From positions 11,701,837-11,765,836 of the forward strand of contig CANTUZ010000014.1 of the NCBI GenBank assembly GCA_947846985.1: DNA of 64,000 nt, read 5' to 3'. The notes under the pieces were generated by a model. It searched no databases, had not been told where the DNA came from, and was given only the letters and a program-made list of their open reading frames with translations. A program made the translations under genes and the position numbers. Positions 1 through 64,000 of the stretch are shown here, piece after piece (position 1 is the stretch's first letter; each line of letters begins with the position of its first letter). The DNA comes from Fratercula arctica (lineage: Eukaryota; Chordata; Aves; Charadriiformes; Alcidae).

Positions 1-860
1 CCAAAGTGGGGTTTTGGGGGGGTCTCTGGGGTGTTACGGGGGAGTGCTGGGGGGTTGTGGGATGCTGGTGTGCAGATGGACTGAGCAAGGGGGGTGAAAG
101 GGGCTGGGGGGGGGCAAAATTGGGGTGAAGGGGGACTGGGATCGCTGGGGGGGGGAGCTGGGTCATGGGTGAAGGTTCAGGGGCTTTAAGTGGGGGGGGG
201 GGCGGCTCAGGGTTTGGGGGGCCCAAGGGCCCTCACTGGTGTGTCCTGTGTGCTGGGGGGGGGGGGGTCTCAGGGTCATCAGGCTTTGGGGGGGGGGGGG
301 GGCATGTGCCCTTGTTGGGGTGTCCCTGGGGGGATCGCAGAGTGTTGGGGGGCCCCCAAGTGCCTTTGATTGGGTGTCACTGGGGGGGTCTTGGATGCTG
401 GGGGGGCGGGTCTCAGGGCCTCTAAGAGGGGTGCCTTAGGATTTGGGAGGAGTCTCAGGGTTTGGGGGGGCCCATATACCCTTGCTGGGGTGTCACTGGG
501 GGGGGTCTTGGGTGCTGGAGGGGGTTCAGGGGCTCTAAGGGGGGGCAGAGGGTTTGGGGGGGCCCAAGTGCCCTTGCTGGGGCATCCCTGGGGGGAGTTT
601 AGGGGACCTGGAGAGATGTCTGAGGGTTTGGGGGGGGCCCAAGTGCCCTCACTGGGGGGTCTTGGGTGCTGGGGCGGGGTCTCAAAGCCTCTAAGGGGGG
701 TGTCTCAGGGACCTTGGGGGGCCCAAGTGCCTTTGCTGGGGTGTCACTGGGAGGCCCTGGGTACTGGGGGGTCTCAGAGCCTCTAAGGGGGGGTCTCAGG
801 GTTTAGGAGGGGGCCCAAGTGCCCCGCCAGGGGTGTCACTGGGGGTATCTCAGAGCACGG
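1..860. repeat. G-rich tandem repeat, CACNA1F intron
   Basis: Irregular tandem repeat with units built around 'gggcccaagtgccct' and 'ggggtgtcac', separated by G-runs. It lies 3' of the last CACNA1F exon visible in the window. I find no exon here that continues the channel (the next expected segment is the extracellular loop before the domain I pore), so the following exon must lie left of position 1. Confidence 0.75.
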
Positions 861-953
861 AGAGGGAGTCTCCCAAGTGCCTTTCACCAAGGGATCCCCC
901 CCAGGGGGTCCCTGGGGGTGGGGGACACACGGTGCCCCCCCCTCCCCAATTAC

Positions 954-3726
<2,773 letters not shown>

Positions 3727-4264
3727 GGTGAGGGGTGTCCAGGGGTGTCGTTTCTGGAGCTCTGGGGGTACCTGTGGGGATTGGGGGGGCTCAGGGGGTT
3801 ATTTTTGGGGTGTCTGGTAGAATTGGGGTATCTTGAGGATACCTATGGGATCCGTGGGGGAGTGTTTGGATGGGCTGAGGGATTTTCAAGGGGATTTGGG
3901 GGATCTGTTGGGGTTTGGGGGCATTTAGGGGATATATAGGGGATATTTGGGGAGGGTGGGGGTATTGGGGGGGTTTGGGGGATATTTAGAGGGAGTTGGG
4001 GGGTATTTGGGGGAGGGGGGTAAGGGGTGTTTAGGGGGTTCTGGGGTAGCTCCCAGGCCCTCCCCACAGCTCGTCCTGTGGCCACTGGCTCATTACTGGC
4101 AGGAGATTAAGGGCTTAACGAGGGCGTGTGCCAGAGACGGGGAGGGCAGCGCTGCCCACGTGCAGAGGCACACGCATGTGGATGGGGCGACACGTATGTA
4201 CGTGGGGACACAGATGTGGCACACGCGTGTGAGGGAACAAGGAAGGGGCACAGGCGTGTGAGGG

Positions 4265-5215
4265 ATGCGCCGCTGCCATTTCTTACCTCAGCTGCCCCTC
4301 ACGCCCCATGGGCGCCATTTCCTGCCTCTGTGAACCCAAACAGCCGCCATTTACTCCTCAGTCTCCCCTCACATGGTGCTATTTGCCCCCTCACTGCCCC
4401 TTAAACTCCACAGACACCATTTTCCCCCCTCATAATCACCATTCTGTCTTCCATCACCCCTTGAGCTCCATTCCCCCTCACAGCCACCATTTCCCCCCCT
4501 CACAGCCACCTTTTTTCCCCCTCATTGCCCCTCAAGGCCACCAATTCGCCTCTCACCTCCCCTCAAATCCCAGAGGCACCGTTTCCCCCCTCAGCCACCC
4601 CTCACGAGTACCATTTTACCCCCTCACAGGCACCAATTCCCACTTCACACCCCACAGGTGCCATTTCCACCCTCAGCTGCACCTCACAGGCACCATTTCA
4701 CCCCCTCAGCCACCCCTAGGAGCCCGTAGACATCATTTCTCCCCTCAGCCACCCCTCACGGCCACTATTTCCCTCTTCACAGGTGCTACTTCTTCCCCTC
4801 ACTACCTCTCAAGCCCCACAGGTGCCATACTCCCCCTCAGCCAACCCTCACAAGTACCATTTCCCCTCCTCAGCCACCCCTCATGGCCACCATGTTCCCC
4901 CTCACCATCCCTCAAACCCCATAGGCACCATTTTCCCTGTCAGCCGCCCCTCATGAGTGCCATTTTCCCCCTCACAGGCACCATTTCACCACCTCAGACT
5001 TCCCTCAAAGCCCACAGACACCATTTCTCCCCTCACGGCCACGATTTACCCTCCTCACAGGTGCTATTTCCCCTCCCCTCACAGACACCAGTTGCCCCCT
5101 CAAACCCCGCCGGCGCCATTTATCCCCTCACAAGCCCCATTTTCCCCCTCCGTCGCCCCTCACGGGCTCCATTTCCCCCCTCACCGCCGCCATTTATCCC
5201 CCTCAGCCGCGCCTC
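4265..5215. repeat. CCATTT-containing minisatellite between CACNA1F and CCDC22
   Basis: Degenerate tandem array whose units carry GCCATTT or CACCATTT followed by a C-run and CTCA. The unit core matches the YY1 core (CCAT, best as GCCGCCATTT near 5183-5193). It occupies the space between two divergent genes. Long Pro/His/Ser-rich open frames here are repeat artefacts. Confidence 0.8.
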
Positions 5216-5244
5216 GCGCCCCCTCAGTTTCCCGCCTCGGCCGC

Positions 5245-5370
5245 TCCGCCTACAACTCCCATCATGCCCCGCGCCGCAACGCCCCACCCTTCCGGAACTA
5301 CAACTCCCAGCGTGCCCCGCGCGCGGGGCAGCCTCGGTTCCGCGCCGGGCCCCGCCTCACGTGACTCCTA
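5245..5370. promoter_or_regulatory. CACNA1F/CCDC22 divergent promoter with two ZNF143-type sites
   Basis: Two near-identical motifs of the ACTACAAYTCCCAGCATGC type (ZNF143/STAF) lie at 5249-5267 and 5297-5315. An ETS site CTTCCGG (5289-5295) precedes the second, and an E-box TCACGTGAC lies near 5357-5365. The CCDC22 ATG follows at 5464. Motif identity is read directly; promoter function is inferred from position. Confidence 0.75.
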
Positions 5371-5463
5371 GCGGGGCTGCCGGAGGGCCGGGGTGCCCGC
5401 CCCCCCCCCAAATCTCCCCCCCCGCAAGATTTGGGGGTCCCCCCGATCCCCCCCCCCGCAAAC

Positions 5464-8400
5464 ATGGAGGAGGTGGATAAAATCCTGATCCACTCCCTGC
5501 GGCAGGCGGGGACGTGAGTGGGGCTGGGGGGGCTCTGGGGTGGGGGGGTTGGAGGCGGGGGGGGGCGTTTGGGGGGGCTCTGGGGTGGGGGGAGGTGGGA
5601 TGGGGGGGCGCTGAAGAGTTTTGGGGGGCCTGGGGGGCGGGGTGAGGACTGCAGGCGTGGGGGGGACCCCGGGGGAGGGGACACTGAGGAATTGGGGGTG
5701 GGGGGCGGACCCCTGGTAGATTTGGGGGGGGTCGCTGGGGGGGGTCCTAAGGCGTTTTGGGGGGTCTGGGGGGGACCCTGAGGAATTTTAGGGGGGCTCT
5801 GGGGGTGCCGGGGGGGGTGTCACTAACGGGGGCATGAGGAGTTTTGGGGTGGGGGGGGGGACCCCCTGGGGGCGTTTTGGGGGGGGTCTTCTAAGGAATT
5901 TGGGGGGGGGCATTGGGGGGGACCCTAAGGAGTCTGGGGTGGGGGGGGGGACCCCTGGTAAGTTTGCGGGGGGGGGTCCTTGGGGGGGGGAGGCTTAAGG
6001 AGTATTTTCGGGGGGGGACTTTTGGGGGGGGGGGGGTCCCTGGGGGACAGAAACCATTGGGGGGGGGGGGCAGGACTGGAGATGCCCCAGGGCGGGGGGG
6101 GGGGGGTGGGAAGGAAAGGGGGAATGGGGATTTTTAGGGGTGCTCTGAGGTTCGGGGGGGGGGGAGGAGGGGGCACGAATTTTGTGTGCCCCCCCCCCCC
6201 CCCCCCCAAGGGCGGTGCCCCCCGAGGTGCAGAGCGTGCGGGACCTGACCCCGGAGCTGGTGGTGGAGGCGGCCGTGCGCTGCCTGCGGGCCGTGCGCCC
6301 CGCTTTGGGGGCCCCCCTCAGCCCCCTCCTGCCCCCCGCCATCTCCGCCCGCTTCCGACTCGCCTCTGACCTGGCCGCCGCCTGCCAGGTACCCCCCCAA
6401 AAACCGCCGGGGAACCCCAAAATTTGGCGGGGGGGGCGCCACACAATGACACCCCCATCCATCCCCCCCAGGAGGTGGCATGTGGGGGCAATGTGGGGTT
6501 CCAAACCTTGGTTCCATCCCCCCAAAACCCCCAGATCTTAAAGAGGGACCCCAAAAATTTTGGGGTGACCCCTCCCAAGTCCCCTTCTCCCCCTTCCCAG
6601 GAGCTGGGATTCGGGGGGGAACCCCAAAATTTGAGGGGGGGGGCGCCACACAATGATACCCCCATCCATCCCCCCCAGGAGGTGGCATTTGGGGGCAATG
6701 TGGGGTTCCAAACCTTGGTTCCATCCCCCCCCAAAACCCCCCCAGATCTTGAAGGGGGACCCCAAAAATTTTGGAGTGACCCCTCCCAAGTCCCCTTCTC
6801 CCCCTTCCCAGGAGCTGGGATTTGGGGGGGGAACCCCAAAATTTGAGGGGGGGGGGGCGCCACACAATGACACCCCCATCCATCCCCCCCAGGAGGTGGC
6901 ATTTAGGGGCAATGTGGGGTTCCAAACCTTGGTTCCATCCCCCCAAAACCCCCAGATCTTAAAGAGGAACCCCAAAAATTTTGGGGTGACCCCTCCCAAG
7001 TCCCCTTCTCCCCCTTCCCAGGAGCTGGGATTCGGGGGGGAACCCCAAAATTTGAGGGGGGCGGGCACACAGCAACACCCCCATCCATCCCCCCCAGGAG
7101 GTGGCATTTGGGGGCGATGTGGGGTTCCAAACCTTGGTTCCACCCCCCCAAAACCCCCCAGATCTTAAAGAGGGACCCCAAAAATTTTGGGGTGACCCCT
7201 AACCTTCTTTGTGTCCCCCCCAGGAGCTGGGATTTGGGGGTGATGTGGGGTACCAGACCTTCCTCTACAGCTCCGAGCACGACACCCGCCGCCTCCTCCT
7301 CTTCCTGGTGGAAAAACTGCCGCGGGATGAGAGCGAGAGAGGGGCTGAACCCCCCGGTATGAGTTTGGGGGGGGGGGTGGGGGGGGGTGTCTCTTATTTT
7401 TGGGAGGGGGGGGGGGCTGACCCACCTCCTTGCCCCCCCCAGGGAAATCGGGGGCTCTGCTACGAGCCATCGGCGCCTGCATCCAGGAGCAGCTGGGGAC
7501 CCCCTGGGTGCCCCCCGCTTGCCGCACCCCGCGGCTGCAGCGCCTGCAGGTGAGTTTTGGGGGGGGGGGGGGGAGGGGCTGACCCCTCCCCTCCTTTAAG
7601 TTCTCCCCCCCCCCCCCCCTTAAGTTGGAGGGGGGCTAATTAAATGATTAATTAACTTTTTCAGGGCACTGGTTGTCTCCATCCCTTCACTACCTGCCCC
7701 TTAGTTCTACCCCAAAGTGGGGGACCCCCAGGTAAAGGCTGGGGGGGGGGGAGAAATTTGGGGGGGGGGGGGTGTCGTCCTTATTTTGGGGGGGGGTTGC
7801 TCTGCTCACCCCAGCTGTCCCCTCAGAGGTGCAGGAGTATTTTGGGGGGGCCGCCCCCCCAGTGCCGGCGCAGCCCCCCGTTTCGGCCAGGACCCCCCCG
7901 GCTTTGCTGGAGACCCACGCTGCCCAGCTCAGCGCCCGCCACGACTGGGAAGCCGAGTGGGGGGGCCCCGGCCTGGCCTCCCGCCTGCCCCCCCAGGTGA
8001 GACACCCCCCCCCCCCCCTTTTCCCGTGGGGGGGGGAGGGGGGGTGTCTCCAGGGGTCCCCAGGACCCCTGTGGGTCTCACCGCTAGGAGTTTGGGGGGA
8101 CCCCTTTCCCTGAGCCCTGGGAGTGCATGGAAGGGGATGGGGGGGGGGAAGGGGGTATTTTGGGGGTACCTGTGGGTCTGACCCCCCCCTTTCTCAGTCC
8201 CCCAGGAGTATGGGGGGGACATTTACGAGGGTGTTTTGGGGGTCTCCGTGGGTCTGACCCCCCACTTTCTCACCCCCCCAGGAGTATGGGGGGGACATTT
8301 ATGGGGCTGTTTTGGGGGTCCCTGTGGGTCTGACACCCCCCCCGGGTGGGGGGCTGTGGGGACATTTTGGGGGGGGAGGTCCCCTATGGGTCTGACACCC

Positions 8401-8938
8401 CCTTTGCCCCCCCACCCAGGAATATGTGGGGCGGAAGCGGCTCCGTGCTCGGCTCCGGGCCCTGGACCCCCTGCGCCAGGCCTGCCCCCCCCCGTCCCCA
8501 GGGACCCCCCCTGGGACCCCTGGACTCCGCTTGGCTCCAAGAGGCTTTTGGGGCTGGGGGGGGCGGGGGGGCCCTACCCAAGGGGTCCCGCTTCACCCGC
8601 ACCCAGCACCTGACCCACGAGCAGGTGGGGGGGGGGCTGCTGGGCATTGTTTTGGGGGGGGGGGGGGCTGGGGGGTGTTTTTTGGTGTCTGGGGGCTGTT
8701 TTTAGGGGGCCGGGGGGCTGCTTGGGGGGGCTGGAGGTTGTTTTGGGGGGGCTGCTGGAGGGCTGGGGGGTTGTTTTTGGGCGGTGGGGGGTGTTTTGGG
8801 GGGGTGGGGGTGTTTTTCAGGGGCTGGGGGTTGTTTCGGAGGGGCTGTTGGAGGACTCAGGGTTGTTCTGGGGGGGTTGAGGGGCTGCTGGAGGGCTGGG
8901 GTTTGATTTTGGGGGGCTGGTTTTCTTTTTTGGGGGAG

Positions 8939-8973
<35 letters not shown>

Positions 8974-11900
8974 AGGATCTGACCTGCTCCAGGGTCTCAT
9001 CCCACAGGACCCCCAAATCCTGCTGCAGCAGATCCAGGTGGCTGCCGAGACCTCAAAGAGCCCAGAGGAGGTAAAAAAAGTGGTGGTGGGGGTTTGTTAA
9101 CTCTGGCCCCTACTGATGGTGGTGGGGGGTTTGTTAACTCTGGCCCCTACTGATGGTGGTGGGGGTTTGTTAACTCTGGCCCCTACTGATGGTGGTGGGG
9201 GTTTGTTAACTCTGGCCCCTACTGATGGCTCTGTCAGGTGGGCGTTCACTCTGGCCCCTACTGATGGCTGTCGGGTGGGCGTTCGCTCTGGCCCCTACTG
9301 ATGGCCACATTTAGTAGGGGCTTCCCTCCCCCCCCCCTTCCCCCCCCCGCCCAGGACGCAGGGGCACGCCAGGCCAGCGAGGAGGCGGCCTTGGAGGAGA
9401 CCCTGGCCCAGCTGGAAGCCGAAATCGAAGGCTGCCGCAGGGAGGTGCGGGACGCCCAGCTCAGCCTCACCCAGGTGGGTGCCGGGGGGGCTTAAGGGGG
9501 TGGGGGGGGAGCAGTACGGGGTGGTTTTGGGGGGTCCCCTGATGGTGTGTGTCCCCCCCCCCAAGGCGGAGGCAGAGGTGCAGCAGGGCCGGCTGGCGCT
9601 GGGGGGCCGGGAGGACGCCCTGAGGCTGAAGGGGCGAGTGGTCGAGCTGCTCCCGGATGCTCAGAGCAACATGGCCAAGCTCCAGGTGAGGATTTTGGGG
9701 GGGGTGGGGGGGGTGGATTTTGGGGTACCCCAAGATTTCGGGGTGTCCCCCAGGGGGGTGGGGGGCTTTGGGGGGGTGTGTGTGAAGCTGTTTGGGGCCA
9801 CAGCGAGCGCAGGGAGGGGGGTTTGGGGTGTACAACTGGTGGGAGAGGGGAGGGAAGGGGGGATGTGGGCATTTTGGGGGTGCTGGGGGGGGCCGGGGGG
9901 GGGGCCGGGAAGCATTTTTGGGGATGCCCTGACCCTGCTTCCAGTTGGTGGTGGAGGCCAGTAGCCGCCGCATCGTCAGCCTGGCGGGGCAATGGGAGCG
10001 GCACCGGGGCCCCCTCCTCGCCGAGTATCGGCACCTCCGCGCCCTGCGCGACTCCGCTCAGGTACGTTGCTGGGGGGGGGGGGACCCTGGGGTCTGTCCC
10101 CCACCACTTCTTGGAGGGGTTTGGGGATCCCCAAGTCCCTTCCTAGTAGGTTTTGGGGGGCTCTGGGGTCCACTTCCCAGTGGCTTTGGGGTGCCCAGGA
10201 CCCTTCCCAGTGGGTTTTGGGGGTCGCAGGTGCCTCTCCGGTCGATTTTGGGGTCCCTGGGGGCTTTGGGGTCCCCTTCTCTGTGGATTTAGGGGTCCCC
10301 CAGTCGGTTTTGGGGGTCCCTGGGGACTTTGGGGTCGCATTCTCGGTGGGTGTGGGGTGCCAAGATCCCCACAAAGTGGGCTTTGGGGTCCCCTTCCCAG
10401 TGGGTTTGAGGGTTTCCCAGTCCCCCCCTTCATAGGTTTTGGGGTTCCCTGGGGACTTTGGGGTCCCCAGGTCCCTCCTCAATGGATTTTGGGGTCCCTG
10501 TCTGGGGTCCCCTTCCCAGTGGATTTGGGGTGCCCAGGCATCCTTCCCAGTGGCTTTGGGGGTCCCCAGTCCCTCCCCAGTAGGTTTTGGGGGTCCCTGG
10601 GGTCCCCTTTCCAGTGGGTTTGGGGTCCCCAGTCCATCCCTAGTAGGTTTTGGGGGTCCCTGGGGGCTCTGGGGTCCCCTCCTCTGTGGGTTTGGGGGTC
10701 CCCAGGTCCCTCCTCAATGGATTTTGGGGTCCCTGAGGCTCTGGGGTCCCCTTCCCAGTGACTTTGGGGTGCCGAGGTCCCCCCAAAGTGGTTTTGGGGT
10801 CCCTTTTCCAGTGGCTTTGGGGGTCCCCAGGTCCCCCCAGAGTGGGTTTTGGGGGTCCCCAGTCCCTCCCTGGTAGGTTCTGGGGTCCCCTTCCCAGTGG
10901 TTTTGGGACCCCGGGGTCCCCTTCCCGGTAGTTTTGGGGCTCTGAATCCCCTTCTTGGGGGTTTTGGGGGGGGGTGCGTGTCCCCGTTTTGGGGTGCTCC
11001 CCCCCCCCTCCCCCCCCAAATTCCTACCCCAGCTGGAATCGTCGCGGCGCCTGTCGGAGATCCGCACCCTGCACGAGCGCAGCCGCTCGGCCGCCGCCGA
11101 AGCCCGTCGCAAAGAAGAGCTGTACAAACAACTGGTGAGCACCCACGGGTGAAGGGGGGGGGGGGGTGTCGTGGGGGGGCTCAGGGCCCTCCCCCCCCCG
11201 AAATTCACCCCCCCACCTCGATGCAGGTGGCGGAGCTGGAAGCGCTGCCCCGGGACGTCTCCCGCGCCGTTTACACCCAGCGCATCCTGGAGATCGTGGG
11301 CAACATCCGCAAGCAGAAGGAGGAGATCGGCAAGGTTTGGGGGGGGGGGGGGGGGGCGCACAAAATTTTGGAGGGGGCGCTGGGTGGTTCTTTTTTTTTG
11401 GGGGGGGGGGGGGCAGAGGAATTTTGGGGGGAGCCTAACCCTTGGAGGGAGAGTTTTGGGGTCCTTAAAGGAGATCTGGGGGGGGGGGGGGGATGTGTTA
11501 GGTCCTCTTTGAGGTGTTGGAGGTTTTGGGGGGGGGGCACCCTGAAAATGAGGGGGGGGGGGGTTGGGGGGGTGTCCCCCCCCCCATTCCAAGCCCTGAT
11601 ACCCACCCCCCCGGGGTGTGGGGGGGGGGTTTCTCCCCAGATCCTGGTGGACACGCGGGCGCTGCAGAAGGAGATCAACTCCCTGGTGGGGAAGCTGGAG
11701 AGGACCTTCAGCGTCACCGATGAGCTGCTCTTCAAGGTCGGGGGGCGGGGGGGGGGCGCGGGGGGGGCCCTACATGCTCTTGGGGGGGTACCTCGGGGTG
11801 GGGGCAGGGGCCCCCAGGGGGATCAGGGTGGGATTTTCGGGGGGGGGGGGGCACGCAGGGGCGCCCCCTCTATGGGATGACCCCCCCAAAAAAGGGGAAT

Positions 11901-12744
11901 TTGCGGCGCTGGGACTCCCCCAAAATGTTGCATGACCCCCTCCCCCCAACTTTCCTGTGTCGTCCCCCCCCCCCCAATTTGTCCCACATGTGTCCCCCCC
12001 CGAATTGTCCTATCAACCCCCCCCAAATTGCCCCCCATGCCCCCCCCCCACGCAGGACGCCAAGCGGGACGAGGTGGTGAGAAAAGCCTACAAATACCTG
12101 GCGGCTCTACACGAGGTAAGGGGGGGGGGGGGGAAGGTTTGGGGGAGCCCCAGTGGACTTGGGGGGACAGTAGAGAGGCAGGAGGGGGGGGCTGAAGGTT
12201 TTTTTTGGGGGGGGGGTCACTCGCACTGCCCCCCCCCCCCCCTTTTTGCCCCCCCATCCCCAGAACTGTGCCCAGCTGATCCGCACCATCGAGGACACAG
12301 GGACCATCCAGAGGGAGATCCGGGACCTGGAGGAGCAGGTGGGGGTCTGGGGGGGGGGGGGCGGGGCAGGATATAATTGGGGGGGGGGCAAGAATCTGGG
12401 GTGTCCCTGGGGGCCCCCCCAGTACTAATGGGGTATTAATTAACCTCTGGTGTCACCCCGTATTGCCCCCCCCGCCCCAAATGTTTATGACCCTCCCCAA
12501 CTCTCGGTAACCCCAACCCTTTCCTCCCCAAACTTTGCCCCCCCCCCCCATTTTGTGGGGTTTCCCCCTAATTTTGGGGCCCCCCCCCCCAAACTTAACA
12601 CTCCCCCCGACCCAATTACCCCCCCCCCAGATCGAGGGGGAGACGAGCGCGAAGCCCCCTGCCAGCCTCGACCGGATCCTCAGCGACTGCCGGGTGCTGC
12701 GGGAGGAGAACGCCATGCTGGCGGCACGAGCCCGTCACGCCTGA
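5464..12744 (+). CDS. CCDC22: CCDC22, CCC/COMMander complex subunit
   Basis: Scaffold of the CCC complex (with CCDC93 and COMMD proteins) acting in endosomal recycling, and in NF-kB regulation through cullin-dependent IkB turnover. Seventeen exons: 5464-5513, 6211-6388, 7224-7356, 7443-7549, 7665-7731, 7827-7996, 8420-8624, 9008-9070, 9355-9474, 9566-9685, 9945-10061, 11033-11134, 11227-11334, 11641-11736, 12056-12115, 12264-12338, 12631-12744. All join in phase except exon 7, which is 205 bp where 204 is needed. Corrected length is 627 codons, equal to human as I recall it. The N-terminal calponin-homology-like (NN-CH) region starts MEEVDKILIHSLRQAG; the C-terminal half is coiled coil (RDVSRAVYTQRILEIVGNIR, KAYKYLAALHENC). 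Orthology is supported by collinearity with human throughout and by both neighbours. Confidence 0.96.
6420..7215 (+). repeat. Four tandem copies of a pseudo-exon unit, CCDC22 intron 2
   Basis: Units of about 205-214 bp begin near 6471, 6678, 6892 and 7097. Each contains a polypyrimidine-AG followed by 'gaggtggcat..gggggcaatgtggggttcc', and most have a second acceptor-like 'cccaggagctgggatt'. These resemble the true exon 3 acceptor and first codons at 7222-7270 (ELGFGGDVGYQT versus EVAFGGNVGFQT in the copies), so the array looks like tandem duplication of the exon's 5' end. Confidence 0.8.
8640..8935 (+). repeat. G/T-rich tandem repeat, CCDC22 intron
   Basis: Repeats of 'ggggctgggggttgttttgg' between exons 7 and 8, ending in a C-run of about 30 bases (8941-8973) just before the acceptor region. 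Confidence 0.75.
9080..9305 (+). repeat. ~40-bp minisatellite, CCDC22 intron
   Basis: About six copies of a unit containing 'aactctggcccctactgatg' and 'tggtgggggtttgtt', lying between exons ending 9070 and starting 9355. Confidence 0.9.
10120..10965 (+). repeat. ~45-bp minisatellite, CCDC22 intron
   Basis: Repeated 'ttttgggggtccctggggac' and 'ccccttcccagtgg' modules fill the intron between exons ending 10061 and starting 11033. Open frames here are Gly/Trp/Phe-rich repeat products. Confidence 0.85.
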
Positions 12745-12854
12745 ACCCCCACCCCCCAAAAAATAGGGGGACCCCCCCCAAAAAATAGGGGGGTGCCCCC
12801 CCTAAAATCCCCCCCCCCCCCCCCAGTTGCACCCACGGTGGAGGATGGAGCGGT

Positions 12855-12876
12855 TTCTTTATGGTTTTCAATAAAA
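12855..12876. terminator. Overlapping poly(A) signals of CCDC22 and FOXP3
   Basis: AATAAA on the + strand at 12870-12875 lies 126 bp after the CCDC22 stop. About ten bases away on the - strand is CATAAA (complement of TTTATG, near 12857-12862), a weak variant signal, 160 bp beyond the FOXP3 stop. The two convergent transcripts would meet or overlap here. Confidence 0.65.
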
Positions 12877-13023
12877 ATCCCAGCACAACAGTTCCTTGAG
12901 GGTGTCGTGTTCTTCTTGGGGGGGGGGGGTGGGAGGGGGGGTTTGGAGATCACCACCCCCCCCCCCCGCGTGGTTTTGGGGGGGGGTGGGTGGGTGTTGT
13001 TTTGGGGTGACCCCCCCCCCCCA

Positions 13024-16000
13024 TCAGCTCCGGGGGGGCAGAAAGTCGCAATCCCTGTGGGGGAAGTTGGGGAGGGGGGGGAAGGTTTAGAGAGAAACTT
13101 GATGTTTTTCAGGATGGTTTGGGGCATTTTGGGGGGGGGTTAAGCCCCCACCCCCGGGTTTTGGGGTCCCCGGGGGGGGTTTTGGGGTGCGGGGGGGGGG
13201 GGGGGGCGTTTTGGGGGGGGTACCTGGGGTAGCGTTGGCCCTGTTTGCGCCTGAATTCGGCCTCGTCCACTGTCCAGACGGCCCCTCGCACGTTCTCCAC
13301 TCGCACGAAGCACTTGTGCAGGCTCAGGTTGTGACGAACGGCATTCTGGGGGGGGGGGGGGGCACCCCAAAAATTTGAGTGGGGGCTCCCCCCCAAATTC
13401 CCTGAGGAATTTTGTCGGGGGGGGGGGGGTGGGGTGTCTGGGGCATTTTTCGGGGGGCGTTGGGAGAGCTTTGAGCTGTTGCAAGGCGTTGCAGGGTGGT
13501 TGGAGAGGCTCTGGGAGGGTTTTGGGGGAGGGGGTTTTTGGGGGGGGCCCCGGGGGGGGGGGGTAAATTTGGGGAATTTGGGGGGGGGTGTGTCGTTCCC
13601 CCCCCCCGAGTGGCAACATTTTGGGTTTCTGGGGGGGAGGGGGGTGGTGGGAACCAAGAGTTTTGGGGTTCCCCCCTTTCCCAGTGATGGAGGGAAGGGA
13701 CCCTGGGGATGGGGGGGGGGGGATATTCCCGTCTCCTGGGGAGTTGGGGTGCCCCCCCCCGAAGTTGGGGTGAGGGGGGGGGATTTGGGGGGGTCGGGGG
13801 GGGGTTGGGGGTGCAGGGGGGGGTGGTCTCTACCTTCCAGGTGGCCGTGTTGTGGCGGAAGTACCCGAACATGTGGCTGAACCAGTGGTAGATCTCGCCC
13901 AGGGTGCGCTGGCGCTGGGGGGACTCCAGGATGGCCTGAGGGGGGGGCCACACACACACACATTTTGGGGGGGGGGGACACAGGACATTTTAGGGGGGGC
14001 ATGAGAGGGTTGGGGGGGGTCTGTGGGGACATTTAGGGAGGGCACAAGACGGTTGGGGGACACTTGGGGAGGCATGGGGACAGTTAAGGAGGGTTTGGGG
14101 GGGACATGGCGGGGTACAAGGACACTCTAGGGGGTCTTTTTTTTGGGGGGGGGCACACGGGTTTGGGGACACTGTGGGGGGGGGTATGGGGACACTGTGG
14201 GATGGCCTGGGGGGGGGGTATGGGGACACATGGGGTGCTGGGGGGGGGCACAGGGGAATGGTGGCTTTGGGGACATTTTGGGGGGGGGGTATGAGGTTAT
14301 GGGGGGGGAATATGGGGTGGGGGGGTCATGGGGACACGGGGGGGGTTGGGGACATGTTGGGGGGGGCAAGATGGGGGGTAATAGAGGGCGGCTCTGGGGA
14401 CATGGCTGGGGGGGGGGGGCTTCCGATCAAGAAGGAAGTGGGAGGGGAAGGATGTGGGGGGGGCGGCATATAGCATGGGGGGTGTAGGGTACATGGGGGG
14501 GGCATAGGGGACACGGGGGGGGGCTATAGGGGACACGGGGCGGGGGGAGCACTCACCCAGCGAATGAGCATGGCGTAGGTGTAAGGGGGGCGGGCAGTGC
14601 TGACCCTGTAGTACTCCAGTTCTGGGGGGGGAGGGGGGGGGGCAAAGGGGGGAGGGTCAGTGGGGACCCAGGAATCTGGGACACCCCCCCCCCCCGGCTA
14701 TTTTGGCGGAGGTCTCCCCCCCCCCCCCCCCCCCCAAAACTGGGGACTCACCTGGGCAAAGCCCCCCATGGTCCCAAGGGTGCCCCGGCGGGGGCAGCGG
14801 GGTCTCGGGCTCCGCCTCGGGGGGGGGTGGACGGCCCCAAACTGGGGGGGTCCCAGCCTGGCCCTTCCCGGGGGGGCCCTGGGGGGTGGGGAGGACACAC
14901 ACACCCCCACCGGTGAGGGGCTGGCAGCACCCTGGGGGGGGTCCCAGCCCCAGTTTTGGGGTGTCGTGTCCCCCCCACCAAAGCCCTTACCGTCGTGGGG
15001 GGGCCCCTCCGGATGAGCTGCGCCTGCAATAGCCCCAGGCGGTGCCGCTCGCGGGCCAGCTGGGGGGGGGGGACAGGTTTGGGGGGGGGCACGGGGGGGG
15101 GCCACAAGGTTTTGCGGGGGGGCATGTGGAGGGGGGAACACATGGGTTTGGGGGGGATGGTTTGGGGGGGGCTTTGGGGGGGGCACAGGGAGGACACAGG
15201 TTTGGGGGTGACATGGGAGGGGGCTGGGAGGTACAAAGGTTTGGGGGGGCATAGAGAGGACACGGGTTTGGGGGTGACATGGAAGGGGTCTGGGGGGGCC
15301 ACAAGTTTGGGGGGGGGCACATAACGGGGCGGGGACAGGGAGGAAATGGTTTGGAGGGGGCAGGGGCATCAGTTTTGGAGGGTGGACATGGGGGGGTACG
15401 GGCTTGGAGGGGGGAACGTCGTGGTTTTAGGGGGCCACAGGACACTTGGGGGGGGCCCTGGGGGTGTTGGGGGGGGAATTGGGGGGGTGTCGGGGTGTGA
15501 TTTTGGGGGGGGGGGGGCAGGAATTTTGGGGGGCCCCCCTCCTCACCTGCTGCTCCAGCTCCTGGATCCTCTCCAGCTGCCGCAGGCACTGGGCCACCTC
15601 CCCCAGGTCACAGCGGGGTGCCCTGGGAGGGGGGGGACGACATAATTTTTGGGGGGGGGGGGGCATAAGGACACCCCCCTCCCCTCCCACTAAGGGACCC
15701 AGGCACCCGGGCCCCACTCACCTGGGGGGCTGAGCAGCGCTGGGGGGGTCGCTGCCAGCGGGGGCGGGCGAAGGGGCTCGTCCGGAGGGGTCTTTGGGGC
15801 TCCATTCAAAACTGGGGAGACCTGGAAGAGGTTTGGGGGGAGGACGGGGGGGGGGGGACACACGCACAAAATGAGGGGGGGGGGGCACAAAAAAAGAAGG
15901 GGGGGGGTGTCACAAAAGAAGGTGGGGGGAACGTTTTGGGGGGGGGGGCTTACCATGCGCCGGGGGGAGCCGCGTCCTCATCACCAGCACCCCGGGGTGA

Positions 16001-16203
16001 TGGATGTGCACGAGGGGGGGGCACGACGCCCCCTCGGGCGGCACCTGTATAATTTGGGGGGGGGAAGAAGAGGTGAACCCCCCCATCCTGATGCATCCCC
16101 CCCCCCCCCCCTCTGGGCTGCGTGTCCCATCCCCCCCCCCCCCCCAAACCTGGGTGCGCCGAGGGACCCCCCCGTCTCCGCGGGTCAGCACCGTGGGGCG
16201 ATC
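13024..16203 (-). CDS. FOXP3: Forkhead box P3 (avian FOXP3), N terminus unresolved
   Basis: Lineage-defining nuclear transcription factor of regulatory T cells. Ten exons join in phase: 16203-16150, 16044-15954, 15821-15722, 15622-15547, 15059-14991, 14878-14752, 14621-14557, 13935-13834, 13345-13224, 13054-13024 (278 codons plus stop). The segments follow human FOXP3 in order: [27 protein letters not shown]; leucine zipper ([26 protein letters not shown]); linker ending HPWDHGG; forkhead ([53 protein letters not shown]). LIRW, QRTL and YHWF are FOXP3-type rather than FOXP1/2/4. The short last exon gives [10 protein letters not shown], like the short human tail. The C2H2 zinc finger expected before the zipper is absent. 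The position between CCDC22 and PPP1R3F matches human. Confidence 0.92.
13390..13820 (-). repeat. Low-complexity FOXP3 forkhead intron
   Basis: Intron between the exons ending 13834 and starting 13345. It holds irregular G-runs on the + strand and no recognisable exon. Pro-rich open frames on the - strand are a consequence of the composition. Confidence 0.6.
13945..14550. repeat. GGGGACA/TATGGGG tandem repeat, FOXP3 intron
   Basis: Units of 'ggggacacgggggg' and 'ggtatggggacactg' on the + strand fill the intron within the forkhead-coding region. No coding similarity seen. Confidence 0.75.
15065..15500. repeat. ACAGGTTTGGGGG tandem repeat, FOXP3 zipper intron
   Basis: Repeats of 'cacaggtttggggg' and 'gacatggga' separate the two leucine-zipper exons (15622-15547 and 15059-14991). 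Confidence 0.75.
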
Positions 16204-16394
16204 CTGGGGGGCGCGGGGGGGGGCGGCGTTGCCTGGGGGGGGGGGGCAGCAGGGAGAGAGTGAGCCCCCCTCCCCCCCCCAGATTGTGCGACACGAGCGT
16301 GCGAGGCCTTGGGCGCGCGTGCGAGGCGCCTCGCACGAGGGCCCTGCGTCATGGCAAGTCCCGGCGCGCACACGTGGGTGGGGGGGACAAACGG

Positions 16395-16426
<32 letters not shown>

Positions 16427-16429
16427 CAT

Positions 16430-17150
16430 CCCAGTATCTCCCAGTATGGACTGGGCCCACTCCCGTCCTCCACCTGGACCCCCCTGTCCCATCTACAGAC
16501 ACTCTATGCAGCTCCCAGTTCATCCCAGTCCCTCCCCAGTTCACCCCAGTGCCCCCAGTCCCTCCCAGTGTCTACCCAGTTCATCCCAGTATCTCCCCAG
16601 TCCCTCCCAGTGTCTCCCCAGTTCATCCCAGTGCCCCCCAGTCCCTCCCAGTAACCGCCCAGTCCTTTCCAGTGTCTCCCCAGTTCACCCCAGTGCCTCC
16701 CAGTGTTCCCCCAGTCCCTCCCAGTAACCCACCAGTCCTTTCCAGCGTCCCTCCCCAGTCCCTCCCAGCACCCCCCAGTAAACCACAATCCCTCCCAGGT
16801 CTTTCCAGTACCTCCCAGTCCTTTCCCAATCCCTCCCAGTTCCACCCAGTGCCCTCCAGTCCACCCCAGATCCATCCCAGTATATCCCAACACTCCCCAG
16901 TTCATCCCAGTCCCCACCCAGTGCCTCCCAGTGCTCCCAATCCCTCTCCCAGTCCTTCCCAGTCCCTTCCAGTGCTCCCAATCCTGCTCCCAGTCCTTCC
17001 CAGTCCCTCCCAGTGCTCCCAATCCCGCTCCCAGTCTCACACAGTCCTTCCCAGTGCCTCCCAATCCCACCCAGCATCACCCTGGTGCCCCCCAGTGTGC
17101 TCCCAGTGCCTCCCAGTCCTTCCCAGTGCCTCCCAGTGCCCCCAGCTCAC
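16430..17150. repeat. CCCAGT minisatellite in FOXP3 5' region
   Basis: Dozens of 'cccagtccctcccagt' modules; the - strand reads ACTGGGAGG. It lies between the candidate first exon (17170-17151) and the first secure FOXP3 exon (16203-16150), where the human gene encodes most of the proline-rich repressor domain. I see no N-terminal exon inside it. Confidence 0.9.
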
Positions 17151-17170
17151 AGGTCCCGGGTGCCCGCCAT
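17151..17170 (-). other. FOXP3: Candidate first coding exon of FOXP3
   Basis: An ATG in good Kozak context (gagccATGG) at 17170 opens a 20-nt stretch, MAGTRD plus two bases, ending at a strong GTGAGC donor. The phase (2) does not match either acceptor of the next recognised exon (16203 needs phase 0, 16232 needs phase 1). An intermediate exon, a base error, or a different start must therefore exist. It sits 35 bp downstream of a TATA box. Confidence 0.4.
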
Positions 17171-17204
17171 GGCTCTGGGCGACACCCGGGCGCCTCCACC
17201 CGCG

Positions 17205-17240
17205 ATTTATAGACGGGAAACCACAGCCCTGAGTCATGGC
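17205..17240 (-). promoter_or_regulatory. TATA box and AP-1 site of FOXP3 promoter
   Basis: TATAAAT on the - strand at 17211-17205, with a perfect AP-1/TRE site TGAGTCA at 17230-17236 just upstream. TATA promoters are rare in this CpG-rich window. Human FOXP3 is also known for a TATA-containing, AP-1/NFAT-responsive promoter. Confidence 0.65.
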
Positions 17241-17329
17241 GGGGGCGGGGGGCCGGGGAAGGGCCCCCCCCAGACCCAAAAGGGCACCCCAAAACAGCCG
17301 GGGCAATGACGGCCCCCAAGGGACGGGGA

Positions 17330-18330
17330 ACAGACACCCCAAAACGCAGAGAAATGCCCCAAAATGGCTGGGAACAGGCACCTCGAAATGGGCCAGGATG
17401 AGACGCCTCAAAACGCGGAGAAATGCCCCAAAAAGATCAGAGAGAAATACCTGAAATTGGTCGGACACAGACACCCCAAAACGCAGAGAAATGCCCCCAA
17501 AAGACCAGGCAGAAACACCCAGAATTGGTCGGACAGACACGCCAAAAAACAGAGAAATGCCCCAAAATGGCTGGGCAGAGATACCCCAAAAATGCCGTAA
17601 AGAGACACCTCAAAATGCAGAGAAATGCCCCAAAACAACCAGGCAGAAACACCCGGAATTGGTCGGACAGAGACACGCCAAAATGTAGAGAAATGCCCCA
17701 AAATGGCCAGGCAGAGACACCCAAAAATGGCCGTAAAGAGACACCCCAAAATGAGGAGAAATGCCCCAAAACGACAAGGCAGAAACATCCCAAATTGGCT
17801 GGACAGAGAAATCGCACAAAGCGGAAAAATACCCCAAAAATATCCAGGCAGAGACACCCAAAAATGGACACAAAAAGACACCTCAAAATGCAGAGAAATG
17901 CCCCAAAATGGCCAGGCAGAAACACCATAAATTGGCCTGGCAGAAATACCCCAAAATGAGGAGAAATGCCCCAAAATAACTGCACAGAGACACCCAAAAA
18001 TGGCCAGAAAGAGCCACCCCAAAACACAGAGAAATGCCCCAAAAACGACCAGGCAGAAACACTCCACAATGCAGCAAAATGCCCCAAAACAGCCGGGCAG
18101 AGAAACCCCAAAAAACAACCAGGCAGAAACACCCCAAAAACGGGCGAAATGCCCCAAAACCCAGTGCTGGATGGTGACCCCCCCCCCCCATACCAGGAGC
18201 ATCACCCCCATTTCCATACCTCAAAACACCCCAAAATGCCCTAAAATGCCCCAAAATGCTGTTGTCGGAAAAAGCAGCTAAAACACCTCCCAAAAAGCCA
18301 GGAAATGCCCCCAAATGGACCCAAATCCTT
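17330..18330. repeat. ~66-bp A-rich minisatellite upstream of FOXP3
   Basis: About 13 units, each with 'gagaaatgccccaaaa' and 'aggcagaaacacc' modules. On the - strand it gives long Phe/Leu/Cys-rich open frames that mimic membrane proteins; these are artefacts of the repeat. Confidence 0.9.
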
Positions 18331-18399
18331 AAAAATTCCTCAAAAAAGGGTAAAACCCCTCAACAGTTCCCCCCCTCCCCCGGAATTGATTCCCCTCCC

Positions 18400-18670
18400 T
18401 GAAATTTGATTTCCAGGCCCCAAATTTTGCCCTTCTTGCCCCAAAATGGCGCACCCGCAACCCGCCTTTTCACTGTTGATGATTTTTGACGCTTTCTCAG
18501 ACCCGATTTCACCCCGTTTTAACCCAAACCTGCTCCCGGTTTCAGCACCCCTGGGACCCCTCCCGGGTTTCGGGGGTGGGGGGGGTGGGGTGTTTTGGGG
18601 TGTTTGAGGGTGTTTTTCACTCCCCCCCCCCGGGACTTCCCCAGCTTGAAGCGAAGTGAAACTCGCCCTG
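18400..18670. promoter_or_regulatory. Non-repetitive element with NF-kB and IRF-like sites
   Basis: An island of ordinary sequence between repeats. It has GGGACTTCCC at 18632-18641 (a perfect kB site) and GCGAAGTGAAACT at 18651-18663 (IRF/PRDI-like), plus IRF-like halves near 18471 (CTTTTCACTG) and 18614 (TTTTTCACTC). It lies 1.4 kb upstream of the FOXP3 TATA box and 1.0 kb upstream of the PPP1R3F start. Enhancer role is inferred from motifs only. Confidence 0.45.
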
Positions 18671-18699
18671 AGACAGCAGGAAACCGGGGAGGGGGGAGC

Positions 18700-19560
18700 G
18701 GGGGGGGGCACAGGGGATCCAGGCATCCAGGCCTACCCCCCCAAAAAATACCCCCCCCCAAAAATACACCACCATCCCCCAAAATACACCCCCCCGCAAC
18801 CCGGCCCCTTGTGTGAGCGCATGTTGGGGTGCCCCCCCTATATCCCCCTCCCAATCTGTGCATTCCCCCCCCCACTCACCGGCAGCACCCCGCTCTCCTC
18901 CCCGCCCCACCCGAGCACCCCGCTTTTTATCGTGCCCCCCCCTGTGATGTCAGAGGACCCTCCCCCTCCTTGAGGGGGTCCTGGGGGGCCCCCCCAAATC
19001 CTACACCCCCCCCTACTTCCGCCCCCTCCCTATGTGGGGGGGGGGGCAGCAGCACTGCCCCAAACTTTCACTTGTGCTCCCTTTTTTTTTTTGGGGCGGG
19101 GGGGGTGGGGGGTGGATCACAAAAGGGACCCAGGCAGGGATGCCGCTGGACCCCCCTTTACACCCCCCCCCACTGGCTGCCCCCCCCCAGTCTCCAGGAC
19201 CCCCCCCACGACCCCTTGGGGACCCAGGCATACAGGGGACCCCGCTTACCCCCCCCCCCAAAGGGGTGCAGACATGTGGGGGACCCTGCTTTGCCCCCCC
19301 CCCGAGCCCCCCTTTACCCCCCCCCGTCTCCCAGGACTCCCTCCCCCCCACTCAGGGGGCTCAGGTGTCCAGAGGACCCCACTTTGCCCTCCCCCCCAGT
19401 AGCCCCTTTATTCCCCCCCCAAGACCACCCACCCACCCACTAGGGCCCCCCCTCCCCAGTTTCCAAGACACCCTCCACCTCCCCGGTGGACCCAAGCGTC
19501 CGGGGAAGGGCGAGGGGGGCCCTAATTTCGCCGTCCCCCCCGCAGTCATCCATGCGCCCC
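18700..19560. repeat. C-rich spacer upstream of PPP1R3F
   Basis: Irregular repeats of 'gggacccaggca' and 'gaccccnctttgcccccc' separated by C-runs. I see no exon. A continuous + frame through it is low-complexity proline. Confidence 0.6.
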
Positions 19561-19574
19561 TAGCCGAGGGACCC

Positions 19575-19690
19575 CCGCAGGCCACGCCCCCTCCCGACCA
19601 AACCACGCCCCCCTCAGGCCACGCCCCCTCCGCCTGCGCAGCGGCCTCGGCCACGCCCCCTCTCCCCTCAGGCCACGCCCCCTCCCGCCA
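19575..19690 (+). promoter_or_regulatory. PPP1R3F promoter: repeated CACGCCCCC boxes
   Basis: Five copies of CCACGCCCCC(T), a KLF/SP-type GC box, spaced 10-40 bp apart, with an NRF1-like CCTGCGCAG near 19633. They end immediately at the candidate ATG 19690. Confidence 0.6.
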
Positions 19691-21491
19691 TGGCCCGGCC
19701 GCCCGCCTCCGCCCCGGCGCCCCCCCCTTGGCCGGACTCCCGGCATGCCCCGCGCCGGGGGGGGGCCCCTTCCCAGCCTGCCCCGCGGCCGGCGACCCCC
19801 CCCTCACCCCCCCCCTTGGACCCCCCCGTCCCCCCCCCAAGCCCCCGTCCCCCCCCTCCCCGACGACGGGTCCCCCCCCCACACATCACCCACCCCGGAC
19901 GCCTGGCTGCCCCCCGCCTCGCCCCTCCCGGACGCCTGGGTCCCTTTGGGGGACCCCCACCCCAATTTGTGCCCCCTCCCGGGGGACCCCGACACCCCTC
20001 CGGCCCCCCCGGGAGGTGGGGGGGGGGTCGCGGAGGGTCCTTTTCGCCGACGCTTTGGGGCTCCCCCTCACCCGCCTGCGGCAATACCGGCCCTGGGACC
20101 CCCGGGGGCGGGGGGGGCCCCCGGGGGAGGGCGGCGGGGGGGGGCAGGGGGGGCACCCCCAGGGTGGGGAGGGGGGCGCGGGAGGGGAGCAGCCCCCCGG
20201 GAGCTGGATGAGGCCTGGGAAGGGCAGGTAAGGCATGGGGGGAGGGGGGCCACCAAAATTGGGTCATCACACCCCCCCCCACCTGCATGTGCCCCCCTCT
20301 AAATTGCCCCCCCCCCCCCCCCCCCCACAAATGGGGTCAACACCCACCCCTGCATGTGCCCCCCCGCCCAAATTGGGTCATCACCCCCCCCTTTTGCATG
20401 TGAGCCCCTAAATTGGGGGGGGGGGCCCAAAATGGGGTCAACACCCCCCCACTGCATGTCCCCCCCTAAATTTGGGGGGGGAGGTGTGTGTGTCTAAAAT
20501 AGGGTCAACCCCCCCCCCCCCCCCGGCATGTTTCCCCGCTAAACTGGGGGGGACACTAAAATAGGGTCAACCCCCCCCCACGTGTTGCCCCCCAAAATTG
20601 GGAGGGGGGCTATGGGGCATGCCTGGGTCCCCCAAAATGTGGTCACCCTTAATTTGGGGGGGGGGGACGTTTAATTGGGGGGGGAACTTAATTTGCAGGG
20701 GGGGTGTGTCCTCTCTGGTGACACCCCCCCTTTGTGTCCCCCCCAGAAGGCCACAGGAGGCAGAGGACACACAGCCTCCACCCCCCAACCACGGCGCAGG
20801 TAAGTATTGCCCCCCCCCCCCCCAAATTTTAAGGGGACCCCCCCAATTTAGGGGGTCCCCCCCAAATTTAGAGGGTACCCCCCCCAATTTCAGGGGGTAC
20901 CCCACCTCACCCCCCCACTTTTCTTCCCACAGAACCCGACCCCTCCCCAAAGCCCCCCCCGGATGCAGAGCCGCCCCCGGCACAGGTGAGCCACCCCCCC
21001 CCCCAAAAAAATGGGGTGCCCCCCCCTTTTTTGAAGGGGGGGTACCCCAAAATCTTGCCCCCCCCCCCCAACAGGGCGCCGAGGAGGAGGCGGTGGCGCG
21101 GGAGCTGGAGCAGCTTTACCTCTCCCACCTCCGCCGGCTGCGGGGGGAGCCCGGCGATTTTGGGGACCCCCCCCCGAAAAACGGGGGGGCCCCATTCCCC
21201 GAACGAGCCCCCAACACCTCGTTAGCTAATGAGATGGCCTTGCGTTATGAGGGAGGGGGGGGCCGCCGCAGCCCCCCCGTTTTGTTAGGGAGGGGGGGGC
21301 CGGTGGAGGGGGCTTTGGTGGTGCCGGCCAGGCCCCCCCGGGGGCGAGGGGGGGCCCTGGGGGGGGCCCTGAGGGGGTGCGGGGTGGTCTTGGCCTTGGC
21401 CGTGCTGGTGCCGGTGGCTTGGGGGGACGGGGGGGGCCCCACGGCTGCCCTGGCCTTGGGGCTCTACCTGGCACTGGCCTGGCTCACATGA
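19690..21491 (+). CDS. PPP1R3F: Protein phosphatase 1 regulatory subunit 3F, short form
   Basis: Targets PP1 to glycogen-metabolising enzymes. Exons: 19690-20227, 20747-20799, 20933-20985, 21075-21491. Near the end of exon 1 is the PP1-docking RVxF motif in RRVLFADALGLPLTRLRQYR, closely matching human. The C terminus has LEQLYLSHLRRLR, LANEMALRY and a membrane anchor (VVLALAVLVPVAW, ALALGLYLALAWL). Exon junction phases agree (2,1,0). Two oddities: ATG 19690 (MARPPAS, like human MART) is in a different frame from RVLFAD, implying a one-base error between them; and the CBM21 glycogen-binding domain is absent, although exon 1 joins exon 2 in frame. Length would be about 350 codons against about 800 in human. 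Confidence 0.82.
20280..20600 (+). repeat. ~60-bp repeat in PPP1R3F intron 1
   Basis: Four or five units with 'ggggtcaacacccccc', 'tgcatgtgcccccc' and 'aaattgggg'. This intron is where CBM21-coding exons would be expected. Confidence 0.8.
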
Positions 21492-22060
21492 AAGGGGGTG
21501 GCCCCCAAAATGTGCCCCCCACCCCCCATTTCCCACCCCCTTCCCCGAATTCCCCCCCTCCCCAAAATTTTCACACCTTCCCCCTTCAAATTTTCACCAC
21601 AAAACTGGGGGGGGGTGGGGAGCTTATCGAACTGCACCCCCAAATTGCCCACCCCCCTCCCCCCCCCGCAGGCATTTTGTGGGACACCCCCCCCCGGCTC
21701 GTGTGTGCCCCCCCCATTTTTTGGGGTGCCCCCCTGTGTATATACAGCCATAGAATGATGGTCTCCCCGAGTCCTTGTGGGGGTGATTGCGATGGTGGCG
21801 GGGGGGGGGGGCTTTTGGGGTGTGTGTGGGGGTACAGGGTTGCTCTCCCCCCCCCCCCCCCCCCCCCCTTTCGCTGTCGCAGCCGTTTCCTGCCCCCAGG
21901 GAAGGTCCCCAGCAAAGGTCACAGGCGCTCTGGGTGACAAACAGCCCCCCCATGCCTGCCCCCGGGAGATTTGGGGGGGGGGGAGGGGGGGCTGGCTTTC
22001 TGCAGAGGAGGAGGGGGGGGCTCACCCTTGGTGTCACATCGTGGCCTCTGCGTTGCGATG
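21492..22060 (+). other. PPP1R3F 3' region
   Basis: C/G-rich sequence after the PPP1R3F stop. I find no AATAAA close to the stop and no further exon; 'tgtatatacagccatagaatg' (about 21737) is the only AT-rich stretch. Confidence 0.4.
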
Positions 22061-22790
22061 GAGGGGGGGGCACATCCCCTGGGAGGCAGCCGGGGGGGTC
22101 CTCAGCATCCTGGGAGCAGCTGGGGGGGGGGCGGTCCTGAGCCCCCTGGGAGGCAACTTTGGGGAGGGGGGGGGGAAGGCACAGGCCCTAGGAGGATGGG
22201 GGGGTCTTAAGCCTCTCGGTGGAAGCTGGGGGGGGAGGGGGGGGTCCAAAGCCCCTAAAAGGAAGCTGGGGGGGGTCCTCAGCCCTCAAGAAACAGTTGG
22301 GGGCGGTCCTCAGTCTGCTTGAGGGGGGGGCGGGGTGTCAAGCCTCAGAGAGGCAGCTGGGGGGGGGGGCTCAGCCTGCTGGGGTGGGGGGGAACAGCCC
22401 TCAGCGAGGCAGATGGGGGGTCCTAAGCCTTCGGGCGGGGGGGGTGGTGTCCTCAGCCCTCAGGGAGCAGCTGAGGGGGGCGCTCAGCCCTCAAGGAACA
22501 GTTCGGGGGGGGCTTAGCCCTCAGAGAGGCAGCTGGGGGAGTCCTCACCCTGCTGGGGGGGGGCGCTCTCAGCCCTCAGGGCAGCTGGGGGGTGCTTATC
22601 CTGTTGGGGGGGGTTCTCAGCCCCCAGGGAGGCAGCTGGGGGGGTCCTGAGCCTTCTGGGGGGGGTCCCCAGCCCTCAGGGAGCACCTGGGGGGGTCCTC
22701 AGCCCTCAAGGAACAGTTGTGGGGGGTCTCAGCCCTCAGGGAGCAGCTGAGGGGGGTTCCCTCAGCCTCCCAGCCGAAGTCGGGGGGATT
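22060..22790 (+). repeat. ~33-bp minisatellite upstream of unrecognised gene
   Basis: Tandem units of 'cctcagccctcagggagcag' plus 'ctggggggg'. Gly/Ser-rich open frames on + are repeat products. Confidence 0.85.
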
Positions 22791-22899
22791 CTGACCCTCC
22801 GGCTGCCCCCGAGGGGGGTTCGCGGCCCCCCTGCACTCACCGAGGGGGCGTCCCGACCCCGTGGGTTAATAACGGGGGTGTCCCGGTGTGTGTCCCCCC

Positions 22900-23203
22900 C
22901 CCGGGGTAGGCCCCGCTCCGGGAGGGGGCGGCGTCGCGTCCGTCGCCTCAGAGAGTCCGGTCGCCTCTGGGCGGGGCCTCGCGCCTCGCCACGTCACCGC
23001 CAGCCGCACGTGCGCCTGCCTGCACTGCGCCTGCGCCGGCCCGCCAAAACCCGCCGGCCCGCGCCCCTATTGGCTGCCCCGGCGCGGTGCCACGTGACGG
23101 CCCGTCGCCCCGGCAACCGGCCGGAAGGAAGGCGCGGGCGACCAATGGGCGTTGAGGGGCGGGGCCTCAGCGGCTGTTGGGGCCTGGCGGGCGCTGCCGC
23201 CGC
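22900..23203 (+). promoter_or_regulatory. CpG-island promoter of unrecognised gene
   Basis: High-CpG, non-repetitive sequence with an E-box (GCACGTGCG near 23007 and CCACGTGACGG near 23090), CCAAT elements (ATTGGCTG near 23069, ACCAATGGG near 23140) and an NRF1-like CTGCGCCTGCGCC. It ends at the Kozak ATG (gccgccATGA) at 23204. Confidence 0.7.
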
Positions 23204-24862
23204 CATGAGCGGAGCGGCCTCCCCCCGGCCCAAGCTCCGCCGCATGGGCGCGCCCACCGGGACCGACCTGGCCGCTGTCGCCGTCGTGGCCCACCGGGGG
23301 ACGTCGTCGTTTCCCCTCCCGCCGGAGGTGGCGGCGAGGGCCGCGGTGCGCATGCGCGAAGCGGCGGCGGGGAACGACGGGCACGCGCGGAGCGCCCCCT
23401 GGCGGGCGGCTGGAGAGCGCGGCTTCCTGGGGATCAAGGGGGTCCTGGAGACCACCAGAAAGGTCACAAGGAGCCTAGAGAACACCATGGGGCCCAAGGG
23501 GAGCCTGGAGACCGCCAGCGAGGCTAAGGGGGGGGCCTGGAGACCGCCAGCGAGGCTAAAGGGGGGGCCTGGAGACCGCCAGCGAGGCTAAGGGGGGGCC
23601 TGGAGACCGCCAGCGAGGGCTAAGGGGGGGGGGGGGCCTGGAGACCGCCAGCGAGGCTAAGGGGGGGCTGGAGACCGCCAGCGAGGCTAAGGGGGGGGCC
23701 TGGAGGACCGCCAGCGAGGCTAAGGGGGGGGGGCCTGGAGACCGCCAGCGAGGCTAAAGGGGGGGGGGGGCCTGGAGACCGCCAGCGAGGCTAAGGGGGG
23801 GGCCTGGAGACCGCCAGCGAGGCTAAGGGGGGGGGCCTGGAGACCGCCAGCGAGGCTAAAGGGGGGGGGGCCTGGAGACCGCCAGCGAGGCTAAGGGGGG
23901 GCCTGGAGACCGCCAGCGAGGCTAAGGGGGGGGGCCTGGAGACCGCCAGCGAGGCTAAGGGGGGGGGGCCTGGAGACCGTCAGCGAGGCTAAGGGGGGGG
24001 GCCTGGAGACCGCCAGCGAGGCTAAGGGGGGGGCCTGGAGACCGCCAGCGAGGCTAAGGGGGGGGGCCTGGAGACTGCCAGCGAGGCTAAGGGGGGGGCC
24101 TGGAGACCGCCAGCGAGGCTAAGGGGGGGCCTGGAGACCGATGCTTCCTTCAGGATCTTAAGACCACCATGGGTGCCAAGGGGAGCCTGGAGACCGCTGC
24201 CACCGGCCGCTTGGAGCAGCACACAAAGAGGAAGGGGAGCCTGGAGACCACCAATGGGTGCAAGGGGAGCCCGGAAACCACCAGAACCCATCGCTTGGAG
24301 CAGGAGAGAAGGAGCAAGAGGGGGCTTGGAGACTACCAGCAGGTACAAGGGGAGCCTGGAGACCACCAGGCTCTCTCCTCCAAATCAAGGAGGAGCTATA
24401 GCCGAACCCACCGCAGTTCTGAGTGAGGGGACTCCCAAAAGGTCAGTTGGGGGGGGGCTGTGGGGGGCACGCTGGGGTTTCGGGGGGGTGCAGGGGAAGG
24501 AACACCAAAGTTTTGGGGCCCCTCCCTCCGGCTAAATTTGTGTGTCCGCCCCCCAGCGAGAGCAGGGAGGGCTTTGTGGTGATCGTGGATGATGACAATG
24601 TGCAGGAGGTCCCTGATGATGGGGACAGTAAGTGACCCCCTCCGGGGGTACCCCAATATCTCTCACAGGGGGAAATGGGGGACTGGGGGCCCCCCCAGTT
24701 CCCCCCTGCCCCCCCTCCCAAGTCCTCTTGGGGGGCAGGAGAGGCTGACTTTGTGTCTCCCCTCCCCAGGCAGTGGCGTGGAAGAGATCCTGACTAAGGA
24801 GCCCCCCCCAGCCCCCCAACTGGGCAGACAGACCCCAAAGGGGGCAGAGATTAATTAGGGAA
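23204..24862 (+). CDS. Unrecognised gene with SUMO-interaction-like C terminus
   Basis: I do not recognise this family. The 5' part, from ATG 23204, reads MSGAASPRPKLRRMGAPTG then an Ala/Arg-rich stretch ending in a KGxLETTR repeat at about 23420. A minisatellite follows (to about 24140), then a coding-like stretch with more KGSLETT/RLEQ repeats to a GTGAGG donor at 24422. Exon 24557-24627 joins in phase (GA|C) and encodes SREGFVVIVDDDNVQEVPDD, a hydrophobic core plus acid run typical of SUMO-interacting motifs. The last exon, 24770-24862, encodes SSGVEEILTKEPPP..EIN and a stop. Two clean splice junctions and a poly(A) signal support a real transcript. Whether the minisatellite is exon or intron is unclear, because its variable G-runs break the frame. 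Confidence 0.6.
23347..23405. promoter_or_regulatory. NRF1 site and CTCF core motif
   Basis: TGCGCATGCGC at 23347-23357 is a perfect NRF1 palindrome. AGCGCCCCCTGGCGG at 23391-23405 differs at one position from the CTCF core. Both lie within the first exon region of the unrecognised gene, just before its minisatellite. Confidence 0.65.
23420..24145 (+). repeat. ~31-35-bp minisatellite inside unrecognised gene
   Basis: Roughly twenty units of 'cctggagaccgccagcgagg' plus 'ctaagggg' with a G-run of 6-11 bases. The flanking sequence contains diverged versions of the same unit (encoding GSLETT) on both sides, so the array expanded from pre-existing exon-like repeats. Confidence 0.9.
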
Positions 24863-25126
24863 GCAGCTACGACCCCCCCCAAGGCACTGTGGGTAACGAG
24901 GGACTGCCCCCCCCCCCCCCAACACAGCTCAGGGTGTTTGTCAGCCTTGAACCACACCCCCCCCCCCCCCCCATGAACCCAAAAACCTCCCCAACTCCTT
25001 ACCCCCCCCCCACCCAAATCCCCACCAGCCAGGGGGGAGAAACGTAACCCATTTAGGTCCAGTTTTGTACATTTTGGGTCAAAAACACGACAAATTATCT
25101 TTTTATATCTAAAAATATATTATTAT

Positions 25127-25132
25127 AATAAA
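25127..25132 (+). terminator. Poly(A) signal, unrecognised gene
   Basis: AATAAA 265 bp after the stop at 24862, in an unusually AT-rich 3' UTR (25080-25140). The NUDT16-like transcript converges on it from the other strand. Confidence 0.8.
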
Positions 25133-25215
25133 GATTTAATGGGGTACAAAGGCTCCCCCAAGCCCCAGCAGTGGGCAATGATGTCAGCGGGGGAGTGTGT
25201 GCATTTTAGGGTGCT

Positions 25216-25221
25216 TTTATT
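25216..25221 (-). terminator. Poly(A) signal of NUDT16-like gene
   Basis: AATAAA on the - strand, 9 bp beyond the stop codon at 25230, giving a very short 3' UTR. Confidence 0.7.
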
Positions 25222-25229
25222 CCTTTAGG

Positions 25230-26495
25230 TCATTTCCCCCCCTTTTCCCCTGCTGTTGGTTTTTGGGGGGGGGTGTCCCCAGGTTCAGGGGGGGTGTCCC
25301 CGGCAGGTTCCTCGGTAGGGAGGTCCCGGATTCCAAGGATGGGGAGGGCCCCCAGGAGCTGCTCCCGGGCGTCCCCGGCAAAACGGTGCCGCAGGAAAGC
25401 AGGGAGTCCCCCCCCCAGGGGCACCCGCACCAGCCCCTGCACCTGGGGGGGGGGGGAAATCCCCAAAAGTGTCAGGGACCTCCTAAAGTCCCCCCCCTGC
25501 GCTGCCAGCCCCACAGAGAGGGGGAATGGGGTCCAGATCGAGCACCCCCCTCCCTGCTACCTGTGTCCCTCAGTGCTTGCCCCCCCCCCCCCCCCCCCCC
25601 CCCCCCCAGACCCACATAACACCCCCTCTAGAATCCCCCTTCGGGTACCAGTATCCTCCAAACCGCCCCCTGTTACTGGTCTCCCCCTTAGACCGCCCCC
25701 GCTCTGGTACCAGTATCCCCCAGCCCCCGTTACTGGTCTCCCCCTCAGACCCCCCTTCCAGTACCAGTATCTCCCAAACACTCCCCCCCCCCCCCCCCCC
25801 CCATTACTGGTCTCGCCCTCAGGCCCCATCCCGGTGACCACCTCCCCCGATCCCCCCCCTCCCGGTGCCGTTCCCCCTTCAGACCCACCCCGGGGTGCGC
25901 CCCGAGGTCCCCAGTGTCCCCCCCCCCCCCCCCGCTCCCGGCTCCCCCCCCCACCTCCAGGCCGTGCTCCGGCGCCCCGGGACCGCCCCTCTCGATGGCC
26001 ACCAGCTCCTCCAACTTCACTCGCCGGATGTAGAAATGCGTCACCAGCCCGGCGTCACTTCCGCTGCTACTTCCGCCCGCCGGCCAGGCCTTGGCCCCGC
26101 GGTGATGGCGGGGCCTCAAGCGCAACCCGCCGGCCGCCGGCCCCAGCTCCTCCCGCAGCTCCCGCTCCAGCCCGGCCTCCAGCGACTCCCCGCCGGGCTC
26201 CACCAGCCCCCCCGGGAACCCGAACCGCCCGTCGAACCGCAGCTGCATCTACCGGGGCGAGGGAAGGAAATCAACGGCGGGGACCGGCACCGGGGGCCTC
26301 CCCCCACCATCCCCCAGTTTCCCCCCCTGTACGCACCAGCACGGCGTATCCCGGCGGGGGTGGCCGGCGGGGAGCGGGGCGTAGAGCAGGACGTGGCAGG
26401 CGTGTCGCCAGCCGGTCCCGGTGGTGGTCCCGGTCCGGCCGAGGGCCAGCGCCGCCGCCCGGTTGAGCGGCGGCCTGCTCCGCGCTCTCCCGCAT
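25230..26495 (-). CDS. NUDT16: Nudix hydrolase, NUDT16-like
   Basis: NUDT16 hydrolyses (d)IDP/ITP and decaps small nucleolar RNA in the nucleus. Exon 3 is 25442-25230, exon 2 is 26248-25955, exon 1 ends at 26337 (donor GTGCGT). Exon 2 opens MQLRFDGRFGFPGGLVEPG and carries the Nudix box with RELREELG, so catalytic glutamates are present, unlike NUDT16L1. It also has VTHFYIRR and DHGLE-like EHGLEV. In exon 1 the strongly conserved GWRHACHVLLYAP reads in a frame one base off GYAVL, which joins exon 2. ATG 26495 (gccgccATG) is in frame with exon 2 but passes through the conserved block in the wrong frame; an ATG-like start at about 26557 is in frame with the block. A missing C in the C-run near 26349-26357 would repair the second option. 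Confidence 0.82.
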
Positions 26496-26559
26496 GGCGG
26501 CGCCGTAACGCCGCGCCTCCGCCAATCAGCGAGGGGGTGGGATGGGGAGGCCGCCAATC

Positions 26560-27060
26560 AGCGGGGGAGGGGGGAGGCCACGCCCCCCGGGAGCCCCCGC
26601 AGCATGCTGCACGAAGGGGGCGTGGCCATAGCAAAAGGGGCGTGGTCAGCCGTAGCCACGCCCCCTCATCGCTTCTCCCTAGAGCCTGCCCTATTGCCGG
26701 GGGGGGGGAGAATAGACCCCCCCCAAATTGCCCCACAACCCCCTCAACAGGGGGGCAATACCACCTTTAACCCCCCCAAAACTGCCCCACGACCCCTGAG
26801 GCGCAAGATCTCCCCTTTAACCCCCCCAAATTGCCCCACAACCCCCCCCCTCAGGGCCAAGACACCCCCCCCCTTTATCCCCCCAAAACACCCCCCAATT
26901 GCCCCACAACCACTCCAGGGGGCAAACCCCCCCCCTTAACCCCCCCCCAAATTGTTCCATAAACCCCCACCCCACACCCACGGGCAAGACCCCCCCCTAA
27001 TTGCCTGATAACCCCCCCTAACAGGCGACATGCCCCCCCCCCCAAATTACAACCCCTGCC
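26560..27060. other. Spacer between NUDT16-like and NAA10
   Basis: First 100 bp: CpG-rich with CACGCCCC and its inverse GGGCGTGGCC around 26580-26665 (KLF/SP boxes, probable NUDT16-like promoter). The rest is a repeat of 'aattgccccacaaccccc' units. No exon seen. Confidence 0.6.
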
Positions 27061-27116
27061 CCGGCTATGGGGGGGCACAAGGACAGAGAAGAGGCAGAGG
27101 CTGGAGAGGGAGGGGG

Positions 27117-27122
27117 TTTATT
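27117..27122 (-). terminator. NAA10 poly(A) signal
   Basis: AATAAA on the - strand, 82 bp beyond the NAA10 stop codon. Confidence 0.85.
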
Positions 27123-27203
27123 GCCCCCCCCCCCAGCACCAAGGGGGGTCCCGGGGGGGGGGGTCCCAGGGATTTGGGGGGGGGCCCCAGGGGGGGTTAT
27201 CCC

Positions 27204-30287
<3,084 letters not shown>

Positions 30288-30358
30288 GGCTGCAGCCGCC
30301 CCGCCACCGCCGGCCCTCTCCCCTCAGGCACCGCTTCCGGCGGAAAGACCCACCTCAG

Positions 30359-30664
30359 CCAATCAGGGCAGAGCCCGCCCTCCCGCTTATCCCGCCTCGC
30401 CACCTACTGACAGGCGTCCTAGCCAATCAGTGACTCGAATGAGGCAACACCGCTCCGCCCGCCCCACTCTTTCCCCTCAGCCAATCAGAGACGAGCCCCG
30501 CGCGAGCGACGAGCCACTCAACCAACCCACAGCTCAGCCGGCGCCAGCCAATCCCAGCCGCGCCCCACGGGGGGAAGGGAGGGCTCTACCTTCTCCCACC
30601 CCCTCTCCCTTCCCCACCCAATCGCGCCCGGCAGCACAGCGGACTGACAGCGACGCGAACCAAT
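30359..30664 (-). promoter_or_regulatory. NAA10 promoter with six CCAAT boxes
   Basis: CCAAT pentamers at 30359, 30423, 30481, 30548, 30618 and 30660, spaced 42-70 bp, four of them in GCCAATCAG/CCAATC context typical of NF-Y. They fill the roughly 400 bp between the NAA10 start codon and the probable HSD17B10 poly(A) signal at 30703. Confidence 0.75.
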
Positions 30665-30702
30665 GGGGAGGGAGGGAAGGCGGGGCAGAGCAGAGAGGCA
30701 CC

Positions 30703-30708
30703 TTTATT
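30703..30708 (-). terminator. Probable HSD17B10 poly(A) signal
   Basis: AATAAA on the - strand, about 870 bp beyond the HSD17B10 stop at 31578; no closer canonical signal was seen. The intervening 3' UTR would be minisatellite. Confidence 0.55.
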
Positions 30709-30724
30709 GCGGGGGGGGGGGGGG

Positions 30725-31480
30725 GCATAAGGGGGACCCCACGGGGGTCCCCACTCGTGGGGGGGCAGTCCCCAACATGGGGTGTCCCAGCTCCCAGGGG
30801 TGTCCCTGGCCCGTGTCATGGTGGGGGGGGTGTCCCCAAATCGTGGGGGTGTCCCCACTCTGGGGGGGTGTCCCCATTTGGGGGGGTCTCCACTCGTGAA
30901 GGGGGGTCCCCACTCATTGAGGGGGGGGGTCCCCATCGTGGGGTGTCCCAGCTCCCAAGGGTATCCCCAAATCCTGAGCGGGTCCCCAAATCATGGGGGT
31001 TTCCTCACTTGAGGGGGGGGGGTTCCCACCCACGCCCCGGGGGGGGTGTCCCCATTGTGGGGTGTCCCTGGTCCATGGGTGTCCCCAAATCCCGGGGGTG
31101 CCCCCAAATCATGGGGGTTTTCCCACTCAGGGAGGGAGTTCCCCACTTTGTTGGGGGAGGGGGGTGTCCCCATTTGCGGGGGGAGAGGTCCCCCTTTCTG
31201 GGGGGGAGGGGGGGTCCCCAGGGCTGAGGTGGGGTGGGGGTGGGGGGATGGCTCATCGTGGGGTGTCCCAGCTCCCAGGGATGGGAGGGTGTCCCCAAAT
31301 CACGGGGGTTTCCCCACTTCGGGGGGGGGGGGGGGGGTCGTCCCTTGCTTTGGGGGGGATCCCCAGGGCTGGGGCCCCCCCCACTCCTGGAGGGGGGGGG
31401 ACATCCCCATCACGGGGGCATCCCCCCCTCCTGGGAGCCATCCCCAACCCTGGAGTGTGTCGCCCTGGAGCACCCACGGA
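30725..31480. repeat. GTCCCCA minisatellite, HSD17B10 3' region
   Basis: Repeats of 'gtccccaaatcatggggg' and 'ggggtgtcccagctcccagg'. Confidence 0.85.
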
Positions 31481-31577
31481 GAGGGTCCACCCCTGCAGTT
31501 CCTCCCCCCCCAAAAAAAAAGGACCCTTCCCCCCAATTTTGGGGGGGATGGGACCCCCCCCACCCCCGAAATAAATT

Positions 31578-33640
31578 TCAGGGCTGCATCCGGAGGGCCC
31601 CGTCCAGCCTCACCACCTCCCCGTTGACCATGGGGTTCTCCGCCAGGGCCTGGACCAGGTGGGCGTATTCCGCCGGGTGCCCCAAACGGGAGGGAAAAGG
31701 CACTTGTTGCCCCAAAAAATTCCGCACTTTTTCCGGCAAACCCGCCAACAGAGGGGTGGAGAACAAGCCTGAGGAACCCCGAAAGGAAAAGGAGGTTGAG
31801 TTTTGGGGGGGGGGGAGGGGGGGGGTTGTCCTCACCCGGGTTTGACCCCACCCACCCCGTCCCCCCGAGATGTCCCCCAAATCCTTACCCGGAGCGATGG
31901 TGACCACCCGGATCCCCAGCGGCGCCAGATCGCGGGCGATGGGGAGGGTCATGGCCACGATGCCACCTTTGGAGGCCGCGTAGGCGGCTTGGCCCACCTG
32001 AGGAAGACACGGGTCAACATTCTGGGGGGGGGGGGGGGGGGGTGTCCCCTTGTCCCCCCCTAACCCCCCCACCCCGAGGTGTTGTCCCCCATCCTCACCT
32101 GGCCCTCGTAGGCAGCCACGCTGGCTGTGTTGACCACCAGGCCGCGGTGGCCATCGGGGTCGGGCTTGTTGTGGCCCATCAGGCGGGCGCTCAGGCGGAT
32201 GACGTTGAAGGTCCCCACCAGGTTGACCTGGGGGGGGGGCAGAGGGTGGGGTGGGTCATGGGGACACCCCCAAATCCTGGGGACACCCCCATGGGTGGCC
32301 ATGGCGGGTCTGGGGACATCCTCGGCACCCCAAGGTCACCCCTTTGGTCAGGGATACGCCGTGAACCCCAACTCCAAGGTCACCACCAACCCCAAGGTCA
32401 TCACCAACCTCAAGGTCATCCCGTCAGCCTGGGACACCCCACAACCACCTTCCTGACCTAGGACACCCCACAACCGCCCCACTGACCAGGGACACCCCAC
32501 AACCACCCCACTGACACCCCACACCCACCCCTTTGACCATGGACACCCCACAACCACCTTCCTGACCTAGGACACCCCACAACCGCCCCACTGACACCCC
32601 ACAACCGCCCCACTGACCAGGGACACCCCACAACCACCCCATTGACACCCCACACCCACCCCTTTGACCATGGACACCCCACAACCACCCCATTGACACC
32701 CCACAACCACCCCTTTGACCACGGACACCCCACAACCACCTCCTGGACCTGGGATGCCCCACAACCACCCCACTGACCATGGTCACCCCACAAGCAACCC
32801 CTGGACCCGGGATGCCCCACAACCACCCCATTGACACCCACAACCACCCCATTGACACCCACAACCACCCCATTGACCATGGACACCCCACAACCACCCC
32901 ACTGACCATGGTCACCCCAGAACCACCCTGCTGACCTGGGACACCCCACAACCACCCCATTGGCCACGGTCACCCCACAACCACCCTGCTGACCTGGGTG
33001 GCCTCACATCCACCCCCTGGCCCTGGGACACCCCATGCCCGCCCCACGGCGGCCCCACTCACATTGATGACCCTCTGGAAGTCCTCCAGCTGGTGCACCT
33101 TGTCCTTCTTGCTGTTGTAGGTCTTGACGGCGATGCCCACCCCGGCGCAGTTGACCGTCAGGTCCAACCGCCCAAACTCCTTCTGGGCCAAGCTCAGGGC
33201 GGCCCCCACCTCCTCGGCCGATGTCACCTGCAGGGGACCCCATCCGGGTGGTCGTCACCACCCTTCGTTGAACCAAGCCAACCCCCCCCCCCCCCCCTTC
33301 CCCAACCGCCACCCATGGGTGCTCACGTCGGCGGGGGCGAAGGTGCAGCGGTCCCCCAGCTCCTTGGCCAGCTGGCCCCCAGGTGAGCTGGGCAGGTCCA
33401 GGAGGACCACCCGAGCTCCTTGGTCCACCAGTCGCTCCACCGTGGCTCGTCCCAGTCCCGAGGCGCCACCGGTCACCAGTGCCACCAGTCCCTAGGGCAC
33501 AAGAAAAGGGGGGGGGGGGAGGTCAGAGGGAAGGAGGGGACCCCCCCTTCCCCGTTCCAAAGGGTCCATGGGGGTCTCCTGGGGGTCTCCGAGGGTTCTC
33601 CGGGGGTTCCCGGTACCTTCACGCTGCGAATGGCCGCCAT
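31578..33640 (-). CDS. HSD17B10: 3-hydroxyacyl-CoA dehydrogenase type 2 (17beta-HSD10)
   Basis: Mitochondrial short-chain dehydrogenase: oxidises 2-methyl-3-hydroxybutyryl-CoA (isoleucine breakdown) and, with TRMT10C and PRORP, forms mitochondrial RNase P. Six exons in phase: 33640-33617, 33491-33327, 33227-33063, 32227-32099, 31997-31889, 31768-31578 (260 codons plus stop; human 261). The Rossmann glycine motif is [10 protein letters not shown], the NAD-binding NCAG follows, and the catalytic set is Ser in [11 protein letters not shown] and Tyr-x3-Lys in AAYAASKGG. The C terminus [13 protein letters not shown] is almost human. In human it lies next to HUWE1; here PFKFB1, the MAGE gene and GNL3L lie between them. 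A CCAAT box (33659-33663) sits 20 bp upstream of the ATG. Confidence 0.97.
32320..33020. repeat. ~28-bp minisatellite, HSD17B10 intron 3
   Basis: Tandem 'gacaccccacaaccacccc' plus 'attgacc' or 'actgacc' units. Val/Cys/Trp-rich open frames on - are repeat products. Confidence 0.92.
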
Positions 33641-33889
33641 CTCCCTGCCGCTGCCCGGCCAATGGGAGGGGGGGGCGGCACCGGGGAGGGAGGGGCGAGG
33701 GGAGGAGCGAGGGGGGAGGGACGGGAAGGGGAGGCCCGGGGTGGGGGGAGGATCCCAGGGGGGGGTGGGGGGATCCCCTGGGGGTGGGAACAGGGAGCTC
33801 CGGGAGTTGGGCGGGGGCAGGAATCCCCGAGGGAAAAAGATTGGGACACCCTCCCCCCCCCCCCCGCCCCCACAAGGGGAATGAGAGGT

Positions 33890-34615
33890 GGACTCACATG
33901 GGGACAGAGCAGGACCCCTATGGGGACAGGATCGGGCCTGCAGGGGACAGGAGCAGGCCCCCCCAGGGGACAGGACTGAGCCCCCCCCAGGGGACAGGAT
34001 CGGGTCCCCAAGGGGGACAGCATTGAGACCCCCATAGGGACAGGATCAGACCCCAAGGGAACAGGATTGGGACCCCCAAGGGGAGAGGATCTGGACCCCC
34101 ATGGGGACAGGATAAGGCCCTCAAGGGGACAATACTGGGATCTCCCCCAGGAGATGGGACAAGGATCCCCAAGGGGACAGGACTGGGATCCTCATGGGGA
34201 CAGGATCAGCCCCCCGCAAGGGGATAAGATTGAGACCCCGAAGGGGACAGAATCGGGTCCCCCACAAGGACAGGATCAGGCCCCCAAAGGGGACAGGATC
34301 ACGACCCCTAAGGGGACAGAATCAGGACCCCCAGGGGGACAGAAGTGGGACCCCAAAGTGACAGGATTAAGCCCCCCAAGGGGACAAGATTGGGACCCTC
34401 CCCAGGGGATGGGACAAGGACCCCCCCTAGGGGGACAGGATCAGGCCCCCCCAAGGGGACAAGACTGAGCCCCCCAAGGGGACAGGACCAGGGATCAGCC
34501 CCCCCTCTATGGGGACAGAATCGGGACCCCCAAGGTGACAAGACTGAAACCCCCATGGGGACAGGATCGGGACACACCCCCCCCCCCCACCATGGGGACA
34601 GAATGGGGCCCCCAC
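33890..34615. repeat. ~34-bp minisatellite between HSD17B10 and PFKFB1
   Basis: About twenty units of 'ggggacaggatcaggacccc' plus 'caag' or 'catg'. It fills the space between two divergent genes. No exon seen. Confidence 0.92.
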
Positions 34616-34882
34616 TGTTGTGTCCCCCCCCCCCGCCCACGTCCCATCCTCCCTCAGAACCCGGCCACCGGCCAGGGTATAACATTACCTCTGACCTTCC
34701 CGGGGGGCACCCGTGGCACCCGCTCCCCCCCCCCCCCCCCCCAAAATGGAAGAAAAATCCCCAAAAATCCCAGGTACAACGCGGGGGGGGAGGGACGGAT
34801 GGGGTTGGGGGGGGGGGGGGGGACGGACATATGGAGTGTGTGGCCTTGGGGACAATGACCTGGGCAGAAGGCAGGAGGTGAC

Positions 34883-39072
<4,190 letters not shown>

Positions 39073-39109
39073 GAAGGTGGGGGGGGCCCCGCAAATTAAG
39101 GCCCCCCCC

Positions 39110-39116
39110 CCAATTA
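39110..39116 (+). terminator. Possible PFKFB1 poly(A) signal
   Basis: AATTAAA 38 bp after the PFKFB1 stop, the closest match to ATTAAA; the next gene ends on the other strand at 39213. Confidence 0.45.
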
Positions 39117-39212
39117 AACCTTGCCTTAACGAAGCACTGAGCCTGGAGACTGTAGGGCTGCACCCCAAAAGGGACTCTTTATTTTGGGTGGGGGGGGGAG
39201 GGGGGGCAGAAA

Positions 39213-41189
39213 TCAGGGGTTGGCCTGGGCCTCGTTGTACTGGCTCGTCCAGAACGTGGGGTCCTTCCCTTGGATCTGGGGGGGGAGAAAAATGGGGGAG
39301 GGGTATCAAATTGAGCCCCGCCCCCCCCCCCAAAACCCAGGGCTGCCCCCCAAAATGGCCTCACCTTGGCCACGAAGCGCAGCACGTCCCTCTTGGAGGT
39401 CTCCTTGGCTGCCCGCGGCCCCCACTGGTACTTGAATTCGGGGGGGTCTGTTAAGGGGATGGGGGTGATCTCTAGGTACCTGCATGGATTGGGGGGGGGG
39501 GGGGGGGGGGGGGGCGGAGGGGGGATGTGAGGTGATGAAACATCCCCCCCCGGCGCATTTTGGGGAACCCCAGGGGAGTGTGCGGCGCTCCCCAACCCTG
39601 TGACGGATCCCTTGAGTCGCCGGGTTTGGTGGGGGGGGCCGCATTTTTTAGGTTTTTTTTTCTCTGCGGTGCGGTATAAACAGCCCGGCCAAGGCTGGCG
39701 CCGGTGCTGCTCTGTGCACACCGGGGTCTGAAAAGTTGGGGGGGGGGAACCACCCCCCAAAACCCCCCCACCCCCAAACCACCCTCTTTCTCAACCCCCA
39801 TACCCCAAAAACCCCCTCTCCCACCCCAAACTCCAAACCCAAAACCCCCTCTCCCCACTCCAAAGACCCTCAAAACCCCCTCCCCCCCCCAAACACCCAC
39901 CTTAACCCCCAGCACCCCAAGCCCCCCCCCCACCAGACTCACTTCTGCCGCACAAACTCCTCCGTCACCAGCTTCTTGACATCCCCAAAGACCTCGTGTC
40001 GCTCCCTGAAGGTGGCGGGGGTTAACGAGGTGCAGCGGTAACGAGCCCTGTCCCCTCATTACATGTCACGTCCCCTCCCCATTCATATCCTACCCTGGTT
40101 GCAGCCGGAGCCGGCGAAGGAATTCCCAGATGGCACCTAGAAAACAGTGTATTAATGGGGGCGAGGGCACAATGGGGAAGTCGGGGTATGGGTTTTTTTT
40201 AGGGGGGGGCTCACCATCTTTAACTGAATTGCCCTTCATGAAGATGAAGCTGAGGATGATGATGAGGAGCCCCAGCTTGGCTGTCTGGTTGTCCCTGTGG
40301 CAGGCGGAGAGGGGTGTCACCCACCTGAACTGGGGGACTCTTATGGGGTCTGCCCACCCCCCCCCCCCCACTAAAATCCCCCAGAGGCCCCCCACCTGCG
40401 CATGTTCTCCCCCTCGGCACGGGGCAGGTCACTGGTGAGGATGTAGATGTGGTGTTTGGTGTCGATCTCCACCAGCTGCAGCCCAAAGACCTGCGGGAGG
40501 CGAAGGGTTAGCCTAGCAGGGAGTGTGTCCCCCCCAGAAAATACCCCCCCACCCCCTTCTTTACCTCCCCCCTCACCTGCTGCAGGATCCTGCCTGCCCG
40601 GTTGACAATCTCTGAGTAGACATCTTTATATTCCCGGATGACTTTCTTCAGGATATCTGTGGGAGAAAGGGAAGGGAATCGCCTAGATGTCGGGGCTCCC
40701 CTGGTTTTCGTGGGTCCCACACCTTTAGCAGGGAACTTCTCTAAACTCACCCGCCCTCTTGATAGGGATCTTCTTCTGGTCTTTCACAAGCAAGAACTGA
40801 ACCAGCTCACTCACCTGCAGGGTGGGGAAGGAGAAAAGGCCGAGAAATAAGTAGTAATAGAGGAGCTCAGTTACACCTCTCCAGGAGAGGGGTAGTAGAA
40901 GAGGGAGAAAAGAAGGTGGTCCTCACCCCACCTTCTGATTTACTTGATCCTGGGACCGCCTCTCCAGGTTCCTCTGCACCTGGCTGTGCGTCGGCGTCTG
41001 GGTCAAATTGAAATCTTCATCCCCATCATCTCCCTGCTGGGAAAAGACCAAGGGAGGTGCTGGACCCCACACGCAGAAAGGGAAAAGGGAAGAGAAAAGG
41101 GGCGAAAAGTGGGAGAGGGAAGGTGTGTGCGGGGGGCAGCCCCTTACCTGAGAGAAGCCCGACAGTCTACTCCGCTTCCTCTGGGACAT
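39213..41189 (-). CDS. NSMCE3: Single-copy MAGE-family protein (NSMCE3-like)
   Basis: MAGE homology domain protein; NSMCE3 is the MAGE subunit of the SMC5/6 complex, working with the NSMCE1 RING ligase in DNA repair. Ten exons in phase: 41189-41148, 41036-40932, 40814-40751, 40656-40577, 40490-40396, 40294-40215, 40136-40094, 40005-39943, 39479-39365, 39275-39213 (249 codons plus stop). The MAGE domain runs from [20 protein letters not shown] through [31 protein letters not shown] and WEFLRRL to [25 protein letters not shown] and FVAKIQGKDP. The N-terminal 50 residues are charged. It is closer to human NSMCE3 than to MAGE-A/B/D. Human NSMCE3 is intronless on chromosome 15, whereas this copy has nine introns and sits beside PFKFB1, where human has MAGED2 and TRO. 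Confidence 0.9.
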
Positions 41190-41389
41190 TTCTCACACCA
41201 GTTCTGAGGGAAAAAGAACCACCGGGAGGGCTGAAACCGCGACGAGGCCGCCCCCATCACCCTGCCCCGCATCCCCTGCTCACATTCCCCCCTTCAACCA
41301 GGCCACAGAATCCCTCCCCCCGGGGCCCGTTAAAACCACCCGCCCCCGTTACCCACTTCCCCCTCCGGCCGCGCCTGCGCGCCCTCCCC

Positions 41390-41610
41390 TTCTGCGCATG
41401 CGCCTGCGGCGGCCCCGCCCACCCCCTCAGTCAGCCCCGCCTCCCATTGGCCCGCGTCCCGCCCACCCTCCCCTCTTCGCGCCGCCATTGGGCCAGCGCC
41501 CGCGCCCGCCCCGCCCCCTCGCACGTGCGAAGGCTCCCCTCAGGTGGCGAAAAAAGGCGGGAAAAGCGCCCCCCACCCTTTTCCCCTCAGGGCCACAAAA
41601 TGGCGGCCGC
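41390..41610 (-). promoter_or_regulatory. MAGE gene promoter: NRF1, CCAAT and YY1 sites
   Basis: TGCGCATGCGC (perfect NRF1) at 41393-41403, ATTGG boxes near 41446 and 41487, and AAAATGGCGGC (YY1 consensus) at 41597-41607. The region is CpG-rich and non-repetitive and lies 200-420 bp upstream of the ATG at 41189. Confidence 0.65.
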
Positions 41611-42420
41611 GCCGCTTGACTTCAACCGTTCAAAACAAGATAAAAACACCCCAAAAGGACCCAAAGTAGCCGGTTTTACCAAAATACAGGTATTTAAAGC
41701 ACTTGTGCTGACCCCGCCCCTTGTAACGCACCGCCAGAGCCCTTCCCTCAGGGGGAAGAAGAGGTGACAAAATGGTGGCTGTGTCTGAGGGAGCTAACTC
41801 CCCTCAGCCGGGCCCTGGGAAATGGGGGGGGGGAAACCTGTGCCCCACAACCTCAGGGAGGATTTCACCACCCGCTTGCGCAGCCAAGCACGCCGTGGGG
41901 GGTAAGGCGAACAATTTAATAGGGATATTGTTCTTTTTGGGGGGCGCACAAGGGGTTTTGGGGAGCACTAGGTGCGGCGGTGGGGGTCTGGGGTGCTCTG
42001 CAGGTTTGGAGGGGGGCTTATTTGGTGTCAAGGGGGGGACATAGGGTGCCTTATAAGCGATGGGGAAGGTTAGGAGGTGGAAACAGGGTGCTCTAAATAA
42101 TGGGGGTGCACCCTCCTCTCTGACTGTCCCCCCCCAGCTGAGCCCCCCTTGATCCCAATTCTGGGGTTTACTGAGCCCTTTTTGGAGCTAAGTGTTGCCT
42201 CAGCTGAGTCAGATGGATAAACAGGATATCCCTTCCCCAATGCTGGGGGTCCTACATTCCCATTTCCGCCCCCCCCCCCACCCCCAAACTGATGATGATC
42301 TCCATGGGGATTTGGGGGACCCTCTCCATCCCCCCACAAGCCTCCATGATCCAACCTCCTGGTTGTAAGACACTCTCCCCCCCACCCCCCCAAAATCGCA
42401 TCTCCTGGACACACCACCCG
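41610..42420. other. Spacer between the MAGE gene and GNL3L
   Basis: Mostly unique sequence with no open frame similar to a known protein and no tandem array. The right end (42421-42500) is the AT-rich GNL3L 3' end. Confidence 0.5.
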
Positions 42421-42425
42421 TGTGT

Positions 42426-42431
42426 TTTATT
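42426..42431 (-). terminator. GNL3L poly(A) signal
   Basis: AATAAA on the - strand, 72 bp beyond the GNL3L stop, in an AT-rich 3' UTR. Confidence 0.8.
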
Positions 42432-42502
42432 TCAAAAAGGGCTTTTTTAAATTATTTTAACCATTTATCACTTAAAAAAATAATATAGTAAACGCCTTGT
42501 CC

Positions 42503-45500
42503 TCAGAACTGCATGGCCGCCTCCAGAGTCTCCGAAAGCTTCGTGGCGATTTTCTCTGCAGGATGGGGGGGGGAAATCAGGAGGATTTTGTCGGGGGGCA
42601 CAAGGAGGTTTTGGGGGGGGGGGTGTGTATCAGAGAGGTCTCAGGGGGTGGGGAAAAGGGGTTATTTTTGCTCACCCGCTCTTTTTTGCAGTTTTTTTCT
42701 CCTTTTGCTGGCAGCCCGTAGCCCCTGGCCCTGGAGCAGGGGGTCGAGGGTGGCCACCTCCTCCAAACGGGGGGCACGGGGTGCGACCCCCTCCCCGCAG
42801 CCCCCACCCGTCTTCACCCGGGGCTTCAGCTCCACCGTCACCGCGCCGAGCTGGGGAGGGATCAAAGATAAACCCATCACCCACCTCACCCCCTCCCCCA
42901 CCCAAAAAAATCCCATCCCTTAGCAAACCCCCAATTCCTTTCGCACCTCCAGGTCGCCCTCATCCTCCTCCATGGCTGTTTCTTCCTCCCCACCGGATTT
43001 TTCCTCTTCTTCCTCCGCCTCGGGGACAGACGGGGACAGCCCGATGCCCGTCACCGTCGGTGGTACAGCTTGGGGGTGCGTGTGACATGAGTTTTGGGGG
43101 GGATCAGGGTGCAAAAGAGGGGGGGGGGGATCTCCCCACTTCTCACCCGCCAACGCTTCGGCGTCCCCCCTCTCCAGCGCCTCCAGGTCCAGCGCCGGCC
43201 CCAGCGCTGTCAGGATTTGGGCCTCCAGCTGCTCCCCCCGTGTTTCGGGGGGGCGGGTGTAGTAGGAGATCTTCCCGCTGCGGTGGAAAAGAGGGGGCAG
43301 GGTGTGGGGAGACACCCCCCCCCCAACCCCCCAAAAATGGGTCACGGAGTGGGGAAAACCCTTCAGACCCAAAAAAAGTGGGTCAGGGTGTGGGGAGACC
43401 CCCCCCAGACACCCCCGAAAGGGTGTCAGGGAGTGGGGAGACCCCTCCCAGCTCCCCCAAAGGGGGCTAGGCTGTGGGGAGACCCCCCCAAAAGTGTGCC
43501 AGGGAGTGGGGAGTCCCTCTGAGCCCCCCCAAAACGGGTCAGCGAATAGGGAAACCCCCCCAAAAGTGGGTCAGAGTGTGGGGACAGCCCCCCAAAAGGG
43601 AGTCAGGGTGTGGGGAGACTCCCCAAAGCCCCCCAAAAAGGAGGCCAGGGAGTAGGGTGATCCCCCAAGTCCCCCCAAAAGTGGGGAGACCCCCCTCACC
43701 CCCCCCCCCCAAAAGTGGGTCAAGGAGTGGGAAGACACCCCCCCACCTCAGCCTCCCCTGAATGGATCAGGGAATAGGGAAACCCCCCAAAAGTGGGTCA
43801 GGGAGTAGCGAGACCCCCTCCAGCCCCCCCAAAAGTGGGTCAGGGAGTGGGGAGACCCACCCCAAAAGTATGTGGCCCCCCCCCCCCCCCCCAATCACCC
43901 ACCTGGTCCAGTCACGCAGCAGGGCCACGGCGGCGGCGTGGGGGTCCGGCAGCCCCCCAGGACGGAGCCGTCCCTGTCGCCGGGCCAGGTGGGACAGGAA
44001 CTGCCGGGGGTCGGCGCAGGGGGGCACCCCATAAAGCTCCCTCAGCTGGGGGGGAGATACACACACACGCAGCGGGTCTGTCACCCCCCTCCCGGGCTGT
44101 CGTCACCCCACAGCCCATGCCCCTCCCTTTGGGGCTGAAACGGGCTGGAAATGACAGAGGGGGCACCCCCAAAAACCTCCTGTTGCCATGGCAACGGGGA
44201 TGAGCTGAAGTGGTGGTGGGGGGTGTCCCCCGTATACCTCTGGTCCCCATAGCAACGGGGCAGAGACCCCTGATGGGGGGGTCACCAACACCCCCAATCA
44301 CCATGGCGACAGGCCCGTGCCCCCAAGGGGGGGGGAGTCCCCCCACCCACCTGCTCGGGGGGGCAGCGGCGCAGGATGGCGGCGGCGGGGCCCAGGGGGT
44401 CCCGCAGGCGCTGGGGGTCCAGGGCCCCCCTGAGGGGGGCGGCGGTGGGGGGGGTCCCCGTCTCCATGACGACGCCGGGACAGTCCAACAGCTGGATGTG
44501 GCGGTCCAGCTGCACCGCCTGGAGGCACCTAAAAGGGGGCGTGGCCAAGACAGGGGCGTGGCCTCATAACAGCTAATGAAGGGGCGTGGCCAACACAGGC
44601 CCCTCCCAGTGGGCGGGGCTTACCTGGTGACGCCGGGCGTCGCCCCCACCCCGCAGGCGCGGCTGCGTTTCAGGCTGTTAATGAGGCTGCTCTTGCCCAC
44701 ATTGGGGTACCCTGGGGAGGGGGGAATAATACAGTTAATCAGGGGTCCCCCAACCCTTCCCCCCCCCCGCCCAAGATACCCCCCACTTCACTCACCCACC
44801 ACGCCCACGGTGATGGTGGTTTTCACCTCCCCGGAGCGGCTGTAATTAGCCAGGACGCGGAGTAAACAGTCAGCACCCACGCAAGCACCCCCGGCCAGCA
44901 CCTCCTCCGGCGCCGTAGCCACTGGCAGCCGGCTCTGCTTCTGCAAAGGGGGGGTTCAGCAGGGTAAGGGGGGGGGTGTCCCTGCTGTCCCCACGGACTT
45001 TGTCACCCACCCCCTGCTTTTCCCCCCCCCTCCCCCTTCCAAGGACCCCACCAGGTTGCGGCTCTGCTGCTGCGTGCACGCCTTGAAGGCCACGGTGGGG
45101 AACTCGCCTCGCAGGTATTTCAGCCACGCCGCCACCACGTCCCGCGGCACCAGGTCTGGAGGGGTTGGGGGGGGGGGGGGGAAACACACAAAAAGGGGTG
45201 TCTCCTCATCGAGGAGCAGCCACCCCCCACCGTAAATCCTCCCCCCTCCTTAAATCCGCCCCCCCCAACACCCGTACCGATCTTATTGAGGACGAGCACC
45301 AGGCGCTGGCGGTGCCCGGCGCGCCGCACGGTGGCTTCCAACTGGGGGCTGCGACAGCCCTGGGGGTCGCGGGCATCCAACACCTCCAGCACCACGTCGG
45401 ACGCTGCCAAAACCTGCCAAAAGAGGGAGTTCAGAGCAGGGGGGGACCCCCCAACCCCCCCCCCCCCACCAGATCCCCCCCCCCAGGGCACTCACCTTGC

Positions 45501-46468
45501 GCAGCTCCTGCCCATAGTGCCGCAGCGAGGCTTCTTCTTGCGTGTCAGGCTGGCTCACCGCCACCTCCTACGCGACACCCCGCCTTATGGGGGGGGACCC
45601 CGATATTTGGGGGACCCCCCCCCCCCCCCCCCCTCGCCTTCCCCAGGGAGCCCCCCCCCCCCCACCTTACGCTCGAACTCCCGCTGCCGTCGCAGGGCGT
45701 CCCGCTGCAGCCCGGCCAAGCTCCGCCGCCCTCCCACCTCCTTCTCCCGGGCCTCCTCCCGTCGACGCTTTGCCTCCGCCGCCTGCGAGGAGGCAATGCG
45801 GGGGGAGGGTGGGGGTGTTCAAAACCTGGGGGGGGGGGGGGGGGCACCCCCGAATCCCCCCCCCCCCCCCCGCATCAAACTTTGATTTATTTACCCTTTT
45901 CTGCCTGTTTTCGTTCTGTTGCTGGATGCGGGCAGCGAAGCGGCCCAGCTGTGGCACCCCCGGGTCCTTCTTCCCCGCTGCCTTCGCCCGTTTTCCCTGC
46001 GGGGGGAGGGGGGGGGGGGGGCGACACACACCCCAAACACGGTATGGGGGGGTGGCACCCCAAAACCGGGTCGGTACTCCCTTCCCTTCGGGGTTTGGGG
46101 GTCAGATCCACCCCCCCAGGGAGTAAACCCCCCACCCCTGCGTTTTGGGAGTCGGTGACCCACCCCCCCAGCCTTTGAGGGGTCGCTAATTCCCCCCACG
46201 CCGCCGGGTTTTGGGGGTCGGTAATTCCCCCCCCCCCCCCCCCCCGCCCCGCTCCGTGTTTTGGGGGTCGGTAATTCCCGCCCCCCCCGGGCTTTTGGGG
46301 GTCGTTATTTCCCTTCCCCCTCCCTGGGCTCACCTGGATCCGCTTCTTCCGGGCGGCCTCCACTTGTCGCCCTGCGGGGTGGGGTCACAGGGTGAAGGCG
46401 GGGTCCTCACCCCCCCCCCCGGCACCCCAAAATCCCCCCCCCCCCCAGGACTCACGGGAGCGGGTCAT
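42503..46468 (-). CDS. GNL3L: Guanine nucleotide-binding protein-like 3-like
   Basis: Nucleolar, circularly permuted GTPase needed for ribosome biogenesis. Fifteen exons in phase: 46468-46456, 46371-46334, 45996-45895, 45782-45666, 45567-45496, 45413-45278, 45155-45052, 44940-44796, 44711-44624, 44528-44351, 44045-43903, 43277-43147, 43068-42947, 42850-42676, 42555-42503 (538 codons plus stop; human 582). A basic, coiled-coil N terminus ([12 protein letters not shown]) serves nucleolar targeting. G motifs come in permuted order: DARDPQG (G5-like), LNKIDLVPRDV (G4), [14 protein letters not shown] (G1), GATPGVT (G2), LLDCPGV (G3). An acidic stretch ([14 protein letters not shown]) and basic tail ([12 protein letters not shown]) follow. 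In human it flanks the same MAGED2/TRO/PFKFB1 block. Confidence 0.95.
43290..43870 (-). repeat. ~35-70-bp minisatellite, GNL3L intron
   Basis: Repeats of 'gtgtggggagacccccc' and 'aaaagtgggtcagggagt' between exons 44045-43903 and 43277-43147. Confidence 0.88.
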
Positions 46469-46585
46469 GGCTGCACCCCCCGACCGGGTCCTCACGCTGC
46501 TTCCGCCTCGCTGCCGCGTCACTTCCGGCGCGACGGGAAAGCGCCCGCCCCTTTTTCCCAGCAGCCCGTGCTCTAGTGCCGCACC

Positions 46586-46740
46586 CAATATGGCCGCCGC
46601 CCAACGGCCACGCACAAGATGGCGGCAGGCCGCGTGGGCTGCCACACTCAAGATGGCGGAGGCCGCACAGTGTGGTGTGTACGGTGCCACACTCAAGATG
46701 GCGGCCGCGCCCTGCCACCGCCACACCCGAGATGGCGCCT
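46586..46740 (-). promoter_or_regulatory. GNL3L upstream cluster of YY1-type ATGGCGG motifs
   Basis: CAAGATGGCGGC at 46615-46626, CAAGATGGCGG at 46649-46659, CAAGATGGCGGC at 46694-46705 and GAGATGGCGCC at about 46730-46740. The first three match the YY1 consensus AANATGGCGGC and are spaced 34-45 bp apart, 150-270 bp upstream of the GNL3L ATG. Confidence 0.75.
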
Positions 46741-46819
46741 CTCCTCCTCCCCCCCCTTCCCCCCCCCCCCCCCCCGACCCAAAAACGACCGGGACTGCCC
46801 TTACCAAGAGTGCACTTTT

Positions 46820-46825
46820 TTTATT
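46820..46825 (-). terminator. HUWE1 poly(A) signal
   Basis: AATAAA on the - strand about 450 bp beyond the HUWE1 stop. The 3' UTR between is a poly-A/CAAAA-rich stretch on the + strand (47040-47190). Confidence 0.65.
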
Positions 46826-47273
46826 CCTTTTTTTTTTTTTTTTTTAACTTTTTCTCTCAATTCTGGGGTGGGGGGGGAGGAGGAGGAGGGGGGCGGGGGG
46901 CGGTGCCGAACCTCCTCTTATATATAATTTAGGGAGCGGGGGGTGGGGGGGTGTCTGTTCCCCTCCCCACCCCAAATCCCCGCGCTCCCCCCCCACCTCC
47001 TGCCGCCGCCCCCCCCCCCCACCTTAAAAACCTCCATCAGAGCAAAAAAAAAACTGGGGGGGGGGGGGAACCAAACCAAAAAAAAAGACAAAAAAAAAAA
47101 AAAACCAAACCACCAAACCAAAAACCCCCAGAAAAAAACCAAACCCAAACCAAACCAAACAAAAAAAAAAAAAGCCAACGAAACCAAAAAATATATATAT
47201 ATATTTATAGAGCTCCTTTCGTGGGGGGGAGGGTGTTGGGGGGTGGGGTGGGGTGGGGGCGGGGTGCCCCCCC

Positions 47274-50200
47274 CTAGGCCAGCCCGAAGCCCTCGGAGCA
47301 CTCCTGGATGGCCAGGAGCAGCATGTGCCGCAGCTTCTCGTAGCTCTCGTAGGCCGGCAGGTCCAGCTGGTTGAAGCTGGGGGGGGACACACGTGTCACA
47401 GGGGGTGGCACCGTGGCACTGTCACACACACACACACACACACATACACACACACACCCCCCCAAGGGGGATGGACCTGGGTCTGTGGGACCTGGGGGGG
47501 GCGCCGCGCCTGTGTCTCCCCCCGACCCTGGTGCCACCTCAGCTCTGCATCCCCCTGTCCCCCAGTGCCACCTCACCTGTGTGTCCCCCCATGTCTCTGT
47601 CCCCATGTCCCCCAGTGCCACCTCACCTGTGTCCCCATCTCCCCCCTTGTGTGCCTTGTCCCCATCCCTGTGTCCCCCCAGTGCCACCTCCTGTGTGTCC
47701 TCGTGTCCCCTGTCCCCATCTCCATGTTCCCATGTCCCCCAGTGCCACCTCACCTGTATCTTCATGTCCCCTGTCCCCATCTCCATGTCCCCCTAGTGCC
47801 ACCTCACCCGTGTCCTCACATCCCGTCCCCATGTCCCCCAGTGCCACCTCCTGTGTGTCCTCGTGTCCCCTGTCCCCATCTCCATGTCCCCCCAGTGCCA
47901 CCTCACCTGTGTCTTCATGTCCCCTGTCCCCCCAGTGCCACCTCACCTGTGTCCCCATGTCCCCCAGTGCCACCTCCTGTGTGTCCTCATGTCCCGTCCC
48001 CATCTCCATGTCTCCCAGTGCCACCTCACCCGTGTCCTCATGTCCCCCAGTGCCACCTCACCCGTGTCCTCATGTCCCCTGTCCCCATCTCCATGTCCCT
48101 GTGTCCCCCCAGTGCCACCTCACCTGTGTCCCCATGTCCCCCAGTGCCACCTCACCCATGTCCTCATGTCCCCTGTCCCCATCTCCATGTCCCTGTGTCC
48201 CCCCAGTGCCACCTCACCTGTATCTTCATGTCCCCTGTCCCCATCTCCATGTCCCCATGTCCCCCCAAGTACCACCTCTCCCGTGTCTTCACGTCCCACG
48301 TCTTCATGTCCCCTGTCCCCGTGTCCCCCCAGCGCCACCTCACCCGTGTCCCCTGTCCCTCCCCGCCCCGTCCCCGCGGCCCGGTACCAGGTGTGGGCGG
48401 AGGGCAGGCGGTCGGTGGAGCGGTCGTCGCGGTGGATCTGGAATTTCTGGATCCCGTTCATCCCTTCCAGGGCGGCGAAACCCTGCAGCGGCACCTTGGA
48501 CGTCCCCGTCACGAACTGCAGGAACTTGGCCCGATCCGCTTGGTCGAAAGACCTCAACGCTCGCCAGAACCACTGGATCTGCGGTAGGACGCCCATCAGC
48601 CCCCCGAAACCCGCACAATTAGGGGGTTTTTTTTTGGGTTGGTTGGGGTTTTTTTGGGGGGAGGGGGAGGGGGCAAAAGCCCCACCTGGATGGAGTTGCC
48701 CTGGTATTTGTGGTACTCGGTGTTGGCCTTGAGGTCGTCGATGTCGATGGTGGGCAGCCCCGAGATGAGCAGCTCCAGCTCTTGCTCCGTGAAGATGGAG
48801 ATGAGGCGTTTGGGGATGATCTCGTAGAAACCCTCCAAAAAGGCCGCCAGCTGCTTCCGGATGGCGCCTGCGGGATTTTTTGAGGGGGGGGGGGGGGGGG
48901 GGTGTGTGTGTCACGAGGGGTGTTGGGGACAATTCCCCCCCCCCCCCGCCCCTGCCCCCCCAGGCGGCTCTCACCGGTCATGCGCATCTGGCAGACGAGG
49001 TGGACGTACTCCTTCTTGTTCTCCTCCGTCACCAGCACGTTGGCCCCGTTGGGCTTCAGGTCCCGCACCTCGCACACCCCGAACTCCTGCACCTGCGGGG
49101 GGGGGGACGGGGACAGGGGACAACACAACACGCGGGGTGTCACCGGGGCAGGGTGGGGGACACACACCTCTGGGACAGAGGGGACACCCCCGGGACAGAG
49201 GGGACAACCCTACAGCAGGGGGGACACCCCAAGGGCAGGGGGGGACAAGCCTGGGACAGAGGGGACACCCCCAGGAGAGAGGGGACAACCCAAGGGCGGG
49301 GGGGGGTGTGAGGGGACACCCCTGTGACACAGGGGACACCCCCAGAGCAAGGGGACACCCCCGGGCTGGAGGGAACACCCCCAGGGACTTGGGGACGCTC
49401 CTGGGGCAGGCAGGGTGGGGGGACACTCCTGAAGGAGGGGGGACACCCCTGGGAGAAAGGTGACATCCCTGGGACACAGGGGACACCCCAGGGACTTGGG
49501 GACACCCCCAGGGATTTGGGGACACCCCCAGGGACACAGGGGACACCCCTGGGGCAGGCAGGGTGGGGGGACAGTCCCAAAGGAGGGGAGACACCCCCGG
49601 GACACAGGGGACACCCCCGGGACAGAGGTGACACCCCAGAGCAGGACCTGCCCCAGGAGCAGCCCTGGGACACCCCTGGGGAGATTTGGGGCGCTGGGGG
49701 TGTCCCCTGGCAGCGGGGGGGAGGTGACATGGGGGGGGCGGGGAGGGGGGTGACACAGACCTCGGTGCTGAAGGTGAGGTCGTAGCCCAGGGTGGAGACG
49801 TCGTTCTCCAGCAGGTAGACCAGGCCCTGGTAGAAGTGGTAGTCCTCGCTCTCCATGTCCGTGTACCTGCGCCCCAAAAAAAAAGGGGGGGGTCAGCACC
49901 CCAAAAAGGGGGTCAGGACCCCAAAAAAGGGGGTTCTACAACCCCATGAAGGTGGTTCGACACCTCACTAGGAGGTTCAGCGCCCCAAAAAGGGTGTTCA
50001 GGACCCCGAAAAGGTGGTCAGGACCCCAAAAAAGGGAGTTCAGCACCCAAAAAAGGGGTACTACACCCCAAAAATAAGGTTCTACACCCCATGAAGGTGG
50101 TTCTACACCTCACTGGGAGGTTCAGTACCCCAAAAATGGGTGTCAGCACCCCAAAAAAGGGGGTTCAGCACCCAAAAAAGGGGGTCAGCACCACACCCGG

Positions 50201-53200
50201 AGGTCGAACACCCCAAGAAGGTGTTTCTACACCCTGTGAGGTGGTTCCATGCCCCAAGAAGGGGGTTCTACACGCCACGAGGGGAATTCTACCCCCCACT
50301 GGGAGGTTTGGCACCCCAAAAAGGGGGTTCAGCACCCAAAAAGGGGGTTCAGCACCCCGTGGGGGTGTTCTACACTCTGCAAAGTGGTTCAACACCCCAA
50401 GAAAGGGGGTTCAAAACCTCATGAGGGTGTTCTACACCCCACCAGGAGGTTCAACATCCCACGGGGGTGCTCTACACCCCGTGAGGATGGCTCGACACCC
50501 CTTAAGGTGGTTCTACACCCTGTGAGGGTGTTCAACACCCCACCAGGAGATCCAACACCCTACAGAGATGTTCTACACCCCATGAGGGTGGTTCAACACC
50601 CCATGAAGGGGTTCAACACCCCATGAAGGGGGGTTCAACACCCCACCAGGAGGTCCAACACCCTGTAAGGGGGTTCTACACCCCCCGTGAGGGTGTTCAA
50701 CACCCCACCAGAAGGTTCAACACCCTGTGAGGGTGGTTCAACACCCCAAGAAGGGGGTTTAACACCCCATACGGGTCTTCAACACCCCATGAGGGTGGTT
50801 CAACACCCCATGAAAGTGTGCTACACCCCGTGTGGGGAAGTTCAACACCCCACCAGGAGATCCAACACCCCGTGGGGGTTGTCCAACACCCCACAAAGTG
50901 GGGTTCAACATCCCACCAGGAGGTTCAACACTCCATGGGTGTCTCCTACACCCCGTACGGGGAAGTTCAACACCCCACCAGGAGATCCAACACCCCGTGG
51001 GGGTTGTCCAACACCCCACGAAGGGGTTCAACATCCCACCAGGAGGTTCAACACTCCATGGGTGTCTCCTACACCCCGTACGGGGAAGTTCAACACCCCA
51101 CCAGGAGATCCAACACCCCGTGGGGGTTGTCCAACACCCCACGAAGGGGTTCAACATCCCACCAGGAGGTTCAACACTCCATGGGTGTCTCCTACACCCC
51201 ATATGGGGAAGTTCAACACCCCACCAGGAGATCCAACACCCTGTGGGGGTTGTCCAACACCCCATGAAGGTGGTTCCACACCCCGTGGGGGTGCTGACCA
51301 CCTCACTGTACCCCTTTTTTTTGTTTCCTTACCGGACAGACTTGCCCAGGATGTGCTTATAGAAGGAGCGGGTGAAATAACACTCGAGGAGCCGGTTGTC
51401 GTAGACGGCCTTGGCCACGATGCGCCCCACGAACTTGAAGTAGCTGAGGTGGTTGGGGTTGCAGTGGGAGGAGGGGTTGATGGTGTAGGTCACCCTGTCC
51501 CCCGGCGAGGTGCGGAACAGGGCGTACATGGGGTTGAACATCTCCCGCGAGATGATCATGTACCACTCCCGCAGCAACCCCCCCGCGTCCTGGCCCTCCT
51601 CGCCCTCGAACACGATGTACCTGCGGGGGGGGGGGGGGAAGAGAGACACGTACACACGGGGTGGGGGTGGGCGGGATTTAGGGGGTGTGAGGGGTGTTTA
51701 GGGGAGTTACGGGGTGTTTTGGGGGGGCTGGGGGCGTTTTGGGGCTCTTTAGGGGGGCCCTAGGGGGTGTTTGGGGGCTGTTTGGGGAGCCTTAGGGTTG
51801 TTTCGGGGGGGCTGGGGGTGTTTGGGGGCTGTTTAGGGGGGCTGGGGGTGTTCTGGGAGGTCTGGGGGTGTTTGGGGGCTGTTTGGGGGGGCTGGGGGTG
51901 TTCTGGGGGGGCTGGGGGTGTTTGGGGGCTGTTTAGGGGGGCTGGGGGTGTTTGGGGGGGGGGCTGAGAGGTGTTTGAGGGGCCTGTGGGATGTTTAGGG
52001 GGTGTTTGGGGGGGCTGGGGGGTGTTTTGAGGGAGTTGGGGGGGGGGGGCTGGTGGTTTTGGGGGTGTCGGGGGATTCTGGGGGACCGTGGTGGGATTTG
52101 GGGGGGGCTCGGGGGGGTCTCAGGGGCAGTTCTTCATCTCCTCAGGGAATTTGAGGGGGCCTCGGGGGATTTTGGGTGGCTTTCGGGGCATTTCGGGGTG
52201 GTCTTAGAGGATTTGGGGGGTCTCAGCGGATTTTGGGGGGGGTCTGGTGTTTTTGGGGGTGTCGGGGGATTTTGGGGGGCTCTGTTGGGATTTGGGGGGG
52301 CTGCAGGGGGGGGGGGGGTCACAGGCAGTTCTTCATCTCCTCAGGGGATTTTGGGGGTCTCGGGGGATTTTGGTGGGATCTTAGTGGATTTTGGTGGGCT
52401 CTGGTGGGATTTTGGGGGTGTCGGGGGATTTTGGGGGGGCCGTGGTGGGATTTAGGGGGGGGCTCGGGGGCGGGGGGGGGGTGTCTCACAGGCGGTTCTT
52501 CATCTCCTCGGGCGATTTGCGGTGCAGCTCACGATAGGAATCCTCGAAGACGTGGTCGCGCCGCACGTGGACGGCCATGTCCTCCTTCCGCAGCCCCTCG
52601 TCCAGCCGCTCCAGCTCCTGGCGGAAATACCTGGAAGGAAGAAGGTGGGGGGGGGGGGGGTAAGAAGGGGGTGTCAAGGATTTTGGGGACACCCCCCACC
52701 CCCCGAAAAAATAGACCTCCCCCCGGACACTTACTTGCGCTTGACGTCGAAGTCGAGGACGCGGATGTAGTCGACCAGGACGGCGAAGGGCCCGTCGGCC
52801 AAGTGGGTGGTGGATTGACGCAGGATCTGGTTCAGCACCGTCCGATGGGTCTCTGGGGGGGGGGGGAAGGGGGAGGGTTTTGGGGGGGGGTCCTCAAAAT
52901 TTCGGGACGCTCCCCCCCCCCTTTAGTCTAGAGCTAGGGGAGGGGTGATTGGGCCCCCGCCCCGTAAGGGTGGGCATCGCAAAGGGCCTTGAGGAGCTCC
53001 CCCCGCCCCGAACTCCCTCCCCAGAGGTCCAGCTCCATGGGGAACCCCCCCCAGAGACCCCCAAAACCCCTCCCAGAGCCCCCGGCTCCCCCCAAATCCC
53101 CTCCCAACGGCCCCAAATCCCCCCCAAACCCCTCCAGCTCCTCCCAATCCCCCCCCGGCTCCCCCCAAATCCCCTCCCAACGGCCCCAAATCCCCCCCCA

Positions 53201-56200
53201 AACCCCTCCAGCTCCTCCCAATCCCCCCCCGGCTCCCCCCAAATCCCCTCCCAACGGCCCCAAATCCCCCCCAAACCCCTCCAGCTCCTCCCAATCCCCC
53301 CCCGGCTCCCCCCGAACCCCCTCCCAACGGCCCCAAATCCCTCCCAAACCCCTCCCCAGCACCCCCAGCTTCTCCCAGTCCCCCCCAGCTCCCCCCGAAC
53401 CCCCTCCCAACGGCCCCAAATCCCCCCCAAACCCCTCCAGCTCCTCCCAATCCCCCCCCGGCTCCCTCCAAATCCCCTCCCAACGGCCCCAAATCCCTCC
53501 CAAACCCCTCCCCAGCACCCCCAGCTTCTCCCAGTCCCCCCCAGCTCCCCCCGAACCCCCTCCCAACGGCCCCAAGTCCCCCCCAAACCCCTCCAGCTCC
53601 TCCCAATCCCCCCCCGGCTCCCCCCAAATCCCCTCCCAACGGCCCCAAATCCCTCCCAAACCCCTCCCCAGCACCCCCAGCTTCTCCCAGTCCCCCCCCA
53701 GCTCCCCCCAAATCCCCTCCCAACGGCCCCAAATCCCCCCCAGACCCCTCCAGCTCCTCCCAGTCCCACCCCGGCTCCCCCCAAATCCCCTCCCAATGGC
53801 CCCAAATCCGCCCCCCCCCCCGCCCCCCCCTCACCGGCGAAGCGCAGGAATTTCTGGGTGTCGGGGGGCAGGCTGGCCGAGATGTGCATGGAGGAAGGCT
53901 CCCGGGAGAAGAAGGGGTCGAGGGAAGAAGGGGTGGCGGGGGTGAGGGGGGCGGGTGACAAGGGGGGGGGCTCGTCCTTGATGTGGGCCAGCTGGCTCTC
54001 CCGCGTGTCCCGCACCGGCGGTTTGCTCTCCCGCTCCGTGGCGTGCACCAGGAAAAACGCCTCCACCGCTGGCTGCAGCACTGGGGGGGGGGGTGACACG
54101 ACACGGATGACACACGCACGATAAAGGGGGTGTCACGTGGCAGGGGGGGGACACCCCCCCTCCCCCCCCCGAAATGGTGGGGGGGCACCCCGCGGCGGCA
54201 GGGATGTCACCCCTCTTGGGATGCTGGGTTGGGGCTGAGACACTGTGATGGGTGTCGGGGACGCCTTTGGGGGTCTTGGGGACGCCTTTGGGGGTCTTGG
54301 GGACACCTCTGAGGGTGTTGGGGACACCCTAAAACCACAGGGGGTCTGTAGCACTAAGCCGGGGGGGGGGGGGGGGGCAGGATACCCCAAAAACATGGGG
54401 GACACCCTACGGCTGGATGGGGCTAAGCTCTTGTGATGGGCACAGGGGACATTGTGGGGGTCTCGGGGACACCCTGGAGGTCTTGGGGACACCCTAGTGG
54501 CCTCGGGGACGCCCTAAAATAATGGGGGGGGGTAGCATTAAAGGGGGGGACCCCAGAAACAAGGGGGACACCCCGAGGCAGCAGGGATGTCACCCCTCTT
54601 GGGATGCTGGGTTGGGGCTGAAACACTGTGATGGGTGTTGGGCACACCCTGGGGGTCTTGGGGACACCCTGGGGGTCTTGGGGACACCTGAGGGGTCTTG
54701 GGGACCCCCTAAAATCACAGAACGTAGGGGGTTGTCAGGGGGGACCCCAAAAACGTTGGAGCCACCCTGAAGCTGCAGGGCTGTCGCCTCGCTTGGCACG
54801 GGGGTGCTGGGCGCGAGGGACACCTTTGGGGGGGTGTCGGGGACCCCCTTGGGGGTGTTGGGGACCCCCCCCGATACCCACCGAGGACGGCGTGCTGGTC
54901 GTGGGACTCCTCCAGCTCCTTCAGGCACTCTCCCAGCATGTCCCACAGCTCGTCCAGGCAGAGCTGCTCGCTCAGCAGGGGCAGCTCGGGGGGACGCTCG
55001 TCCCGCTCCCCCCCCTGCGAACCCTCCGAGCCTGCGGCGGGGACACCGTCAGGACCCCCCCCCAACTCCCAGTTCCCCCCCAACTCCCAGTCACACCCCC
55101 CCCTCGCCCCCCGACCAGTTCCCCCCCCATTCAGTGTAAACTGGGAGCAGAGCGATACCGGGACCGGTCCGACAGAGCAGGGTCACCCCCAGGTGAGCGT
55201 AACAGGCCCCAGTGTCCTTACTGGGACAAACTGGGACGGGGTGGGCATGAACTGGGTTGAACTGGGTTGTACTGGGAGGGGTTTTCTCACCCACGGAGGG
55301 GGCGTCCTGTGGGGCGGGCGAGGGCTGGTCCACGTCCATGGGTGACTCGTCGCGACGGGGAGCGGCGTCCGCCTGCCCGGCCTCCGACTGGTGGGGGGGA
55401 CACAGACAGGGGATGGGTTTAGGGGGGCGCCCCCCCCCCCCCCACCCCGGGGGACCCCCACACCCCCCCTTTGCCCCCCTCCCCCCCTGACATGGAGCTG
55501 GGGGGGGGACACCCCGGTGCTCCAGCAGGTCTTGGAGGAGGGGGAACTGGGAGCAGCGGGAGGAGGAGGAAAAGCTGGAGGTGGGGGAGAGGGGAGGAAA
55601 AGGAGGAGGAGGAGGAAGGAGCAGGAGGAGGAGGAAGAGGGAGGAAGGCTGTGTGGGGGGAGAGGAGGCAGGAAGGGAATGGAGGAGGAAGAGGATGAGG
55701 ATGAAGAGGAGGATGAGGAATAGGATGAAGAGAAGGAAGAGGATGAGACAGCATGGAGGAAGAGGAGGAAGAGGAGGAAGAGGAGGAAGAGGAGGAAGAG
55801 GAGGAAGAGGAGGAAGAGGAGGAAGAGGAGGAAGAGGAGGAAGAGGCAGTGCAGGAAGGGAACAGAAGAGAGAGGATGGAGAGGAGGAAGGTGAGGAGGA
55901 GGACGGAGTGGAAGAGGGAGGAAGGCCAAGCAGGGGCACAGGGGGAGGGGGGAAGAAGAGGGGAGACGCGTTGGAAGGAGAGAAGAATGAAGAGGATGAA
56001 AACAAGAATGAAGAGGAGGATGAAGATGAGGATGAGGAGGGCGAGAAGGAGCAGGATGCAGAGGGAGGAAGGCCATGGGGGGAATGGGATGAAGAGAGAG
56101 AAGGAAGAGAGGAGACAAGTTGGAAGAAGATGAGAATGAAGAGGAGGAGGAAGACGAGGAGGAGGAAGACGAGGAGGAGGAAGACGAGGAGGAGGAAGAC

Positions 56201-56234
<34 letters not shown>

Positions 56235-59200
56235 GTGAGGAGCAGAACCCAGTGGGAGGAAGGCTGTGGGGGGAATGGGATGAGGGGAGAGGAGGAAGAG
56301 AGGAGACGAGCTGGAAGAAGACGAGAACGAAGAGGAGGATGAAGATGAGAACGAAGAAGAGGATGAAGATGAGAACGAAGAAGAGGATGAAGATGAGAAG
56401 AAAGGAGGAGAATGAAGAGAAGGAAGATGGAAGATGATGAAGATGAGGAGGGTGAGGCACAGGACCCAGTGGGAGGAAGGTCATGGGGGGAATGGGATGA
56501 GGGGAGAGGAGGCAGCGCAGGAGGATGGTGAAGGAGGAGTAAGAGGAGGAGGAGAAGAGGAGGAGGAGAAGAGGAAGAGGAGGAGGAGAAGAGGAAGAGG
56601 AGGAGGAGAAGAGGAAGAGGAGGAGGAGAAGAGGAGGAGAGGAAGAGGAGAAGAGGAGGAGGAAAAGAGGAGGAGAAGGAGGAAAAGAGGAGGAGAAGGA
56701 GGAAAAGAGGAGGAGAAGGAGAGGAGGAGGAGAGGAGGAGGAGGAGAGGAGGAGGAGGAGGGTGGGGAGGAAGGGCGGCCGTGCTAACCGTGTCTGCCTG
56801 CTGCCGCCTCCGGGCCCTCTGGCCCTCACGTACCATTTGTATGATGGCGTCGGCCTCGGCCTCCAGCTGCCGGACGGCTGCCTGGATGCTGCCAGCCGCC
56901 CCGAGGCCCCCGGCACCTGCGGGCGGGGGGGACACACACACACACACATGGTACCATTAGAGACGGGGTCGGGGGGACACAAAGCGGGGGTTGGGGACAC
57001 GGGGAGGGGACAATTTCGGGGTCCCTTACCCAGGCGGCCGGCCTGCTTGGCTTTCTTGTGCGCCCGGCGGGTGTCGTCGCGCAGCTGGATGATGACCTGC
57101 AGGACGCGGAGGAAGAAGCGCTGCGTGGAGGTCTTGGAGGTGAGGACGGACATGGAGGGCAGCTGCAGCTCCCGCCCCCCCAGCGCCCGCTTCTGCGAGG
57201 CCACGATCACCACGCTCTCCGCCGTGTCGAACCTGCGGTGGGGGGGAGGGGGGGGGGGAGTGGGGGGCGGCAGGGGGGACACGGGTTAGCCGTGAGGGGC
57301 AGGAGGGGAGGGGGGTAACGGCGGGGGAGAGGAGTGTCAGTAGGGGCGAGGGTTAACAGCAGGGACAAGGGTTGTCAGTAGGGACAAGGGTTAACAGTAA
57401 GGACAAGGGTTGTCAGTAGGGACAAGGGTTAACAGTAAGGACAAGGGTTGTCAGTAGGGACAAGGGTTAACAGTGGGGTGAAGGGTCAACAGTGGGGGCA
57501 AGAGTTGCGTCAGTAGGGGCAAGAGTTAACAGTGGGGGTGAGACTTGTATCTCTAGGGACAGGGGTTAACGGTAGGGACAAGGGTCGTCAGTAGGGCCAA
57601 GAGCTATCAGTAGGACCCAGAGCCGCCAGTAGGGACCAGAGTTAACAGCAGGAAGGAGGGTTCTCAGTAGGGACCAGAGTTAACAGCAGGAAGGAGGGTT
57701 CTCAGTAGGGACCAGAGTTAACAGCAGTGATGGGTGGGTGACCGGGGGGAGGGGAGGGGGGGTGGGTGTCCGTGGGGTGGGGGCGGGGCTCACCGGCTCT
57801 GCATCTTGCCCTTGAGCTTGGCGCTGGGGGGCTGCTCCTCGGGGAGCCCCTCGGGCGAGGGGGCCTCGCTCTGCGCCCGCCGCTGCTGCTCCAGGTTGTA
57901 TTCCCGCAGCTCCGCCAGCAGCGTCCCTGCGGGGTCAGGACACCCCGTCGTCACGCCCGGCTGCTGTGACGTCCCCCACCCCCACCCCCACCCTCGTGGG
58001 GGTCCCTCACCGATCTGGCGGCAGAGGGTGGCCCCCAGGGTGCGGGCCCCGCTCAGCAGCAGGCGCAGGACGGTGTCGCGGGTGGGGGCGTCCCCCCGCG
58101 AGAGCTGCAGCAGGACGTTGGCCGCGTCCTCCAGACCTTCCTCCGAGCAGGAGTGGGACGTCAGCACCTGGAAGGGGGACACACACACGCGCGCGAGGGT
58201 TGGGGACAGTTTGGGGACGTGCCACGCACACCCCCCACCTCAGCCCGCTGCTCCCCCCCCCGCCACCCCCCCCCGAGGTTGGGGACACGGTGGGGACTCA
58301 CCTCGACGGAGAGCTGGAGCTGGCTCTCAGTCAGGCCGGTGGCCGCCATGCGGGGGTCGGGGCTGCCACCCTCGGGGACCTTGGCCGGGGACTTGGAGCT
58401 CTTGGCGGGGGCTTGGGGACAAGGAGGGGACAGCGGGGTTGGGGGGAGGAGGGAGATGCCACCGCGACCCGGTCTGCGCCCTCAGGGTGGTCGTGGTCCC
58501 CTCCCCAGGCTCTCAACCGCTCCGTGTCACCTCTGTCCTTGTCCCCGTCCCCACCCATGTCTCTGTCTCCCCACTCCCTTGTCCCCATCCCCATGTCCCC
58601 ACCTCCATCCCCACGTCACCCCGTGTCCCTGGCCCCATGTCCCCAACCCCGTCCCCATCCCCACATCCCCATCCCCATGTCCCCAACCCCATCCCCATGT
58701 CCCCACGTCCCCAACCCCATCCCCACGTCCCCCCGCCCTGTCCCAACGTCCCCATCCCCAACCCCATCCCCACGTCCCCATGTCCCCATGTCCCCAACCC
58801 CATGTCCCCAATCCCGTCCCCAACCCCATCCCCACGTCCCCCCACCCCGTCCCAACGCCCCCAACCCCATCCCCATGTCCCCCCGCCCTGTCCCAACGTC
58901 CCCACGTCCGCATCCCCACGTCCCTAACCCCATCCCCACGTCCCCATGTCCCCACGTCCCCAACCCCATGTCCCCAATCCCATCCCCATGTCCCCATCCC
59001 ATGTCCCCCCGCCCCATCCCAACGTCCCCACATCCCCATCCCCACGTCCCCAATCCTGTCCCCATGTCCCTGTCCCCATGTCCCCGTCCCCACGTCCCCC
59101 TGCCCCATCCCAACGTCCCCATTGTCCCCAACCCCATCCCCACGTCCCCAACCCCACGTCCCCAATCCCACCCCCACGTCCCCACCCCCACGTCCCTGTT

Positions 59201-62200
59201 GTCCCCAGCCACTCACCACCAGCCGTGCCGCCGCCGCCGCCTCCGTTCCCGGTGTTGCCGGCCTGGGCCGGGGGACTCGCGGGTGCCACCGCCGTGGTGA
59301 CGCCGCCGGCCCCCCCTTGCCCCGCTCCCCCCTCGCCCCCTTTGCCCCCCTCGGGGAGGGCGATGGAGATGAGGGACAGGAGCCGCAGCAGCTTCTCCGT
59401 CAGGAGCGCGCTCCGGCGGATGACGCCGTGTGACAACATATTCATCAATTGTCCCAAAGGTGACGTTTCTAACCCCAAACCCCCTGTTTCCGGTTCCGGG
59501 CCCCCGCTGCCCCCCCCAGTTTTAGCCGAACTTTTCCCTTTCCGGCTGACGTTCATATTATCCAATTTCACTAAAAGGTCCCAAAAATCGGTGGAAAGGT
59601 TGGCGGAAGAGGGGGGGAGGGGTTGGGGAACCCCCCCCGAAGGTGGGGGAGGGGGAGGGGGTGGGGGAGCAGGGGGGGTTTGGGGAGGGGGGGGTGGGCA
59701 AGGGCTGCCCCCCGCTTTGGGGGGGCCCCGTTCGGCTTCGCTGGGAGGGTCCCGGCCTCGTTGTTGGGTGAAGTGGCTGGGGAAGACCTGGGGGGAGGGA
59801 CAAGAAATTGGGAGGGGGGGGTGTGTGTTATTGGGGTGCTGGTGACCCCCCCCGCCTCAAACCAGCCCCACAAGTTGGGGGACCCCCAGGTGTCACCCCA
59901 ACACCCTCCACTGTCCCCCATTGTCGTGTCCCCCCCCCCCACCAAGGAGGCTGCAACCACCCCAAGGATGTGCCCCCCAGGCACTGGGGGGGGGGGGGGG
60001 TTGGGGGGTGACCCCCCCGCTGGGACCCCAAGTTTGGGGAGGGGACCCCAGTTGTCCCCCTCCCCTTGGTTTGGTGTCCCCAAGGGTGGCCCTGGCTCTA
60101 GGGGGGCTGCCAGACACCCCATTACATGCCCCAGTGACCCCCCCAAATCACCCCAGTACCCCCCAAAACACCCCAGTCCCCCCCCAGAGCCCCCCCAGCC
60201 CCACTGAGGAGCCCCCAGACACCCCATAACATACCCCAGTGCCCCCCAAATCCCCCCCCCCGACTCCATCAAGGAGCCCCCAGACACCCCATAACGTGCC
60301 CCTGTGCCCCCCCAAAATGCCCCAGTGCCCCCCAGACTCCACTGAGGAGCCCCCGGATGCCCCAGAACATACCCCAGTGCCCCCCCAAAACGCCCCAATA
60401 TCCCCCCAACTCCACCGAGGCACCCCCAGACACCCCAGAACAAGCCCCAAAGTGCCCCTGTGCCCCCCCAAAACACCCCTTTCCCCCCCCCCCCCCGCCC
60501 CCGACCTTGGCCAGCTGGATGAGGGTATCGAGGACGTGGCGGCAGACGACGGGGGCGGCCTGGGGATGGATGTGAACGGCGGAACCAGCGGCGGCGGCGT
60601 GTTTTTCCGTATGTTTCCGTCCCGGAACGCGTTGGATCTGGAAGATGTTGGTACGACAACCCAAAGCCGCATCCATAGAAACGGAAAGCCAAGAAAGTTG
60701 TCCCGAACTTCGAGCTTCGACGCGATGTAATAAATCTAAACCCCGCGATTCGCCGGTTGCTCCGCTACCGGTGGAGCTACCGGTTCGACCACTGGTTCTT
60801 CGGGGTCTTTCTTCCGCGCCGGGGGGAGCGCGGGGGGCTTCCAGGCAAAGCTCGCTCTCGCTGCTGCGTTGGAGGATGGAGAGGAGGCTGCGGACCACCC
60901 AGCCCCGGGTGGGAGCGTGGTAGCAGAGGTTGCGGAGGACGCGGTGGAGGCGGCTGGTGTTGAGTTTGGGCTCGTCGACGAAAAGCAGCACCAAAAGGCA
61001 AGAAAGAGCTTCGTGATCCAACAACAAACGGCCTCGGAGGCGCAAAAGGCTGTCCACGCTGCTGCCCGAAGGTCTGGAGGAGGAGAGGTGGGGGAGGGGG
61101 ATAAAAAGAGGTGATGCCCACCCCACCCCCCCCCGAAAGATGCGGGGGATCGAGCCCCAGAAGTACCTGCTGTGGCTGCTGCCGCCCCCCATGTGGAAGG
61201 TGCCGCCTCGCTGGACGGCCAGGCGGGTGTACTGCACCCCGCGGTTCCCGCTCAGCCGGCTGGTGAAGGCTGCGGGGACAGCGAGGTCAAGCGGGGGGGG
61301 GCTGGGTTTTTCCGGGGGGGGGGGGGAGGTGAGGAGGCGAGGAAAGGCGGGGGGGGGACAGCCCAGAGGGGTCTGGAGGGGGTGGGTGTGAGAAGGGAGG
61401 TGGGGGGGGATCGGTGAGGATGGGGGGGAAGGGGATAGGGGTAAGATGGGGGGGTGGGGGGAGGGAATGGGGGGAGAATTAGGGGGTCGGGAGAGGATGA
61501 GGGGTGTCAGGAGAGGACAAGTGGGGTGCAGGGAGGGAATGGGAGGTGCTGGGAGAGGACTGGGGGTGCTGGGAGAGCATTAAGGGTGTCAGGAAAGGAT
61601 TGGGGGTGCTGGGAGAGGATCGGGGGTGTCAGGAGAGGACAAGTGGGACACAGGGAGAGGACTGGGGGGTGTCAGGAGAGGATCGGAGGTGCTGGGAGAC
61701 GATGAAGGGTGCTGGGAGAGGACTGGGGGTGCTGGGAGAGGACAAGTGGGGTGCTGGGAGAGCATTAAGGCTGTCAGGAAAGGATTGGGGGTGCTGGGAG
61801 AGGACAAGTGGGGCACAGGGAGAGGACTGGGGGTGTCAGGAGAGGATTGGGGGCACAGGGAGAGGACGAAGGGTGTCGGGAGAGGATAAGGGGTGTCAGG
61901 AATGGATAAATGGGGTGCTGGGAGAGGACTGGGGGTGCTGGGAGAGGATAAAGGGTGCCAGAAGGGGGTGATGGAAGAGGACGAGGGGTGCCGAGAGAGG
62001 ACAAGTGGGGTGCAGGGAGAGGATGAGGGGTGTCAGGAGAGGATTGGGGGTGCTGGGAGACGATGAAGGGTGTTGGGAGAGGATAAGTGGGGTGCTGGGA
62101 GAGGATTGGGGGTGCTGGGAGAGCATTAAGGGTGTCAGGAAAGGATTGGGGGTGTCAGAAGAGGACAAGTGGGGTGAAGGGAGAGGCCTGGGGATGCTGG

Positions 62201-62957
62201 GAGAGGACTGGGGATACTGGGAGAGGATGAAGGGTGTCGGGAGAGCATGAGGGGGGCTGGGAGAGGACGTGCGTGCTGGGTTGGGGACAAGAATGCAGGG
62301 TTGGGGGACGCGAATATGGGGTTGGGGACAGGAATACGGGGTTGGGGAACAAGAATACGGGGTTGGGGAACAAGAATACGGGGTTGGGGAACAAGAATAC
62401 GGGGTTGGGGACAGGAATACGAGGGTTGAGGGACAGGAATACGAGGGCTGAGGGACAGGAGTAGGCTGGGGGACAGGAATATGGGGTTAGGGACAGAAGT
62501 ACAGGAGCTGGTCACAGGAATATGGGGTTGGGGGACAGGAATAGGGGGCAGCGGGATAGTAACACGCAGTTAGGGACTGGAAGATGGGGCAGGGGGACCG
62601 GAACACGGGGCGTGGGGACAGGAACGTGGGGTGAGGTGACAGTGGGGGACAGGGAGGGGCTGTCTCACCGGGGCTGCGGAGGATGGCAGAGAGCGCGGAG
62701 GTGCTGGAGTGGCCGAAGAGCCTCTCGTGCATGAGCTGGCGCTGCCGGGCCTCCTGCTCGCGCCGCAGGGCCTGGGCCTCGGCGGCGATGTCGGGGGGCA
62801 TGACGGCCAGCACGCTGTCCTCCATGTCCTCCAGCACCGAGCGCCGCAGCTCCGAGGGCAGCGTCTGGATGAAGGTCACGGGATCCATGGGGGCGTCCGA
62901 GCTCGTCGCCTGCGCCAGCTCCCGCCGCTGCTGCTCCGCTCGCTGCTGCGCCAGCAC
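47274..62957 (-). CDS. HUWE1: HECT-type E3 ubiquitin ligase HUWE1, C-terminal part
   Basis: Giant ubiquitin ligase (MCL1, p53, N-MYC, histone substrates); only the last 1333 codons lie in the window. Twenty exons in phase: 62957-62669, 61269-61167, 61073-60506, 59787-59217, 58411-58302, 58167-58011, 57926-57794, 57232-57030, 56916-56789, 55387-55291, 55031-54882, 54080-53835, 52852-52735, 52630-52490, 51620-51333, 49866-49761, 49092-48975, 48867-48686, 48578-48388, 47376-47274. The N side has the [19 protein letters not shown] region and [20 protein letters not shown]. The HECT domain begins around [19 protein letters not shown] and includes [34 protein letters not shown] and [16 protein letters not shown]. 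The catalytic cysteine in PSAHTCFNQLDLP has its codon split TG|C by the last intron. It ends ECSEGFGLA as in human. Poly-Pro/Ala spacers replace human Ser/Thr-rich linkers. The gene continues off the right edge. Confidence 0.97.
47400..48370 (-). repeat. ~60-bp minisatellite, last HUWE1 intron
   Basis: 'cccagtgccacctcacc' and 'tcatgtcccctgtccccat' modules, preceded by a short (CA)n run near 47423-47456. All large open frames here are repeat products. Confidence 0.93.
49140..49745 (-). repeat. GGGGACACCCC minisatellite, HUWE1 intron
   Basis: Short units of 'ggggacacccccgggacag' between exons 49866-49761 and 49092-48975. Confidence 0.9.
49880..51305 (-). repeat. GGTTCAACACCCC minisatellite with 123-bp higher-order unit
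   Basis: Base unit of about 20-22 bp ('ggttcaacaccccatgaagg' and variants) over 1.4 kb. From about 50830 to 51290 it is organised into near-identical 123-bp higher-order copies (GTCTCCTACACC recurs at 50941, 51064, 51187). Confidence 0.93.
51690..52480 (-). repeat. GGGGGCTGTTTGGGG repeat, HUWE1 intron
   Basis: Units of 'ggggggctgggggtgttt' then 'tttgggggtgtcggggga'. Two copies of 'cagttcttcatctcctcagg' (near 52122 and 52326) are duplicates of the 3' end of the adjacent exon (52490-52515). Confidence 0.85.
53040..53820 (-). repeat. ~72-bp minisatellite, HUWE1 intron
   Basis: About ten copies of a unit containing 'ctcccaacggccccaaatcc', 'aacccctccagctcc' and 'tcccaatccccccccggctc', a few with an inserted 'agcacccccagcttctccc' segment. 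It produces open frames of about 400 codons on both strands with no similarity to HUWE1. Confidence 0.95.
54190..54870 (-). repeat. Duplicated GGTCTTGGGGACACC block, HUWE1 intron
   Basis: Short 'gggggtcttggggacacc' units within two large copies (about 54180-54420 and 54555-54730), which share 'cagggatgtcacccctcttg' and 'ggatgctgggttggggctga'. Confidence 0.85.
55550..56765 (-). repeat. 1.2-kb polypurine (GGA)n tract, HUWE1 intron
   Basis: Almost uninterrupted purines on the + strand ('gaggaagaggaggaagagga', GGAGAA and GATGAA variants). It yields Ser/Leu/Pro-rich or Glu/Arg-rich open frames up to about 700 codons. Confidence 0.95.
57330..57730 (-). repeat. ~40-bp GGGTTAACAGTA minisatellite, HUWE1 intron
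   Basis: Units of 'acaagggttaacagtaagg' alternating with 'acaagggttgtcagtaggg'. The core is TTAACAGT with HpaI-type palindrome GTTAAC. Confidence 0.9.
58520..59210 (-). repeat. CCCCAACCCCATCCCCACGT minisatellite, HUWE1 intron
   Basis: Tandem 'catccccacgtccccaaccc' with variants; open frames are His/Pro or Gly/Trp/Met-rich repeat products. Confidence 0.93.
59830..60490 (-). repeat. C-rich repeat, HUWE1 intron
   Basis: Units of 'gcccccagacaccccataac' and 'cagtgccccccaaaa' between exons 61073-60506 and 59787-59217. Confidence 0.85.
61440..62560 (-). repeat. Two adjacent minisatellites, HUWE1 intron
   Basis: 61480-62260: units of about 20-24 bp, 'ggtgctgggagaggac' and 'gggtgtcaggagagga'. 62270-62560: a different array of 'ggttggggacaggaatacg'. 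The change is abrupt. Confidence 0.92.
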
Positions 62958-62979
62958 CTTCACACACGCAAACCGCCCC

Positions 62980-64000
62980 CCCCCCACCCCCACCCAGGGT
63001 TAGACACGGCCCCTGGGGCAGGGCGGGGCATGCCCCAGAGACCACCCCCCCCACAGGCCACACCCCCAAAGGCCACACCCCCAAAGGCCACGCCCATAAG
63101 AGACCACCCCCCCCCCCCCCCCCCCCCCCAGTTCAGGGCATGAGAGTGTTGAACCCCAGCCTTAAAGAGTAACAAGCCCCGCCCCCCCGGGCCCCGCCCC
63201 CAAGGCCACGCCCCCCCCAAGGCCACGCCCCCACCCAAGGTTCAGGGCATGAGGGTTAAACCCCAGCCTTAGGGAGCATCAGGCCCCGCCCCCTTTGGCC
63301 AAGCCCCACCCACCCCAGCACGGCCCCTCCCCCCGGTTCTGCCCACGTCCACGCACCAGCCCCGCCCATACAGACCCCGCCCCCTTTATGGTCCCGCCAT
63401 TCAAGCCCCAACCCTTCTGCCCCCCTGGCCACGCCCATTTAACCACACCCCTTCTAAGCCCCGCCCCATCTCAGCCCCCCACCCCCCGCCCCAAGCCCCA
63501 CCCCCAGGCTCAGCCAATCCCCATTAGCCCCACCCCCAGGCTCAGCCAATCCCCATTAGCCATGCCCCCAACCAGACCCCCTCCACCTGCAGCCCCGCCC
63601 CTCCAAGACCCCGCCCCCACAACCACCCCCCAGACCCCCACCCCTCATCCGAGGCCCCGCCCCTTTTGAGGCCCCGCCCCTTCCCAATGCCCCACCCCCA
63701 GGGAAGCACCACCCCCTCCCCGAAGCCCCGCCCCCAGACCAGACCCCTCCACCTGTAGCCCCACCCCTCCGAGGCCCCGCCCCTTCCCAATGCCCCGCCC
63801 CCAGGGAAGCACCACCCCCTCCCTGAAGCCCCGCCCCCAGACCAGACCCCTCCACCTGTAGCCCCACCCCCTCCGAGGCCCCGCCCCTTCCCAATGCCCC
63901 GCCCCCAGGACACACCACCCCCTCCCCGAGGCCCTGCCCCTCCAAGACCCCGCCCCCACAACCACACCCCAGACCCCCCCATCCGAGGCCCCGCCCCTTT
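62980..64000 (-). repeat. CCCCGCCCC-rich repeat, HUWE1 intron at right edge
   Basis: Units of about 100 bp with 'gccccgccccttcccaatgc' and 'cagggaagcaccacccc' (three copies from about 63660), preceded by 'aaggccacgccc' repeats and two copies of 'gttcagggcatgag'. No upstream HUWE1 exon is visible before the window ends. Confidence 0.85.

What the first reader, a model, noticed from the sequence alone, without database searches (positions are those of the whole stretch)
13024..17240. An intact-looking FOXP3 gene in a bird-like genome
FOXP3 was long reported missing from birds. Ten exons here join in phase, carry FOXP3-type forkhead residues (LIRW, QRTL, YHWF), a leucine zipper, and sit between CCDC22 and PPP1R3F exactly as in human. 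The surrounding G/C runs explain why such a gene would drop out of short-read assemblies.
Basis: partly seen in the sequence, partly recalled or inferred. Interest (0 to 1): 0.9.

Follow-up and report, generated by a model that had tools for sequence, protein, structure and literature searches.

The report
Bird FOXP3 gene, already known
This is the bird version of FOXP3, the master gene of the immune cells that restrain immune attack; it was once thought absent in birds but has been reported since 2016, so here it is a good example of a hidden gene rather than a discovery.

Summary
The gene is real. Eleven minus-strand exons (17170-13024) encode a leucine zipper and a FOXP3-type forkhead. The best database matches are bird FOXP3 proteins (goshawk 90%, chicken 81%). 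It falls in a bird FOXP3 clade (100/98), and grouping it with FOXP1/2/4 is rejected (p-AU 0.00135). It lies between CCDC22 and a PPP1R3F-like gene; no second FOXP3 turned up in this 1.21 Gb bird genome.

Three corrections. (1) Not new: reported in 2016 (ground tit, falcons), then in chicken, and named FOXP3 in 18 bird species in the listed hits. (2) Not literally intact as assembled: exons 2-11 join in phase, but the ATG-bearing exon 1 does not. Exon 2 has one C too many, in a C9 or a nearby C6 run. CCDC22 next door has a similar one-base break, and the protein looks normally constrained, so an assembly error is likelier than real damage; no reads were seen. (3) The zinc finger of other FOXP proteins is absent, as in 49 of 49 sauropsid FOXP3 sequences tested by a strict pattern (some partial).

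Boldest unexcluded idea: a CpG-rich palindromic intron-1 element acts as an avian Treg switch or alternative promoter. Interest low.

The parts
17206..17236 (-). Putative core promoter: AP-1 type TGACTCA (17236-17230), RUNX type TGTGGTTT (17225-17218), TATAAA (17211-17206), within 66 bases upstream of the ATG
   Evidence: consensus matches only, motif names recalled
17151..17170 (-). Exon 1: ATG and 20 coding nt (M-A-G-T-R-D-L), donor GTGAGC
   Evidence: chicken and falcon FOXP3 begin MAGARDP
16257..16410 (.). CpG-dense segment in intron 1; the 117 bp at 16259-16375 have CpG o/e 1.02 (introns 2-10: 0.10-0.40); contains the window's longest perfect palindrome (20 bp, 16318-16337)
   Evidence: function unknown
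16150..16232 (-). Exon 2 ([10 protein letters not shown]...); one C more than the orthologous frame, in the C9 run 16223-16215 or the C6 run 16211-16206
15954..16044 (-). Exon 3
15722..15821 (-). Exon 4, proline-rich (G-L-P-S-F-E-W...); by position the exon that holds the first zinc-finger half in other FOXP genes, but no C-x4-C
15547..15622 (-). Exon 5, start of leucine zipper ([16 protein letters not shown]); no zinc-finger histidines
14991..15059 (-). Exon 6, rest of leucine zipper
14752..14878 (-). Exon 7, proline-rich linker
14557..14621 (-). Exon 8, start of forkhead (to L-I-R-W)
13834..13935 (-). Exon 9, forkhead (Q-R-T-L, Y-H-W-F)
13224..13345 (-). Exon 10, end of forkhead
   Evidence: the one exon of this gene that the Pfam Forkhead scan of the genome reported
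13024..13054 (-). Exon 11 with TGA; 3 residues shorter than in the other birds aligned
5464..12744 (+). CCDC22, 17 exons; exon 7 (8420-8624) changes frame inside, one base too many; its longest run is C9 (8485-8493)
19691..21492 (+). PPP1R3F-like gene, outline only: PP1-binding R-V-L-F stretch at 20013-20096; no CBM21 domain detected
27237..29658 (-). NAA10 (span of the matched stretches)
31581..33485 (-). HSD17B10 (span of the matched stretches)

Best explanation
The locus is the functional single-copy bird orthologue of FOXP3. Shown: an 11-exon gene whose protein has a leucine zipper and a FOXP3-type forkhead, no zinc finger, conserved neighbours, and few private changes in zipper and forkhead. 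Inferred from the family and from chicken data: the protein dimerises through the zipper, binds DNA with the forkhead and runs the regulatory T cell programme, from a TATA/RUNX/AP-1 type promoter directly in front of a tiny coding first exon. The one-base frame break in exon 2 is most likely a homopolymer-length error of the assembly.
For: Best protein hits are bird FOXP3s over 100% of the query. Window lies in the bird FOXP3 clade 100/98; FOXP3 versus FOXP1/2/4 split 99/95; p-AU 0.00135 against window + FOXP1/2/4. No second FOXP3 among 37 matches in the genome (best candidates only); FOXP4, FOXP1 and a third FOXP gene, presumably FOXP2, lie on C20, C11 and C1. Private changes at sites otherwise invariant among the birds aligned: zipper 0 of 31, forkhead 1 of 66, within the range of the other ten birds. 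CCDC22 in the same window also has one base too many, in an exon that reads through in all six relatives compared, and CCDC22 being broken in a living bird is unlikely (recalled: a conserved subunit of the Commander complex). Chicken FOXP3 RNA is found in CD25+ T helper cells and marks two of 23 splenic CD4+ clusters (PMC12716188, passages). A 274-aa bird FOXP3 frame sits on contigs of at most 3244 bases (P0004), which fits spliced transcripts (inference; the source label 'lgn' is not explained).
Against: As assembled, the start-codon frame stops in exon 4. Exon 4 lacks six residues (DR and QLPP) and exon 11 three that the goshawk has, and one basic residue after the forkhead is changed (R-R-K-Q for R-R-K-R). 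No read or transcript of this species was examined. Which run holds the extra base is not settled in either gene. Several bird FOXP3 models in the database are tagged LOW QUALITY PROTEIN, which I recall as marking models mended by the pipeline, so frame faults at this locus are common, for whatever reason.
Confidence: 0.85

Rival explanations
1. A real frameshift: this individual or species carries the extra C in exon 2, so the full-length protein is lost and at best a shorter one starting at the in-frame ATG of exon 3 (M-R-T-R-L-P-P) is made, still with zipper and forkhead.
For: The assembled sequence reads that way. The band-tailed pigeon model (P0013) begins at that same methionine.
Against: CCDC22 shows the same kind of extra base, pointing to a technical cause. 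Few private changes in zipper and forkhead.
Confidence: 0.1
2. A decaying FOXP3 pseudogene.
For: Frame break plus small in-frame deletions.
Against: All other exons open, all ten introns with GT...AG, zipper and forkhead as conserved as in other birds.
Confidence: 0.04
3. A FOXP1, FOXP2 or FOXP4 paralogue rather than FOXP3.
For: Forkheads of the four are alike; one bird relative (Calonectris, P0002) is named FOXP4-like in the database. The first tree did not separate the labels cleanly.
Against: Tree and AU test; the genome's other FOXP genes lie on C20, C11 and C1; CCDC22 next door.
Confidence: 0.005

Closest known systems
Avian FOXP3: Gallus gallus (P0008; UniRef A0A8K0ZUK2), Accipiter gentilis (P0001), Falco (P0005, P0006), ground tit (Denyer 2016)
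   Same: Start M-A-G-x-R-D in chicken and falcons, zipper, forkhead, no zinc finger; CCDC22/PPP1R3F neighbours as in Denyer's ground tit, which also has 11 exons
   Different: One extra C in exon 2, shorter exon 4, exon 11 shorter by 3 residues, R-R-K-Q after the forkhead
Mammalian FOXP3 (PDB 3qrf, 8sro; platypus P0048)
   Same: L-I-R-W, Q-R-T-L, Y-H-W-F forkhead, zipper, CCDC22/PPP1R3F neighbours
   Different: Mammals have a C2H2 zinc finger and a promoter about 6 kb upstream (PMC9887859, PMC4123481, passages); the bird gene lacks the finger, and its putative promoter abuts the first coding exon
Other FOXP genes of the same genome: FOXP4 (C20), FOXP1 (C11), presumably FOXP2 (C1)
   Same: Introns at the same places in the forkhead (FOXP4, FOXP1) and zipper (FOXP4)
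   Different: Both zinc-finger halves found on C20 and C1, first half only on C11; L-I-R-Q, Q-L-T-L, Y-N-W-F in FOXP4 and FOXP1

Membership tests
FOXP3 | Zipper and forkhead group with FOXP3 and not FOXP1/2/4 | tested here: met
   99/95, p-AU 0.00135 (20 rows, 3 of them FOXP1/2/4)
FOXP3 | FOXP3-type forkhead residues L-I-R-W, Y-H-W-F | tested here: met
   The W or R varies in squamate FOXP3, so this is a mark of most, not all
FOXP3 | Coiled coil / leucine zipper before the forkhead | tested here: met
   FOXP-CC matched from position 37 on at 18.1 bits, below Pfam's cut-off of 28.9, as in goshawk and chicken; aligned zipper conserved
FOXP3 | Forkhead at the C-terminus | tested here: met
   forkhead 165-240 of 260
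FOXP3 | C2H2 zinc finger (mammals, amphibians, fish) | tested here: not met
   Also missing by strict pattern in 20 of 20 birds, 1 of 1 alligator, 7 of 7 turtles and 21 of 21 squamate rows taken as FOXP3, so it does not define FOXP3 in sauropsids
FOXP3 | Synteny with CCDC22 | tested here: met
FOXP3 | Synteny with PPP1R3F | tested here: met
   R-V-L-F stretch, 69% over 29 aa to a recalled human N-terminus, E 1.6e-8 within the window; the CBM21 domain recalled for human PPP1R3F was not found there
FOXP3 | Complete reading frame from ATG | tested here: not met
   E1-E2 off by one base; probably an assembly error
FOXP3 | Expression in regulatory T cells | not testable with these tools
   chicken only, RNA, from PMC12716188 passages

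The most novel reading that the evidence does not exclude
The CpG-dense, palindromic segment in intron 1 (16257-16410), just before exon 2, is an avian counterpart of the mammalian Treg-specific demethylated region, or an alternative CpG promoter, so that birds keep an epigenetic FOXP3 switch in a gene compressed to 4 kb.
Probability: 0.1. Interest if true: 0.6.

Novelty: already known. Interest (0 to 1): 0.2.

Why it matters
A contiguous FOXP3 locus with promoter, introns and neighbours in a bird assembly lets regulation of avian Tregs be studied. The broader pattern, no zinc finger by strict pattern in 49 of 49 sauropsid FOXP3 sequences, extends what Denyer et al. left open for archosaurs and suggests that FOXP3 can work without it. 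One-base frame breaks in two neighbouring genes of one window warn that 'missing' or 'broken' bird genes in such GC-rich regions should be checked against raw reads before being called lost.

Tried and rejected
Alternative start codon at 16352 in the CpG segment: out of frame with the FOXP3 reading of exon 2. First forkhead tree (27 rows): FOXP1/2/4 did not form one group, because three fish proteins named FOXP1 (P0086, P0090, P0103) carry L-I-R-W and fall with Amia FOXP3. I judged them misnamed and dropped them; one search uses the bird's own FOXP4, FOXP1 from PDB (2kiu) and a recalled human FOXP2 instead, so its FOXP1/2/4 side has three rows only. Rows on which my extraction failed and which are not in the trees: Anser, Pelodytes, Conger; Amia, Hemiscyllium. 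Golden eagle as source species: its CCDC22 (P0164) differs at many places; the nearest CCDC22 listed was Mycteria americana at 93%. Species left unnamed. The strict zinc-finger pattern also misses 2 of 8 mammals, 3 of 5 bony fish, 1 of 3 cartilaginous fish and 5 of 9 amphibians; I did not look into why, so absence by pattern alone is weak and the Pfam comparison is the stronger test. The 20 birds are 20 of the 23 bird species I count in the list: Camarhynchus, Guaruba and Cyanocitta, two second isoforms and the unnamed P0004 were not given. Of 23 squamate rows, two (P0263, P0267) are FOXP1-type by L-I-R-Q and not counted; the other 21 I took as FOXP3 although several bear other names or none. 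CBM21 or other Pfam domains in the PPP1R3F-like gene and the gene at 23.2 kb: none found; CBM21 genome-wide: 7 matches, none on C14. dN/dS was not possible: no bird nucleotide relatives are held. Literature searches; (zinc finger, birds, reptiles; 6 papers) only Denyer 2016 was on the subject by its title.
Full report
What is there. On the minus strand, 17170-13024, I place eleven exons; all ten introns are GT...AG. Exons 2-11 read through without a stop in one frame. The 260-residue product of exons 3-11 matches Pfam Forkhead (90.5 bits) and the second half of FOXP-CC (18.1 bits, under Pfam's cut-off of 28.9, from profile position 37). Among solved structures its forkhead scores 150.5 bits with FOXP3 (8sro) against 144.2 with FOXP4 (6xat).

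Which gene. The protein search (810 hits, 120 listed) gives bird FOXP3s first: Accipiter gentilis 90%, two falcons 83%, chicken 81%, each over 100% of the query; then alligator 56% and turtles 47-56% for the full-length matches. In a tree of 133 zipper and forkhead columns and 20 rows, the window sits in a bird FOXP3 clade of 8 rows (100/98), and FOXP3 (17 rows) is separated from FOXP1/2/4 (3 rows) by 99/95. Holding the window with FOXP1/2/4 costs 29.87 log units, p-AU 0.00135. An earlier 82-column tree put the window in the same bird clade (96/96) but did not separate the labels, because of three fish proteins named FOXP1 that look like FOXP3; I dropped them. The same genome holds FOXP4 (C20) and FOXP1 (C11) with L-I-R-Q forkheads and zinc-finger exons on C20, C11 and C1, the last presumably FOXP2. 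Of 37 matches to the FOXP3 protein in the genome, those outside C14 look like other FOX genes (only best candidates are scored).

Neighbours. CCDC22 runs on the plus strand, 17 exons, 5464-12744. A PPP1R3F-like gene begins on the plus strand near 19691, recognised by the PP1-binding stretch at 20013-20096. NAA10 (29658-27237) and HSD17B10 (33485-31581), both minus strand, follow. Denyer et al. list cacna1f, ccdc22, ppp1r3f, naa10 and hsd17b10 around foxp3 in birds (PMC4777427; abstract and parts 1-3 of 5 of its main section read). Calcium-channel exons, CACNA1F by position, are visible at the left edge by reading, not by a search. The window is C14:11701837-11765836 of a genome of 1214569813 bases in 28 contigs; C14 has 14439572 bases. 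Bird origin rests on the protein matches.

The frame break. Exon 1 (ATG, 20 nt) joins exon 2 one base out of phase and the frame ends in exon 4. Chicken and falcons begin M-A-G-A-R-D-P and reach P-Q-D-R-P in one frame; Calonectris reads [12 protein letters not shown] and the goshawk Q-R-R-P-P-P-G-P-Q-D-R-P. The window gives the Calonectris letters with one C fewer in the C9 run 16223-16215, and a goshawk-like reading with one C fewer in the C6 run 16211-16206; I cannot tell which. CCDC22 exon 7 has the same kind of fault: its start and end lie in different frames, while all six relatives compared read through. In the two genes there are five coding G/C runs of 8 or more: FOXP3 E2 C9, E3 C8, E7 C9; CCDC22 E7 C9 and G8. 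Each break lies in an exon with a C9 run; the third C9 (FOXP3 E7) shows no break. The window has 464 G/C runs of 8 or more. I take the break as an assembly error, but no reads were available.

Constraint. Among 11 bird sequences (window plus ten), changes private to the window at columns otherwise invariant are: N-terminus 2 of 54, zipper 0 of 31, linker 0 of 15, forkhead 1 of 66, C-terminus 0 of 7. Gallus has 3 of 58, 0 of 31, 3 of 17, 0 of 65, 0 of 8; Pezoporus has 6 of 70 in the forkhead. The window row in that count had one C of exon 2 left out. The deletions in exons 4 and 11 are in frame. Without nucleotide relatives this is no dN/dS.

The zinc finger. FOXP-CC aligns from position 1 in platypus FOXP3 but from 37 in goshawk, chicken, alligator and a turtle and 31 in a skink, and from 37 in the window. 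A strict C2H2 pattern is found in 0 of 20 bird, 0 of 1 alligator, 0 of 7 turtle and 0 of 21 squamate rows taken as FOXP3, several of them partial. It is found in 6 of 8 mammals, 2 of 3 cartilaginous fish, 2 of 5 bony fish and 4 of 9 amphibians, so it also misses part of the groups that have the finger. Denyer et al. found no finger in ground tit or any reptile then available and called it an open question for archosaurs.

Regulation. Directly upstream of the ATG lie TGACTCA, TGTGGTTT and TATAAA. In mammals the promoter lies 6.2-6.5 kb upstream, with NFAT/AP-1 sites and TATA and CAAT boxes (PMC9887859 and PMC4123481, passages). Intron 1 here is 918 bases; 16512-17145 is a degenerate tandem array. 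A 117-base stretch (16259-16375) holds 16 of its 21 CpGs (o/e 1.02; 0.09 for 16376-17150) and a 20-base perfect palindrome, the longest in the window. Against special meaning: such CpG density is reached by 1.5% of 117-base windows, in 14 segments of the window; by position several of these lie at gene starts, one in a CCDC22 exon. A related stretch appears to be read as the protein start in the Accipiter and Calonectris database models (my reading). Function unknown.

Known or new. Denyer et al. 2016 reported FOXP3 in ground tit and two falcons, with GC content as the reason for its absence elsewhere. Chicken FOXP3 (Burkhardt 2022, not held) and FOXP3 RNA in CD25+ T helper cells are described in PMC12716188 (passages), whose authors say that immunosuppressive function is still undetermined. 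PMC12954441 lists FOXP3 among recovered hidden genes (passages). The window is a further example. Because the protein database is clustered at 90% identity, I cannot say whether this exact sequence is already deposited.

Noticed in passing
window 8420-8624: CCDC22 exon 7 changes frame inside the exon, one base too many; the longest run in it is C9 (8485-8493).
   Followed up: yes
window 19691-21492: PPP1R3F-like gene: R-V-L-F stretch and a C-terminal hydrophobic segment, but no CBM21 domain in the translated pieces scanned, and none on C14 among 7 CBM21 matches in the genome; start codon and R-V-L-F lie in different frames.
   Followed up: partly
window 16257-16410: CpG-dense segment with a 20-bp perfect palindrome and four TCGCAC/GTGCGA copies in FOXP3 intron 1.
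   Followed up: partly
FOXP3 forkhead, exon 9 (13935-13834): Q-R-T-L is shared with mammals, while alligator and two turtles have Q-L-T-L and a skink Q-L-S-L, so the arginine may have arisen separately in birds and mammals.
   Followed up: partly
P0086, P0090, P0103, P0002: Database names look wrong: fish 'FOXP1' proteins with L-I-R-W that cluster with Amia FOXP3, and Calonectris FOXP3 named FOXP4-like.
   Followed up: partly
window 16512-17145 and 17332-18070: Tandem arrays (CCCAGT-type units in intron 1; a 68/136-base unit upstream of the gene), reminiscent of the intron repeat expansion described for chicken dot chromosomes (PMC12954441, passages).
   Followed up: no
window 23206-24900 and 25200-26550: Further unannotated genes by eye (one plus strand; one minus strand with a NUDIX-like box); not identified.
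   Followed up: no
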